DNA of 64,000 nucleotides, taken from assembly GCF_038502225.1 (NCBI RefSeq), contig NW_027195556.1:62001-126000 (forward strand), given 5' to 3'. The first letter of the stretch is position 1. Each line of letters begins with the position of its first letter. The notes under the pieces are model-generated. The model saw only the letters and a program-made list of their open reading frames with translations, had not been told where the DNA came from and searched no databases. Source of the stretch: Cherax quadricarinatus. Taxonomy: Eukaryota > Arthropoda > Malacostraca > Decapoda > Parastacidae. This document shows, in pieces, positions 1 through 64,000 of this stretch. Made by a program: the position numbers and the translations under genes.

Positions 1-300
1 GACCTCAGGGAAGTGGTGAAGGGTATGTACCTGGATCCACGGACCTGGGGTGGGACTGCTGACCTCAGGGAAGTGGTGAAGGGTGAATACCTGGAACCAG
101 GGACCTGGGGTGGGACTTGCTGACCTCAGGGAAGTGGTGAAAGGTGAATACCTTGAACCACGGACCTGGTGGGACTTACTGACCTCAGGGAAGTGGTGAA
201 AGGTGAATACCTGGAACCACGGATCTGGGGTGGGACTGCTGACCTCAGGAAAGTGTGGAAGGGTGCAATACCTGGAACCACAGACCTGATGTGGGACTGC
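1..300. repeat. Minisatellite, about 60-bp unit, 5 copies
   Basis: Five head-to-tail copies, each starting gacctcaggraagtg and ending near gggtgggactgct. Units are 59-61 bp with a few substitutions. The array is cut by the window edge, so its true length is unknown. Short open frames across it are by-products of the repeat. Confidence 0.95.
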
Positions 301-415
301 TGACCACGGACCGTGGGTAGGACTGGGTAAGGCATCACCCAGACTTGAAGGGAAGGGAAGACATCCGGGGGTCCCCGGATGAATTCCCGGGGAAGGCTTT
401 GATGCAAAAGTTGGG

Positions 416-1505
416 ATTACTGAATGTAGGATACGAAGTGGGGAAGGGACAATATCTGAGGGGACACAGATGGACTCCTGGACCCATGAACCTGAGAGTA
501 GGATAGGAAGTATATAGGTGAGGGGACACAGATGGACTCCTGGACCCATGAACCTGGGAGTAGGAAAGGAAGTATAGGTGAGGATGTGGGGATGGAAGAA
601 TATCTGAGGGGACACAGATGGACTCCTGGACCCATGAACCAGAGAGTAGGATAGGAAGTATAGGTGAGGATGTGGGGAAGGAAGAATATATGAGGGGACA
701 CAGATGGACTCCTGGACCCATGAAACTGAGAGTAGGATAGGAAGTATAGGTGAGGATGTGGGGAAGGGAGAATATCTGAGGGGACAAAGATGGACTCCTG
801 GACCCATGAAACTGAGAGTAGGATAGGAAGTATAGGTTAGGAAGTGGGGAAGGGAGAATATCTGAGGGGACACAGATTGACTCCTGGACCCATGAAACTG
901 AGAGTAGGATAGGAAGTATAGGTTAGTATGTGGGGAAGGGAGAATATCTGAGGGGACACAGATGGACTCCTGGACCCATGAACCTGAGTGTAGGATAGGA
1001 AGTATAGGTTAGGATGTGGGGAAGGGAGAATATCTGAGGGGACACAGATGGACTCATGGACCCATGAACCTGAGAGTAGGATAGGAAGTATAGGTTAGGA
1101 TGTGGGGAAGGGAGAATATCTGAGGGGACACAGATGGACTCCTGGACCCATGAAACTGAGAGTAGGATAGGAAATATAGGTTAGGATGTGGGGAAGGGAG
1201 AATACCTGAGGGGACACAGATGGACTCCTGGACCCATGAACCTGAGTGTAGGATAGGAAGTGTAGGTTAGGATGTGGGGAAGGGAGAATATCTGAGGGGA
1301 CACAGATGGACTCCTGGACCCATGAAACTGAGAGTAGGATAGGAAATATAGGTTAGGATGTGGGGAAGGGAGAATACCTGAGGGGACACAGATGGACTCC
1401 TGGAGCCATGAACCTGAGTGTAGGATAGGAAGTGTAGGTTAGGATGTGGGGAAGGGAGAATATCTGAGGAGACACAGATGGACTCCTGGACCCACGAACC
1501 TGGGG
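416..1505. repeat. Minisatellite, 86-bp unit, about 13 copies
   Basis: The motif gacccatgaa recurs with a spacing of 86 bp (for example 543, 629, 715), with one short 62-bp unit near the start. Each unit also carries gaggggacacagatgg and gtaggataggaagtat. Open frames on the minus strand read through several units and are repeat artefacts, not genes. Confidence 0.95.
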
Positions 1506-1553
1506 AAAGCATCAATACACATCAACACGTGGCAGGGTCTGGTAACATATTCA

Positions 1554-2005
1554 TTTAGTAGTAAGTTATTGTTATCATTTGTTCACCTAGTAGTAAGTAG
1601 TTATTGTTATCACTTGTTCACCTAGTAGTAAGTAGTTATTGTTATCACTTGTTCACCTAGTAGTAAGTAGTTATTGTTATCACTTGTTCACCTAGTAGTA
1701 AGTAGTTATTGTTATCACTTGTTCACCTAGTAGTAAGTAGTTATTGTTATCACTTGTTCACCTAGTAGTAAGTAGTTATTGTTATCACTTGTTCACCTAG
1801 TAGTAAGTAGTTATTGTTATCACTTGTTCACCTAGTAGTAAGTAGTTATTGTTATCACTTGTTCACCTAGTAGTAAGTAGTTATTGTTATCTTTTGTTCA
1901 CCTAGTAGTAAGTAATTATTGTTATAAATTTTTCACCTAGTATTAAGTAGTTATTGTTATCAATTTTTCACCTAGTAGTAATCAGTTATTTTTATCACTT
2001 TTAGA
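1554..2005. repeat. Minisatellite, 35-bp unit, about 13 copies
   Basis: Head-to-tail copies of a 35-bp unit containing cacctagtagtaagtag and ttattgttatcactt. Central copies are nearly identical and copies at the right end are degraded, as expected for an array that homogenises internally. Confidence 0.95.
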
Positions 2006-2061
2006 AATGTGAGATAATTATTATTACTGTTTTTTATATTTTTTATTTCACACATCGGCCG

Positions 2062-2322
2062 TTTCCCACCAAGGCAGGGTGGCCCACCAAGGCAGGGTGA
2101 CCCACCAAGGCAGGGTGACCCACCAAGGCAGGGTGACCCACCAAGGCAGGGTGACCCACCAAGGCAGGGTGACCCACCAAGGCAGGGTGACCCACCAAGG
2201 CAGGGTGGCCCTCCAAGGCAGGGTGGCCCACCAAGGCAGGGTGGCCCACCAAGGCAGGGTGACCCACCAAGGCGGGGTGACCCACCAAGGCAGGGTGACC
2301 CACCAAGGCAGGGTGGCCCGAG
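2062..2322. repeat. 18-bp VNTR made from the 3' end of an RTE-like LINE
   Basis: About 14 copies of an 18-bp unit (ggcagggtgacccaccaa, with variants). Other copies of the same LINE family in this window carry the motif once (near 11040-11060, 34605-34625 and 38652-38672). The array sits exactly at the 3' end of the LINE body that follows on the minus strand, so it is an internal amplification of the element's 3' untranslated end. The unit is a multiple of three, so both strands show long Pro/Leu/Gly-rich open frames; these are artefacts. Confidence 0.9.
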
Positions 2323-4928
2323 AAAGAAAAACATTCATCATCATTCACTCCATCACTGTCTTGCCAGAGGCGCACTCACACTACAGTTATTAAATTGCAA
2401 CATTAAGACCCCTCCTTCTGAGTGCAGATCTAACACAGTCACGCATGCTTGCTGGAAGTCCAAGCCCCTCACATACCAAACCTCTTTTATCCCCTGCCTC
2501 CAACCCCGACCCCGCCATCCCTCCAATATTGTATTTCGTTCAATCCTCTCTACATGTTTTGGTAATCCCGCACCTCCTTGTAATTTCCAAACAATGAATT
2601 CTCTGCAGTGCCCTCAGGCATGACTTCTCCACTGTCTCCAACATTCACCACCCATGCCTCACACTCAGATAAGAGGGTTGGTATAACTATACTCTCATAC
2701 ATTCCCCTGTTTGCTTACATGGATAATGTTCTTTATCTCCACAGACTCCTCAGTCACCACTCACATTATTCCCCTCGTTAATTCTATGATTCACCTCACC
2801 TTTCATAGACCAATCTGCTGACACATTCTGAATACATTCACCTCCTCCATACTCTCCCTCCAATTTGATATTCAGTCTTTCGTTACCTAAAATTTTTGTT
2901 ATCCTCATCACCTTACTCTTTCCTATATTCACTTTTAATTTCCTTTTTTTAAATACCCTACCAAAATCATCAACCAACCTCTGTAACTTCTCTTCAAAAT
3001 CTCCCAAAAGCACAGTGTCATCAGCAAAGAGCAACTATGACACCTTCCATTTTGTGTTAGTTTCTTTTTCTTTTAACCCCACACCTCATGCCAACACCCA
3101 CGCATTCTTACAACCCCATCTATACATATATTGAACAACAATGGTGACATCATCCATCCCTGCCTAAAGCAAGCTTTTACTGGGAAATAATTTCCCTCTC
3201 TCGTACATACTCTAACCTGAGCCTCACTATCCTCATAAAAGCTCTTCACCTCTTTCAGTAATCTTCCTACTATTCCACACATATGCAACATCTGCCAATC
3301 GCCTCCCATCTACCCTATTATACGCATTTTCCAAATCCATAAATGACACAAAAACCCCTTTACCCTTATCTAAATACTGCTCACCTATATGTTTCACTGT
3401 AAACACTTGGTCTACACACCCGTTTCCCTTCCTAAAGCTTCCTTGTTCATCTGCTATCCTGCTCTCCGTCTTACTTTTAATTCTATCAATAATAACTCTA
3501 TCATACACTTTACCAGGTATACTAAACAGACTTATTCCCCTATACTTTATGCACTCTCTTTTGTCCCCTTTGCCTTTGTACAAAAGAACTATGAATGCTC
3601 TCAACCAATCCCTAGGTACCTTATTCTCTTCCATACATTTATTAAACAAAATCATTAATCACTCCAAAACTATATGCCCACCTGCTTTTAACATTTCTAT
3701 CTTTATCCATCAATTTCAGCTGCCTTACCCTCTTCCATTCTATCAACTGCCTCACGAACTTCCCCCACACTCACAACTGGCTCTTCCTCACTCCTACAAG
3801 ATGTTATTCCTCCTTGATCCATAAACGAAATCACAGCTTTCCTATCTTCATCAACATTTAATTAACAATTCCTCAAAATATTCCCTCCATCTTCCCTATA
3901 CTTCTAACTCTCCATGTAATAACTCTCCTCTTCTATTTTAAACTATCAATTCAGTTCGTTCCCTAGACTTTCTCAGCTTATTACTCACGCTCCAAAATTT
4001 ATTCTTATTTTCAACGAAATTTGTTGATATCTCTCCCACTCTCTCATTTACTCTCTTATTACATTCCTTCACCACTCTCTTTACCTCTCGTTTTCTCTCC
4101 ATATTCTCCTCCATCCTTGTATCACTTCTACTTTGCAAAAACCTCTCATATGATAACTTTTTCTCTCTTATTACTCTCTTTACCTCATTATTCCACCAAT
4201 CGCTCTTCTTCCCTCCCGCACCCACTTTCCTGTAACAACAAACTTCTGCTGAACACTTTAACACTACATTCTTAAACCTACCCCATACATCTTCAACATC
4301 ATTGCCTAATCTCTCACTAGCTCATCCATCCTCCAGTAGTTGTTATATCTTACCCTAACTGCCTCCTTCTTTAGTTTATAACCTTTCACCTCTCTCTTAC
4401 TTGCTACTTCCATTTTCCTTTTACTTTCACTGTAGTTACTACTAAAATTTGATCTTATATATCCGTTGCCCCTCTATAAACATGTACATCGTAAAGTCCA
4501 CCCAACAGTCTTTTATCTATCAATACATAGTCCAACAAACTACTGTCATTACGCCATATATGTATCATATCTTGTATACTTATTTATCCTTTTTTCTTAA
4601 AATGTATATTACCTATAACCAAACCCCTTTGTATGCAAAGTTCGATCAATGTCCCCCCATCATCATTTATACCTGGCACTCCAAACTTACCTATCACACC
4701 CTCTCTCAACGTTTCTCCCACTTCAGCATTTAGGTCCCCTACCACAATTACTCACACTCGCTTAATATCTCCCAAAATCTCTCTCTCTTCTCTACACTTC
4801 TCTCTTCTTCAGGTACATACATACTCATTATGACCGACTTTCTTGCACTCGAGCTTTATTATAATCCACATTATCCTTAAATTTATTCATTTATATTCCC
4901 TCTTCTCCTTCTGTAACTGATCCTTCCT
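2323..4928 (-). pseudogene. RTE-like non-LTR retrotransposon, copy A (decayed)
   Basis: This is a degraded LINE on the minus strand. Reading from high to low coordinates, an APE-type endonuclease remnant comes first (about 4928-4450, with GDLNAEVGETLR-like and IGKFGVPG-like segments). A reverse transcriptase follows in broken frames: 4264-3938 (SDWWNNEVKRV), 3655-3233 (YRGISLFSIPGKVY, FMDLENAYNRVDG) and 3034-2750 (FADDTVLLGD). The tail and VNTR lie at the low-coordinate end. It aligns throughout with the better preserved copy at 38622-41750. Several frameshifts and stops make it inactive. It is 5'-truncated inside the endonuclease near 4928. Assignment to the RTE clade is from the style of the RT and is less certain than the LINE call. 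Confidence 0.85.
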
Positions 4929-5310
4929 AGCGTATACATGAGGAGTTGCTCTGTATACAGTGTCCTTTGTTCAGACATAAGTGACGTCACACATTCTTGT
5001 ATAAAACCCATAGTGACATCACACATCCTTATCTGAGATTCACAGTGACATCACACACACTATCTATCATCGTGACATCACACATTGTTATCTAAGTCAC
5101 ACAGTGACATCACACATAGTTTTCCATGACTCACTCAGTTATATTTAACGTTAAAGCGCTTAAAGGTATCCCTTCAGGAACTTCTCACAGGTGGATAATA
5201 TTCTGTCTGTAAGATACATCAATCATTACGCACTGACGCCCTTCAGAAGAGGAAGACTCAGTTATATTTAACCGCTTAAAGGTATCCCTTGAACTTCTCA
5301 CAGAGTAAGT
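4929..5310. repeat. Irregular GTGACATCACAC repeats and a local duplication
   Basis: Between 4981 and 5125 a gtgacatcacac motif occurs five times at irregular 25-35 bp spacing; the first copy is gtgacgtcacac and contains a perfect CRE-type TGACGTCA (4982-4989). Next to it, about 50 bp (ttatatttaacgttaaag to cttctcacag) at 5131-5190 is repeated in shorter form at 5261-5302. No gene is seen here. Confidence 0.6.
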
Positions 5311-5779
5311 GGGTGAGTGAACCGTAAAGATGAACCACTGACCTCCAGGTGGCCGGGTCTGGTAACTCAGAACAAACTCTGAGACTAACAGTGGCCGCAA
5401 ACTCTTAATTTATGCAACACTGTGGTTTTATATCTCATAGTATTAACAGCATACATCAAAACTATTGAGTTTATTGTGTATGATTAATTTCACGCAGATA
5501 ACAGCAGCCTGAATGACAATAAAAATACAATAAAAATGTAAGTTAGAAGTATTCCAGGAAGACTTGACCTGGTGACTCAACAAACTTTACCTCCCGATGA
5601 TCCAACTTGACCACCAAGCTTCCTACCTTCTTTTATGCTGTTCTTTTTTCTTGGTAGAGAGGGTTATATTATGTTTTGCTATGTTATGTTATGTTTTATT
5701 TTGTCATATTATATTTTATTATGTAATATTATGTTACATTATGTTAATAAGCTATTAACATAACAGGGATATAAATGAT
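5311..5779. other. Unassigned, AT-rich
   Basis: No coding similarity recognised. 5650-5755 is a degenerate run of ttatgtta-like words. The rest shows nothing I can name. Confidence 0.5.
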
Positions 5780-7070
5780 ATACATTACCGACACAATGGA
5801 AAAGTTGACACACATCTAACATAATGTTATTTTTTATTGACAACGTTTCGCCCACAAGTCACACACAGATCTTCCTGAGCAGGTACATTAGTATATATAG
5901 GGAACATCATGATATAAAGAGTCAGGTGGAGAATGTTGAAGTTGATTGCTCAGCAGAGGTTGGTGTTGAGAAACACTTACCTAACATGAGCCTGTAAGTT
6001 TGTTGCTAATTAAGACAAGGTTGAAGAAATTTCCTGGCAAGAGGTTCAGCTAAGTTGTAAAAGCTTCGTTTTAAAGTCTAGTGAAAACCGACCAACCAGC
6101 AGGATCTTCTCCACTTCTACTCTCACCACAACACCAAAACTAAACGTAACGTTATCATAAGCTTCTTCCTTCAAGACCTTGAAATCTGTAGTAGTGAATT
6201 ACTTGAGGAAGAATTCTCTTTCATCGATGAAGTATTTTCTAAACTTCACTATTCTCATCACTTCATTATAGACTGGTGACGCCGGGCATATAACATATTC
6301 AGATAACCCACACATAGCAGAGAGAAAAACTTATGAAGAACGTGAGCCAATATATATATATAGACGAGGACAGGGATGGGAGAAGCAGAAAAGAGAAGTA
6401 ATGGAAGTGGTAATGATGGTGGTGGAAGTAGAAGTGAGAGTAATTTGTGCCACAAGAGATAGAAAGGGGAATGAAGGGAGGCAGTAGTAGTAGTAATAGT
6501 AGTAGAGTAGACAGAAATAATAGTAAATGAGTGGTAGTCATAACAGTAGTAGTAGTAGTAGTAGTAGTAGTAAAAGAGTAAGACAAGAAAAAGGAGCACT
6601 ACAGGAGAGCTAAGGACCCACAAGGTGGGGAAACTGAAGGATAGAACAAACTAAAGCAGAAAATTAAAAAACTGAGAGAAATATGGTAAAGATGAAAGGA
6701 GAAGTGGTAGGGAGAGAAGTCACGAGTGTTATGAAGTCTGGAGCATTTGACAATGTAAGGAGAAAGGAAAGCATCTACAGAGACAAAGTCAGGATTAAGA
6801 TTCACACAAGGAAAGTTGTTAATAAGGGATGATTCAACATGACGACGGTTGTGAAGGCTAGAAGTAGGATAGACAGTTTTGGCAGAGGACCAGCCAGTAG
6901 GATGACAGAAAATAGCATTATTGGAGTCGGCAAGTCTAACACATTTTTTGTGCTCTTTAAGTCTGTCAGAAAGATAGTGGCCAGTGTCTCCATTTTTCTG
7001 CCTAGTGTTTTCTGTCCTTCAGCTTTCTCCCCCATCCCCTGTGATTTTGGTCATACCCCACGTGGGTCTC
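5780..7070 (-). pseudogene. Penelope-like element remnant (GIY-YIG end plus terminal repeat)
   Basis: Read on the minus strand, 7060-6690 encodes the distal part of a Penelope-type GIY-YIG endonuclease: NGDTGHYLSDRLKEHK, then RLADSNNAIFCH, GWSSAKTVY, NRRHVESSLINNFP and VNLNPDFVSVDAFLS. In this family the segment lies at the C terminus, after the reverse transcriptase. No RT is seen upstream, so the copy is 5'-truncated. Downstream of the stop, at 5840-5882, is a hammerhead-like motif of the kind found in Penelope terminal repeats. A triplet-rich stretch (agtagtagt, 6480-6575) interrupts the non-coding part. The call rests on family knowledge of these motifs. Confidence 0.75.
5840..5882 (-). 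ncRNA. Degenerate hammerhead-ribozyme-like motif
   Basis: On the minus strand a gggcgaaacgttg end matches the 3' half of the hammerhead core (GAAAC before the cleavage region). The expected CUGANGA box is replaced by ctcagga. The surrounding layout (ttaccgaca, gacaca, tttattga, then caacgtttcgc on the plus strand) matches the better motifs at 29606-29634 and 47247-47290. Probably an inactive relic. Confidence 0.5.
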
Positions 7071-7389
7071 TAGCACTCCTGAGGTGCTCGATTTTCTTGT
7101 CATTAGACTGATCCCTGTTCTTATACTACTACTACGACTACCACTCCTTTACTACTACTACGGCTACCACTCCTTTACCACTATTTCTGCTTCTACTTTC
7201 TACCTTTTCTACTACTATTATTACTACTATTGCCTCCAACACAAACTCCAATAAGTTCAAAACTTACTACAGTAATAAATGTGTCACCCCAAACACTTAT
7301 TAACTAACAGGTATACCTTATGACTACGTGCGAAAAGAACTAAGTAAGTGAATCCTAACTAAAAGCAGTGGGACAGATTCATCTCTGCC
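7071..7389. other. Unassigned, with CTA/TAC triplet-rich tract
   Basis: 7124-7230 is a degenerate ctactacta run. The rest shows nothing recognisable. Confidence 0.5.
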
Positions 7390-8585
7390 AAATTCCTCAA
7401 ACATGGTGTCTCTGAACTGTCAATCCCCATAATAAATTTGTCCATCACCAACAGTAACTTCCCGGAGGAGTTCATGGAGGCCAGAGTTAATCCGATATTT
7501 AAGAAAAACATGTCTGATGTCAGCATCTATAGGCCTGTTAGCATACTCAGTGTGATGTCAAAAATTTCAGAAAAAGCGGTGTACTATCAAGTAGGTAAAT
7601 ATCTTAATGACAAAAACATAGTTATCAATCAGGTTTCAGGAACTCTTACTCTGCCGACACCTCCCTAATTAATCTGATGGACTATCTGAGAATTCAAATA
7701 TCGTTAGGGAATCTCATAGGTATGGTGACCCTCGACTTACAAAAGACCTTCGATAGGGTCAACCATAAAAAATATTAGAAACTAAAAGCTATCGATATAG
7801 GTTCTGTAAACTGGTTTAAGTCAGACCTGAGGAACAGGAAACATTGTCAAGATCATCAACACACTCAGAACTCCTGCCGATAGCATTTGGGGTTCCCTAA
7901 GGTAATATTCTGGGTCCCATACTGTTTCTATATTACGTAAACGACATACCCATCAGAGTCAAGTGTAAGCTTCTGTTTTATATAGGCGACAGTGCTCTGT
8001 TAGTCTCAGGTAGAGACTCACAAGAAATAGCTAATATACTATCACTAGAGCTAGAGTCCAGCAGCAAACGGTTAATAGACAACAAACTATGACTACACCT
8101 CGGGAAAACAGAAGCCATACACTTTGACAGGAAAAGTAAACTAAGAAGGAAAAATAGTTTTAATGTCCAGTGTAATGGGGAACCATCACTTCAGTATCTT
8201 CAGTAAAATATCTGTGAATCCCCTTTGACTCGAGCATGTTAGGAAAATTGATGGGGAACAATGTAGTATAACGACTGCCAGGCTAAAGTTCCTTTATATA
8301 CAGGCACAGTGTTTACCTACTGAGGCTGGCAGGACCCTATGTCTAGCTCTTATACAATGTCATATAGATTATTCTTCTCTTCGTGGTACTTTACCTTAAC
8401 AAAAAAAAAAGATGAAAGATAGACTACAAATTAGCCATAACAAAATGGTGAGATTCATCCTGAGCCTGGGTCCATGAGAGCATATAAGTCAGGACGAATT
8501 ACAACAACTTGATATACTGAACGATAAAGACAGAGCAGAGCAACCGAAGCTAAATCACTTTTATAAAATTGTTGACAAGCACTGG
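7390..8585 (+). pseudogene. Decayed Jockey/CR1-like LINE reverse transcriptase
   Basis: Plus-strand fragments in several frames carry RT landmarks: FPEEFMEARVNPIFKK, then IYRPVSILSVMSKISEK (7438-7660), LDLQKTFDRVNHKK (about 7733-7770), a GDSALLVSG remnant of the catalytic box, and LHLGKTEAIHFDRKSKL (about 8095-8150). The order fits fingers, palm and thumb of a LINE RT. Many stops and frameshifts show long decay. No endonuclease or ORF1 is recognisable upstream. Confidence 0.7.
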
Positions 8586-8589
8586 AATA

Positions 8590-9470
8590 CAAACAGAATG
8601 CAGATGTAGTATACATAGATTTTGCAAAAGCCGTTGACAAGTGAGATCATGGTGTATTAGCACACAAAATGCGTGCTAAAGGGATAACTGGCAAAGTAGG
8701 CAGATGGATCTTCAACTTTCTAACAAATCAATCACAAAGAGTAATGGTAAACAGAGTTAAATCAGAAGCTGCCATAGTGAAGAGCTCTGTCCCACAAGGC
8801 ACAGTACTCGCCCCTATCCTGTTACTCATCCTCGTATCAGACAGACAGAGATGTAAACAATAGCACCGTATCGTCCTTTGCAGGCGATACTAGGATCTGC
8901 ATGAGAGTGTCATCCATTGAGGACACGGCAAATCTCCGAGAAGATATAAACCAAGTTTTCCAATGGGTAACAGAGAACAATATGATGTTCAATGAAGACA
9001 AATTCCAACTACTCCGTTATGATAAACTGGAGGAAATAATAACTAGGACTGAGTATACTACAAACTCCAATCACACATAAAGTGGAAAAGTAATGTGAAG
9101 GACCTAGAAGTGGTAATGTCTAAGGATATCACGTTCAAGGATCTCAACAGTGTCACTATCACATCTGCGAGGAAACTGATAGGATGCATAATGAGAACAT
9201 TCAAGACAAGAGATGCCAAGCCATTGATGATCCTTTTTAAATCACTTGTTCGCTCTAGGCTGGAATACTGCTGTACATTAACATATCCATTTAAGGCAGG
9301 TGAAATTACAGATCTAGAGAATGTACGAACGTACAGAGAACCTTTACTGCACATATAAGTTCCATCAAACACCTTAACTACTGGGAACGTTTGGAAGTAC
9401 TTGACGTGTACTCATTGGAGCGCAGTCGAGTAAATACATCAATAACTCCAGTACTTGAAATGCGGAGTGT
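8590..9470 (+). pseudogene. Second decayed Jockey/CR1-like LINE (RT C-terminal half)
   Basis: A separate RT fragment starts with VVYIDFAKAVDK (about 8607) and continues with GITGKVGRWIFNFLTNQSQRV (8684 on), KSSVPQGTVLAPILL and a catalytic box reading FAGDTRI, where FADDT is expected. The thumb and C terminus follow (LVRSRLEYCCTL, KAGEITDLENV, LNYWERLEVLDVYSLERSR). It repeats the palm domain already present in the fragment to its left, so it is a different insertion. The catalytic Asp change and frameshifts make it inactive. Confidence 0.7.
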
Positions 9471-9543
9471 TCTGGTATTCGTAGAGCAGGAACTCCTCCC
9501 CCTCCCCCCCGTCCCTGCAGATGAAGCCCATTCTCGTATCACA

Positions 9544-9793
9544 TATGATAACCGTATATTCTCGTGTCATTCTCGATGATAACCGTATACCATATATTCT
9601 TTGGTCACTAATGATAACCGTATATTCTGGGGTCACTAATGATAACCGTATATTCTGGGGTCACTAATGATAACCGTATATTCTGGGGTCACTAATGATA
9701 ACCGTATATTCTGGGGTCACTAATGATAACCGTATATTCTGGGGTCACTAATGATAACCGTATATTCTCGTGTCACTAATGATAACCGTACAT
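9544..9793. repeat. Minisatellite, 28-bp unit, about 9 copies
   Basis: Copies of a 28-bp unit (taatgataaccgtatattc + tggggtcac). Outer copies carry tcgtgtcac instead of tggggtcac. Central copies are identical. Confidence 0.95.
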
Positions 9794-9914
9794 TCAAGAA
9801 CTTGTACATTTGCTGGTTATTCTAGACAGGTCGCCTCGTTGTCAAGCGCATCATTGCTCTTTTATAAATTTTTTATTTAATGTTATATATACTTTTTTAT
9901 TAGTAGCTTTTCAA

Positions 9915-10337
9915 AGTCATCCAGTGAGAACCTAACGTAAGTAAACTTAACTTAACCTCCGCCTAACCTAAAGTAACTAAACTTAACCTCCGCCTAACCT
10001 AAGGTAACTAAACTTAACCTCCGTCTAACCTAAAGTAACTAAACTTAATCTCCGCCTAACCTAACGTAACTAAACAACTTAACCTCCGCCTAACCTAACG
10101 TAACTTAATTTAACCTCCGCCTAACCTAACGAAACTAAACTTAACTTAACCTCCGCCTAACCTAACCTAACTAAACTTAACCTCCGCCTAACCTAACGTA
10201 ACTAAACATAACTTAACCTCCGCCTAACCTAACGTAACTTAATTTAACTTCTGCCTAACCTAACGGAACTCGACTTGACTTAACCTCCACTTAACCTAAT
10301 GTAACTAAACTTAACCTCCGCCTAACCTAACGCAAAA
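9915..10337. repeat. Minisatellite with telomere-like CCTAACCTAA motifs, about 31-bp unit
   Basis: About 14 imperfect units of the form ctccgcctaacctaacg + taactaaacttaac. Each unit has one cctaacctaa, the complement of two TTAGG arthropod telomere repeats, separated by related taact/taaac words. This is an array of a telomere-like compound unit, not a pure telomeric tract. Confidence 0.85.
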
Positions 10338-10361
10338 TATAGACAATTATATTTGTAAGGT

Positions 10362-11090
10362 GAGTAGTGCACTGAGGAGTCTGTGGAGTCAAAGAACTTT
10401 GTCAATGAAAGCAAAGAGGGAAATGTAAGAGAGTATAGTTATACCAACGCTCTTACATGAGTGCGAAGCATGAGTTGTGAATGTTACAGGGAGAAGGCTG
10501 GAGGCAGTGGAGATGTCGTGTCTGATGGCAATGTGTGGTGTGATTATAATGCAGAGAATTTGAAATTTGGAAATTAGGAGGAGGTACAAGATTACCAAAA
10601 TTATTACCCAGAGGGCTAAGGAGGGGTTCTTGAGGTGGTTCGGACATGTAGAATAAAATAAAATAACTTCGAGAGTGTATAAATCTGTAGTGGAGGGAAG
10701 GCGGGGTAGAGGTCGGCCTAGGAAAGGTTAGAGGGAGGGGGTAAAAGAGGTTTTGTGTGCGAAGGGCTTGGACTTCCAACAAGCATGTGTGAGCGTGTTA
10801 GATAGGAGCGAATGGAAACCAATGGTTTTTAGGACTTGATGTGCTCTTGGAGTGTGAGCAAGGTAATATTTATGAAGGGATTCAGGGAAACCGGCAGGCC
10901 GGACTTGAGTCCTGGAGATGGGAAGTACAGTGTCTACACTCTGAAGGAGGGGTGTTAATGTTGCAGTTTTATAACTGTAGTGTAAGCCCACTCTGGCAAG
11001 ACAGTGATGGAGTGAATGGTGGTGAAAGTTTTTCTTTTTCGGGCCACCCTGTATTGGTGGGAAACGGCCGATGGGTTAATAAAAATAAAA
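10362..11090 (+). pseudogene. RTE-like LINE, copy B (3' fragment)
   Basis: Only the 3' end of the family is present. It starts at the codons for VSSALRSLW and runs through the region matching GHVERMERNRITSRVYQSVVEGRRGRGRPRK in the best copy. The 3' untranslated end (aagacagtgatggagtga, gggccaccctg) and the tail ttaataaaaataaaatg follow. Frames are broken. Severe 5' truncation is typical of LINE insertion. Confidence 0.85.
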
Positions 11091-11682
11091 TGTAAGTTTA
11101 CAGGAAGAATTAAGATGACTTGGGGATCCTCGTAAATAAATTAATGAATTTAAGTAAGGCAAGATGGCAGCTTGGTGGGTAAGCATCTACTTATGTCATC
11201 TCTCTCGGTGTTCGACCCGTTTTTTTTCTGTTGAAATGTGTTTCCGAAGTAATCAGGTTCATTTCAGAAACACGCTAGTGTTGCTTTCCTATACTGGGAT
11301 GTGAAAGGTTGGTTGATTTGTTAGGTAGTGATTCTGACATCTGTACGAGAACCATTATGGTTGTATTTCTTCCCTGCACAATACAAGCTAATTATACTTT
11401 AATAAGAAAATGAGGATTAAGAGCTCAATATATACAAAGTGTTGAAGAGATATACACTATATTCGTTTCAGTAGATTAACATATGTGGGTATCTGGGTAT
11501 CTATACTTGTAGATGTTTCACCATTCATTTGTGAAACATCTGCACATAAAGATACCCAGATGTTGCACATGTGTCTAATTCTTCATTCTGACGATATTGT
11601 ATACAGTACATGTACATTAATGCCTGTGTTTTATAAACGTTAAGGTATGTATTTGAGGTCACCTTCAGTTTACCAGGAGACC
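11091..11682. other. Unassigned
   Basis: No coding similarity, structured RNA or clear repeat recognised. 11497-11560 contains an imperfect inverted pair around gtgaaacatctgcacat. Confidence 0.4.
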
Positions 11683-11757
11683 CAGCAGGTGCAGGTGAGC
11701 CAGCAGGTGCAGGTGGCCCAGCAGGTGCAGGTGAGCCAGCAGGTGCAGGTGAGCCTG
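11683..11757. repeat. 18-bp minisatellite (cagcaggtgcaggtgagc), about 4 copies
   Basis: Four copies of an 18-bp unit inside a short frame that would encode alternating Gln-Val-Ser. The frame has no other support as a gene. Confidence 0.85.
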
Positions 11758-12186
11758 GGTCTTGGATTACTGAAGCTTCTGCAGCACCTACTTCACCTGG
11801 TGTGTTACTCTCATTACCCAGTGTTCCAGGTCACCTAATTAGCTAAAGCGGCTACCGTTATGAATTGCTTTTATGCACAGTCCCATATATTTTTAAGAAT
11901 TTTTAACCAGTAGGTAACTTTTATGCGCGCGTGGAGAATGTCCATTGAGAAAGTAACTGTTAGTTTGTCTCTGAGACTTGGGACGAAATTTCCTCTACAA
12001 CTGTTTCCTTGAAAGAAAGAGGATGGTGCCTAGATGCCGAGGAAGAGGTGTTGATCCAAGAATTTGGAGCTACCTTCCTTTTCTTTAGATTAATTCTGAT
12101 ATCATTGCATTCCCCAGGTGTTGAATGACCTCTAAATGTTTAGCGCTCTCCTGTGAAATTAATTATAAGAATAGTGAATAATAATG

Positions 12187-12228
<42 letters not shown>

Positions 12229-12453
12229 TCAATAATTTCGTTTACTTAGTCTTCCTATGGTTTTTCCATGCAATTTCTTTGTTGAGTGTTTTACGGAGTG
12301 TGCGTCAAGGAGCCTTGTAGTAACCAGTACCGGTGAACGTGTGAAGGCAGACGTGTAACCTATGGGCAACTTTAGGAGACGTTTTGCTCACCAAGAGATT
12401 CCTAAATTCAATACAGAGTTCAAATAATCTAAAATGGATGGTCAGCCGTAGCG
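11758..12453. repeat. Unassigned, with (AAT)n microsatellite at 12182-12229
   Basis: About 16 aat triplets follow a gtgaataataatgat lead-in. The flanks show no recognised gene. Confidence 0.8.
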
Positions 12454-13163
12454 AGATCTGATGTAATATAATGTGTCAGACATCAGATGTAATATAATGT
12501 GTCAGACAACAGATGTAATATAATGTGTCAAACATCAGATGTAATATAATGTGTCAAACATCAGATGTAATATAATGTGTCAAACATCAGATGTAATATA
12601 ATGTGTCAAACATCAGATGTAATATAATGTGTCAAACATCAGATGTAATATAATGTGTCAGACATCAGATGTAATATAATGTGTCAAACATCAGATGTAA
12701 TATAATGTGTCAAACATCAGATGTAATATAATGTGTCAAACATCAGATGTAATATAATGTGTCAAACATCAGATGTTCAAACATCAGATGTAATATAATG
12801 TGTACATCAGATCAGATGTAATAGAATGTGTCAAACATCAGATGTAATATAATGTGTCAAACATCAGATGTAATATAATGTGACATCAGATGTAATATAA
12901 TGTGTCAGACATCAGATGTAATATAATGTGTCAGACATCAGATGTAATATAATGTGTCAGACATCAGATGTAATATAATGTGTCAAACATCAGATGTAAT
13001 ATAATGTGTCAGACATCAGATGTAATATAATGTGTCAAACATCAGATGTAATATAATGTGTCAGACATCAGATGTAATATAATGTGTCAGACATCAGATG
13101 TAATATAATGTGTCAAACATCAGATGTAATATAATGTGTCAGACATCAGATGTAATACAATGT
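12454..13163. repeat. Satellite-like array, 26-bp unit, about 27 copies
   Basis: Copies of atgtaatataatgtgtc + aaacatcag (or agacatcag). The a/g variant at one position alternates along the array. Two breaks (near 12775 and 12805) and one shortened unit (near 12880) mark local slippage or unequal exchange. Confidence 0.95.
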
Positions 13164-14879
<1,716 letters not shown>

Positions 14880-15405
14880 GTCACTGGAACGAATCACAAG
14901 GCAACGCAGAAAGCACTACCCGCGTTTCTATCCTCGTTTACTGCATCCAGTGAATTATTGAGTGAGATAGTCCCAGAACACTTGAATGGTACTGTAGGAA
15001 CTCATAAACCAATGTTTATCAAATCAGTGTGGGAGTGAGATATCCTTGCAGAATCTGAGAGACCATAAACAGGCCAACTGACACAGCAACATTGTGGACA
15101 ATATTGCTCGACAATAACATACTGGGATTTGTTTTCATAAATGTCTCTAATTACTTCTTTAGTACACACCCCGCTCCTCAAGCTGTTTGTAATAGTGTAA
15201 TTATAAGGAATATCTGCATCAGTGTATCGGCAGATCTTTTTGCACTCATTTGCCATATCTCAGGAGCAAAATATACCAATCACGAAGAGATGAGTGATAT
15301 TGTAGAGGGAAGCTTTGCCATAGTCTGCTTCCCATCAAATCAAGAACCTCAGGTAACCTGGACTAACGGTAGCCAGAAGTATCCAGAGGGAGTCACCTTA
15401 CAATA
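14880..15405 (+). pseudogene. Decayed fragment of an RLE-type LINE
   Basis: The plus strand reads KALPAFLSSFTASSELL, then EIVPEHLNGTVGTHKPMFIKSVW (about 14908-15035), and later DLFALICHISGAK, NHEEMSDIVE, NQEPQVTWTNGSQKYPEGVTLQ (about 15235-15405). These line up in order with the LINE at 44582-48424 (ALPAFLSS...LPEHL...FIDGV, then HEEVNNI, EPPQLCRSDGSQKRPDGITLQ). The Pro-Asp of the endonuclease RPDG box has become Pro-Glu. Stops interrupt the middle. Confidence 0.75.
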
Positions 15406-15614
15406 TTAAAAGTATGCAACATCTGGTCACAAGACAAACCTCTGGCTATCTGAAATACGAATTTTAACTGCTAAGTCTATTTTTATCCATACTATATCAA
15501 CTTATTTATTAATGTCTGACCAAAACTTTTTTCGTGTATTCAACAAAATATTGCTTCGTTTCACCTACTTTCTTTTAAAACTCTCTTTTACCGATTAAAC
15601 ACAGCCACAAACAA

Positions 15615-15656
<42 letters not shown>

Positions 15657-16725
15657 GGCGGGAGTAGCAGCATACTCAGTGCTCACGGGTTTTGGGCTCT
15701 TTCTGGCCTATCCAAGGATATTGGAGGGATCATATAAAGTGTTAGAGCCCGGTGAACAAGTCGGGAAGTGAAATACAAGCTGCCTAAACGAGAAAAGGGA
15801 GGCGAGGGCTACAAAATACTTAAATAATTTTGGAGTGAAATCGGTGCCAGAAATGGGGAGAGGCCTAGAGCCGGGTGCTTGAGTGTTGCCATAAGCAACA
15901 CTACTACAAATTCAAAATAATAAGTGTGATCCAAGCCAGAGAGTTAAGTACAAGTCAAGGACTGATGAGGTAGTGCATAAAGTGAAGGGAAAGAAAGAAA
16001 AAAAATAACTAACGATTATATTGGGACGTTGATGTTTTTCTCGAAGCAACGGTGTCCATAATAAAGAATGAAAGCGTCCAACTAATCAGTAAAGTTCACA
16101 TCTTGATAGTGCAGTGCATTAGATAATAGCAAGTGTATTAGAACTAACAAGTGTATAAGATAATAACAGTGTTAGATAATAACAAGCGGTACAACACTGA
16201 GTCGTGGTCTCATGGGCGAGGCATAGTGCCAGCCATCATAAATGTTAAGTGGTAAGGTGTGACCCAAAGGTAGTCAGTGAAGTGCAGATCTAGTACTGGG
16301 ATTGATGCGTTGTAAATGGGATCAAAATACAGACAGAGAAGAAACTGAAGTGGAACCAGGAGTCAGGAGTCAACGAGTTCAGCGCTGCCAGCCGTATGTA
16401 CTTGCCTAAGCGTGGTGTTGTGGGTCGGGTACTCAGCTAGGTCCTGCCAACTGTAAGCATGGAGGTCCTAACTCAGTGTGAGCAAGGAATAGGAAAGTAA
16501 CCAGCAGTAATTGATACTTAAATCCAGAAAGTGCATTAACTGAGAAGGTAGCATTACTAGGAAAGAGAGATGGGACTACAAATCTGAGCCTACATGACAG
16601 AGTGCGTGTAACGGTTACTTTTCAATCACATACTAACTTCCCCTCCCCTACCATCCCCCTAACCATTTCTCCCCCTGATCAGGTGTGAGGAGAGGGAAAT
16701 GGGTAGCTGGTGAGGGGTAACGTTA

Positions 16726-16812
<87 letters not shown>

Positions 16813-16980
16813 ACTTGTAGAAGTTGCGAGAGGCTAAGTTTTAGAACCTAGTATTACTTTGGGTATTCTATAAGTAGAAGTGATAAGTGTTAGAATTACT
16901 ATTGGTATTAGAATTACTGGTATTACTACTGGTATTTATTAACAGTATGAATACTTAGAAGAGAAGAGCACTATTCCTGG

Positions 16981-17020
<40 letters not shown>
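15406..17020. repeat. Unassigned, with three (CA)n tracts
   Basis: (CA)n tracts lie at 15618-15653, 16727-16812 and 16981-17020. 15654-16720 has no long open frame and no family I recognise. It could be the 5' untranslated part of an element, since CR1 copy 1 begins downstream, but nothing proves it. Confidence 0.7.
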
Positions 17021-17022
<2 letters not shown>

Positions 17023-17126
17023 GGCATACCCCCTAACTGGTGTGGGTCGAATCCTGGGGGACAGGATTAAGGACCCCAATGGAAATAAGTTAGACCCCAC
17101 TGTCTGGGTGGCTACATCCGAACGAA
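17021..17126 (+). mobile_element. SINE 3' fragment
   Basis: The stretch contains ctggtgtgggtcgaatcc followed by gattaaggaccccaatgg and ends in aaatcttatcttatc. The first part matches the body of the SINE at 59034-59341 (ctggtgtgggtcgcatcc). No tRNA-like head is present, so this is a 5'-truncated copy of a related SINE lodged next to a (CA)n tract. Confidence 0.6.
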
Positions 17127-17420
17127 ATCTTATCTTATCCACCCCCCCTTTACTCTCTCTCTCTCCCTCGATTTCTCTCCCCTTCGCTCTCCCTCCCTCT
17201 GTCTCTCTCTCTGTCTTTCTCTTTCCACCTCTCGTTCTCTCTATCTCTCTCCTTCTTACACACACCTTCCATTCATCTTCCCTTTCCTCCTACCTCTCGC
17301 CCCTGGCTTCCCTTCACATCCCTCCCTTCCCACTCATCACCCCCAGCCTACTCCCTATCATTCTCTCTCCCTCTCTCTATTCCTCTCTCTCTCCCTCTCT
17401 CACACAAGCTTCTCTCTGTG
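17127..17420. repeat. Polypyrimidine (CT-rich) tract
   Basis: About 280 bp, mainly ctctctccc words with ttccc spacers, lying directly before the first ORF of CR1 copy 1. It may be part of that element's 5' region or simple sequence. Confidence 0.8.
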
Positions 17421-17430
17421 GTAAAAAAAA

Positions 17431-18188
17431 ATGGGTAACCCAAGAGGGCGGAGACCCAGGGGTCAGGAGGCCGAACCCAGGAGGGAAGAACCTGGAAGGG
17501 AAGATTGGGAGATGGAGCTCACAAAAATGGAGGAAGAGTGGGGAAGGAAGCTAGCAGACCTCGGGAAGGTAATGGAGGAGAGGATAGCTGAAGAGAGGAT
17601 GTGGGAACTACAAATCTTAGCAGCAGAAGATAAGATAAAGTGCTTAGAAGAGGAGCTAAAAAACCTGAAACAGACTAGAGACACAAATGACAGTACAGAC
17701 ATGACATCAGAAACATCTATACCAGACAGACAAGGGGGATGTAGGGATTCAGGTAAAGATGAGTACGGGAAGCCTGAAGACAATGAAGGTGACATGACAT
17801 ATACAGAGACTAACAGTGAACTACAGTGGCAGGGAAGACAGTCCACTGAGCATAGGGGCTGCAGCAAGGGCAGGAGTTGAAGGAAGGAACGTTTCGATGG
17901 AAACAGCTAAAACACCTCAGAGGATGCAAAGAGAATTACAGTGGGAGGAGGAGAGGGAGAGGTCAGTGTTTGTCTACGGGCTCCAAGAAGTCGAAGGGGA
18001 AACCTACGATGAAAGAAACCAGGGGGAGAAGAAAGCGATCGAAGGTATCATGAAAGCAATGGGTGAGGGAGACATGACACAGGTGGCAAATTTTCGGAAA
18101 ATTGGGTGGTTTGCAGGTGGAAGGAAACAGCCTGTCAAAGTAATCTTCAAAGCAGAATTAACTCGAACCAGGGCCCTGCAGGTGAAAG
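17431..18188 (+). pseudogene. CR1-like LINE copy 1, ORF1 (5' part, interrupted)
   Basis: The frame opens with ATG at 17431 and encodes a charged protein. Arg/Glu-rich start, then a probable coiled coil (about residues 30-90: WEMELTKMEEEWGRKLADL, LQILAAEDKIKCLEEEL), then the C-terminal domain RSVFVYGLQEVEGE, NFRKIGWFAGGRKQPVKVIF. The layout, a coiled coil followed by an RRM/CTD-like nucleic-acid-binding part, is that of LINE ORF1 proteins. One frameshift near 17860 joins the two halves. The gene is cut at 18188 by the LTR element and resumes at 26219. Copy 2 (30452 on) carries the same protein. Confidence 0.8.
18185..18188. repeat. Left target-site duplication (aaag)
   Basis: The aaag before the LTR is repeated at 26219-26222. 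Joining the LINE flanks with one aaag restores the reading seen in CR1 copy 2 (gagaaagcaagactgag). Confidence 0.8.
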
Positions 18189-19411
18189 TGTTGCAACCCC
18201 TGAATGGGTTACAATGATTATTATGTATATATGTAATGTATATTATCTTTTCATATAATTTTATATTGCTTATATTTGCGATAATAGCTAAATCGTAAAT
18301 GTATGACCTTATATTATTATTTGACTGTTATATTGTTATTTAGCTTATGTTGTTAGGATGTATATAAAATGTGCTCAGTTAGGCTTGATTATCAAACTAC
18401 TGTAATTATCGCTTGTCGCTCGTTATACTGCCGGCTTCTGAGCTGCAGTTGTCCACGTAGCTATCACGTGATCGAGGGGGGGGTGTCCTCACCTCGTGTG
18501 AAGTAGTCAGTCTGCTGGAGACTCGCTTGCTGGTTGGACAGATTGTCTGTCTCATTATTCTTGTTAGTTCTGTAGAACTTTGTTCACAGAACATTGTATA
18601 GACTTAGTGATTTTCGACGTTGTACTGAGGTTGTGTGTCGCTTAGACACTCTGAATATCTCAGGTCCTTAGCTATAGCTTCTGACCTAATTTTGTACTGG
18701 TTCCTGTGTATTGTCACAGTCACAGTTTTACCTATGCTGAACAAAGATTCAGTATTATGGGAGTTTTGTAACTTTAGTGGAGGATCTGCAGATGGTCCCT
18801 ACTTAGTGTTGTTATATTATTTCCCAGTTCCTGATTCTGTGTCGCAGTCGCTTGATATTACATTGCTATAGGGCTTAGCATTCTTTGTTGTTCAAGCAGA
18901 CTGTTCGGGTTGCCAGTCGGTCAAGAAGTTAGTTTATTTGAGGACTTTGTCAGTCACTTGTTTAAGTCTAATTCGAGTCTTGAGACACAGCTAACTACTT
19001 AAGAGCACTTATACGCATACACACACTTGTACATATTTGTAATATCTTATTAAATGTTAATGTACCTGACGGTACTTAAGAATTATAAATGTGATATGTG
19101 CTTTCAGCACAATAATATTGAACTCGAGAGATTGATTTTATTTTGATTGCTGTAATTAATTTACTCTGATAATATACCTCTAGACAACTTATATACTTAA
19201 TAAATTTATTAAATTTTAATTTCTCTAGTTAGTAGCCTACCAGTTGTAATCCTAAAGCACTATTGAACCATACTGAATTATAATGGATAATTGGACAAGG
19301 ATACTAACTACTTGTTACGAAAACCCAGTAACAGGCTGGATGCTAGAAGGGCAGTCCTTTCTAGTATTCACTGGAGATCTCTAAGCTTTTGGAATCGCGT
19401 TTTTTGTAACA
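18189..19411 (+). repeat. 5' LTR (973 bp shared; probably extends to 19411)
   Basis: The shared repeat begins tgttgcaacc and its identity with the 3' copy stops at 19161. However, gtaaca at 19406-19411, two bases before the primer-binding site, would give the normal LTR ends TGTT...AACA and a length of 1223 bp. On that reading the 3' copy lacks its last 250 bp. A TATA box lies at 18361-18369 and an AATAAA at 19199-19204. The two small frames inside it occur identically in both LTRs and are not supported as genes. Confidence 0.75.
18361..18369 (+). promoter_or_regulatory. LTR TATA box (tatataaaa)
   Basis: A tatataaaa motif about 170 bp into the LTR, followed by tgctcagttaggcttg. It is the only good TATA in the first half of the LTR and would drive the genomic transcript. 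The second copy is at 25418-25426. Confidence 0.6.
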
Positions 19412-19413
19412 AA

Positions 19414-19431
19414 TGGGGGCCTGTCCGGGAT
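19414..19431 (+). promoter_or_regulatory. Primer-binding site, tRNA-Pro-like
   Basis: tgggggcctgtccgggat differs at two positions from the tRNA-Pro primer-binding site of murine leukaemia virus. It follows ...gtaaca aa, the usual spacing after an LTR end in CA. The complementary 18 nt would be a tRNA 3' end terminating in CCA. Confidence 0.75.
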
Positions 19432-19697
19432 GCTCTTGATCCAAGGTGTTGGAGAAATTGTCCAGTTTGACATACTAGTACTTCTATGATCAAACACTTT
19501 GAGTATTTTCCTAATCTGAAGACTTTGAGTTTAGTCTTGTACAACATACCAGGTGGATGTATGTACCTGACTGAGTCTCTTGATCCAAGGAGATGGAAAT
19601 ACTGTTTGAGTTCTAGCTCTAAGACAACCAACACTAAAATTCCTATTAGGATTATAGTTTCCCATAATCACTCTCTCGTAGTACAATTATTTTCGTG

Positions 19698-21245
19698 ATG
19701 TATGCCAAAGTGAAACAGTTAATTGATACTCTGACTTTGTCTGAGTTAAGTACATTAAAACTTCAGACGTGTTGGCAAGTAGCCAAATATCTCGGTGTGA
19801 CGTATAACAGGAATTACACCGCTGAAACTGTCAGAGCATTAATTAAAGATATATTGTTTCCTGCTCATACAGAGATGTCTGATTATGATTCAGATTCAGA
19901 AAGCCTAGTGTCACAATTAGGAAGTATGACTCTATTTGATGAAGAAAGAGCAACTAGAGCAGAAGTGAGCCTAGTGGCTGAGCCTAGTGTAGCTCAGTTC
20001 TCGCTCACACCTTCCCGCCTCACTGACACTATAGCACAGAGTGTAGCTGGTAGTATGACACAGCCTAATACTAGTACAGTGTATACTACACCTGTATTTA
20101 CTTATCCTAGACCAGATCTAGACACTCTAGAGACGGCTGGACCAAGTGTCCGACCTAAGGACCGTCCAGACCATGTTAATTTCCCTACTCCTCCATTACC
20201 CACTGGTCCTATCTCTCAGGAACAGTTTGAGAGGTTTGAACGCCTCCTTATGTTGCAGACTGCACAAATAGAGGCACAGAGGAGATTGAACGAAGAAGAT
20301 TTCCAAAGAGAAAATGTTCGTCTGGGAAGACAACAGACTGATAGATCACAGGACACATTTAATGTGCAGAAAGCTGCATCCATGGTTCCTAAGTTTTTTG
20401 AAAGTGACTTAGACACATATTTTGATGTGTTTGAGAACCAGGCTCGTGCTATGAACTGGCCACGTAAGCACTGGGCAACATTGCTTCATACTGCTTTGAC
20501 AGGAAGAGCTCAAACTTGTACGGCTGCTTTGCCATTTGCTAAGTACATTAGTTATGACGCTGTCAAACAAACTATTCTAGAGACGTATAACTTGTTACCT
20601 GTAAGTTATCAAAGAGCCTTTCGTACGTTACAACGACGACAAGATCAAACTTGTGTAGAGTTTGCTCGTGAGAAAAAAGTTGCTTTTGAGAGATGGACTA
20701 GAGCTGCTAAATGTAACAACTATAACAGCCTTGTTCAGTTGTTACTACACGAAGAGTTTAACAACTGTATGTCTGCTGACATACAAGAATATCTGATCGA
20801 TCATACTACCTCAGATATTCTGGAAACTGCAGCATTAGCAGACAATTACGAAATTTCTCACAAACTTGTACGTACTAAAACACTCAGAAACAAGGTAACT
20901 AAAAATTGTCCTAGAAGTTGGCCACCTAAATCAGCTGCTCATTGCCGGCCTGATGTACCTGCTACTGTAACTTCTCGTACCTTTACCAGGAAAACTCACA
21001 ATCCTGAATCTGTCTCTGTGGCTAGACAGAAATCTGATATCGAGAAGAAGAAAGTTAAATGTACCTATTGTAACAGGAAAGGACATACTAGAGAGTATTG
21101 CTATAAGTTAGAAAGAGATACGAGATACAATCGTGCGGCTGGCGCCCCCACACAAGTCGTATCCTCTTCCGAGCAACAAAGACACCAAAATCCTAGCAAT
21201 ACCTCTGATCCTACTGTTTTAGATAATGTTACTCAGGATAGATGA
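19698..21245 (+). CDS. gag: Gag polyprotein of the Gmr1-type element
   Basis: A structural protein of about 515 residues that would assemble the particle and package element RNA. I choose ATG 19698; the codon before it is GTG. The N-terminal 80 residues are moderately charged. A Ser/Thr/Pro-rich linker follows (about 80-170), then a helical capsid-like region (about 210-400: FFESDLDTYFDVFENQA, HWATLLHTALTGRA, FAREKKVAFERW). One CCHC zinc knuckle at residues 455-468 (CX2CX4HX4C, CTYCNRKGHTREYC) binds RNA. A short tail ends at TGA 21243-21245, in frame with pol and followed by ctag. The frame is intact. Confidence 0.9.
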   Translation: MYAKVKQLIDTLTLSELSTLKLQTCWQVAKYLGVTYNRNYTAETVRALIKDILFPAHTEMSDYDSDSESLVSQLGSMTLFDEERATRAEVSLVAEPSVAQFSLTPSRLTDTIAQSVAGSMTQPNTSTVYTTPVFTYPRPDLDTLETAGPSVRPKDRPDHVNFPTPPLPTGPISQEQFERFERLLMLQTAQIEAQRRLNEEDFQRENVRLGRQQTDRSQDTFNVQKAASMVPKFFESDLDTYFDVFENQARAMNWPRKHWATLLHTALTGRAQTCTAALPFAKYISYDAVKQTILETYNLLPVSYQRAFRTLQRRQDQTCVEFAREKKVAFERWTRAAKCNNYNSLVQLLLHEEFNNCMSADIQEYLIDHTTSDILETAALADNYEISHKLVRTKTLRNKVTKNCPRSWPPKSAAHCRPDVPATVTSRTFTRKTHNPESVSVARQKSDIEKKKVKCTYCNRKGHTREYCYKLERDTRYNRAAGAPTQVVSSSEQQRHQNPSNTSDPTVLDNVTQDR

Positions 21246-21249
21246 CTAG
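21243..21249 (+). promoter_or_regulatory. Probable gag-pol stop-codon readthrough site (TGACTAG)
   Basis: The gag stop TGA is directly followed by CTAG, and the same frame stays open through 14 codons into the pol ATG at 21288 and on to 24635. UGA-CUA is a known strong 3' context for translational readthrough. A shared frame separated by one stop fits gammaretrovirus-style Gag-Pol expression, but this is inferred from sequence only. Confidence 0.6.
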
Positions 21250-21287
21250 CGTCAGAAAGTGTATCTGACGAAAAGATTCGTTCAGCG

Positions 21288-24200
21288 ATGAGTCCTTACT
21301 TTTCGAGAGATAAAGTAGGATTTGACGAATCACATCTAACTGAGATAATTTCTTTCAGAGACACTGGCAGTTATCTCACGTTATTAAGAGAAGATGTACT
21401 GCCCATTACTGACGATACCTATTGCAAGATAGATGTATTGTTAGAAGCCTATGGAGGGGCTGTTATAAAAGTGACTCTGCACAAAGTTTATATTGAAACA
21501 AGCTATTATACTGGTTATATTTCAGTGGGTATATCCAGTGGTGTATTTCCCATCAGGTCAGTGGACTTGTTGATAGGGAACGATATCCTTCATGCTGGTA
21601 TATGTAAAGAACCACTTGTGATTGATAATAACACTGATGATAATTATGCCATTGAAGCTTGTAGAGAGAAACCTATTTTATTTCCTCTCAGTGCAATTAC
21701 TAGAGCTATGTCAAAGATTCAACAACCATCCTTGTCTCCTGTTGAGTTAGTGGATGACAATGATTTGGGCTTGAATATGTTGTTTAGTGACGCTCTGCGC
21801 CCAGGATCATTAACACTGACTCCCCCCGGTCATCAACCTAGTCAGGACACAACTGACGTTAAATTTCTTACTCATGATGATTTAATCAAGGATCAGTTTG
21901 TTGATCAGTCACTGGAAAGACTGAGAGATATAGCAGTTACTGAGAGTGAAGCAAAGGATCTCGATAATTGTTACTATTATAGTAACGGTGTACTGATGGA
22001 GAAAAACACATGTAAGTTGTCAGCTGATAGTGTTTCTACCACAGTCAAGAATCTAGTTGTGTTACCAGTTACATTTCGTGAACAAGCCATTGATTTTGCT
22101 CACAATAGTCCCATAGGAGGACATTTGGGTGTCAAGAAGACACTCAGTAAACTGGCAAAACATTTTACTTGGCCAAAGATGAAGGAAACAGTAGCTGATC
22201 ATGTGCGACGTTGCCACGTGTGTCAAGTGACAGGCAAGCCAGCGCACACACCTCCACCTGCGCCTCTCATTCCTATCACCGTGCATGGTGAACCATTCTC
22301 ACGTCTTATTATTGATTGTGTTGGTCCTTTGCCTAGAACCAAACTAGGAAACCAATACTTATTTACTATTATGGACGCTGCAACACGCTATCCCGAAGCT
22401 ATTCCTATGAGAAAAATTAATGCTCGTGCTATTGTGAGAGCGCTGATGAAATTTTTCTCCCAGGTTGGATTGCCACGAGAGATACAATCAGATCAGGGAT
22501 CTAACTTCACTTCTAAGATCTTTCGAGAAGCATTATCCCACCTAGGAATAAAGTCTGTACTTTCAACCAGTTATCATCCACAGTCACAAGGTGCTCTAGA
22601 GAGATTTCATCAGACACTGAAGTCCATGATGAGAGCTTATTGTGAACATTTTTCTAGAGACTGGGATGAGGGTATACCTTTTCTTCTGTTCGCTATGAGA
22701 GAAAGTGAGCAAGAAAGTCTCGGATTTAGTCCGTTTGAATTAATATTCGGACACCAAGTGCGTGGTCCTCTTGCAGTGTTGAAAGACGTGTGGACAGGAA
22801 AATCAAATCCATCATTGAGTACTTCACCTTCATTAATGCAGCAACATCTGACAGCCGCTAGAGAGCTAGCTTCGAAAAACCTAGTTTCAGCCCAAGCTAG
22901 AATGAAGCAGCATTATGACAAGCGTGCTGTCTCTCGTTCTTTTAAAGCAGGAGATAAGGTGATGGCTCGGAAATTAGTACCAGGTCATGCTCTACAAGCC
23001 AGGTATGATGGTCCCCTGGAAGTAGTGAAAAAGCTTAGCGACGTAAATTATTTGGTACGTACGCCTGGGAAAAAGAAATCTAATCATGTGTACCATGTTA
23101 ACCAGCTTAAGGCATACTACGCTAGTCCTCTACCTACTACTTCTATTCTTCCTAGGACAGAGGAAGAAAACGTCAGTCTACCTGACATCTCTAGAGGTAT
23201 AGAGGTTCGTTTAGAAAATTCAGTGACTCTACAATCACTAGACGATTTTCTTAGTAACCTTGGGAGTGATAAAGCTGGTGATATTAAAAACATGATTTTG
23301 CATTTCCCTGAATTGTTCGGTGATGTTCCTAAACGTTGTACTCTGGGTGTACATGACGTTGATGTACAGGGAGCATCACCCATTAAGCAATCACCATATA
23401 GGATGAGTCCAACAAAGCATAAAGCATTGAGAGAAGAGGTTGATTTTCTGTTAGCTCACGGACTTATTGAGCGCAGTAAAAGTCCATGGGCATCTCCCTG
23501 TATTTTAGTGCCTAAACCTGACGGTAGTTTCAGGATGTGCACTGATTACAGGAAAGTGAACTCTGTCACCTTGCCTGATGGTTATCCTCTACCTCGCATT
23601 GACGACCTTATTGACCGTGTGTCAGGAGCCCAGTTTGTCAGCCGTTTAGATCTCTTACGAGGCTATTATCAAGTCCCGCTTACTGAACGTGCTCAAGAAA
23701 TATCTGCTTTTACTGTTCAAGATGGATTGTTTAACTACCTCGTCACCCCCTTCGGCCTATGTAACGCGGCTTCTTCATTCCAACGTATAATGAACGAGTT
23801 GACCCACAACTTAGAAGGAGTAGAAGCCTACCTTGACGACTTAGTGGTGTACAGTGACGAGTGGGAACAGCACTTGACGCGTCTCAGAGCATTGTTTGAG
23901 AGACTGGCGCACTACAACTTCACTGTTAACTTAGCTAAATGTAGTTTTGGTCAAGCCAAGATTACCTATCTAGGCTTTTGTATCGGCCAAGGTGAGGTTG
24001 CTCCTATTGAGGCTAAGGTTCGTGCAATTTCTGAATTTCCAGTGCCACAGGATAGGAAAGGAGTACAGAGATTCCTGGGTATGGCAGGATATTATCGCAG
24101 GTTCTGTCCAAACTTTTCTCAGATTGCAGCTCCACTTACTGAGCTTACTAGTAGCAAAGTTCAGTTCACCTGGACTAGAGATTGTTCAGACTCGTTCAAA

Positions 24201-24635
24201 AGGTTGAAACGTTTGCTATCCTCTGCTCCTGTGTTGAAAAGTCCTAATTTCAATCTTCCCTTCTTTTTACATATAGATGCGAGTGGCTATGCAGTGGGTG
24301 CTGTGCTGCTCCAACAGTCAACATCCACTGATATTCTCCATCCTATATGTTACTATTCATCTAAGCTTAAACGACACCAGAAAAATTATGCCACTATTGA
24401 GAAAGAAGCTCTAGCTCTTGTGGTGTCATTGGAACATTTTGACGTGTATTTGGGCACTTCCCCATTTAAAATTAACGTTTTTTCTGACCACAATCCACTC
24501 ACTTATATTAATACCATGAAAAGTAAAAATGCTAGGATCATGAGGTGGGCCCTCAGAATCCAACCTTACTCTATTAGTATAAAACACATAAGTGGTCATT
24601 GTAATGTAATTGCTGACGCTCTGTCTCGTCCTTAA
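21288..24635 (+). CDS. pol: Pol polyprotein: protease, integrase, RT, RNase H
   Basis: An open frame of 1115 codons from ATG 21288, also open upstream to the gag stop. An aspartic protease DTGS lies at residues 25-28. Integrase follows: a zinc-binding HNSPIGGH...CHVC (about 270-315), then a catalytic DD35E triad at D343 (LIIDCVGP), D402 (SDQGSNF) and E438 (GALERFH). A GPF-like or chromodomain-like segment (FKAGDKVMARKLV, ARYDGPLEVV) closes it near 600. RT follows, with SPWASPCILVPKPDGSFRMC and YLDDLVVYSD (848-851). RNase H has HIDASG (D997), EKEALAL, SDHNPL and SGHCNVIADALSR. All catalytic residues checked are present. Ty3/gypsy pols normally place integrase last; here it precedes RT. No frameshift is seen. 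Confidence 0.95.
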   Translation: MSPYFSRDKVGFDESHLTEIISFRDTGSYLTLLREDVLPITDDTYCKIDVLLEAYGGAVIKVTLHKVYIETSYYTGYISVGISSGVFPIRSVDLLIGNDILHAGICKEPLVIDNNTDDNYAIEACREKPILFPLSAITRAMSKIQQPSLSPVELVDDNDLGLNMLFSDALRPGSLTLTPPGHQPSQDTTDVKFLTHDDLIKDQFVDQSLERLRDIAVTESEAKDLDNCYYYSNGVLMEKNTCKLSADSVSTTVKNLVVLPVTFREQAIDFAHNSPIGGHLGVKKTLSKLAKHFTWPKMKETVADHVRRCHVCQVTGKPAHTPPPAPLIPITVHGEPFSRLIIDCVGPLPRTKLGNQYLFTIMDAATRYPEAIPMRKINARAIVRALMKFFSQVGLPREIQSDQGSNFTSKIFREALSHLGIKSVLSTSYHPQSQGALERFHQTLKSMMRAYCEHFSRDWDEGIPFLLFAMRESEQESLGFSPFELIFGHQVRGPLAVLKDVWTGKSNPSLSTSPSLMQQHLTAARELASKNLVSAQARMKQHYDKRAVSRSFKAGDKVMARKLVPGHALQARYDGPLEVVKKLSDVNYLVRTPGKKKSNHVYHVNQLKAYYASPLPTTSILPRTEEENVSLPDISRGIEVRLENSVTLQSLDDFLSNLGSDKAGDIKNMILHFPELFGDVPKRCTLGVHDVDVQGASPIKQSPYRMSPTKHKALREEVDFLLAHGLIERSKSPWASPCILVPKPDGSFRMCTDYRKVNSVTLPDGYPLPRIDDLIDRVSGAQFVSRLDLLRGYYQVPLTERAQEISAFTVQDGLFNYLVTPFGLCNAASSFQRIMNELTHNLEGVEAYLDDLVVYSDEWEQHLTRLRALFERLAHYNFTVNLAKCSFGQAKITYLGFCIGQGEVAPIEAKVRAISEFPVPQDRKGVQRFLGMAGYYRRFCPNFSQIAAPLTELTSSKVQFTWTRDCSDSFKRLKRLLSSAPVLKSPNFNLPFFLHIDASGYAVGAVLLQQSTSTDILHPICYYSSKLKRHQKNYATIEKEALALVVSLEHFDVYLGTSPFKINVFSDHNPLTYINTMKSKNARIMRWALRIQPYSISIKHISGHCNVIADALSRP

Positions 24636-25245
24636 TAATTATCAGTTACATTAAATTAACGTAATTTTATGCCCAAATACGTTTTGTTACTTGCTATGTC
24701 AAATTCAGTAAAGTAACTTAATCCCTCCAGCCCATATTAACTATATATACTCATGTCATGTCTAATTATTATATTTATATATTCACAGTAATGTTGTGTG
24801 AGGAGGAGACAAGCTGAGTGTTGAGTGAGTAGTGTGGTGTGGGAGATGGTACTGCGCGTGACGCAACACTGTCCTGCCGCAGACCCCCCCCTCACTACAC
24901 ACCTTAAGCTGTTTCATACTCAGATGTTCATACTGCCTAGCATTCCACAACCACTACTTAAGAGTGGAATGCAGTCTCCTCTACTATGATCGAGCCTCAA
25001 CGTGCCCTCCTTGTCAGCGCTATCCTGTCTCTACATTGATGTACATAACCACGAGTATACAGAGATACGATACTGTGTACTGCCCTAGTTAGGGGCATAT
25101 CCTAGTGACGGACGCTGTGAAATTGTAGAAGTGCTTGGCACAAGAGACTCGGATTAATATTTTATTGATATGAGTAACCAGAAATAATGTGAAAGACATT
25201 TAATGCAACTCCAAGTGCGACCCTCTGTCGTGTTGGGGGGGGGGG
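24636..25245 (+). other. 3' untranslated region and polypurine tract
   Basis: About 610 bp between the pol stop and the 3' LTR with no long frame. It ends in gttggggggggggg (25232-25245), a G-only polypurine run abutting the LTR start, expected to prime plus-strand DNA. Confidence 0.75.
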
Positions 25246-26218
25246 TGTTGCAACCCCTGAATGGGTTACAATGATTATTATGTATATATGTAATGTATAT
25301 TATCTTTTCATATAATTTTATATTGCTTATATTTGCGATAATAGCTAAATCGTAAATGTATGACCTTATATTATTATTTGACTGTTATATTGTTATTTAG
25401 CTTATGTTGTTAGGATGTATATAAAATGTGCTCAGTTAGGCTTGATTATCAAACTACTGTAATTATCGCTTGTCGCTCGTTATACTGCCGGCTTCTGAGC
25501 TGCAGTTGTCCACGTAGCTATCACGTGATCGAGGGGGGGGTGTCCTCACCTCGTGTGAAGTAGTCAGTCTGCTGGAGACTCGCTTGCTGGTTGGACAGAT
25601 TGTCTGTCTCATTATTCTTGTTAGTTCTGTAGAACTTTGTTCACAGAACATTGTATAGACTTAGTGATTTTCGACGTTGTACTGAGGTTGTGTGTCGCTT
25701 AGACACTCTGAATATCTCAGGTCCTTAGCTATAGCTTCTGACCTAATTTTGTACTGGTTCCTGTGTATTGTCACAGTCACAGTTTTACCTATGCTGAACA
25801 AAGATTCAGTATTATGGGAGTTTTGTAACTTTAGTGGAGGATCTGCAGATGGTCCCTACTTAGTGTTGTTATATTATTTCCCAGTTCCTGATTCTGTGTC
25901 GCAGTCGCTTGATATTACATTGCTATAGGGCTTAGCATTCTTTGTTGTTCAAGCAGACTGTTCGGGTTGCCAGTCGGTCAAGAAGTTAGTTTATTTGAGG
26001 ACTTTGTCAGTCACTTGTTTAAGTCTAATTCGAGTCTTGAGACACAGCTAACTACTTAAGAGCACTTATACGCATACACACACTTGTACATATTTGTAAT
26101 ATCTTATTAAATGTTAATGTACCTGACGGTACTTAAGAATTATAAATGTGATATGTGCTTTCAGCACAATAATATTGAACTCGAGAGATTGATTTTATTT
26201 TGATTGCTGTAATTAATT
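25246..26218 (+). repeat. 3' LTR (973 bp)
   Basis: By my reading this is identical to 18189-19161, including an eight-G run in the middle. It ends aattaatt directly before aaag and LINE sequence. If the true LTR ends at gtaaca (see the 5' LTR), this copy has lost its final 250 bp, including the AATAAA seen at 19199-19204. Confidence 0.88.
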
Positions 26219-26222
26219 AAAG
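26219..26222. repeat. Right target-site duplication (aaag)
   Basis: Partner of 18185-18188. It directly follows the last base of the 3' repeat. Confidence 0.75.
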
Positions 26223-26806
26223 CATGACTGAGGGACAAACCAGAGTACCAGAGAGTGTACCTAGATCGCGACAGAACACAGCAGGAAAGGACGATACTGA
26301 GAGAGAGAGGGTACAAAGACGAAAGGAGGAACGGGATGCATCGATGAAGACGAGCAGAACCCAACCACAACAACCCCAAAACAACTGAATAATCTCAACC
26401 AAAACCCACACACTGTTTCCTCTGCCCCCACATCACAAACCCCACCCCTACAGCAGCCCCCTATGGGCACCCTGCCCCACCCCCCACCACAAACTCCACC
26501 CACATCGTGACAACCCCAGTGCAGCTGAACAAGCTCAACCAAAACCCACACACTGTTCCCTCTGCCCCCACATCACAAACCCCACTGCTACAGCAGCTCC
26601 CTATAGGCACTCTGCCCTCATCCCCCATCACAAACCCCACCCACACCACAAACCCCATAGGCCCCCCCAGGGCTTCCGCTCCCCAACCCCATTATTCTCC
26701 CAGGTTAACCGTGCTAGACAAGAAGCTGAAGGTGTGATACACGAACGCAGATGGAATAACAAATAAATACGAGGAGTGGCATGAAAGAATCAGCGAGAAG
26801 TCCCCA

Positions 26807-27368
26807 GACATCATAGCAGTCACAGAAACGAAACTCACTGAGACAATAACAGATGCAGTCTTCCCACCGGAATATCAGATCCTGAGGAAAGATAGAAGGA
26901 GCAGAGGGGGAGGAGAGGTTGCACTGCTCATAAAAAGCCGATGGAGTTTTGAGGAAATGGAATGCATGGACGTGATTGGATGAAGGGACTACATAGTAGG
27001 TACAATTCAATCTTGGGAACATAAGGTAGTCATTGAGTGATGTATAACCCACCATAGAACTGCAGGAGGCCAAGAGAGGAATATGATGACATCATAGCAG
27101 TCACAGAAACGAAACTCACTGAGACAATAACAGATGCAGTCTTCCCACCGGGATATCAGATCCTGAGGAAAGTTAGAAGGAGCAGAGGCGGAGGAGGGGT
27201 TGCACTGCTCATAAAAAGCCGATGGAGTTTTGAGGAAATGGAATGCATGGACGAGATTGGAGAAAGGGACTACATAGTAGGTACAGTTCAATCTGGGGAA
27301 CATAAGGTAGTCATTGCAGTGTTGTATAACCCACCGCAGAACTACAGGAGGCCAAGAGAGGAATATGA
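26807..27368. repeat. 281-bp tandem duplication inside the LINE endonuclease
   Basis: The segment starting gacatcatagcagtc at 26807 recurs at 27088, so 26807-27087 and 27088-27368 are direct copies with a few differences. 281 is not a multiple of three, so the duplication alone breaks ORF2. Copies 2 and 3 of the family have one copy. Confidence 0.9.
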
Positions 27369-29517
27369 TGAGAGCAACAGAGCGATGGTGGACACACTGG
27401 CTGAGGTGGCATGAAGAGCTCAATCGTGCAGAGCAAAGTTACTGGTTATGGGTGATTTCAACCACAGGGAGATCGATTGGGAAAACCTGGAGCCTCATGG
27501 GGGCCCCGAAACATGGAGAGACAAGATGATGGATGTGGTACTGGAAAACCTCATGCATCAACACAACAGGGACACTACCAGAGAGAGAAAGGGGAGAATG
27601 AACCAAGACTGGACCTTGTGTTCATCCTGAGTACCTCAGACATTGATGACATCACATATGAGAGGCCCCTCGGAGCTAGTGACCATGTAGTCCTGAGTTT
27701 TGATTACATAGTAGAGTTACAAGTGGAGAGGGTAACAGGAGTCGAAGGGGAAAAGACAAACTATAAAAGGGGGGACTACACAGGCATGAGTAACTTCCTG
27801 TGGGAGGTGCAGTGGGACTGAGAAATGGTAGGAAAGTCAGTAAATGAAATGATGGAATATGTAACAACGAAATGCAAGGAGTCAGAGGAAAGGTTTGTTC
27901 CCAAGGGCAACAGAAACAATGGGAAAACCAAAGCGAGTCCTTGGTTTACCCGAAGGTGCAGGGAGGCAAAAACTAAGTGCATTAGAGAATGGAAGAGGTA
28001 TGAAGGCAAAGGACCCAGGAAAACAAGGAGATCAGTCGAAGAGCCAGATACGAATATGCACAGATAAGGAGGGAGGCCCAGCGACAGTACGACAATGACA
28101 TAGCATCGAAAGTCAAGTCTGACCCGAAACTGCTGTTTAGCCACATTAGGAGGAAGACAACAGTCAAAGACCAGGTGATCAGGCTGAGAAAAGAAGGTGG
28201 GGAACTCACAAGAAACAATCAAGAGGTATGCGAGGAGCTCAACATGAGATTTAATGAAGTATTCACAGTGGAGACAAGAAGGACTCTGGGAAGACAGGAC
28301 AGAGGGGGACACCAACAGGGAATAGCCCAACAAGTGCTGGATGATATGCACACAACTGAGGAGGAGGTGAAGAAGCTGCTAAGTGACCTTGATACCTCAA
28401 AGGCAATGGAACCTGACAACATCTCCCAGTGGGTCCTCAGGAAGGGAGCAGATATACTGTGTGTGCCATTAACCACAATCTTCAACACATCCCATGAAAT
28501 TGGGCAACTACCTGAGGTATGGAAGACCGCAAATGTAGTTCCCATTTTTAAAAAAAGAGACAGTAAAGAGGCACTAAATTACAGACCAGTATCACTGATG
28601 TATATAGTATGCAAAGTCATGGAGAAGTTTATCAGGAGGAGAGTGGTGGAGCACCTGGAACGGAACAAGATTATAAACGACAACCAGCACGGATTCATGG
28701 AAGGCAAATCCTGTGTCACAAACCTTCTGGAGTTTTATGACAAAGTCACAGAAGTAAGACATGAGAGAGAGGGGTGGGTTGATTGCATTTTCTTGGACTG
28801 CAAGAAGGCCTTCGACACAGTTCCTCACAAGAGATTAGTGCAGAAACTAGAGGATCAGGCGCATATAACAGGAAGGGCACTGCAATGGATCACAGAATAC
28901 ATGACAGGGAGGCAACAACGAGTCATGGTACGGGATGAGGTATCACAGTGGGCGCCGGTGACGAGCAGGGTCCCACAGGGGTCAGTCCTAGGACCAGTGC
29001 TATTTTTGGTATATGTGAATGACATGATGGAAGGGATAGACTCAGAGGTGTGCCTGTTCGCAGATGATGTGTAGTTAATGAGGAGAATTAAATCAGATGA
29101 GGATAAGGCAGGACGTCAAAGAGACCTGGACAGGCTGGACAAGTGGTCCAGTTACTGGCTTCTTGAATTTAACCCTGCCAAATGCAAAGTAATGAAGATC
29201 GGAGAAGGGCAAAGAAGACCGCAGACAGAGTATAGGCTAGGTGGCCAAAGACTGCAAGCCTCGCTCAAGGAGAAAGCTCTTGGGGTGACCATAACACCGA
29301 GCATGTCTAAAGAGGCACACAACCAGATAACTGCTGCAGCATATGGGCGCCTGGCAAACATGAGAATAGCGTTCCGATACCTTAGAAAGGACTCGTTCAA
29401 GACACTGTACACTGTGTACATCAGGCCCATACTGGAGTATGCAGCACTAGTTTGGAACTCACACCTGGTCAAGCACGTCAAGAAATTAGAGAAAGGTTTG
29501 CAACAAGGCTAGTTCCG

Positions 29518-29715
29518 ACAGATTGTAATAAAGTTGGTAGAATTACCGACAATATGTAAAGTAAAAGGACACAAGTGCAACTAATGTGACATTTTATTGT
29601 GGCAACGTTTCGCTCTCCAGGAGCTTTATCAAGCCATGGCTTGATAAAGCTCCTGGAGAGCGAGACGTTGCCACAATAAAATGTCACATTAGTTGCACTT
29701 GTGTCCTTTTACTTT
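29518..29715. mobile_element. Palindromic hammerhead-bearing insertion with 15-bp target duplication
   Basis: A 198-bp insertion into CR1 copy 1, flanked by acaaggctagttccg at 29503-29517 and 29716-29730. CR1 copies without it read straight through. 29556-29636 and 29637-29717 are inverted arms of about 81 nt with one mismatch (gaaac against gagac). A short single-copy lead (29518-29555) includes ttaccgaca, shared with the insertion at 47180. This resembles inverted terminal parts left by Penelope-like or retrozyme insertions. Confidence 0.85.
29606..29634 (-). ncRNA. Hammerhead-like motif in the palindrome
   Basis: On the minus strand, cttgataaagctcctgg then agagcgaaac: a hairpin (gctc/gagc) followed by GAAAC and gttgcc, with a ggc/gcc pairing able to form stem I. 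The first core box reads cttgataa instead of CUGANGA, so catalytic ability is doubtful. The mirror copy is at 29639-29668, with gagac instead of gaaac. Confidence 0.5.
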
Positions 29716-30150
29716 ACAAGGCTAGTTCCGGAGCTCAGGGGGTATGTCCAATAAGAAAAGTTGAGGGAAATCGGACTGACGACATTGGAGGACAGGAGGG
29801 TCAGGGGAGACATGATAACGAAATACAAAATACTGCGTGGAATAGATAAGGTGGGCAGAGACAGATTCTTCCAGAGAGGGGACACAGAAACAAGGGGTCA
29901 CAATTGGAAGCTGAAGACTCAGACGAGTCAGAGGGATGTTAGGAAGTATTTCTTCAGTCATAGAGTCGTCAGGAAGTGAAATAGCCTAACAAGTGATGTA
30001 GTGGAGGCAGGAACCATACATAGCTTTAAGACGAGGTATGACAAAGCTCATGAAGCAGAGAGAGATAGAGGACCTAGTAGCGATCAGTGAAGAGGCGGGG
30101 CGAGGAACTGAGTCTCGACCCCTGCAACCACAATTAGGTGAGTACATACA

Positions 30151-30451
30151 CGCACAAGCACACACACACACACACACAAGAGGTATGATAAAGCTCTCAG
30201 AGAAGTGAGTGCCCCAGTAGCGACCAGTGAATAGACGGGGCCAGGAGCGATGATTCGATCCCTGCAACCACAATTAGGTGAGCACATACACACACACGCA
30301 CAAGCACACACACACACACACACACACTCACACACACACACACACACAGTGAAGAGGCGGGGCCAGGAGCTCGGACTCGACCCCTGCAACCTCAACTAGG
30401 TGAGTACAACTAGGTGGGTACACACACACACATACACTCACTCACACACAC
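30151..30451 (+). repeat. Two extra CR1 3' tails and (CA)n tracts
   Basis: After the copy 1 tail come two more 3'-end fragments of the same family: 30178-30283 (gataaagctctcagag to ccacaattaggtgagcac) and 30349-30420 (gtgaagaggcggggccag to ctaggtgagtac). Each is followed by a CA-rich tract, and CR1 copy 2 begins straight after. These are severely 5'-truncated insertions or tail expansions stacked head to tail. Confidence 0.75.
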
Positions 30452-31382
30452 ACTTGGTAAGATAATGGAGGAGCGGATAGCTGAAGAGTCCAGGAAATGG
30501 GAGCTACAGGTCTTAGCAGCAGAAGCTAGGATACAGTGCTTAGAAGAGAAACTGCAAAACCTGAAACAGATTAGAGAGACAAATGACAATTCAGATGCGA
30601 CATCAGGAAATTAAATGTCAGGCACAGACAAGGGGGCGATAAGCAACAAAGGAGACAAGCCGTACGCGAAGGTCCTATCAGACCCACGTGGGGCCAGGGA
30701 AAAGACGAGGAGCGCACTAAGATCAAATGACAGGTCCGAAGACAATGAGGGTATGCTACATGCAGAGACTCTAACAGCCAACTGCAGTAGCAAGGGACAG
30801 CTGGTCATGAAAGACAGTTCACTGAGAATAGATGTTTCAGATAGGACAGGGACTGAAGGTAAGAGCATGTCAATGGAAGGAAATAAAATGCCTCAGAGGA
30901 AGCAGATGGAGACTCAGTGGGAGGAGGAAAGGGGGAGGTCAGTTTTTGTGTATGGGCTCCAAGAAGCCAAGGGGGACAACTTCGAAGAAATAAAACAGGA
31001 GGAGAAAAAAATTGTTGAAGGCCTCATGAAAACAATAGGTGAGGGCGATATGACCCAGGTGACAAATTTTCAGAGAATTGGGTGGTTTGTGCGTGGAAGG
31101 ATACGGCCTGTCAAAGTAATTTTCAAGGAAGAATCAGTTTGAACAAGGATTCTGCAAGAGAAAGCAAGACTGAGGGACAAACAGGGGTACCAGAGAGTAT
31201 ACCTCGACTGCGACAGATCACAAGAAGAAAGGACTACACTGAAAGAGATGGTACAGAGACGCAAGGAGGAACGAGAGGCAATGATGAAGATGAGCAGGAC
31301 CCAGACACAGGAGGAAGGGCAAACACACCCCACAGAATCTCCCACCAAAAGACTCCAACCGCGACATTCCCAACGAAACTGA
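30452..31382 (+). pseudogene. CR1-like LINE copy 2, ORF1
   Basis: Homologous to 17431-18188 but starting within the coiled coil (IMEERIAEESRKWELQVL). Landmarks: CLEEKLQNLKQIRET, then [34 protein letters not shown], and [16 protein letters not shown] to a stop at 31380-31382. In-frame stops at about 30612 (taa) and 31140 (tga) break it. The C-terminal half is the nucleic-acid-binding domain typical of LINE ORF1 proteins. It overlaps the start of ORF2. Confidence 0.8.
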
Positions 31383-34300
31383 GCAACCTATACTACAACC
31401 CACTCACTGTTCCCTCTGCCACCAACCTCACAAACCTCACACCAACAGCTGTCCCTTATGGGCATTCTGACCCCACCCCTACCATCACAAACCCCACCTA
31501 CACCACAGCCCCATATAGGCCCCCACCAAGGCTCTCGCTCCCCCAACCCCAATATTCTTGCAGGACAACAATGATAGAAAAGAAACTGAAAGTTTGGTAC
31601 AGAAACGCGGATGGAATGACGAATAAACATGAGGAGTGGAACGAAAGAATCAGCGAGAAATCCCAAGACATCATAGCAGTCACAGAAACAAAACTCGCTG
31701 AGACAATAACAGACACAATCTTCCCAACGGGATATCAGATCCTGAGGAAAGATAGAAGGAGTAGAGGGGGAGGAGGGGTTGCACTGCTCATAAAACACCG
31801 ATGGGGATTTGAGGAAATGGAAGGCATGGACATGATTGGAGAAAGAGACTACATTGTAGGTACAATTCAGCCCGGAGAACATAAAGTAGTCAGTGGAGTG
31901 ATGTATAACCCACCACAGAACTACAGGAGGCCAAGAGAGGAGTACGAAGAAAACAACAGGGTGATGGTGGACACACTGGCTGAGGTGGCAAGAAGAGCTC
32001 ACTCGAGCAGAGCAAAGTTACTGGTAATGGGCGATTTCAACCACAGGGAGATCGACTGGGAAAACCTGGAGCCACATGGGGGTCCTGAAACATGGAGAGC
32101 CAAGATGATGGATGTGGTACTTGAAAACCTCATGCATCAACATGTCAGGGACACTACCAGAGAGAGTGGGGAGGATGAGCCAGCAAGACTGGATCTTGTG
32201 TTCACCCTGAGCAGTTCAGATATTGAGGACATCACTTACGAGAGGCCCCTTGGAGCTAGCGATCATGTGGTTCTGAGTTTTGATTATATAGTAGAGTTAC
32301 AAGTGGAGAAGGTAACAGGAATTGAAGGGGACAGGCCAAACTATAAAAGGGGGGACTACACAGGTATGAGAAACTTCCTGCAGGAGGTTCAGTGGGACAG
32401 AGAAATGGTAGGAAAATCAGTAAACGAGATGATGGAATATGTGGCAACAAAGTGCAAGGAGGCAGAGGAAAGGTTTGTTCCCAAGGGAAACAGAAATAAT
32501 AGGAAGACCAAAACGAGTCCTTGGTTTACCCGAAGGTGTAGGGAGGCGAAAAATAAGTGCAACAAGGAATGGAAAATGTACAGGAGGCATAGGACCCAGG
32601 AAAACAAGGAGATTAGTAGAAGAGCCAGAAACGAGTACGCACAGATAAGGAGGGAGGCCCAGCAACAGTATGAAAACGACATAGCATCGAAAGTCAAATC
32701 TGACCCGAAACTGCTGTATAGCCACATTAGGAGGAAGACAACAGTCAAGGACCAGGTGATAAGGCTGAGGAAAGAAGGTGGAGAACTCACAAGAAACGAT
32801 CAAGAGGTATGTGAGGAGCTCAACATGAGATTTAAGGAAGTATTTACAGTGGAGACAGGAAGGCCTCTGGGGGGACAGACCAGATGGGGACACCAGCAAG
32901 GAATACACCAACAAGTGTTGGACGACATACATTCAGATGAGGAGGAGGTGAAGAAACTGCTAAGGGACATCGATACCTCAAAGGCAATGGGACCGGACAA
33001 CATCTCCCCGTGGGTCCTTAGAGAGGGAGCAGATATGCTGTGCGTGCCACTTACCACAATCTTCAACACGTCCCTGGAAACTGGGCAACTACCTGAGGTA
33101 TGGAAGACGGCAAATGTAGTTCCCATTTTTAAAAAAGGAGACAGAAAAGAGGCACTAAACTATAGACCTGTGTCATTGACGTGTATAGTATGTAAAGTTA
33201 TGGAGAAGATTATCAGGAGGAGAGTGGTGGAGCACCTGGAACAGAACAAGAGTATAAATGCCAACCAGCACGGATTCATGGAAGGCAAATCCTGTGTCAC
33301 AAACCTTCTGGAGTTTTATGATAAAATAGCAGAAGTAACACACGAAAGAGAGGGGTGGGTTGATTGCATATTCTTGGACTGCAAGAAGGCCTTCGACACA
33401 GTTCCTCACAAGAGATTAGTGCAGAAACTAGAGCATCAGGCGCATATAACAGGAATGGCACTGCAATGGATCAGAGAATACCTGACAGGGAGGCAACAAC
33501 GAGTCATGGTACGTAATGATGTATCACAGTGGGCACCTGTGACGAGCGGGGTCCCACAGGGGTCGGTCCTAGGACCAGTGCTATTTTTGGTATATGTGAA
33601 CGACATGATGGAAGGGTTAGACTCAGAAGTGTCCCTGTTTGCAGATGATGTGAAGTTAATGACGAGAATTAAATCAGATTAGGACCAGGCAGGACTTCAA
33701 AGAGACCAGGACAGACTGGACACCTGGTCCAGCAAATGGTTTCTCGAATTTAATCCTGCCAAATGCAAAGTCATGAAGATAGGGGAAGGGCACAGAAGAC
33801 CTCAGACAAAGTATAGGCTAGGTGACCAAAGACTGCAGACCTCACTCATGGAGAAAGATCTTGGGGTGAGTATAACACCAAGCATGTCTCCGGAAGCACA
33901 CATCAACCAGATAACTGCTGCAGCATATGGGCGCCTGGCAAACCTGAGAACAGCATTCCGATACCTTAGTAAGGAATCGTTCAAGACACTGTACACCGTG
34001 TATGTCAGGCCCATACTGGAGTATGCAGCACCTGTTTGAAACCCGAACTTGATAAAGCACGTCAAGAAACTAGAGAAAGTACAAAGGTTCGCGACAAGGT
34101 TAGTTCCAGAGCTAAGGGGAATGTCCTATGAAGAAAGGTTAAGGGAAATCGGTCTGACGACACTGGAGGACAGGAGGGTCAGGGGAGACATGATAACGAC
34201 ATATAAAATACTGCGGGGAATAGACAAGGTGGACAAAGACATAGAGATGTCAGGCAGTGGAATAGCCTAGAAAATGACGTAGTGGAGGCAAGAACCATAC

Positions 34301-34452
34301 GCAGTTTTAAGACGAGGTTTGATAAAGCTCATGGAGCAGGGAGAGACAGGGCCCAGTAGCAACCGGTGAAGGGGCGGGGCCGGCCAGGAGCTAAGACTCG
34401 ACCCCTGCAACCACAAATAGGTGAGTACAAATATGTGAGTTCACACACATCT
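31383..34452 (+). pseudogene. CR1-like LINE copy 2, ORF2 (endonuclease-RT, two stops)
   Basis: The best preserved ORF2 of the family. One frame is open to 33682. The APE endonuclease spans about 31590-32290 ([40 protein letters not shown]). A basic linker follows ([14 protein letters not shown]). RT has [45 protein letters not shown] and FADDVKLM. The TAG at 33680-33682 replaces a Glu/Asp-type codon seen in copy 1. A TGA at 34037-34039 replaces Trp. A deletion of roughly 120 bp near 34236 removes part of the C terminus. The tail is ccacaaataggtgagtac. It was probably active fairly recently but is now dead. Confidence 0.88.
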
Positions 34453-34472
34453 ATATATTTTTTTCGTGATTT

Positions 34473-34584
<112 letters not shown>

Positions 34585-34587
34585 ATT

Positions 34588-35843
34588 AACACTTCAGCCC
34601 TTTCCCACCAAGGTAGGGTGGCCCAAAAAAGAAAAACTTTTACCATCATTCACTCCATCACTGTCTTGCCAGAGGTGCACATACACTACAGTTATAAAAC
34701 TGCAACATTAGCACCTCTCCTTCAGAGTGCAGGCACTGTACTTCCCATCTCCAGGACTCAAGTTCGGCCTGCCGGTTTCCCTGAATCTCTTCATATTACC
34801 TAGCTCACACTCCAACAGCAAGTCAAGTCGTAAAAACCGTTTGTCTCCATTCGCTCTTATCTTACACACTCACGCATGCTTGCTTAAAATCCAAGCCCTC
34901 CTCCCTCCAACCTTTCCTAGGCCGACCCTAACTCCGCCTTCCCTCCACTATTTATACTCTCTCGAAGTCATTCTACTTTGTTCCATTCTCTCTACATGTC
35001 CGATCCACCTCAACAACTCCTCCTCAGCCCTCTAGATGATAGTTTTGGTAATCCCACACCTCCTGATTTCCAAACTACTAATTCTCTGCATTATATTCAC
35101 ATCACTCACTGTCTACAAACACGGCATCTCCACTGCCTCCAGCCTTCTCCTTGTTACAACATTCACCATCCATGCTTCACACCCATGTAAGAGAGTTGGT
35201 ATAACTATACTCTCATGCATTACCCTTTTTGCTTCCATGGACAAAGTTCTTTGTCTCCACAGACCTCTCAGTGCACCACTCTCTTTTTCCCCTCGTCAAT
35301 TCGATGATTCACCTCATATTTCGTAGACCCAACTGATTACTCATCCGCTCTTAAATATCTGAATACATTCACCTTCTCCATATTCTTTCCCCCCATTCTG
35401 ATATCCAATCTTCCGTTACCTAACTTTTTTTTTGTTATTCTCATCACCTTTCTCTTTCCTATATTCACTTTTAATTTTCTTCTTTTTCATACCCTACCAA
35501 ACTCATCGACCAACCTCTGCAACTCCTCTTCAGAATCTCCCAAAAGCACAGTGTCATCAGCAAACAGCAACTGTGACACCTCCCACTTTGTGTTAGATAC
35601 TTTATCATTAACTCTACATCTCTTGTCAACACCCGAGCATTCACTTCTCTTACAACTGCATCTATAAATATAGTGAACAACCATGGTGACATTACACATT
35701 CTTGTCTAAGAACTACTTTTACTAAGAAACAATCTCCCTCTCTCCTACATACTCTAACACGAACCTCACCATCCTCGTAAAAACTCTTCACTGCTTTCAA
35801 TAATCTACCCCCTTATTCACCCTGTCATACGCGTTTTCCAAAT
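34588..35843 (-). pseudogene. RTE-like LINE, copy D (3' half)
   Basis: On the minus strand the RT reads MKAVKSFYEDGEVRVRVCRREGD, then VVLRQECVMSPWLFTIFIDAVV (35800-35660) and FADDTVLLGDSEEELQRLVDEFGRV (about 35565-35490), all matching copy C. The C terminus and 3' untranslated end follow to 34588. Frames break several times. The 5' end is truncated in the LENAYDRV region near 35843. Confidence 0.85.
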
Positions 35844-36960
35844 TTACACATCCTCGTCAATTCCATATGGATTTCTTACGTATGGTTTGAAACAAATTTC
35901 TCTTTTTACGTTATTTATGATAGATTACGTTAGTTTAGCTATGTTAGATAATCCTCTGTCAATAAAATATAAATATTTATAAATACCACTACCCTGATAA
36001 ATGAAATACGAGATAAAGGTTATAAAAAGTTTCAACGCATGAACTGAAAACAGGACCGAACGTTCTCACTTGAAAAATTTAAATCTAAAATCTCGTTCGG
36101 GAGACATTCACTTGACTTCCCTAACAGTAGTGAAATACTGCCTGGTATTAAGAGGAAGGCTTCCCCGTGTCATTGTCGTGGCAAGGGAGGACATCATTTT
36201 GCTATTTTAAATCAATTTTATTTAACTGCAAAGTCTTCCGAGGCTGAAAAATTAACCAAAGTAAAAATAACGTCTTTGTTGGAAGTTCACCTCAACTCCA
36301 TTAGTTGAAAGACATTGAATTATTTGCTCGTTAAGTATATATTAATATTCAGGAAATGACAAACTCACCAGACATGAATAATGTAGCTTGTTATTCTTTA
36401 ACCATGCGTCACGAATACACGAATGCCAAATAGCATATAGCTTGATTAATACAAATAATTGGCTGCAAATTTCAGATTGAGGTTGAGGTCTCGACTCAGT
36501 GGTGTGGTTCATGATCAGCTTCAGAGCTCTGTAAGGGACGTTTTCAGACATTGTCTTCAGTGTGTCTGGCGGCACATCAACTGAACAAGCCGCTTGGCTG
36601 TGTGCTAACCAACAGAGATATATACACCAAGATATATATATACGTTTCCTTACCCATACTGTGATGTGTGTATCTGTGTATACACACCGGGAAGTGTCTA
36701 TCATCACTACACATTAATTTAGTTACATAATAGTGATGACTGTCTCCTGGACAGGTGTTGAACCAGTGATATGCAGCCTTAATGACCCTCGAGTAGTCGA
36801 CAGGATTTAAACTTAATCAAACAATCATAGTTTAGTCTTGTACTAAAAGCATTGATGAAGAAAGTGTGTATGTGGGAAGTGATAGCAAAGAAAGTTTTCA
36901 CAAAGTGAGCTTACAACGATGTTGATAACCGTATAGCGTTCTTCAGCGATGATTGTAAGT
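35844..36960. other. Unassigned
   Basis: No coding similarity, structured RNA or repeat array recognised in about 1.1 kb. Confidence 0.4.
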
Positions 36961-37440
36961 ATTGGTGCTGTATAGCCCTTGTGGCTTAGCGCTTCTTTTT
37001 TTTATTATAATAATAATATAAGTATTGATAACAAGTGTTCTCAACGAGTGTTGGTAAAAAGTACTAATAAAAATGTTGAAAACAAAAATATTAATAACAC
37101 GAACGTTAATAACAAAAATATTGATACCAAAAAGTGATAACAAGAGCTGAGGGCAAGAGTGTTCAGAAATACATCGTTGATAAGTGTTGAAAACAATACT
37201 CAATTGATAAGAAATGCTGACAGCGAGTTTTGCTAGAAAGTTGCTGACAAAAGTTGCAAAAAGGAGTTGGTTAAAACGTTGATAACAAGTGCTGAGAAGT
37301 GTCGTTAACGCGAGTGATTAGCGCGAGTGTCGTTAAACACCGGTGATGAAGGGAGTGTTGAGGGCAAGTGTTAGTGAAGGGAGTGTTGAGGGCAAGTGTT
37401 GGTGAAGGGAGTGTTGAGGGCAAATGATGGTGAAGGGACC
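36961..37440. repeat. Short dispersed repeat and gttgataacaagtg-type simple repeats
   Basis: 36966-37018 (tgtatagcccttgtggctta, gcgcttc, then attataataataat) resembles, in reverse, a decayed stretch at 62460-62500. 37020-37330 is a run of degenerate gttgataacaagtg words. 37345-37435 holds three copies of a 28-bp unit, gagtgttgagggcaagtg + ttggtgaagg. Confidence 0.6.
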
Positions 37441-38607
37441 ATTAAAAGCAAGTGTGATATAAAAGTTGTGATAAGAATTATTAAACAAAAGTGTATTCAT
37501 AAAGTGTTGATTTCAAGTGCACTGATATTAACATCAATGCCTCAGCACCACTTGGGCTCCTGCACCAGTCGGGCTCCAGCTCCACGTGGGTCCCAGGTCT
37601 TCCTGGGCTCCATAAGCTCCTGGTTACTCCAGTCATCCGGGTATCATCTACCATCATGGGAAGGTGAGTCATGTTTGTCACTGGAAAGACATTATTTTGA
37701 TTCAATTCTACCGTACGAGTAGATTTATTTAGTCAAGAAATTTATAATTATATATTTTGATGGTAGTTGTAGGTGTGGGTGAATACTTGTGGGTGTTTGC
37801 TGAAGGATACAACTGGTGGTGCTTGTTGCTGGGTGCTGAAGTATACAACTGGAAACGCTTGTTGAAGGTAAGTGTTGAAGGTTACAACTGGGGAGCTTCT
37901 TACAGAAGGTGCGTTCTGAAGGGTGTAATTGAGGGTGCCTGAAGAAGGGTACTGAAGGCTTTAAATATGGATACTTGTAGAAAATGCGGGTTGAGCAGTA
38001 TGGGCATGCTTGTTGAATTAGCCGGTTGAAGGGTATAATTATTAATGTTTGTAGGTGGAGGTTAATAGGTATAACTGTGAGTGACTGAAGAAGGTGGAGG
38101 TTAAAAGGTATAACCGGGAATGGGTGAAGAGGATGGAGTTTAAGAGGTATGTCCTGGAGTGCTAGCTGAAGGTGGAGGTTGAATGTTCTAATAAATACTA
38201 TTTACCTTGCAGGTAAGTGAGAAGTGACAGTTATTATGGGATAGTTGGCCCACCATTAGTAAGGTAAATTCGAACTTTGTCAGTTGTCTCTGAAATCGCT
38301 TTCCACTGTTAACTAGTGTCTCTTTTAGCATGTATCACATCTATGAATATTCGTGATGCGAATAAAAAGGAATGTTTGCATATTTATACATAACAGTAGT
38401 ATACTTATGTGAGATTCGTTATGATAGTTTTTGGAATATGATTTATTATAAACGACAGATCAAGCTACGTAAAAGTCAGCCTCGGAAACACACTGAAGGA
38501 TGAAGGTTTGTGAGTCGTAAAGCTTTACGGACATCGCTCGTAAATGACCACAGAGTATTTCTCTTCTGTTATTGCAGTATTTGAATGGGTTCATCTCTAT
38601 CTTGCAT
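37441..38607. repeat. Unassigned, with a degenerate 35-bp repeat at 37740-38190
   Basis: 37740-38190 contains loose repeats built on aaggtggaggttaa and ggtataactg. A good splice-donor-like ggaaggtgagt occurs at 37660-37670 after an open stretch, but no protein family supports an exon. Confidence 0.5.
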
Positions 38608-38621
38608 GCAATTATACATAT
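38608..38621. repeat. Left target-site duplication, 14 bp
   Basis: gcaattatacatat, repeated exactly at 41751-41764. It adjoins the A/T-rich tail of the RTE-like element (ttattttttttattatcac on the plus strand). Confidence 0.9.
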
Positions 38622-38875
38622 TTATTTTTTTTATTATCACACTGGCCGATTCCCACCAAGGCAGGGTGGCCCGAAAAAGAAAAACTTTCACCATCATTCA
38701 CTCCATCACTGTCTTGCCAGAAGGGTGCTTTACACTACAGTTTTTAAACTGCAACATTAACACCCCTCCTTCAGAGTGCAGGCTCTGTACTTCCCATCTC
38801 CAGGACTCAAGTCCGGCCTGCCGGTTTCCCTGAACCCCTTCATAAATGTTACTTTGCTCACACTCCAAGAGCACG

Positions 38876-40998
38876 TCAAGTATTAAAAACCATTTGTCTC
38901 CATTCACTCCTATCAAACACGCTCACGCATGCCTGCTGGAAGTACAAGCCCCTCGCACACAAAACCTCCTTTACCCCCTCCCTCCAACCCTTCCTAGGCC
39001 GACCCCTACCCCGCCTTCCTTCCACTACAGACTGATACACTCTTGAAGTTATTCTGTTTCGCTCCATTCTCTCTACATGTCCGAACCACCTCAACAACCC
39101 TTCCTCAGCCCTCTGGACAACAGTTTTGGTAATCCCGCACCTCCTCCTAACTTCCAAACTACGAATTCTCTGCATTATATTCACACCACACATTGCCCTC
39201 AGACATGACATCTCCACTGCCTCCAGCCTTCTCCTCGCTGCAACATTCATCACCCATGCTTCACACCCATATAAGAGCGTTGGTAAAACTATACTCTCAT
39301 ACATTCCCCTCTTTGCCTCCAAGGACAAAGTTCTCTGTCTCCACAGACTCCTAAGTGCACCACTCACTCTTTTTCCCTCATCAATTCTATGATTCACCTC
39401 ATCTTTCATAGACCCATCCGCTGACACGTCCACTCCCAAATATCTGAATACGTTCACCTCCTCCATACTCTCTCCCTCCAATCTGATATTCAATCTTTCA
39501 TCACCTAATCTTTTTGTTATCCTCATAACCTTACTCTTTCCTGTATTCACCTTTAATTTTCTTCTTTTGCACACCCTACCAAATTCATCCACCAATCTCT
39601 GCAGCTTCTCTTCAGAATCTCCCAAGAGCACAGTGTCATCAGCAAAGAGCAGCTGTGACAACTCCCACCCTGTGTGTGATTCTTTATCTTTTAACTCCAC
39701 GCCTCTTGCCAAGACCCTCGCATTTACTTCTCTTACAACCCCATCTATAAATATATTAAACAACCACGGTGACATCACACATCCTTGTCTAAGGCCTACT
39801 TTTACTGGGAAAAAATTTCCCTCTTTTCTACATACTCTAACTTGAGCCTCACTATCCTCGTAAAAACTCTTCACTGCTTTCAGTAACCTACCTCCTACAC
39901 CATACACTTGCAACATCTGCCACATTGCCCCCCTATCCACCCTGTCATACGCCTTTTCCAAATCCATAAATGCCACAAAGACCTCTTTAGCCTTATCTAA
40001 ATACTGTTCACTTATATGTTTCACTGTAAACACCTGGTCCACACACCCCCTACCTTTCCTAAAGCCTCCTTGTTCATCTGCTATCCTATTCTCCGTCTTA
40101 CTCTTAATTCTTTCAATTATAACTCTACCATACACTTTACCAGGTACACTCAACAGACTTATCCCCCTATAATTTTTGCACTCTCTTTTATCCCCTTTGC
40201 CTTTATACAAAGGAACTATGCATGCTCTCTGCCAATCCCTAGGTACCTTACCCTCTTTCATACATTTATTAAATAATTGCACCAACCACTCCAAAACTAT
40301 ATCCCCACCTGCTTTTAACATTTCTATCTTTATCCCATCAATCCCGGCTGCCTTACCCCCTTTCATTTTACCTACTGCCTCACGAACTTCCCCCACACTC
40401 ACAACTGGCTCTTCCTCACTCCTACAAGATGTTATTCCTCCTTGCCCTATACACGAAATCACAGCTTCCCTATCTTCATCAACATTTAACAATTCCTCAA
40501 AATATTCCCTCCATCTTCCCAATACCTCTAACTCTCCATTTAATAACTCTCCTCTCCTATTTTTAACTGACAAATCCATTTGTTCTCTAGGCTTCCTTAA
40601 CTTGTTAATCTCACTCCAAAACTTTTTCTTATTTTCAACAAAATTTGTTGATAACAGCTCACCCACTCTCTCATTTGCTCTCTTTTTACATTGCTTCACC
40701 ACTCTCTTAACCTCTCTCTTTTTCTCCATATACTCTTCCCTCCTTGCATCACTTCTACTTTGTAAAAACTTCTCATATACTAACTTTTTCTCCCTTACTA
40801 CTCTCTTTACATCATCATTCCACCAATCGCTCCTCTTCCCTCCTGCACCCACTTTCCTGTAACCACAAACTTCTGCTGAACACTCTAACACTACATTTTT
40901 AAACCTACCCCATTCCTCTTCGACCCCATTGCCTATACTCTCATTAGCCCATCTATCCTCCAATAGCTGTTTATATCTTACCCTAACTGCCTCCTCTT
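38876..40998 (-). CDS. Reverse transcriptase part of RTE-like LINE copy C
   Basis: An intact RT frame of about 700 codons (first Met at 40963, open to the inversion junction). In order: a basic N-terminal linker (SDWWNDDVKRVVREKK), fingers and palm (KAAGIDGIKIEML, CIVPLYKGKGDKRECKNYRG, ISLLSVPGKVYGRVI), RGCVDQVFTVKHI, catalytic A box VAFMDLEKAYDRVDR, LRQGCVMSPWLFNIFIDG, catalytic box LLFADDTVLLGDSEE, LKVNTGKSKVM, and a C-terminal LRWFGHVERMERNRI ... GRRGRGRPRKGW. All palm aspartates are present. It lacks its endonuclease in cis because of the inversion, so it cannot be an autonomous element as it stands. Confidence 0.9.
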
Positions 40999-41000
40999 AT

Positions 41001-41750
41001 AAAACTGGGTTGTTTAAATGTGCGTGGATGTAGTGCGGATGACAAGAAACAGATGATTGCTGATGTTATGAATGAAAAGAAGTTGGATGTCCTGGCTCTA
41101 AGCGAAACAAAGCTGAAGGGGGTAGGAGAGTTTCAGTGGGGGGAAATAAATGGGATTAAATCTGGAGTATCTGAGAGAGTTAGAGCAAAGGAAGGGGTAG
41201 CAGTAATGTTAAATGATCAGTTATGGAAGGAGAAAAGAGAATATGAATGTGTAAATTCGAGAATTATGTGGATTAAAGTAAAGGTTGGATGCGAGAAGTG
41301 GGTCATAATAAGCGTGTATGCACCTGGAGAAGAGAGGAATGCAGAGGAGTAATTGTGGTAGGGGACCTGAATGCTAAAGTAGGAGAAACTTTTAGAGAGG
41401 GTGTGGTAGGTAAGTTTGGGGTGCCAGGTGTAAATGATAATGGGAGCCCTTTGATTGAACTTTGTATAGAAAGGGGTTTAGTTATAGGTAATACATATTT
41501 TAAGAAAAAGAGGATAAATAAGTATACACGATATGATGTAGGGCGAAATGACAGTAGTTTGTTGGATTATGTATTAGTAGATAAAAGACTGTTGAGTAGA
41601 CTTCAGGATGTACATGTTTATCGAGGGGCCACAGATATATCAGATCACTTTCTAGTTGTAGCTACACTGAGAGTAAAAGGTAGATGGGATACAAGGAGAA
41701 TAGAAGCATCAGGGAAGAGAGAGGTGAAGGTTTATAAACTAAAAGAGGAG
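41001..41750 (+). pseudogene. Inverted APE endonuclease part of copy C
   Basis: The plus strand encodes GCLNVRGCSADDKKQMIADV, then LDVLALSETKLKG (catalytic Glu), RIMWIKVKVGCEKWVIISVYAPGEERN, VIVVGDLNAKVGE, DYVLVDKRLL and ATDISDHFLVVA, the AP-endonuclease-type series. A deletion near 41348 removes the stretch between PGEERNAEE and VIVVGDLN and shifts the frame. The domain starts close to the normal endonuclease N terminus, so the upstream part of the element is missing. Confidence 0.88.
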
Positions 41751-41764
41751 GCAATTATACATAT
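41751..41764. repeat. Right target-site duplication, 14 bp
   Basis: Exact copy of 38608-38621 (gcaattatacatat). The first three bases could also belong to the element's gaggaggca. Confidence 0.9.
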
Positions 41765-42689
41765 GAACGTAAATACATTCACATGTGTATGCAATAATCG
41801 TCAACGAGCGACAAATTTATGTAAAATGCCTGTTATCACATTCACAAGCATACATGGCCACACATATGAACATACATGCACGCGTATATACATATACGCA
41901 CATGCATAGATATGCTGAGTATATGCATATATATGTAAGAAAACTAATGTGACAGTAACTTTACGAAGTTGAAAGTTGGGTTTGTTTTCTTTTACAAACT
42001 TCTTGAAGTTTGTGCAACGGACAAGTGTAGTAGCAGTATCAGCAACTCGCAGCAAAAGGCATTCTTGAACTTCCCCAGCGCTCGGGCTTAATGTCCAAAG
42101 CTGGAGTGTGACTCCAAAAGAATCCTATAGTGCTTGCTGCCTTTGCACCTCCTGACATCGTCTGCTGTTATACAGCTGGGCAGGGTTTGTGGCAGCCCAA
42201 GGTGCCTAGCTTCTCCCTCCTAGCCTGGTGGAGGAGGGGAATGTGGCTAGGCCTGGTGATAGCTGGTCCCAGAAGACGAGGAGGTACTTGTACCTCCTCC
42301 CATGGCAGACATTGGTTTGAGACACTCCTTCGACAGGTAGCCAAGGCCTTGGCCAGGTGATTATACCAGCGAATCTACAACAGAACGGTTATATACGATC
42401 ACGAAATATTGCCAACTACCTACATACAAACAGAAATGTACATACAAGTATACATACCCACATGCAAACATATATGAATGCATACTAATACACAAGCATA
42501 TATTTGCAGCTGTTTACATGTGAGACTCATACATGAGTAGCGGCATGCAAAGTTTTGTGTTTTTGGTAAGTTAGTAACCCCTGACCGCTTCATTTCCTCC
42601 CTTCTTCCCTGTCTCCCTCAATTCCTTTGTAGAGCTTGAGGTCCCATAATGCAGACAAATGTAAAGTTCTAATCCCGTTTTCTGGCTTA
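41765..42689. other. Unassigned, with a short dispersed repeat
   Basis: 42180-42265 (gtgcctagcttctccctc, gaatgtggctagg) resembles in reverse 59395-59440 (cctagccacattcc, gagaagctaggc), so a low-copy repeat may be present. No gene recognised. Confidence 0.4.
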
Positions 42690-44118
42690 CAGTGCTAGTC
42701 ACGGCATTATGCCGGGTGAGCGCCCCGGCATAATGCTGTGACGAAAATCAAAGGCCTACCATACAAGGGGGCTTTTTTTCGCCAGTACATTATGCCGGGT
42801 AGCAGCCATTAGCATGATGTCACGGCCTACCACCACAATCCACAGTGACTCCTCAGTGCTCACGTGGCTGCCGTGGAGAGAGGAAGTGTTGCACTTTTAT
42901 CTCTCATCCGTCCCATCTTTTGTTCCGTGTTCCCTTTGGTTTTCTGGCTGTAAAAGTTTGATTATGGGTGAAAGGAAGTCTTTAACACCTGAAATTATAG
43001 CTCAAATCATAGGGCTTCACATAGGTGGGCACCAGACGAAAGAAATAGTGGGGAATGTTTGTGTGTGAGCGTTCAGTGAGGAACTGGGTGCAGCATTTCA
43101 AGGCTGGTGGCAGTGTCGAGTTACCCTCTGCCAAACCTCGGCCTGGCCCCTTGAAGAAGACATCTGTTCGTACCTTAACTGTGTTAAAGTAGCAGTTAGT
43201 GAGTACACCTAAGATAACTGCTAGAGAAATGAAAGAAAAGAACCCACATCTTCTCTCAGAGGTGTCCGTACGAACTGTTAAAATACGTGTGACAGAACTG
43301 GGCTACAGTAGTCACCGCCAGGATAAGAAACCGATCCTCTCCAAGCCACAGAAGAAACGTAGGTTGGATTATGCAAGGAAATATCTTCACTGAAGTCCTT
43401 TGGAGTGATGAAGCAACCTTCACCGTCACTTGTAACCGTGGGGGACATGTATACCGGCCCAGAGGTTGTGACCCGCTAGACCCATGCTATACCTGTGGGG
43501 CCACCAAACACCCAGACTAGCTCATGGTTTGGGGGTGTTGCAGTGCTAAGAGTGTTGCGGAACTCTGTGCTTCCCAAAAACCAGTATATCAACGACTATA
43601 ATTACCTGGAGTTGTGTGACATTTTACCTAAGGCATTTAACAAGTGTGGGGCTACGGTTTTTATTCACGACAGTGCACCATGTCATACCGCCATACCTGT
43701 TCAGTGGTTTAAGGACTGAGAAGTGAGGTTCTTTAATGATTGGCCAGGCAACTTCCCAGACCTAAACCCTATTGAGAACCTCTGGACAATAGCGAAACGA
43801 AGTTTACTGGGCAAGGATATCAGTTCCATCCCGTGACTGGAGGCTGCTCTATATGAGGCATGGAATAATATACCTCCCCAGACCCTTATGAAATTGCGTG
43901 AGTTCCTACACGGCTGAGGGACATGATTAACCAGAAAGGACGCAGCACCAAGTATTAAAACCTCAGTAAGTGTGCGAATATATATATTATAATCTTTCAT
44001 GGTCTGTGTTTGTGCTTTGGTACGTGAGTTTGGGGGATGGCGGCATAATGCCCTTACTAGCACTGTGTGTTTGGTACGTGAGATTTGGGGGATGGCGGCA
44101 TAATGCCCTTACTAGCAC
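42690..44118 (+). mobile_element. Tc1-like DNA transposon (degraded)
   Basis: Inverted ends match: the left begins cagtgctagtcacggcatta at 42690 and the right (minus strand) reads cagtgctagtaagggcatta from 44118. A TA precedes the left end. The left end contains a further palindrome (42698-42742), and the right end carries a 54-bp direct duplication, so the inverted end occurs twice (near 44043 and 44097). The enclosed frame is a broken transposase. Confidence 0.85.
42965..43960 (+). pseudogene. Tc1-type transposase, DD34E, frameshifted
   Basis: It starts MGERKSLTPEIIAQIIGLH (42965), a helix-turn-helix start. After frameshifts it continues with KITAREMKEKNPHLLSEVSVRTV and DKKPILSKPQKKRRLDYARKYL. 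The catalytic region is recognisable: VLWSDEATFTV (first Asp, about 43405), FIHDSAPCHTA (second Asp, codon 43669-43671) and DLNPIENLW (Glu, codon 43774-43776). Second Asp to Glu is 35 codons, which gives DD34E. The end RLRDMINQKGRSTKY is typical. At least four frame breaks and stops rule out activity. Confidence 0.85.
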
Positions 44119-44149
44119 TGTGTGTATGTATGTATGTGCAAAATTATAC

Positions 44150-44211
44150 ATTAATATATATACGTATAAGAGAAAATTTCAGAAAGGACTTAATTTGAAA
44201 TGAGTTCTTGC

Positions 44212-44305
<94 letters not shown>

Positions 44306-44310
44306 GGTCC
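44150..44310. repeat. AT-cored dispersed repeat with (AT)n at 44215-44300
   Basis: 44165-44214 (cgtataagagaaaatttc, gaaaggacttaattt, gagttcttgctaa) is the reverse complement, with few changes, of 49196-49262, and both abut long (AT)n or CA/AT/GT tracts. They are two copies of one repeat family with a microsatellite core. Confidence 0.75.
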
Positions 44311-44581
44311 ACCTCTGGTGTAAATTGTGGGACCCATAGCCTCGGAGAAGTGGATAAAAAGGCTTAAAGTAAGAATATTTGGATTTCTTCCTGAAGCCGT
44401 TTGAATATTCCACTTCCCCTACCACCCCATCTTTTCATTCTTTTTTACCAATAGGTATATTTTATTACATAATATGGTACAAAAAGGTTTAAGAGATACA
44501 GTGGTGATATAAAGATGGCATATACAGTATATGAGGTGAGAGATAAATGTCTAGTACATATTGTTACATGTTTGTCACTGA

Positions 44582-45361
44582 TTATAATGCGAAAATCTCA
44601 TCCAGCTCTTCAGAACTGGGGCGTGTGCCCAAAATACAGCAGGCATTACCCCTCTGAACAGCAGCACTGAGTCGCTGGAATAGAAAACTAGCTGCCCTGG
44701 GATCCCTAGTTACCCTGATGAGTCTTTTGTCTCGCTCCTTAAGGAATTTAAATGCACTTTTTCCCCATGAGCCAAGGGACTCTGAGCCTACGGGAACAAA
44801 CATATAATGATGGGCAAGTTCTCCATATTTTCTAGACTTTTGTGACTCCCTGAAGCTGGCGGTTGCCCCTTCTTCTTCCCTGGTGTATTGGAGATAGGTA
44901 TCAGCCAAGGTAGATGCACATGTGTAGTCCCACACCACCTGCTTACCGTCTGTCCAGGCTTGAAGTGTGATACCATCTGGACGCTTCTGGCTGCCATCAG
45001 ATCTGCATAGTTGGGGTGGCTCCCTTACAGCTGAGCATCCGGCTGTTGTGAGGCTCTTCTTGATGTTATTAACCTCCTCATGTCTTGCAGTCTTTCCCTC
45101 GGATTTACGGCACACAAGACCATGGTACCCGAATCGGTCTGCTGCTTCACTGTCACAAATACACCTGTGTTCGGCGAGAATAGGGGCGGCAAGTCGAAGG
45201 GCAACATCAATGTGAATGGTCTGTGGGTCGAGCCGTGTGCCAAGGCTGGAGTTGGGAACAGCCAACAAAAAGTCCCCTACATGAAGAGCTCTCACTGCCA
45301 GAAGGTGGGCTCTATCCTTCCCTGATACACTCTGAAGCTTTGTTGAGGCTATTTTCTCCAC
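44582..45361 (-). pseudogene. Restriction-like endonuclease part of the RLE LINE
   Basis: An open stretch of 259 codons. A CX1C...HGLXC cluster (CICDSEAADRFGYHGLVC, about residues 68-85) is followed by GKTARHEEVNNI, EPPQLCRSDG, KRPDGITLQAW and VVWDYTC, the conserved order of the zinc-binding and PD-(D/E)XK-type endonuclease at the C terminus of RLE LINEs. The end of the frame at 44582 is its natural C terminus as far as I can tell. The upstream RT is frameshifted, so the protein is not made as a unit. Confidence 0.7.
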
Positions 45362-47246
45362 TATCGGGTCATCCCAGTGCGATTGTTTGTAGTTGTTGGG
45401 GGAGCAGGTCTGGTTTCAGAGCCTGTTAGATTATTCCAGATCATGACTCCATCAATGAACTTTTGGTCCTGGACTCCAATCTTGTCCCTAAGATGTTCAG
45501 GGAGAATTGCTGGTATAAGCCCTCTGGATGCAATGCATGAGGACAGAAAAGCAGGTAGTGCATTCTGTAATGACTTGCGGACACCAATACCTCCTAGTCT
45601 GACTGGAAGTGTAGCTTGGTTCCACTGCCCATCTTCTAGAGTAAGGTTAAGTACTTTTGTAAAAATCCTCCTCAGGATGCTGTCATGTTCGTGGGTTATC
45701 ATATGAAGGTGCACACCTTGGGGAAATATGTCAACCTGGGAAGACTCAAGCACCTTGTGAGAAGGTACAAGGCATCGTGGGTGTCAAGATTGCCTATTTA
45801 TTGTTCCATTCTCCTCAGTTCTTCCAATTTCTTCCTGAGGATTGTGTCAATAGCATCGCTTCCCAGAGGTGCTTCAAGCAAGACGCTATTTGTAGGGGCA
45901 ATGACTGATGCTCCTGGTAGTTTGGATCTCACTGCATTTATCACTTGTTGACTGAAATGATTTCACATTTGGATGGATTCAGGATGAGACCCATTTCCTG
46001 TCCCGTGTCATCACTTGTGTAAGATCACCTAAGAGGGACTCCTTTGTACCTGCTATTGTGCCATTATCCAGGAACCAGATGTTTAGCTCACTAGTCAGTC
46101 TGTGATTTCCCTAACTGCTATACAGAAGAGAAATGGTGCAAGAGGATCCCCTTGCTGGACACCCTCTGATGATGTGATTTCATGCTCTCCAAACAGGAAC
46201 ATTGATTCCTTGCTATTTCCAGCTGAAACAAAGGGGAAGAGACCAGGGAATTGTTCTTGTACCGCTGCTAATACCGCTTCTCTTTTCAGGAGATTAAATG
46301 CATTCTTGAAGTCTAATTTTACCACTGCATTGTCCTCAGGCAGGTTGTTGATATACGCCCTTGTTGCATGAACCACTGCCTCACTTCCTTGAGAGACCCC
46401 AAAACCAAGCTGGTTTGGTTGAAGCATAATGGCTGCCTCTGTGTGAATGCTTTGGACAGCAGCTTTGGAAACGAGGCGGCGAAAAGTGTTGCCTACTGCA
46501 ATAGGCCTAATTCCTCCATCCTTCTTTTTAAGTGCACAAATTGTTGTACCAAAAAAGAACTGTTGACGAACCTTGTGATCCCTGAAAGCAGTGTCTCTGC
46601 AATCTCCCCAGTAACTGGATTAACCATTTCCTTTAAGTCCTGTGGCCTTATTCCAGTGTAACCCCCAGCAGACCCAGATGGGAACGACATTATTGCTTTG
46701 TAAACGTCTGAGTCTTCCACAATCAATGGTTCCACAGTGGAGACAGAGGTGTTGGAACTGTTGGTGCCCCTGGTTTCCCTGGCAGGGTATTTTCCTCTAA
46801 GTGTTTCAGCCGTGTCAGCATCCCTGGGGGCAACTGTATCTTCACTGGTAATAATTCTGATTGCCCCCACTGTGTTGCCCTCTTCATTTTTCTTGCTCAC
46901 CTGCACTCTGACTTTTTCACTGTCAGTGGAGTGAGTGGGGGTTCTCCCTCTCCCGTTTTTGTATTGAAAGGGAAGGCGAATGAGGTTATCAGTTCTAGGA
47001 AAGTCTCTTAAAGATTTAATAATCATTGAGGCTTGCCTCTTTTCCCTTCTTTCCGGCACAGCTAAGCAGACATTACCAAAAAGAAGCAAGTTGTGCCATG
47101 CCTTTATGGTTGGTGGAGCAGCCCGTGTTAACAGGCTGCTTTGGGAATATGTGTTAGTGTCCTGGTACCTGTTGCTTTAGTATTAAAATGGTATAAAATA
47201 CCGACAGGTTGTTAGGTAAGACACATATGCAACAGTTATGTATCTT

Positions 47247-47290
47247 TATTATGAAACGTTTCGCCTACACAGTAGGCTTCTTCAGTCAAG
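47247..47290 (-). ncRNA. Hammerhead ribozyme motif, unit 1
   Basis: On the minus strand: CTGAAGA (47285-47279) fits the CUGANGA box, agcctactgtgtaggc folds into a 6-bp stem II with a 3-nt loop, and GAAAC (47262-47258) follows, then gtttca. Stem III would be only AC/GU, self-complementary, which suggests dimeric folding. The first three pairs of stem I (tga with tca) are possible. Cleavage would follow GUU. Confidence 0.7.
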
Positions 47291-47675
47291 TACAGAAAAG
47301 TTGATAGAAGCAGAAGATACTTGAAGACGATGTAATCAGTCCATCACCCTTAAAGTTTTGAGGTGGTCAGTCCCTCAGTCTGGAGAAGAGCATTGTTCCA
47401 TAGTATGAAACAATATGGAGAAGAAGTGACAGGATGGAGCTTTTTATAGCGCCAAGAGGTGAGACGTAGGCCACTAGGAGAGGTAAGAACTCAGATGTTG
47501 AGAGGTCAGGTCCCTCTCAAATCCAGCCCCTCTCACTTGTGGAAGTTGTCGAAGTTGATTGCAGGTCTGTACCAAGATACCCTTGTGTTGCAGTGTCTGA
47601 CAGATTGAACATTAAAATGGTATAAAATACCGACAGGTTGTTAGGTAAGACACATATGCAACAGTTAGGTATCTT

Positions 47676-47719
47676 TATTATGAAACGTTTCGCCTACACA
47701 GTAGGCTTCTTCAGTCAAG
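47676..47719 (-). ncRNA. Hammerhead ribozyme motif, unit 2
   Basis: Same core as unit 1, 429 bp further on (CTGAAGA, 6-bp stem II, GAAAC). Two motifs in tandem would release one monomer of 429 nt if both cleave. Confidence 0.7.
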
Positions 47720-48231
47720 TACAGAAAAGTTGATAGAAGCAGAAGATACTTGAAGACGATGTAATCAGTCCATCACCCTTAAAGTTTTGAGGTGGTCAGT
47801 CCCTCATAATAAAGATACCTAACTGTTGCATATGTGTCTTACCTAACAACCTGTTGCTTTAATTGCTTCCAAGATATCTGATGAGATGAGATCTGTTGGA
47901 GTGGGTTCAGATGCCTGAGGTGGATCTGGATCATCACTTTCCACAGGAGGACATCCTGAACCAGGGCAACTACCGTGTTTGCGGAGGAAACCATTAGAGT
48001 TGAGACAACGAAGCTGTAAGCATGACCGACATTTGCTTCTCCTAGTATTGCCAGCCGTACCATTTTCCTGGCTGCTTGCTTCCTCCTGGTTGGCATCCAT
48101 CTGGGTAGACCAGACTGTAGGAGTGGAGTATGACATACTGGGTGAGTATGGTGCGTGGAAGGTAGTAACCTTGACCGTGGTGGCCTGGTGGAGTTTTAGG
48201 GGCTGGTGAGGGGCTGGGAGGAGAAAGGGAA

Positions 48232-48400
48232 AACTGCTGCTGGGAACTGGGTGGGGGAGGCTCTGGTTGTGGGTGGGGGAGGCTCTGGTTTGGGTGGGGG
48301 AGGCTCTGGTAGTGGGTGGGGGAGGCTCTGGTAGTGGGTGGGGAGACTCTGGTACTGGGTGGGTGGGGGAGGCACAGGTTGTTGGGTGGGGGTAGCCCCG
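48232..48400. repeat. Minisatellite gggtgggggaggctctgg, about 22-bp unit
   Basis: About six copies of gggtgggggaggctctgg + tagt. It codes for the Pro-rich N terminus (PTHYQSLPHPLPEPPPP-like) of the RLE LINE on the minus strand, or lies just before it. Confidence 0.75.
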
Positions 48401-48424
48401 GGAGAGGGGGTGAGGGGAGTACAA

Positions 48425-48989
48425 TACATATGAACTTGCACACTATATATTGTTCACACAGTCTTACAATACACACATCATTATTTGTTTCCCATGTACA
48501 TCATGATCGAAGTGGGTATGCTGCACCCATGTGTACCCTCACCACCTACACACCACGCCTCTTCCCCCCACCCCCGGGGAGTGGGGAAGGCGGCACTAAC
48601 TGGTCACTCCCTCGTTAACATTAATCCCACATTGTTTTTCCATAACATGTGCCTCTAATTATTCCAAGCATCAACGCGTGATCATTTCTAAGTTAACTGG
48701 AAGCATGACGCAAGGTGCTGGTACTGACACACAGTGTAGGCCTTTTTCTCCCCCACCCCCACTGGCCGTCTTCCTCACTACCACCACTCGCCAACATTTA
48801 CAAACTGCACACCACTTCCACTATTTACATTGAAACGGCGTATCGAAATGTCTTCTCGCTGCACTGGAATCTTCCCAGAATATTCACACTGACTCCTGTT
48901 CAGTCTTGATCTGGTCAGCCTCCTTAATCAGGAGTAATAATTGAAAATCCCGCAGCTAGCCCGCCACACGTCTTGCCATGCCAGCATGC
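48425..48989. other. Unassigned
   Basis: No recognised gene or repeat array. Confidence 0.4.
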
Positions 48990-49495
<506 letters not shown>

Positions 49496-49515
49496 TTAAA
49501 CTGATAGATTATAGA

Positions 49516-52447
49516 GGTATGGGTGATTATGGGAAACAATCAGGCTGCAGTATTAGGGTTAAAAACAGCAGTTATTACCGGGATACCTCAGGGATATGCT
49601 TAAAAGACAATATTCAAAATAAAGTTACTAGTAATGGCAAATCAATTGATCAACAAACGAAGAGTGATAGTAGAGGGCAACGAGTGACTAGCTCCCTTAA
49701 GGTTTACTATACAAACAGTAGCAGTCTAAGAAATAAAATAGATGAGCTAAGATTACTTGCAAGTGTAGGTAATATAGATATTATTGGTATAACAGAGACC
49801 TGGTTCATCCTGAAAGATAGAGAAATGCCTTCTGAATGCAACAGACAGGGTTATAAACTATTCCAAACTGATAGGGTTAACAGGGAGGGTGGTAGTGTGG
49901 CGATGTATGTCAGAGAAAATTTAAATTGTTGTCTTAGACATGATATAAGATTAGAAACGTCGAACACATAATCTGGCTACAGTTTCTCGAGGGACTTGAC
50001 AAATTAATTTTGGGTGTGATTTATAGGCCCCCAAACTATGATAGGGAGGGCAGTAAGCTCTTATGGGACGAAATTCATAAGGCATCTAGATATGAAAATG
50101 TTGTGATAATGGGAGATTTTAACTTTAGACAAATTGACTGGAACAATATGACAGGAAATCTTGAGTCTAGTGACTTTCTTGATGCGGTTCAGGATTGCTT
50201 TTTAGAACAGGTTGTGACAGAACCAACTAGAGGAAACAATCTACTTGGCTTGGTTCTTGCCAACAAAGATTCACTAATTAATAATCTTGAGGTTAATGAT
50301 GAGCTTGGGGAAAGTGAACACAAATCACTTAGTTTCAATATATCATGGAATTACCCAGATAACTGCAATCAAATCTCTGTCCCAGATTTTCGCTTGGCCG
50401 ACTTCATGGGACTGAAAAATTACCTGGGTTGGCTAAACTGGGATGTCCTGACTATGGGTCAGGTAGGTGATCTTGGTTGCCAATATGACGTTTTTCAGAG
50501 CATAGTTCTAGCTGCCCAGACAACTTTTGTTCCGAGTAGGGAAATTAGATATAACAAAAATGATCCCAAATGGATGAAAAATAGATTAAAACATCTCATT
50601 GATCAAAAGAGAGGCATATATAAGCGTATCAAAAGAGGGGATGGGTAGTTAAGAAATCAATATATTCAATTAAACAGAGAAAAGCAAAAAGGGATTATGA
50701 GGCTAAGGTCGCATGGGATTCGAAGATTAACCCAAAAGGGTTCTTTCAGGTATACGGAAGTAAGATTAGGGACAAGAATGGCTCACTTAAGAGTAACTCT
50801 GGTCGGATCACTGACAGTGATAAGGATATGTGTGAAATTCTCAATACCTACTTCCTCTCAGTTTTCACCCAGAAAAATAATAGCGATATTTCTGAAATAA
50901 TAGATTATGTAGAACAGGATGATAAACAATGTACGATTGCGGTAACTAGTGACATGGTCCTCAGACAAATAGAAAAAACTAAAACCAAACAAATCCCCAG
51001 GTCCTGATGAACTGTTTACAAGAGCGTTAAAGGAATGTAAAGAGGAGCTTAGCATACCTTTGGCTAACCTTTTTATCATATCACTACAAACTGGCATAGT
51101 GCCTGATAAGTGGAAAATGGCAAATGTAATACCTATTTACAAGGCAGGTGACAGGTCCAAGGCTTCGAACTATAGACCAATAAGCCTTACCTCCATAGTG
51201 GGAAAATTTATGGAATCAATAATTGCCGAAGCAATTCGTAGCCATCTTGACAGGCACAGATTGATTATTGAATCTCAACACGGTTTTACAAATGGGCGTT
51301 CCTGTCTTACGAATTTACTAACTTTTTTCACTAAGGTGTTTGAGGAGGTAGATCATGGTAATGAATATATTGTGTACATGGACTTCAGTAAGGCTTTCGA
51401 TAGAGTTTCACACCAGAAGCTATTGAGGAAACTTAAGGCACAGGGAATAGGAGGAGAATCTCTTTCCTGGGTAGAGGCATGGCTGACAAATAGACAGCAG
51501 AGAGTTTGCATAAATGGGGAGAAATCGGAATGGGGTACGTCACAAGCGGTGTTCCTCAGGGGTCAGTGTTGGGCCCGTTGTTGTTCACAATTTACATAAA
51601 CGACATAGATGAGGGAATAAATAGCGACATAAGCAAATTTGCTGATAACACCAAAATAGGCCGTCCAGTTCATTCCAATGAGGACCCTAGAGTACTCCAG
51701 GATGATTTGAATAGACTGATGCAATGGTCGGAGAAGTGGCAGATGCAGTTTATTATAGACAAATGCAAAGCTCTAAATGTTGGACAGGAAAATAACCATG
51801 CCATATATAAACTAAATAGCGTAGATCTTAATACTACTGATTGCGAAAAGGATTTAGGAGTTCTGGTTAGCAGTAATCTAAAACCAAGACAACAGTGCAT
51901 TAGTGTTCGCAATAAAGCTAACAGAATTCTTGGCTTAATATCTAGAAGTATAAATAATAGAAGTCCTCAGGTTGTTCTTCAACTCTATATATCCTTGGTT
52001 AGGCCTCATTTAGACTATGCTGTTCAGTTCTGGTCACCGTATTACAGAATGGATATAAATGCTCTGGAAAACGTACAAAGGAGGATGACAAAGATGATCC
52101 CATGTATCAGAAATCTTCCCTATGAGGATAGACTGACGGCCCTGAATCTGCCCTCTCTCGAAAGGCGTAGAATTAGGGGGAATATGATCGAGGTGTATAA
52201 ATGGAAAACAGGAATAAATAAAGGAGATGTAAATAGCGTGCTGAAAATTTCCAGCCAAAACACGACTCGCAGCAATGGTTTCAAGTTAGAAAAATTCAGA
52301 TTCAGGAAGGATATAGGAAAGCACTGGTTTGGTAATAGAGTTGTGGATCTATGGAACAAACTCCCGAGTACAGTTATTCAGGCTAAAACGTTGTGCAGTT
52401 TTAAAAATGGGTTAGATAAATACATGAGTGGGTGTGGGTGGGTGTGA
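49516..52447 (+). pseudogene. CR1-like LINE, endonuclease-RT (frameshifted, FADN)
   Basis: A plus-strand LINE of a different subfamily from copies 1-3. APE endonuclease: LRNKIDELRLLA, GITETWF, EGGSVAMYVREN (49516-49971), then GVIYRPPNYDREG, VIMGDFNFRQIDW (50010-50150), and GESEHKSLSF where SDH is usual. [52 protein letters not shown] and a catalytic box reading KFADNTKIG, with Asp changed to Asn. The thumb and C terminus are well preserved (LVRPHLDYAVQFWSP, LENVQRRMTKMIP, FFGNRVV-like end) to a stop at 52445-52447. Breaks at about 49972, 50646 and 51540. No ORF1 is recognised upstream. Confidence 0.85.
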
Positions 52448-53961
52448 GTTGGACCTGACTAGCTTGTGCTGCTGGGTATATATTTACATACATGTTCTCA
52501 GATAAATACTGAGAATGTCAAAGATTCACTACTGTGCTTGTCCAGAGATTAGAAGCAAATTTGAAAAGATTCACATGGCTAATTTTTAACAATACCAATT
52601 TTAATGTGTCCGGTAACAGACCATGACACATTCCATGTGTCGCTCATCAAGACATTGTCATAGAAAAAATTATTGCGTCAGAGACATTCCAGGAAATCAG
52701 CGCGGAGGAATGTTTCGGTACATCAACATTCATCAATACAGAAAACCAGTTAAACCTGGTCTCAAATCTGTGGCTGTTGGATTCCTGTTACATCCTGATA
52801 AGCCAGAGCCATTTTGCTTTAGTGTACATAGCCTCTATTGCTCTGTGGCAATAAACTTCACTCTAGAACTCCAGCCAAGGATTGGTGATTTGCAGAGCAG
52901 AGCTTCAATGAAAGTTAAAATGTCATCTTCTTTCTGAGTATAAATTGGATAGAGGACTCGATCTGGTTGAGTTTGTGTTGGAGTGTAGGAACTTTGAAAC
53001 TTGTTTTAGTTATAATAAGAATGTTATCAACAGAACGGAACCAGGAAGCATTATAGTGAAACATAAACCGGTCACTCTGACCTCATAGTCTGTCTCAACG
53101 AGTATCACAAGCCCCCAAACGCAAATATCCAAATTCTCTACATCCGAAACCCAATTTAACTCTACAGTATACAGGAAAAACAATCGGCCATTACCAAAGT
53201 CATGGACCATCTCGTGTTTGTGCATGGTATCAGTGATTAAGACAACCTCTGTCATCTGATGGAAGGGTAATTAAATGTCATCAGCTCTGGCGAAGAATGG
53301 ACCGCAATGAAAACATTAAGGTTACCAAACAATACACATGAAGAAATAGCACCAGCTGGGGAAGCTTTTGTTCTGTGGATATATAGATACGAGAGAGCAA
53401 AGTCACTGGATGAACAGTTCCACATTATTTACAGTCGATAAGTCGGTAAAGCATCTTTGTACTTTTTTTTCTTTTTCTTTTCTTAAGACAGGGTTTTACA
53501 AGGGTAAAGGTTCCTAGCATCAGCTCATTTGAAAGCATTTTTATTGTCATGTATTGTTAAATATAGAATCACTGCCACCTACAAGCGTATCAACCAAATT
53601 TTATTTATACCACACCTATCATACTGTGCACCTGTGTACTGGCAGTGAAATGCCTTCCTTTGAATGGAGTTGGAGACTGACAGCAACCGGCATAATAATA
53701 GCCCCAGTTGCACCAGCCAATGTGTTGCGTATCATTTATGGCTACAAAACCGGATATGGAAGATCTTATGGGAGACGAGGAAGGTTAAACTGCTCAGTTA
53801 TGTACACTCACTGTTACGTACTTACATGCTCCTACATCCCAGATGATTCAGATGTGTCTCTGGTACTTGAAAATGTAACGGTTCTTAAGTAACCCGTGTA
53901 AAGTGTTAGGAAACACAAACATATACACTTGACAGGATTGCTCATGAAACTACCTGGCATC
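52448..53961. other. Unassigned
   Basis: About 1.5 kb with short open frames only (longest 112 codons). No family recognised. Confidence 0.4.
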
Positions 53962-54278
53962 ATGAGCATTGTTGTTTAAGATTGTGTACAATAGACTCTA
54001 CTAAACAGCTATCTAGCTAGTATTACCCATAAGTCGAGTTATATACTTTATTATTTTCATGTTTCATGAGAGAAGATTGAATTATGTTTCTTTCCATGAA
54101 ACATGATTGCCCATGAAACATGACTGTCATGGAAAGAAACATAATTGAATCTTCTCTCTTGAAACATGAAAAAAATACAGTAAATAACTCAAATTATTGA
54201 TTATACAAGTTCGATAGCTATTTAGTAGTCTATTATAAACAATTTTAAACAATTCTATACAAAATCTCAGGATTGCTC
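53962..54278. repeat. Foldback repeat, arms about 150 bp
   Basis: The left arm starts atgagcattgttgtttaag and the right arm, read in reverse, atgagcaatcctgag...ttgtttaaaattg. The inner 45 bp are nearly perfect (catgtttcatgagagaag against its complement at 54150-54172). The axis is near 54117. No terminal duplication or coding part seen, so a MITE or foldback element is possible. Confidence 0.75.
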
Positions 54279-56469
54279 ATTATGTCAGATGTTTCATGAT
54301 GGAATGGTGACGTTCGACCTGTGTCGACCCACCAAAACTTCATACTAAGTCAGTTGTGGCTGTTTATATAACGCGTTTAGCTGTTACTGTACCATACAGT
54401 GACAGGCATTAAAGATTACGGGATAACATAGGTAGGAGTTAAAGGGTATTAGTAGAAATTTGGATCGTAGAAATATTATCGGAAAGGCATAGAAGATTCC
54501 CAAGTAAGGCATATTGACGGCACTGAGAAGGATAGTAGACAATACTTAGGACAAGATACTTCGGAGTTCCCTTGGGAACACTCGAGTACCCCAGAGGAGT
54601 ACATTTAAACGGACTAAGAGCACATTCAATTTTTTTTTATTAAAAAGGTTATACAGAATAATAGCAATCCATATACATATATAGTATCCAATGAGAAATG
54701 TATTTTCTCAAGCCACATGACCTGTTCTAAGCGTCTAGAAAAAGCTTGGGGCTGGCTATTATATCTTCTAATTTCATGATACTTGACCTCTCTAAAAACT
54801 CTCCTACCCCATATGGGGAGTAAGGGAGGAAGCACCACTGACTCGCCTTCACCTCACTTCAAGAACAGGTCAACATTAGCCATCACTTTTATCAGATAAC
54901 TCGACCGGGATAATTCCAGATTTGGAAGAAGCACTTTCTAACGCTTCATAAACTGTATTCTCAGCGAACAACTTCTTGCTATCAATCATCACGTTATTGA
55001 TAAATTTCGCAATCCCTAAGTGACCATATTTTGCATCGTAACGTAGAAGAAAAGCGGTGACGCTTTTCCTCTACGTTGCATACCTCAACCCCTTATTATT
55101 GGAGCTTCCTACAGTTATATTTTGATCTCCCTTGTTTACCACTCTGAACTCCTTGAGTGTAGAGAGTACCATGGACGACATGATACCTCACACCGAGTAA
55201 ACTTTTTACACGCGTCTTCCCCTCCTGTAAATTATGTTTTTTCCCCTGGAATATAAGAAAAAACATTCATAACCATTCGTCCTCCTGATGCTACAGACTT
55301 GACACACCACAACTGCAGCGCTACACAGCTCTCACATTGTCCCTTAATATTTTATCTGTCCTAATATTAAATATTAAATGATTGCCAATCGGAATTTTGG
55401 ACTCCTAACGCACTGTTATTATTTTATTTCCAAAAATATCACAATGACAAAAAATGTATCGCTGGCTGAGCCATTTCTTTTGTCTTACGATCATCAGTCA
55501 CATTATCTAGGAAAGGAAAATAAGCCAAATCAATCCAGCATCGTGGACAAAAACAAGATATTTATTCATTTTGAAACTAGGGGCTTTATTAGATTTAATA
55601 TTCCTTCCCAAACAATAAGCGACTCCGAACCTGGATTAAATATATATAGTGAAGACCTTGACAGAAATATATCACATCAATCTTCAAAAACTTAGCAAAA
55701 TAATGCAATTTACTACTGATCCAGTTCATACAGTTCCATATTTTTGCATTTGTTGGAAAGTTATCTGACTTATCAAGCTCAACTGGTTATTTCCTTTTTA
55801 CTTTTTTAGACCTAATAAATTTAACTTTTCCAACAAGTTACTCATATCTATTTAATACAGAAATCACACTTTTTATTATATTAAAATTTCCTGATTTGGA
55901 GAAAGCAACAAAGAATATAACAATGACAAGCAACAATATCGAAGCCAATACAGTGGTTTTCAATATATGATGAATGAAAAGGAACATACTCACCCCGTCC
56001 ACAAATCAGTATCTTCTACAACTTTCATACTTAAATTACAAATACAGCACCGGTATGAAAATCTATAACCGTAGAAATTCCTTCGGACAACAATAACCAG
56101 AGGAAGCTCATTTTCCCCGAGATCCTCATTATTGACACAGTAAACTGCTGACATGGTCTCTACTATCACCAAATCAACTGTAAGTTCAGAACAGATCTTA
56201 CCAAGAACATCTGGTAATAAAAGTTCTATCTCAGTTATTCTCCCTTCCCCACGTCCTATCCTACACTCGGTAATCTTGCATCGAAGTCTTCCCCTGGTCC
56301 ATGTGTCCTCCTTCTCTGCTTCCTATCCTAACCCAGTTGGGTTATTGAGGCTAAAACCTTGGGTAGTTTCAAATTTAAGTTGGATAAATGCATGAGTGAG
56401 AGGGGTTGGATTTGAGTGGGACTTGCATATGATTGGATAGGGTTAACGGAGCTTATTTCTTGGGTGGCA
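54279..56469. other. Unassigned, with a small perfect-stem hairpin at 55039-55078
   Basis: About 2.2 kb without a recognised family. The hairpin (gtaacgtagaagaaaagcg, gtga loop, cgcttttcctctacgtt) has one mismatch. 55378-55695 holds a 105-codon frame with no similarity I can name. Confidence 0.4.
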
Positions 56470-58716
56470 TTCAAAAATTGGCTGGGCAAATATTTTTGTC
56501 ATGTATCGTCATCAAGCTATGTATGGTTCCAGCCTCCACTACATCACTTGCTTGGCTATTCCACTTCCTGGCGACTCTATGACTGATGAAATACTTCCTA
56601 ACATCCCTGTGACTCGTCTGAGTCTTCAGCTTCCAATTGTGACCCCTTGTTTCTGTGTCCCCTCTTTGGAACATTCTGTCTCTGTCTACCTTATCTATTC
56701 CACGCGGTATTTTGTATGTCGTTATCATGTCTCCCCTGACCCTCCTGTCCTCCAGTGTTGTCAGACCGATTTCCCTTAACCTTTCTTCGTAGGACATTTC
56801 CCATAGCTCTGGAACTAGCCTTGTTGCAAACCTTTCCAAACTGGTGCTGCGTACTCCAGTATGGGCCTTTCGATTCCTTACTGAGGTACCGGAACGCTAT
56901 TCTCAGGTTTCCCAAGCGCCCATATGCCGCAGCAGTTATCTGGTTAATGTGTGCTTCTGGCGACGTACTCGGTATTATACTCACCCTTAGATCTTTCTCC
57001 TTGAGTGAGGTTTGCAGTCTTTGGCCGCCTAGCCTATACTCTGTCTGCGGTCTTCTTTGCCGTATTCCGATCTTCATGACTTTGCATTTGGCGGAGTTAA
57101 ATTCTAGGAGCCAGTTGCTGGACCACGCGGCCAGCCTGTCCAGGTCTCTTTCTAGACCTGTCAGATCCGCATCTGATTTAATTCTCCTCATTAACTTCAC
57201 ATCATCTGCAAAGAGGGACACTTCTGAGTCTATCGCTTCCGTCATATCATTCACATATACCAAGAATAGTACTGGTCCCAGGACTGACCCCTGTGGGACC
57301 CAGCTCGTCACTCGTGCCCACTGTGATACCTCATCACGGACCACGACTCGCTGTTGCCTCCCTGTTAGGTGTTCTCTGATCCATTTCAGTGCCCTACCTG
57401 TTATACGTGCCTGATCCTCTAGCTTCTGTACTAATTTCTTGTGAGGAACTGTGTCGAAGGCCTTCTTGCAGTCCAAGAAAATGTAGTCAACCCACCTCTC
57501 CCTCTCATGTCTTCAGTTACCTTGTCATAAAACTCTAGTAGGTTTGTGACACAGGATTTGCCTTCCATGAACCCGTGCTGACTGTCGCTTATAATCTTGT
57601 TCCGCTCCAGGTGCTCCACCACTCTCCACCTGATAATCTTCTCCATGACTTTGCATACTATACACGACAGTGACACTGGTCTGTAGTTTAGTGCCTCTTT
57701 TCTGTCTCCTTTTTTAAAAATAGGAACTGCATTTGCCATCTTCCATACCTCAGGTAGTTTCCCAGTTTCAAGGGATGTGTTGAAGATTGTGGTTAGTGGC
57801 ACACACAATGTCTCTGCTCCTGCTCTAAGGACCCACGGATAGATGCTCTCCGATCCCACCGCCTTTGAGGTATCAAGGTCACTTAGGAGCTTCTTCACTT
57901 TCTCCCGGGTTGTGTGCATTTCATCCAACGTTTGTTTGTATAACCCTTGTTGGTGTACGCCACTGTTTTGTCTTGTCAGTGTCCCTTCAGCCTCCACTGT
58001 AAATACTTCCTGAAATCTCATATTGAGCTCCTCACATACTTCTTGGTCATTTCTTGTGAGCTCCCCACCTTCTTTCCACATCCTGATTACCTGGTCCTTG
58101 ACTGTTGTCTTCCTCCTGATATGTCTGTAAAGCAATTTCGGGTCAGACTTGACTTTCGATGCTATGTCGTTTTCGTACTGCCGCTGGGCCTCCCTCCTTA
58201 TCTCTGCATACTCGTTTCTGGCTCGTCGATTAATGTCTTTATTTTCCTGAGTCCTTTGCCTTCTCCACTTTTTCCATTCTCTATCGCACTTAGTTTTTGC
58301 CTCCCTACACCTTCGCGTAAACCAAGGGCTCCTTCTGGTTTTCCCATTATTTCTGTTACTCTTATGAACAAACCTTTCCTCTGCGTCATTGCAATGTGTT
58401 GTTACGTATTCCATCATTTCGTTTACTGACTTTCCAACTCTCTCTCCCACTGAACCTACTGCAGAAAGGTCCTCATACCTGTGTAGTCCCCCCTTTTATG
58501 TTTTGGCTTTTCCCTTTCTACTCCTGTTACCCTCTCCACTTGTAGCTCTACGATTTATTCAAAGCTCAGAACCAAGTGGTCACTAGCTCCCAGGGATCTT
58601 TCATATGTGATGTCCTCGATGTCTGAGCTACTCAGGGTGAACACAGGGTTCAGTCTTGCTGGTTCATCCTCCCCTCTCTCTGGTAGTGTCCCTAACATGT
58701 TGGTGCATGAGGTTTT
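56470..58716 (-). pseudogene. CR1-like LINE copy 3 (minus)
   Basis: The same family as copies 1 and 2. From the 5' side: endonuclease end ([33 protein letters not shown], 58700-58560), linker [16 protein letters not shown] with [79 protein letters not shown] and [10 protein letters not shown], then the thumb and C terminus to 56470 (RFATRLVPEL, LTTLEDRRVRGDM, RKYFISHRVARKWN). A deletion near 56840 (SKESKGPYWST) removes the segment before RFATR, and a frameshift lies near 57470. 5'-truncated next to a (GT)n tract. Confidence 0.87.
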
Positions 58717-59033
58717 CCAGTACCATGTGTGTGTGTGTGTGTGTGGGTGTTTTATATTACGTGCCTCATGCCCATCTATTGGGCGGAAGTCAACAAAGAT
58801 TACAGACGAGCAGTGAAAAATAAAAATAAATAATATTTACCTATTAAATATAATTACGTTATATAGAAAAAGCGATATTACATTTAGAATCAGCTTTTCA
58901 AATATTAGTGACATTCGGTAGGCTTCTTGTTGTTGTTGATACGCCGGTATCCTCCTGGCCCGGACCTTTTCCAAGTGGTGGCCCGGCCTTGGCTCCTTGT
59001 CTAGGGAGTGTCTGAGACCTAAGTCTCCCATGG

Positions 59034-59341
59034 GCTCTGGTGGCCTGGTGGCTAACGCTCTCGCTTCACACGGCGAGGGTCTGGGTTCGATTCCCAGCCA
59101 GAGTAGAAACATTGGACGTGTTTCTTTCCACCTGTTGTCTATGTTCCCCATCAGTAAAATGGGTACCTGGGTGTTATTCGACTGGTGTGGGTCGCATCCT
59201 GGGACACTGACCTAATTTGCCCGAAATGTACCGAAATGCGGAGCATAACAAGGGACTTTCTATATAGTAGTATGTCATTGTTGTCAGCTAGGACTGTATA
59301 CCTTGTACATGTACTTGTAGTAAATAAAGATATTATTATGG
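59034..59341 (+). mobile_element. tRNA-derived SINE
   Basis: 59034-59104 folds as a tRNA-like head. The 7-bp acceptor stem (gctctgg/ccagagt, one wobble) and T arm (ctggg ttcgatt cccag) are perfect. A-box-like tggcctggtgg and B-box ggttcgattcc serve as internal Pol III promoter. The anticodon loop contains cac (Val-like) but is 8 nt long. The body (ctggtgtgggtcgcatcc, gacctaatttgcccgaaa) and the tail taaataaagatattatt follow. The truncated relative at 17021-17126 shares the body. Confidence 0.85.
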
Positions 59342-59639
59342 GAGGAGACACTAGTACCCCCTCCACATCGTTGAGAGCAACTGTCCCCAGCCCTAGCCAC
59401 ATTCCCCGCCATCACGGGGCTCGTAGGGAGAAGCTAGGCCTCTCTGGTCTGCTATCCCCGCCCCAAAGGGGCTAATGGGAACGACAGTCTTGTGAGCTGC
59501 AAGCTCTGGCTCAGGCACCTACCCTACCCTAGAAGAGCTGGGCATGGTGTCGATCCACCCATTATGTAGGCCTCTGTTATGAAAATGAAGAAATTTAAGC
59601 ACGTAACTCTAAGGCTATTACAACCCAGGTTTGACTGTC
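59342..59639. other. Unassigned, possible low-copy repeat
   Basis: 59395-59440 matches 42180-42265 in reverse (see there). Otherwise nothing recognised. Confidence 0.35.
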
Positions 59640-60510
59640 TATCTTCCATCAACACCAGTCATGTGTTTACCACTGTTGGTTATTATCACTGTCAGAACCA
59701 CTGAGATCACTGTACTACCAGTGACGTGTTTACGACTGTTGATTATTGTCACTGTCAGCACCAGTGAGATCACTGTGCTACCAGTGATGTGTTTACCACT
59801 GTTGGTTATTGTCACTGTCAGCACCACTGAGAACACTGTGCTACCAGTGATGCATTTACCACTGTTGGTTATTGTCACTGTCAGCACCACTGAGAGCACT
59901 GTGTTACCAGTGATGTGTTTACCACTGTTGGTTATTGTCACTGTCAGCACCACTGAGAGCACTGTGCTACCAGTGATGTGTTTACCACTGTTGATTATTG
60001 TCACTGTCAGCACCACTGAGAACACTGTGCTACCAGTGATGTGTTTACCACTGTTGATTATTGTCACTGTCAGCACCACTGAGAACACTGTGCTACCAGT
60101 GATGTGTTCACCACTGTTGGTTATTGTCACTGTCAACACTAAGAGCGCTGTTGATTATTGTCACTGTCAGCACCACTGAGAACACTGTGCTACCAGTGAT
60201 GTGTTTACCACTGTTGATTATTGTCACTGTCAGCACCACTGAGATCACTGTGCTAAAAGTGATGTGTTTACCACTGTTGGTTATTGTCACTGTCAGCACC
60301 AATGAGAGCACTGTGTTACCAGTGATGTGTTTACCACTGTTGGTTATTGTCACTGTCAGTACCAATGAGAGCACTGTGTTACCAGTGATGTGTTTACCAC
60401 TGTTGGTTATTGTCACTGTCAGCACCAATGAGAGCACTGTGTTACCAGTGATGTGTTTACCACTGTTGGTTATTGACACTGTCAACACCACTAAGAGCGC
60501 TGTGTTACTA
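59640..60510. repeat. Minisatellite, 63-bp unit, about 14 copies
   Basis: Units begin accagtgatgtgtttacc and contain ttattgtcactgtcagc and actgagagcactgtg. 63 is a multiple of three and no stop falls in two frames, so both strands show long frames of 21-residue repeats. Two units near 60130 and 60490 are shortened. Confidence 0.95.
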
Positions 60511-60657
60511 CTGTTGTACTGTTGTTTCTACCCTTGCTGCTCCCCTCTTCTATCACTGTTGTTATTTGCACTTCAAACATCCGAGGGGACTGGTTCACTT
60601 ATTCATCCAGAAGTCACACTCATTCCCATACCCCATACTGCTAATGCAGCGTTACCA

Positions 60658-60659
<2 letters not shown>

Positions 60660-60708
<49 letters not shown>
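60660..60708. repeat. (CT)n microsatellite
   Basis: About 24 ct units with one interruption. Confidence 0.95.
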
Positions 60709-60713
<5 letters not shown>

Positions 60714-61013
60714 CTTTGTATCCTTGCATAACAAATTCACTCACATTCTCAAGAGACTGGTTTTCTATACTTATTCACCAAAATATTCTTGACTACAGGT
60801 CCAAGGTCCAAGGTTTCAATTCCCAAGTCTCGGGTCACAAGACCCAGGTCTCAGCTCCTAGAATTTAGGTCTGAAAACACAGCGTTACCAAATGCAAGAA
60901 GTAAACAAAACTTTGTGTGTTTGTGAACGTGAGTTTAGCGTTGTGCTCGACACAGATCCCACTGTCCATAATTTTGAACAAAAGCCGCAGGTGCAGAAAA
61001 AGATTTACTGTCA

Positions 61014-61047
61014 AAACGTTTCGCTCACTGCAGGTTTATATCAAATC
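61014..61047 (-). ncRNA. Degenerate hammerhead-like motif
   Basis: On the minus strand ttgatataaacctgc then agtgagcgaaacg: the GAAAC box and following gttttgac are kept, while the CUGANGA box is decayed. Upstream plus-strand context (actgtcaaaacgtttcgc) matches the other Penelope-type ends in the window. Confidence 0.4.
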
Positions 61048-61994
61048 AATGCAAATGGATGGAGGCCCTGACCACTAAAAACATCCCTGACCTTAACCCA
61101 TGTTTGGCAAACTCCACGAGTAAACCTTTACAATTATTCACATGTATCAGTCACCCACCTCACCTACAGTTCTCTCTCCACCTATATATGTCTCAGATTT
61201 GGTCTCCAAGTGAGAAATTATCTATGTTAAGTTTCCTTCCTTCCTCTGTGTCCTTGTGCTACAAATCATCTTGTAATTTTTATGCCCAAAGTACGATTAA
61301 CTAAGAAAAAATTGAATTAGAAATTGAAAAGTGACATAGTGGACATAGTATTTACATTAAACAAAGTGGTCAACAAAAGTCGCAATGTCTTGGCTGGAAT
61401 AATTCACAATTAATTAAAAAAATGGAAAGAGAGCTTAAGATAACGTCTCTTTCTGTACCGAATAATTATCTGCTTGATGAAGATTCAGAACAAAGCGAAA
61501 CGTCGAATGAAGTTTCCTCTTCTAAACAGAAGTTCGTAGTGAAACTTGTATCAAGAAAAGTATTAGCCTCTTGTACTTATAGATTTAAAAAGTCATATGA
61601 CAAGGTGCAGAAAGAGACAGTGTTGTTAGTATTGTTAACGTTGTGTAACACCAGAAAGATATAAACAACCATAATACTATACACCAGACATACACACGAA
61701 CACAGTATATCGCTTTTCTGATCTGTTGGTTTATAGTGGAAAGTTTTTGCTCTAAACGGCTTGGGCAGCAAATCCCTGAATATCTTAAGAGTATACTAGA
61801 TACTGTTCTTTTCTTAACTTATTTACTGATTGCTGAAATGATTGACACAAGTTGATGTGTTTGAGATTTTCTGTAAACAGTGAGGTGGTTCTTATTCTCT
61901 TGCTAGAGTTCCTTGTCTCTCCGACTAGTTTCGTTGTCCTTCTGGTTAATTTTGCGAATTTTCAAGTAACTTTTACGAATATAATTAGAAATTC
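61048..61994. other. Unassigned
   Basis: An 80-codon frame at 61422-61664 (Ser/Glu-rich then Lys-rich) has no recognised family and no other support. Confidence 0.4.
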
Positions 61995-62345
61995 ACACAA
62001 CACCAGCTGTGTGAGGAGTCATCTCCACAACACCAGCTTTGTGAGGAGTCATCACCACAACACCAACTGTGTCAGGAACCATCACCACAACACTGTGTCA
62101 GGAACCATCACCACAACACTGTGTCAGGAATCATCACCACAACACCAGCTATATCAGTTGCCGTCAACACAACATCAGCTGTGTCATTTGCCGCCACCAC
62201 AACATCAGCTGTGTCAGGAGCCGTTACCACAACACCAACAGTGTCAGTTGCTGTCACCATAACATCAGCTGTGTCAGGAACCATCACCACAACACCAACT
62301 GTGTCAGGAACCATCATCACAACACCAGCTGTCAGGAGTCATCAC
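61995..62345. repeat. Minisatellite, about 30-bp unit (acaacaccagctgtgtcag)
   Basis: About 12 copies of acaacaccagctgtgtcagg + agtcatcacc with unit lengths of 24-30 bp. It gives Thr/Val/Ala-rich open frames that are not supported as genes. Confidence 0.9.
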
Positions 62346-62401
62346 AACACCTTCTCGACTTCTTCAATTTAACATCATTTTACTACGTTAATTTTCCTGA
62401 A

Positions 62402-62403
<2 letters not shown>

Positions 62404-62480
<77 letters not shown>
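62404..62480. repeat. (AAT)n-(ATT)n self-complementary microsatellite
   Basis: About 14 aat units run directly into about 12 att units, giving a simple-sequence palindrome of roughly 75 bp. Confidence 0.95.
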
Positions 62481-62482
<2 letters not shown>

Positions 62483-64000
62483 AAACAGAAGCGCTAAATC
62501 CATTAATCATAGCTGATTGCATGAGACATCTAACCTTACTTTAAGTACTCAGTTTGAGACCGTTTACGAGCGTGTTACTCTCGTAATGTTCAGTTCTTTA
62601 AACGTTTTTCTTCACTTTGTCTTTTGTAGGTATTAGGTGTGTCAAGAGACATTATTGTATTGTGTTTCTCCAGAACAGTCTTGTTCCCGTCTTAAGATGA
62701 TAACATCTCTACAATCATTTTTCTCTTGTTTTCAATTTCATATATATTTCCTCATTTTGTTTGCAAGTTCTTTTATTACCAACACAGGTGTAGAATAGCC
62801 TGCACATCTTGTTGTAAATTAATAAATAGTGGAGCAGCACAACACAACATAAGTTATATGTCTTGTATTTCCTTCACCAAATAATCAAGCCAAATATAAT
62901 ATAACATACTTGTAGCATGACACATCTTTCATTAACTTTTAGAACCAAAACTTACTATTTATATGACTTATCGCCTGATAATGCTGTGGACGATTGAGCT
63001 AATGATTGGCTGAGAATAGGAATGTGGAAGGAAAGGTGAGTAGTGGTTCAGTTTCTTGGTTTCCTCTCTGAGTACTCTGTCTTCCTCCTTACGGTTTCTA
63101 TTTTGTATTTTAAAATATGTGCAGTGACCCTTTCCTTCTCGTATTTTATTTTTTATGAGTTGCAATATTATATTCTTTGTCATGTCTTTATTTTAACAGG
63201 ATCATAAATAAAGGAATGGGATAAGGACAGAAGCAGACAGCAACAATGCACAGGAAGATACGTACGTCCTAAGTGACTGACCAACAAGTGTGTATTATAA
63301 TACCATCTCAACAAATGCAGGATTTAGCGGATGAGATAAGAAGCAGAAAGATAGATATTCCTTAGTGCAAGAGAGGCCATCACCATTTGTGCTTTCTCAG
63401 CAGCAAATATTACCTGCCATCGTTTTCCCAAGGCTGATGTGGCTGATATAGTTGTGAGCATCACACCAAATATTTCACTTTAGAAGCACGTATCCCCTCA
63501 AAAATCGAGGCTCATTCTCTGATTACTTTAGCTGCTGATGATCCGATATAAAAGCAACATCAGTGCCGGTGACATATACAGAGCTGGTAAATATTGGTGT
63601 ATCCGTCTAATCAACGCACGTGCCATAAATAAGACTAGAGGAGACAGCGCCTGTATAGAACCCTTGTCACAAAAAGCAGAATAAAAATTTTGGAAAAGTT
63701 CAAGGTTTGTTACATTTCTTCCAGAGCTAAGAAGGGTTGAGACACGAAAAATAGTAAAGAAAGTTAGATCTTACAGTACATCCCTTAGAAACCCAGAAGG
63801 GATGTGATCACATCTTTAAAGGTTCTCAGAGACAAAAATACCGATGAAGACGATTTGGGTAGAGAAGAAATCAAATGAATGAAGACAGATAAAAAGTAAA
63901 AAGAATAACATGACAATACCATGAATGAAACAATACACAAATAGACTTGAAATATGAGACTGAAAGCTATGACGACGCTTCAGTCGTCAGAAACACGAAG
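62481..64000. other. Unassigned
   Basis: No long open frame, array or element end recognised in the last 1.5 kb of the window. Confidence 0.4.

Follow-up and report, generated by a model that had tools for sequence, protein, structure and literature searches.

A candidate UGA readthrough junction in a young, integrase-first Ty3/gypsy element of the redclaw crayfish assigned by sequence to the Gmr1 type

The retrotransposon Gmr1 was reportedly described from Gadus morhua by Goodwin and Poulter in 2002, and its group is said to have been first described from deuterostomes. According to the available parts of the published texts, elements of the Gmr1 clade encode protease, integrase, reverse transcriptase and RNase H in this order (PR-IN-RT-RH; PMC2582038), a SCAN-like gag is linked to Gmr1-like elements (PMC4592553, PMC4131045), and four elements of the clade, the first in protostomes, were found in decapods, namely in shrimps and a crab (Piednoel et al. 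2013, PMC3587641). Here we analyzed a 64 kb stretch of DNA (the window) from the redclaw crayfish Cherax quadricarinatus, for which an initial annotation had proposed a Gmr1-type element in a decapod-like host. This proposal agrees with the domain order, the SCAN gag, concordant trees of RT-RNase H and integrase (IN) and the identity of the host; the surprise is smaller than that annotation stated, since the accessible text of Piednoel et al. already contains Gmr1-clade elements from decapods. We consider it very probable that the account given below holds as a whole: the redclaw crayfish carries a young Gmr1-type Ty3/gypsy element that encodes gag and pol itself, is expressed by readthrough, inherited its integrase-first order and, in this copy, later suffered a 3' deletion.

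Positions 18189-26218 of the window are an LTR retrotransposon with gag and one open pol, as judged from the sequence and Pfam matches (Table 1). Self-comparison of the window revealed identical direct repeats of 973 bases at 18189-19161 and 25246-26218. An LTR length of 973 bp was dropped, as the primer binding site begins at 19414, which is 253 bp past the end of the shared repeat, and the LTRs of the other fetched elements measure 1,219-1,226 bp. We assigned 1,223 bp to the 5' LTR because all 40 genomic matches listed, the window's own included, cover the LTR query from 1 to 1223 or 1224 (40 scored of 3,524 candidates in the genome). The LTR ends are identical to those in the window in all eight other elements for which LTR pairs were fetched, and each of the eight has a run of G at the polypurine position. 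The primer binding site has two mismatches to the complement of the 3' end of an animal tRNA-Pro, and it is the only match with at most three mismatches in the window, where 0.01 were expected. The insertion sits inside a LINE, and a sister copy of this LINE at ~31160 shows the site without the insertion. Between the end of pol and the polypurine run (24636-25245) no frame of at least 80 aa starting with ATG, GTG or TTG was found that could encode an env.

Table 1. Features of the element and its insertion site (window positions)
Feature	Position	Strand	Basis
5' target site duplication copy, GAAAG	18184..18188	.	sequence
5' LTR, 1,223 bp, TGTTGC...GTAACA	18189..19411	+	genomic LTR matches, ends of other elements
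Primer binding site, tRNA-Pro-like	19414..19431	+	match to complement of tRNA-Pro 3' end
gag, 515 codons + UGA	19698..21245	+	open frame
SCAN-like capsid domain	20607..20858	+	PF02023, 29.1 bits vs cut-off 27
Zinc knuckle CX2CX4HX4C	21060..21101	+	sequence
gag stop UGA followed by CUAG	21243..21249	+	sequence; shared by about 1,300 copies
pol, 1,129-codon frame in the phase of gag	21246..24635	+	open frame
Perfect 7-bp hairpin with 7-nt loop, directly 3' of UGA-CUAG	21250..21270	+	fold prediction
Aspartic protease (RDTGS ... LLIGND)	21315..21587	+	structure model and retropepsin matches
Integrase: H2C2 finger, DD35E core, C-terminal p58-type domain	22035..23123	+	Pfam, motifs
Reverse transcriptase (YLDD)	23355..24002	+	Pfam, motif, PDB profile
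RNase H	24165..24632	+	Pfam, PDB profile
G11 run directly 5' of 3' LTR, presumed polypurine tract	25235..25245	+	sequence
3' LTR, 973 bp, last 250 bp missing	25246..26218	+	repeat comparison, other copies
3' side of target duplication, AAAG	26219..26222	.	sequence

The open pol had been described as carrying protease, a DD35E integrase, a reverse transcriptase with YLDD and RNase H in this order, and our analysis confirmed it. The RDTG motif lies at pol residues 24-27, the H-H-C-C finger at 272-312, the integrase triad at D343-D402-E438 with 35 residues between D402 and E438, and YLDD at 848-851, followed by RNase H; Pfam returned Integrase_H2C2, rve, RVT_1 and RT_RNaseH in the same order, all above their cut-offs. 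The protease was recognized by its structure model: by sequence there was no Pfam match, and a profile against the PDB gave one chance-level match (E 0.96), while the model has a pLDDT mostly around 90 over residues 1-100 and matched retropepsins in Foldseek with a probability of 1.00 (best E 9.1e-05, TM 0.45 by query and 0.62 by target). The claim that RT and RNase H are Ty3/gypsy-like also stood, with the Ty3 RT/RNase H as best PDB match (E 6.1e-90); Pfam lists RVT_1 and the RT_RNaseH families and no copia RT model up to E 1.

Next, we considered the short 3' LTR, on which the description of the element as near-intact holds in part: gag and pol are open, but the last 250 bp of this LTR are missing. 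Most simply, a deletion of 251 bp removed these 250 bp together with one base of the target duplication. It is unlikely that the LTR was instead short from the beginning, either by a start of reverse transcription inside U5 or by trimming of the cDNA end before integration. The duplication next to the short end is exactly 4 bp, as would suit such an origin, and one of the eight full-length elements has a 4-bp duplication as well; however, the duplication is 5 bp in the other seven, which makes a plain deletion simpler than mispriming inside U5, the short end lacks the terminal CA of the full LTRs, and a single deletion reaching into GAAAG accounts for the short LTR and the 4-bp duplication alike.

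The element is young. The LTR pairs of the eight other elements differ by 0-7 substitutions and those of the window copy by none over 973 bp. The same open pol of 1,129 codons occurs in 46 of the 64 same-genome matches listed. The host is identified by the NCBI protein P0001 of Cherax quadricarinatus, which is 100% identical over 700 aa in the genome from which the window is taken. With more than 1,000 copies, a misassembly is an unlikely source of the integrase-first order. The genome also holds a second family of the Gmr1 type, which has frames of 1,495-1,568 codons in 29 of 49 matches listed, 25 of them without an internal stop, and one stretch is open from the zinc knuckle to the protease.

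In the window element gag and pol are in phase and separated by one in-frame UGA, which stands in the only UGA-CUAG with such a hairpin on both strands of the 64 kb. The pattern TGACTAG-N21-AAAAGAT was found 1,344 times in the genome compared to 25 times for the reversed pattern, and among 100 listed copies with exact flanks the free codon is TGA in 99. The hairpin is kept in the fetched copies, although in 30 of these 60 the search itself had fixed its 5' arm, and 35 of the 60 contain an additional stop upstream or downstream of the junction. Changes in the hairpin are few, single or wobble, with no clear compensatory changes, and by eye the commonest resemble CpG loss. The copies with UGA are near-identical by shared ancestry; their agreement therefore shows that the stop was present in the copies that amplified, but does not show that it is maintained by selection. 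For four human genes, a published study describes readthrough supported by UGA-CUAG (PMC4132726). The junction, which combines this known readthrough context with a 7-bp hairpin, looks like the new part of the element: among the titles and abstract openings listed for the literature searched, which leaves out most subscription journals, no Gmr1 element with a UGA separating gag from pol was encountered.

Pol is probably made by readthrough of the UGA, a stop shared by more than 1,000 copies. We lean, with some reserve, towards a programmed readthrough in one Gmr1 lineage of Cherax, in which UGA-CUAG and a stimulatory hairpin would set the Gag:Gag-Pol ratio, beside a second family with fused gag-pol, both amplifying in one host; as a UGA-split and a fused family share one nucleus, the clade would have switched its expression strategy. 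It appears doubtful that gag and pol were once fused, with the UGA arising as a nonsense mutation and the amplified copies being passengers that use the enzymes of others. Such an origin draws on the fused second family of Cherax and on the listed integrase-first relatives, most of which encode a single protein for both (a gag match in 108 of 120), but about 1,300 copies carry the UGA, pol has stayed open in the 46 of 64 matches mentioned above, even if these copies are young, and the stop is of a readthrough-prone kind with an adjoining hairpin that has no second example in the 64 kb. Somewhat less probable still is production of pol without readthrough, from a spliced RNA or by ribosomes re-initiating at an AUG (21288) that follows the UGA by 14 codons. 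Beside this AUG, one may cite Candida Tca2, where according to the accessible text the sequence around the gag UGA is not enough alone for readthrough in yeast (PMC2194720); against it, the short weakly conserved stretch before the AUG resembles, by eye, the same place in fused relatives.

For readthrough of the UGA as the preferred reading, the anatomy suggests the following life cycle. RNA from the LTR promoter would be primed by tRNA-Pro and reverse transcribed, and the DD35E integrase would insert the element with a 5-bp target duplication. Gag would be the product of normal termination at UGA, whereas a minority of ribosomes, aided by the hairpin, would pass UGA-CUAG to yield Gag-Pol with protease, integrase, RT and RNase H. 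The copy in the window inserted into the LINE, as its empty sister site shows, and afterwards probably lost the 251 bp comprising the 3' LTR end and one duplication base.

In order to place the element we searched proteins with the whole pol and found integrase before RT in all of the 120 matches listed, with all four domains in 118 of them. A search with RT-RNase H only gave integrase before RT in 118 of 120 listed matches, and a Ty3 seed gave 118 with RT-RNase H-integrase and 2 with RT-RNase H alone among the 120 listed. In trees of 47 rows the integrase-first rows fall on one side with SH-aLRT 100 for both RT-RNase H and IN. The same split was observed with 31 rows (SH-aLRT 100 for RT-RNase H and 99 for IN, and 100/100 for both together), once two canonical elements and a further Gmr1 element, all from the Cherax genome, had joined the set; outgroups were obtained with protein queries. 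With the second Cherax family included, the base of the integrase-first clade shows no clear order, and the root is a meeting point of long branches. The canonical rows are fungal, plant, without species name or, in two cases, from Cherax. None of the three protein searches listed a Gmr1, Mag, Mdg1 or Osvaldo reference by name, so the clade name is taken from the order of the domains, the type of gag and relatives that are unnamed or carry a species name. As RT-RNase H and IN, tested separately, both group with integrase-first Ty3/gypsy elements, and not in different clades, which the initial annotation had named as a refutation, we assign the element to the Gmr1 type and do not regard it as a chimera.

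Among the listed matches, integrase-first relatives occur in sponge, coral, molluscs, echinoderms, fish, penaeids and mantis shrimp, and several separate lineages with this order are present in crustaceans. A search of genome contigs gave, among the best 80 of 218 relatives, two (L001 and L002) that match along pol (residues 3-1114) and 78 that match within residues 265-484. Viral contigs yielded no confirmed relative and no exact match to the junction of U5 and primer site. A crustacean-only clade inside the integrase-first elements was disfavoured (AU p 0.0165 and 0.0177), in a test in which few rows had a host name and the second Cherax family had yet to be included.

Ancient presence, loss and transfer had all been considered for this lineage. 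Ancient presence fits best, since integrase-first relatives span sponge to fish and several separate crustacean lineages, and transfer is not needed given that the relatives are widespread in animals and decapod Gmr1-like elements were published in 2013. The order is inherited from one old animal lineage and arose here neither by rearrangement nor by recent transfer. That a Gmr1 element of deuterostomes recently reached the crayfish by horizontal transfer is very improbable. The description of the group from deuterostomes, reportedly the first, speaks for it, but the window lineage does not branch with the deuterostome rows and instead departs at the base of the integrase-first clade or close to it, its nearest row outside Cherax (P0002) is 58% identical over pol, and penaeids, mantis shrimp and another Cherax family also carry the clade; we rejected it on the trees and the same-genome copies. 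On the same grounds we rejected, as the least probable reading of all, an ordinary Ty3/gypsy element with a moved or replaced integrase, which has nothing but the unusual domain order itself in its favour, as against the agreement of the IN and RT-RNase H trees, the recurrence of the 1,129-codon frame in same-genome copies and the integrase-first order of the nearest relatives by RT-RNase H alone.

Taken together, these data present an integrase-first Ty3/gypsy element of a decapod in one piece, where some of the decapod evidence in the available text of PMC3587641 consisted of RT and IN fragments without overlap, and they support an old, animal-wide origin of this order. The UGA-split and fused gag-pol in one genome form a natural pair for the question of Gag/Gag-Pol balance, and the junction is a candidate arthropod case of UGA-CUAG recoding.

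The following comparisons with known systems refer to the accessible parts of the respective texts. The window element has the PR-IN-RT-RH order and SCAN-like gag of the Gmr1 clade, and it shares clade and host order with GyRex4, Gychoro2, GyMaja1 and GyLiva4 (PMC3587641). The RT/RH piece GyRex4 and the IN piece GyRex5 have no overlap, and their belonging to a single element is no more than a possibility (PMC3587641), whereas the window shows the order within a single element. Trees of RT, RH and IN likewise placed LGF3 of Lamellibrachia (PMC8220671), also from a protostome, in the Gmr1 family, but its host is an annelid. Gmr1-Gmr4 of tetraodontiform fish (PMC11117352) resemble the window element in type and in their young copies; they differ by a single gag-pol protein of 1506-1634 aa and LTRs of 337-518 bp, compared to a split gag and pol and an LTR of 1,223 bp. 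The arrangement gag-UGA-pol with a potential RNA structure 3' of the UGA is shared with Candida Tca2 (PMC2194720), where this structure is a potential pseudoknot, whereas in the window a simple hairpin lies next to CUAG.

The element at window positions 18189-26218 is a real and young Gmr1-type LTR retrotransposon of a crayfish. Between its repeats lie gag and pol frames, which are listed with the other features of the window in the table. Gag carries a zinc knuckle (CX2CX4HX4C) and a SCAN-like domain that reached 29.1 bits against a Pfam cut-off of 27. For pol, Pfam matches and motifs gave the order integrase finger, integrase core, reverse transcriptase (RT) and RNase H, with integrase catalytic residues D343, D402 and E438 and a spacing of 35 residues between the last two. 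The protease, upstream of the integrase finger, was recognized by RDTGS and, further on, LLIGND. Sequence profiles (Pfam and profile against PDB) yielded no useful match for it; its structural model (block-mean pLDDT 83-97 across residues 1-100) matches the HIV-1 and HTLV-1 proteases. No open frame reaches 80 aa between pol and the 3' LTR.

Features of the window (window positions)
Feature	Position	Size	Remark
Direct repeats	18189-19161 and 25246-26218	973 bp each	identical
gag	19698-21245	515 codons	open frame between repeats
pol	21246-24635	1,129 codons	open frame
tRNA-Pro-like primer site	19414-19431		2 of 18 positions mismatched
LINE interrupted by the element	17431-18188 and 26219-29074
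Sister LINE	30615-33682
Tandem duplication	26807-27371	281-bp stretch	LINE side of the insertion
Palindrome	29555-29718	abutting arms of 82 nt	99%; assembly fold-back or hairpin insertion
Further non-LTR retrotransposon frames	38876-40996, 49453-52447, 56691-58495		scanned parts match RT or endonuclease models

The primer site is unique in the window, where 0.01 such sites are expected; it was compared with the 3' end of an animal tRNA-Pro. Searching the LTR against the element's own genome (40 matches listed and scored from 3,524 candidates), we found that all 40, the window's own 5' LTR included, span positions 1-1223 or 1-1224 of the query. LTR pairs of eight other elements (nine comparisons, one of which uses a third LTR of the same locus) have TGTTGCAACC...TTTTGTAACA ends and measured lengths of 1,219-1,226 bp, and their 5' LTRs are followed by AA and then by a nearly identical primer site. 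Seven of these elements have target duplications of 5 bp, one of which falls inside a GTG repeat, and the eighth has a duplication of 4 bp. The pairs differ by 0, 0, 0, 1, 2, 3, 4 and 7 substitutions, in a sample that leans young because it was picked from the best matches to the window. At the locus G000:C95:12646189-12656869, a full-length pair and an additional LTR that shares its flanks lie 1.2 kb apart, which reflects either a tandem duplication or two haplotypes laid side by side. The window element's own 3' LTR lacks the final 250 bp, and the flanks of the element read GAAAG upstream and AAAGC downstream; a single 251-bp deletion, covering the LTR end and the first duplication base, would account for both. 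The uninterrupted target site is visible in the sister LINE copy.

The window belongs to a 3.95-Gb assembly, which P0001, an NCBI protein labelled Cherax quadricarinatus, matched at 100% over 700 aa. Among the 64 matches listed when P0001 was searched against this genome, the open frame has exactly 1,129 codons in 46, is shorter in 13 (877 to 1,109 codons) and longer in five (1,476 to 7,540 codons, possibly through runs of N). A 20-base junction pattern with at most two mismatches occurs 1,572 times in the genome, compared to 82 times for the reversed control.

Using the whole pol as protein query (2,828 of 7,975 scored candidates passed), we observed the order protease-integrase-RT-RNase H in 118 of the 120 matches listed; of the other two, one has no protease and one is partial with integrase before RT. 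As a chimera test, RT-RNase H alone was searched, with 5,950 passing among 7,971 scored candidates. The 120 matches listed comprise 55 that the whole-pol list already contained and 65 new ones; integrase precedes RT in 63 of the new ones, and the other two are charophyte proteins. With a Ty3 query, RT-RNase H comes before integrase in 118 of 120 matches listed, and no integrase was detected in two. In trees of 47 rows, hand-picked from 306 sequences, all integrase-first rows fall on one side for RT-RNase H and integrase alike (SH-aLRT 100), so that a chimeric copy with the two domains in different clades was not borne out. Adding two canonical elements from the same genome (order RT-RNase H-integrase) and one of a second Cherax Gmr1 family, a 31-row tree of both domains together again placed the integrase-first rows on one side (100/100); its base shows no resolved branching, and the program warned of long branches meeting. 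In a 35-row tree without the second family, the window element and P0002, the nearest row outside Cherax (58% identical over pol), are sister to the remaining integrase-first rows (94/87). Sponge, coral, bivalves, sea cucumbers, sea urchins and a cyprinid fish are among the hosts named for the hits, as are the crustaceans Penaeus indicus, P. monodon and Oratosquilla. Domain order, relatives and trees thus agree with the initial annotation of a Gmr1-type element in a decapod-like host, here a crayfish, and Gmr1 membership is well supported as judged against relatives other than the references named there. Both the integrase-first order and the decapod host group are already known. Gmr1-like elements were published from decapods in 2013 (PMC3587641) and from an annelid in 2021 (PMC8220671).

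Gmr1-type pol also occurs on two contigs of the Candidatus Heimdallarchaeota MAG B3_Heim: on L001 it shares its frame with a gag-like portion, and on L002 it is cut at the contig start. Both contigs are probably animal DNA that was assigned to an archaeal bin. Likewise, the Gmr1-type polyproteins P0029 and P0101, under Candidatus Thiodiazotropha MAG names, are probably host DNA within symbiont bins.

Gag and pol of the window element are in phase and parted by a single UGA. CUAG comes next, and directly behind it a hairpin with a perfect stem of 7 bp and a loop of 7 nt. The 88-nt junction stretch folds at z -2.74, with 1 of 200 shuffles equally good. On both strands of the window such a stem lies 3' of 48 of the 6,962 stop triplets examined, and among six TGACTAG occurrences it adjoins only the one at the junction. 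Genomic copies with exact flanks have TGA as the free codon in 99 of 100 listed and a sense codon in one. The pattern TGACTAG, 21 free bases, AAAAGAT occurs 1,344 times compared to 25 for the control, with at least two listed places clearly unrelated to the element. All 31 junction-spanning loci found without the junction as pattern (window copy included) have TGACTAG, and 30 keep the hairpin letters of the window, the other having a loop change. In 60 fetched copies, 30 of which were selected by a pattern fixing the 5' arm, the hairpin is identical in 55, with loop changes in three and stem changes in two; clear compensatory changes were not seen among the copies. Both sides of the UGA are open in 25 of the 60 (gag over 480 codons or more, or as far as the locus extends; pol as far as the locus extends, about its first half), and a further stop lies on at least one side in 35. 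These data show that amplifying copies carry the UGA stop; since the copies are close kin, their agreement alone is no proof of selection.

Related proteins cross the place of the junction without a stop, and in 108 of 120 listed the protein also matches gag. For the second Gmr1 family of the Cherax genome, found with a Penaeus query, frames measure 1,495-1,568 codons in 29 of the 49 matches listed, of which 25 contain no stop within the matched part, and one stretch stays open all the way from its zinc knuckle to its protease. In L177, the one copy of this family that was read, the protease motif is RDG instead of RDTG. UGA-CUAG is a readthrough context tested in human genes (PMC4132726). Fish Gmr elements are tabulated as single gag-pol proteins (PMC11117352), whereas gag and pol of the window element are split by UGA, and this split with a shared readthrough-type junction may be the new part.
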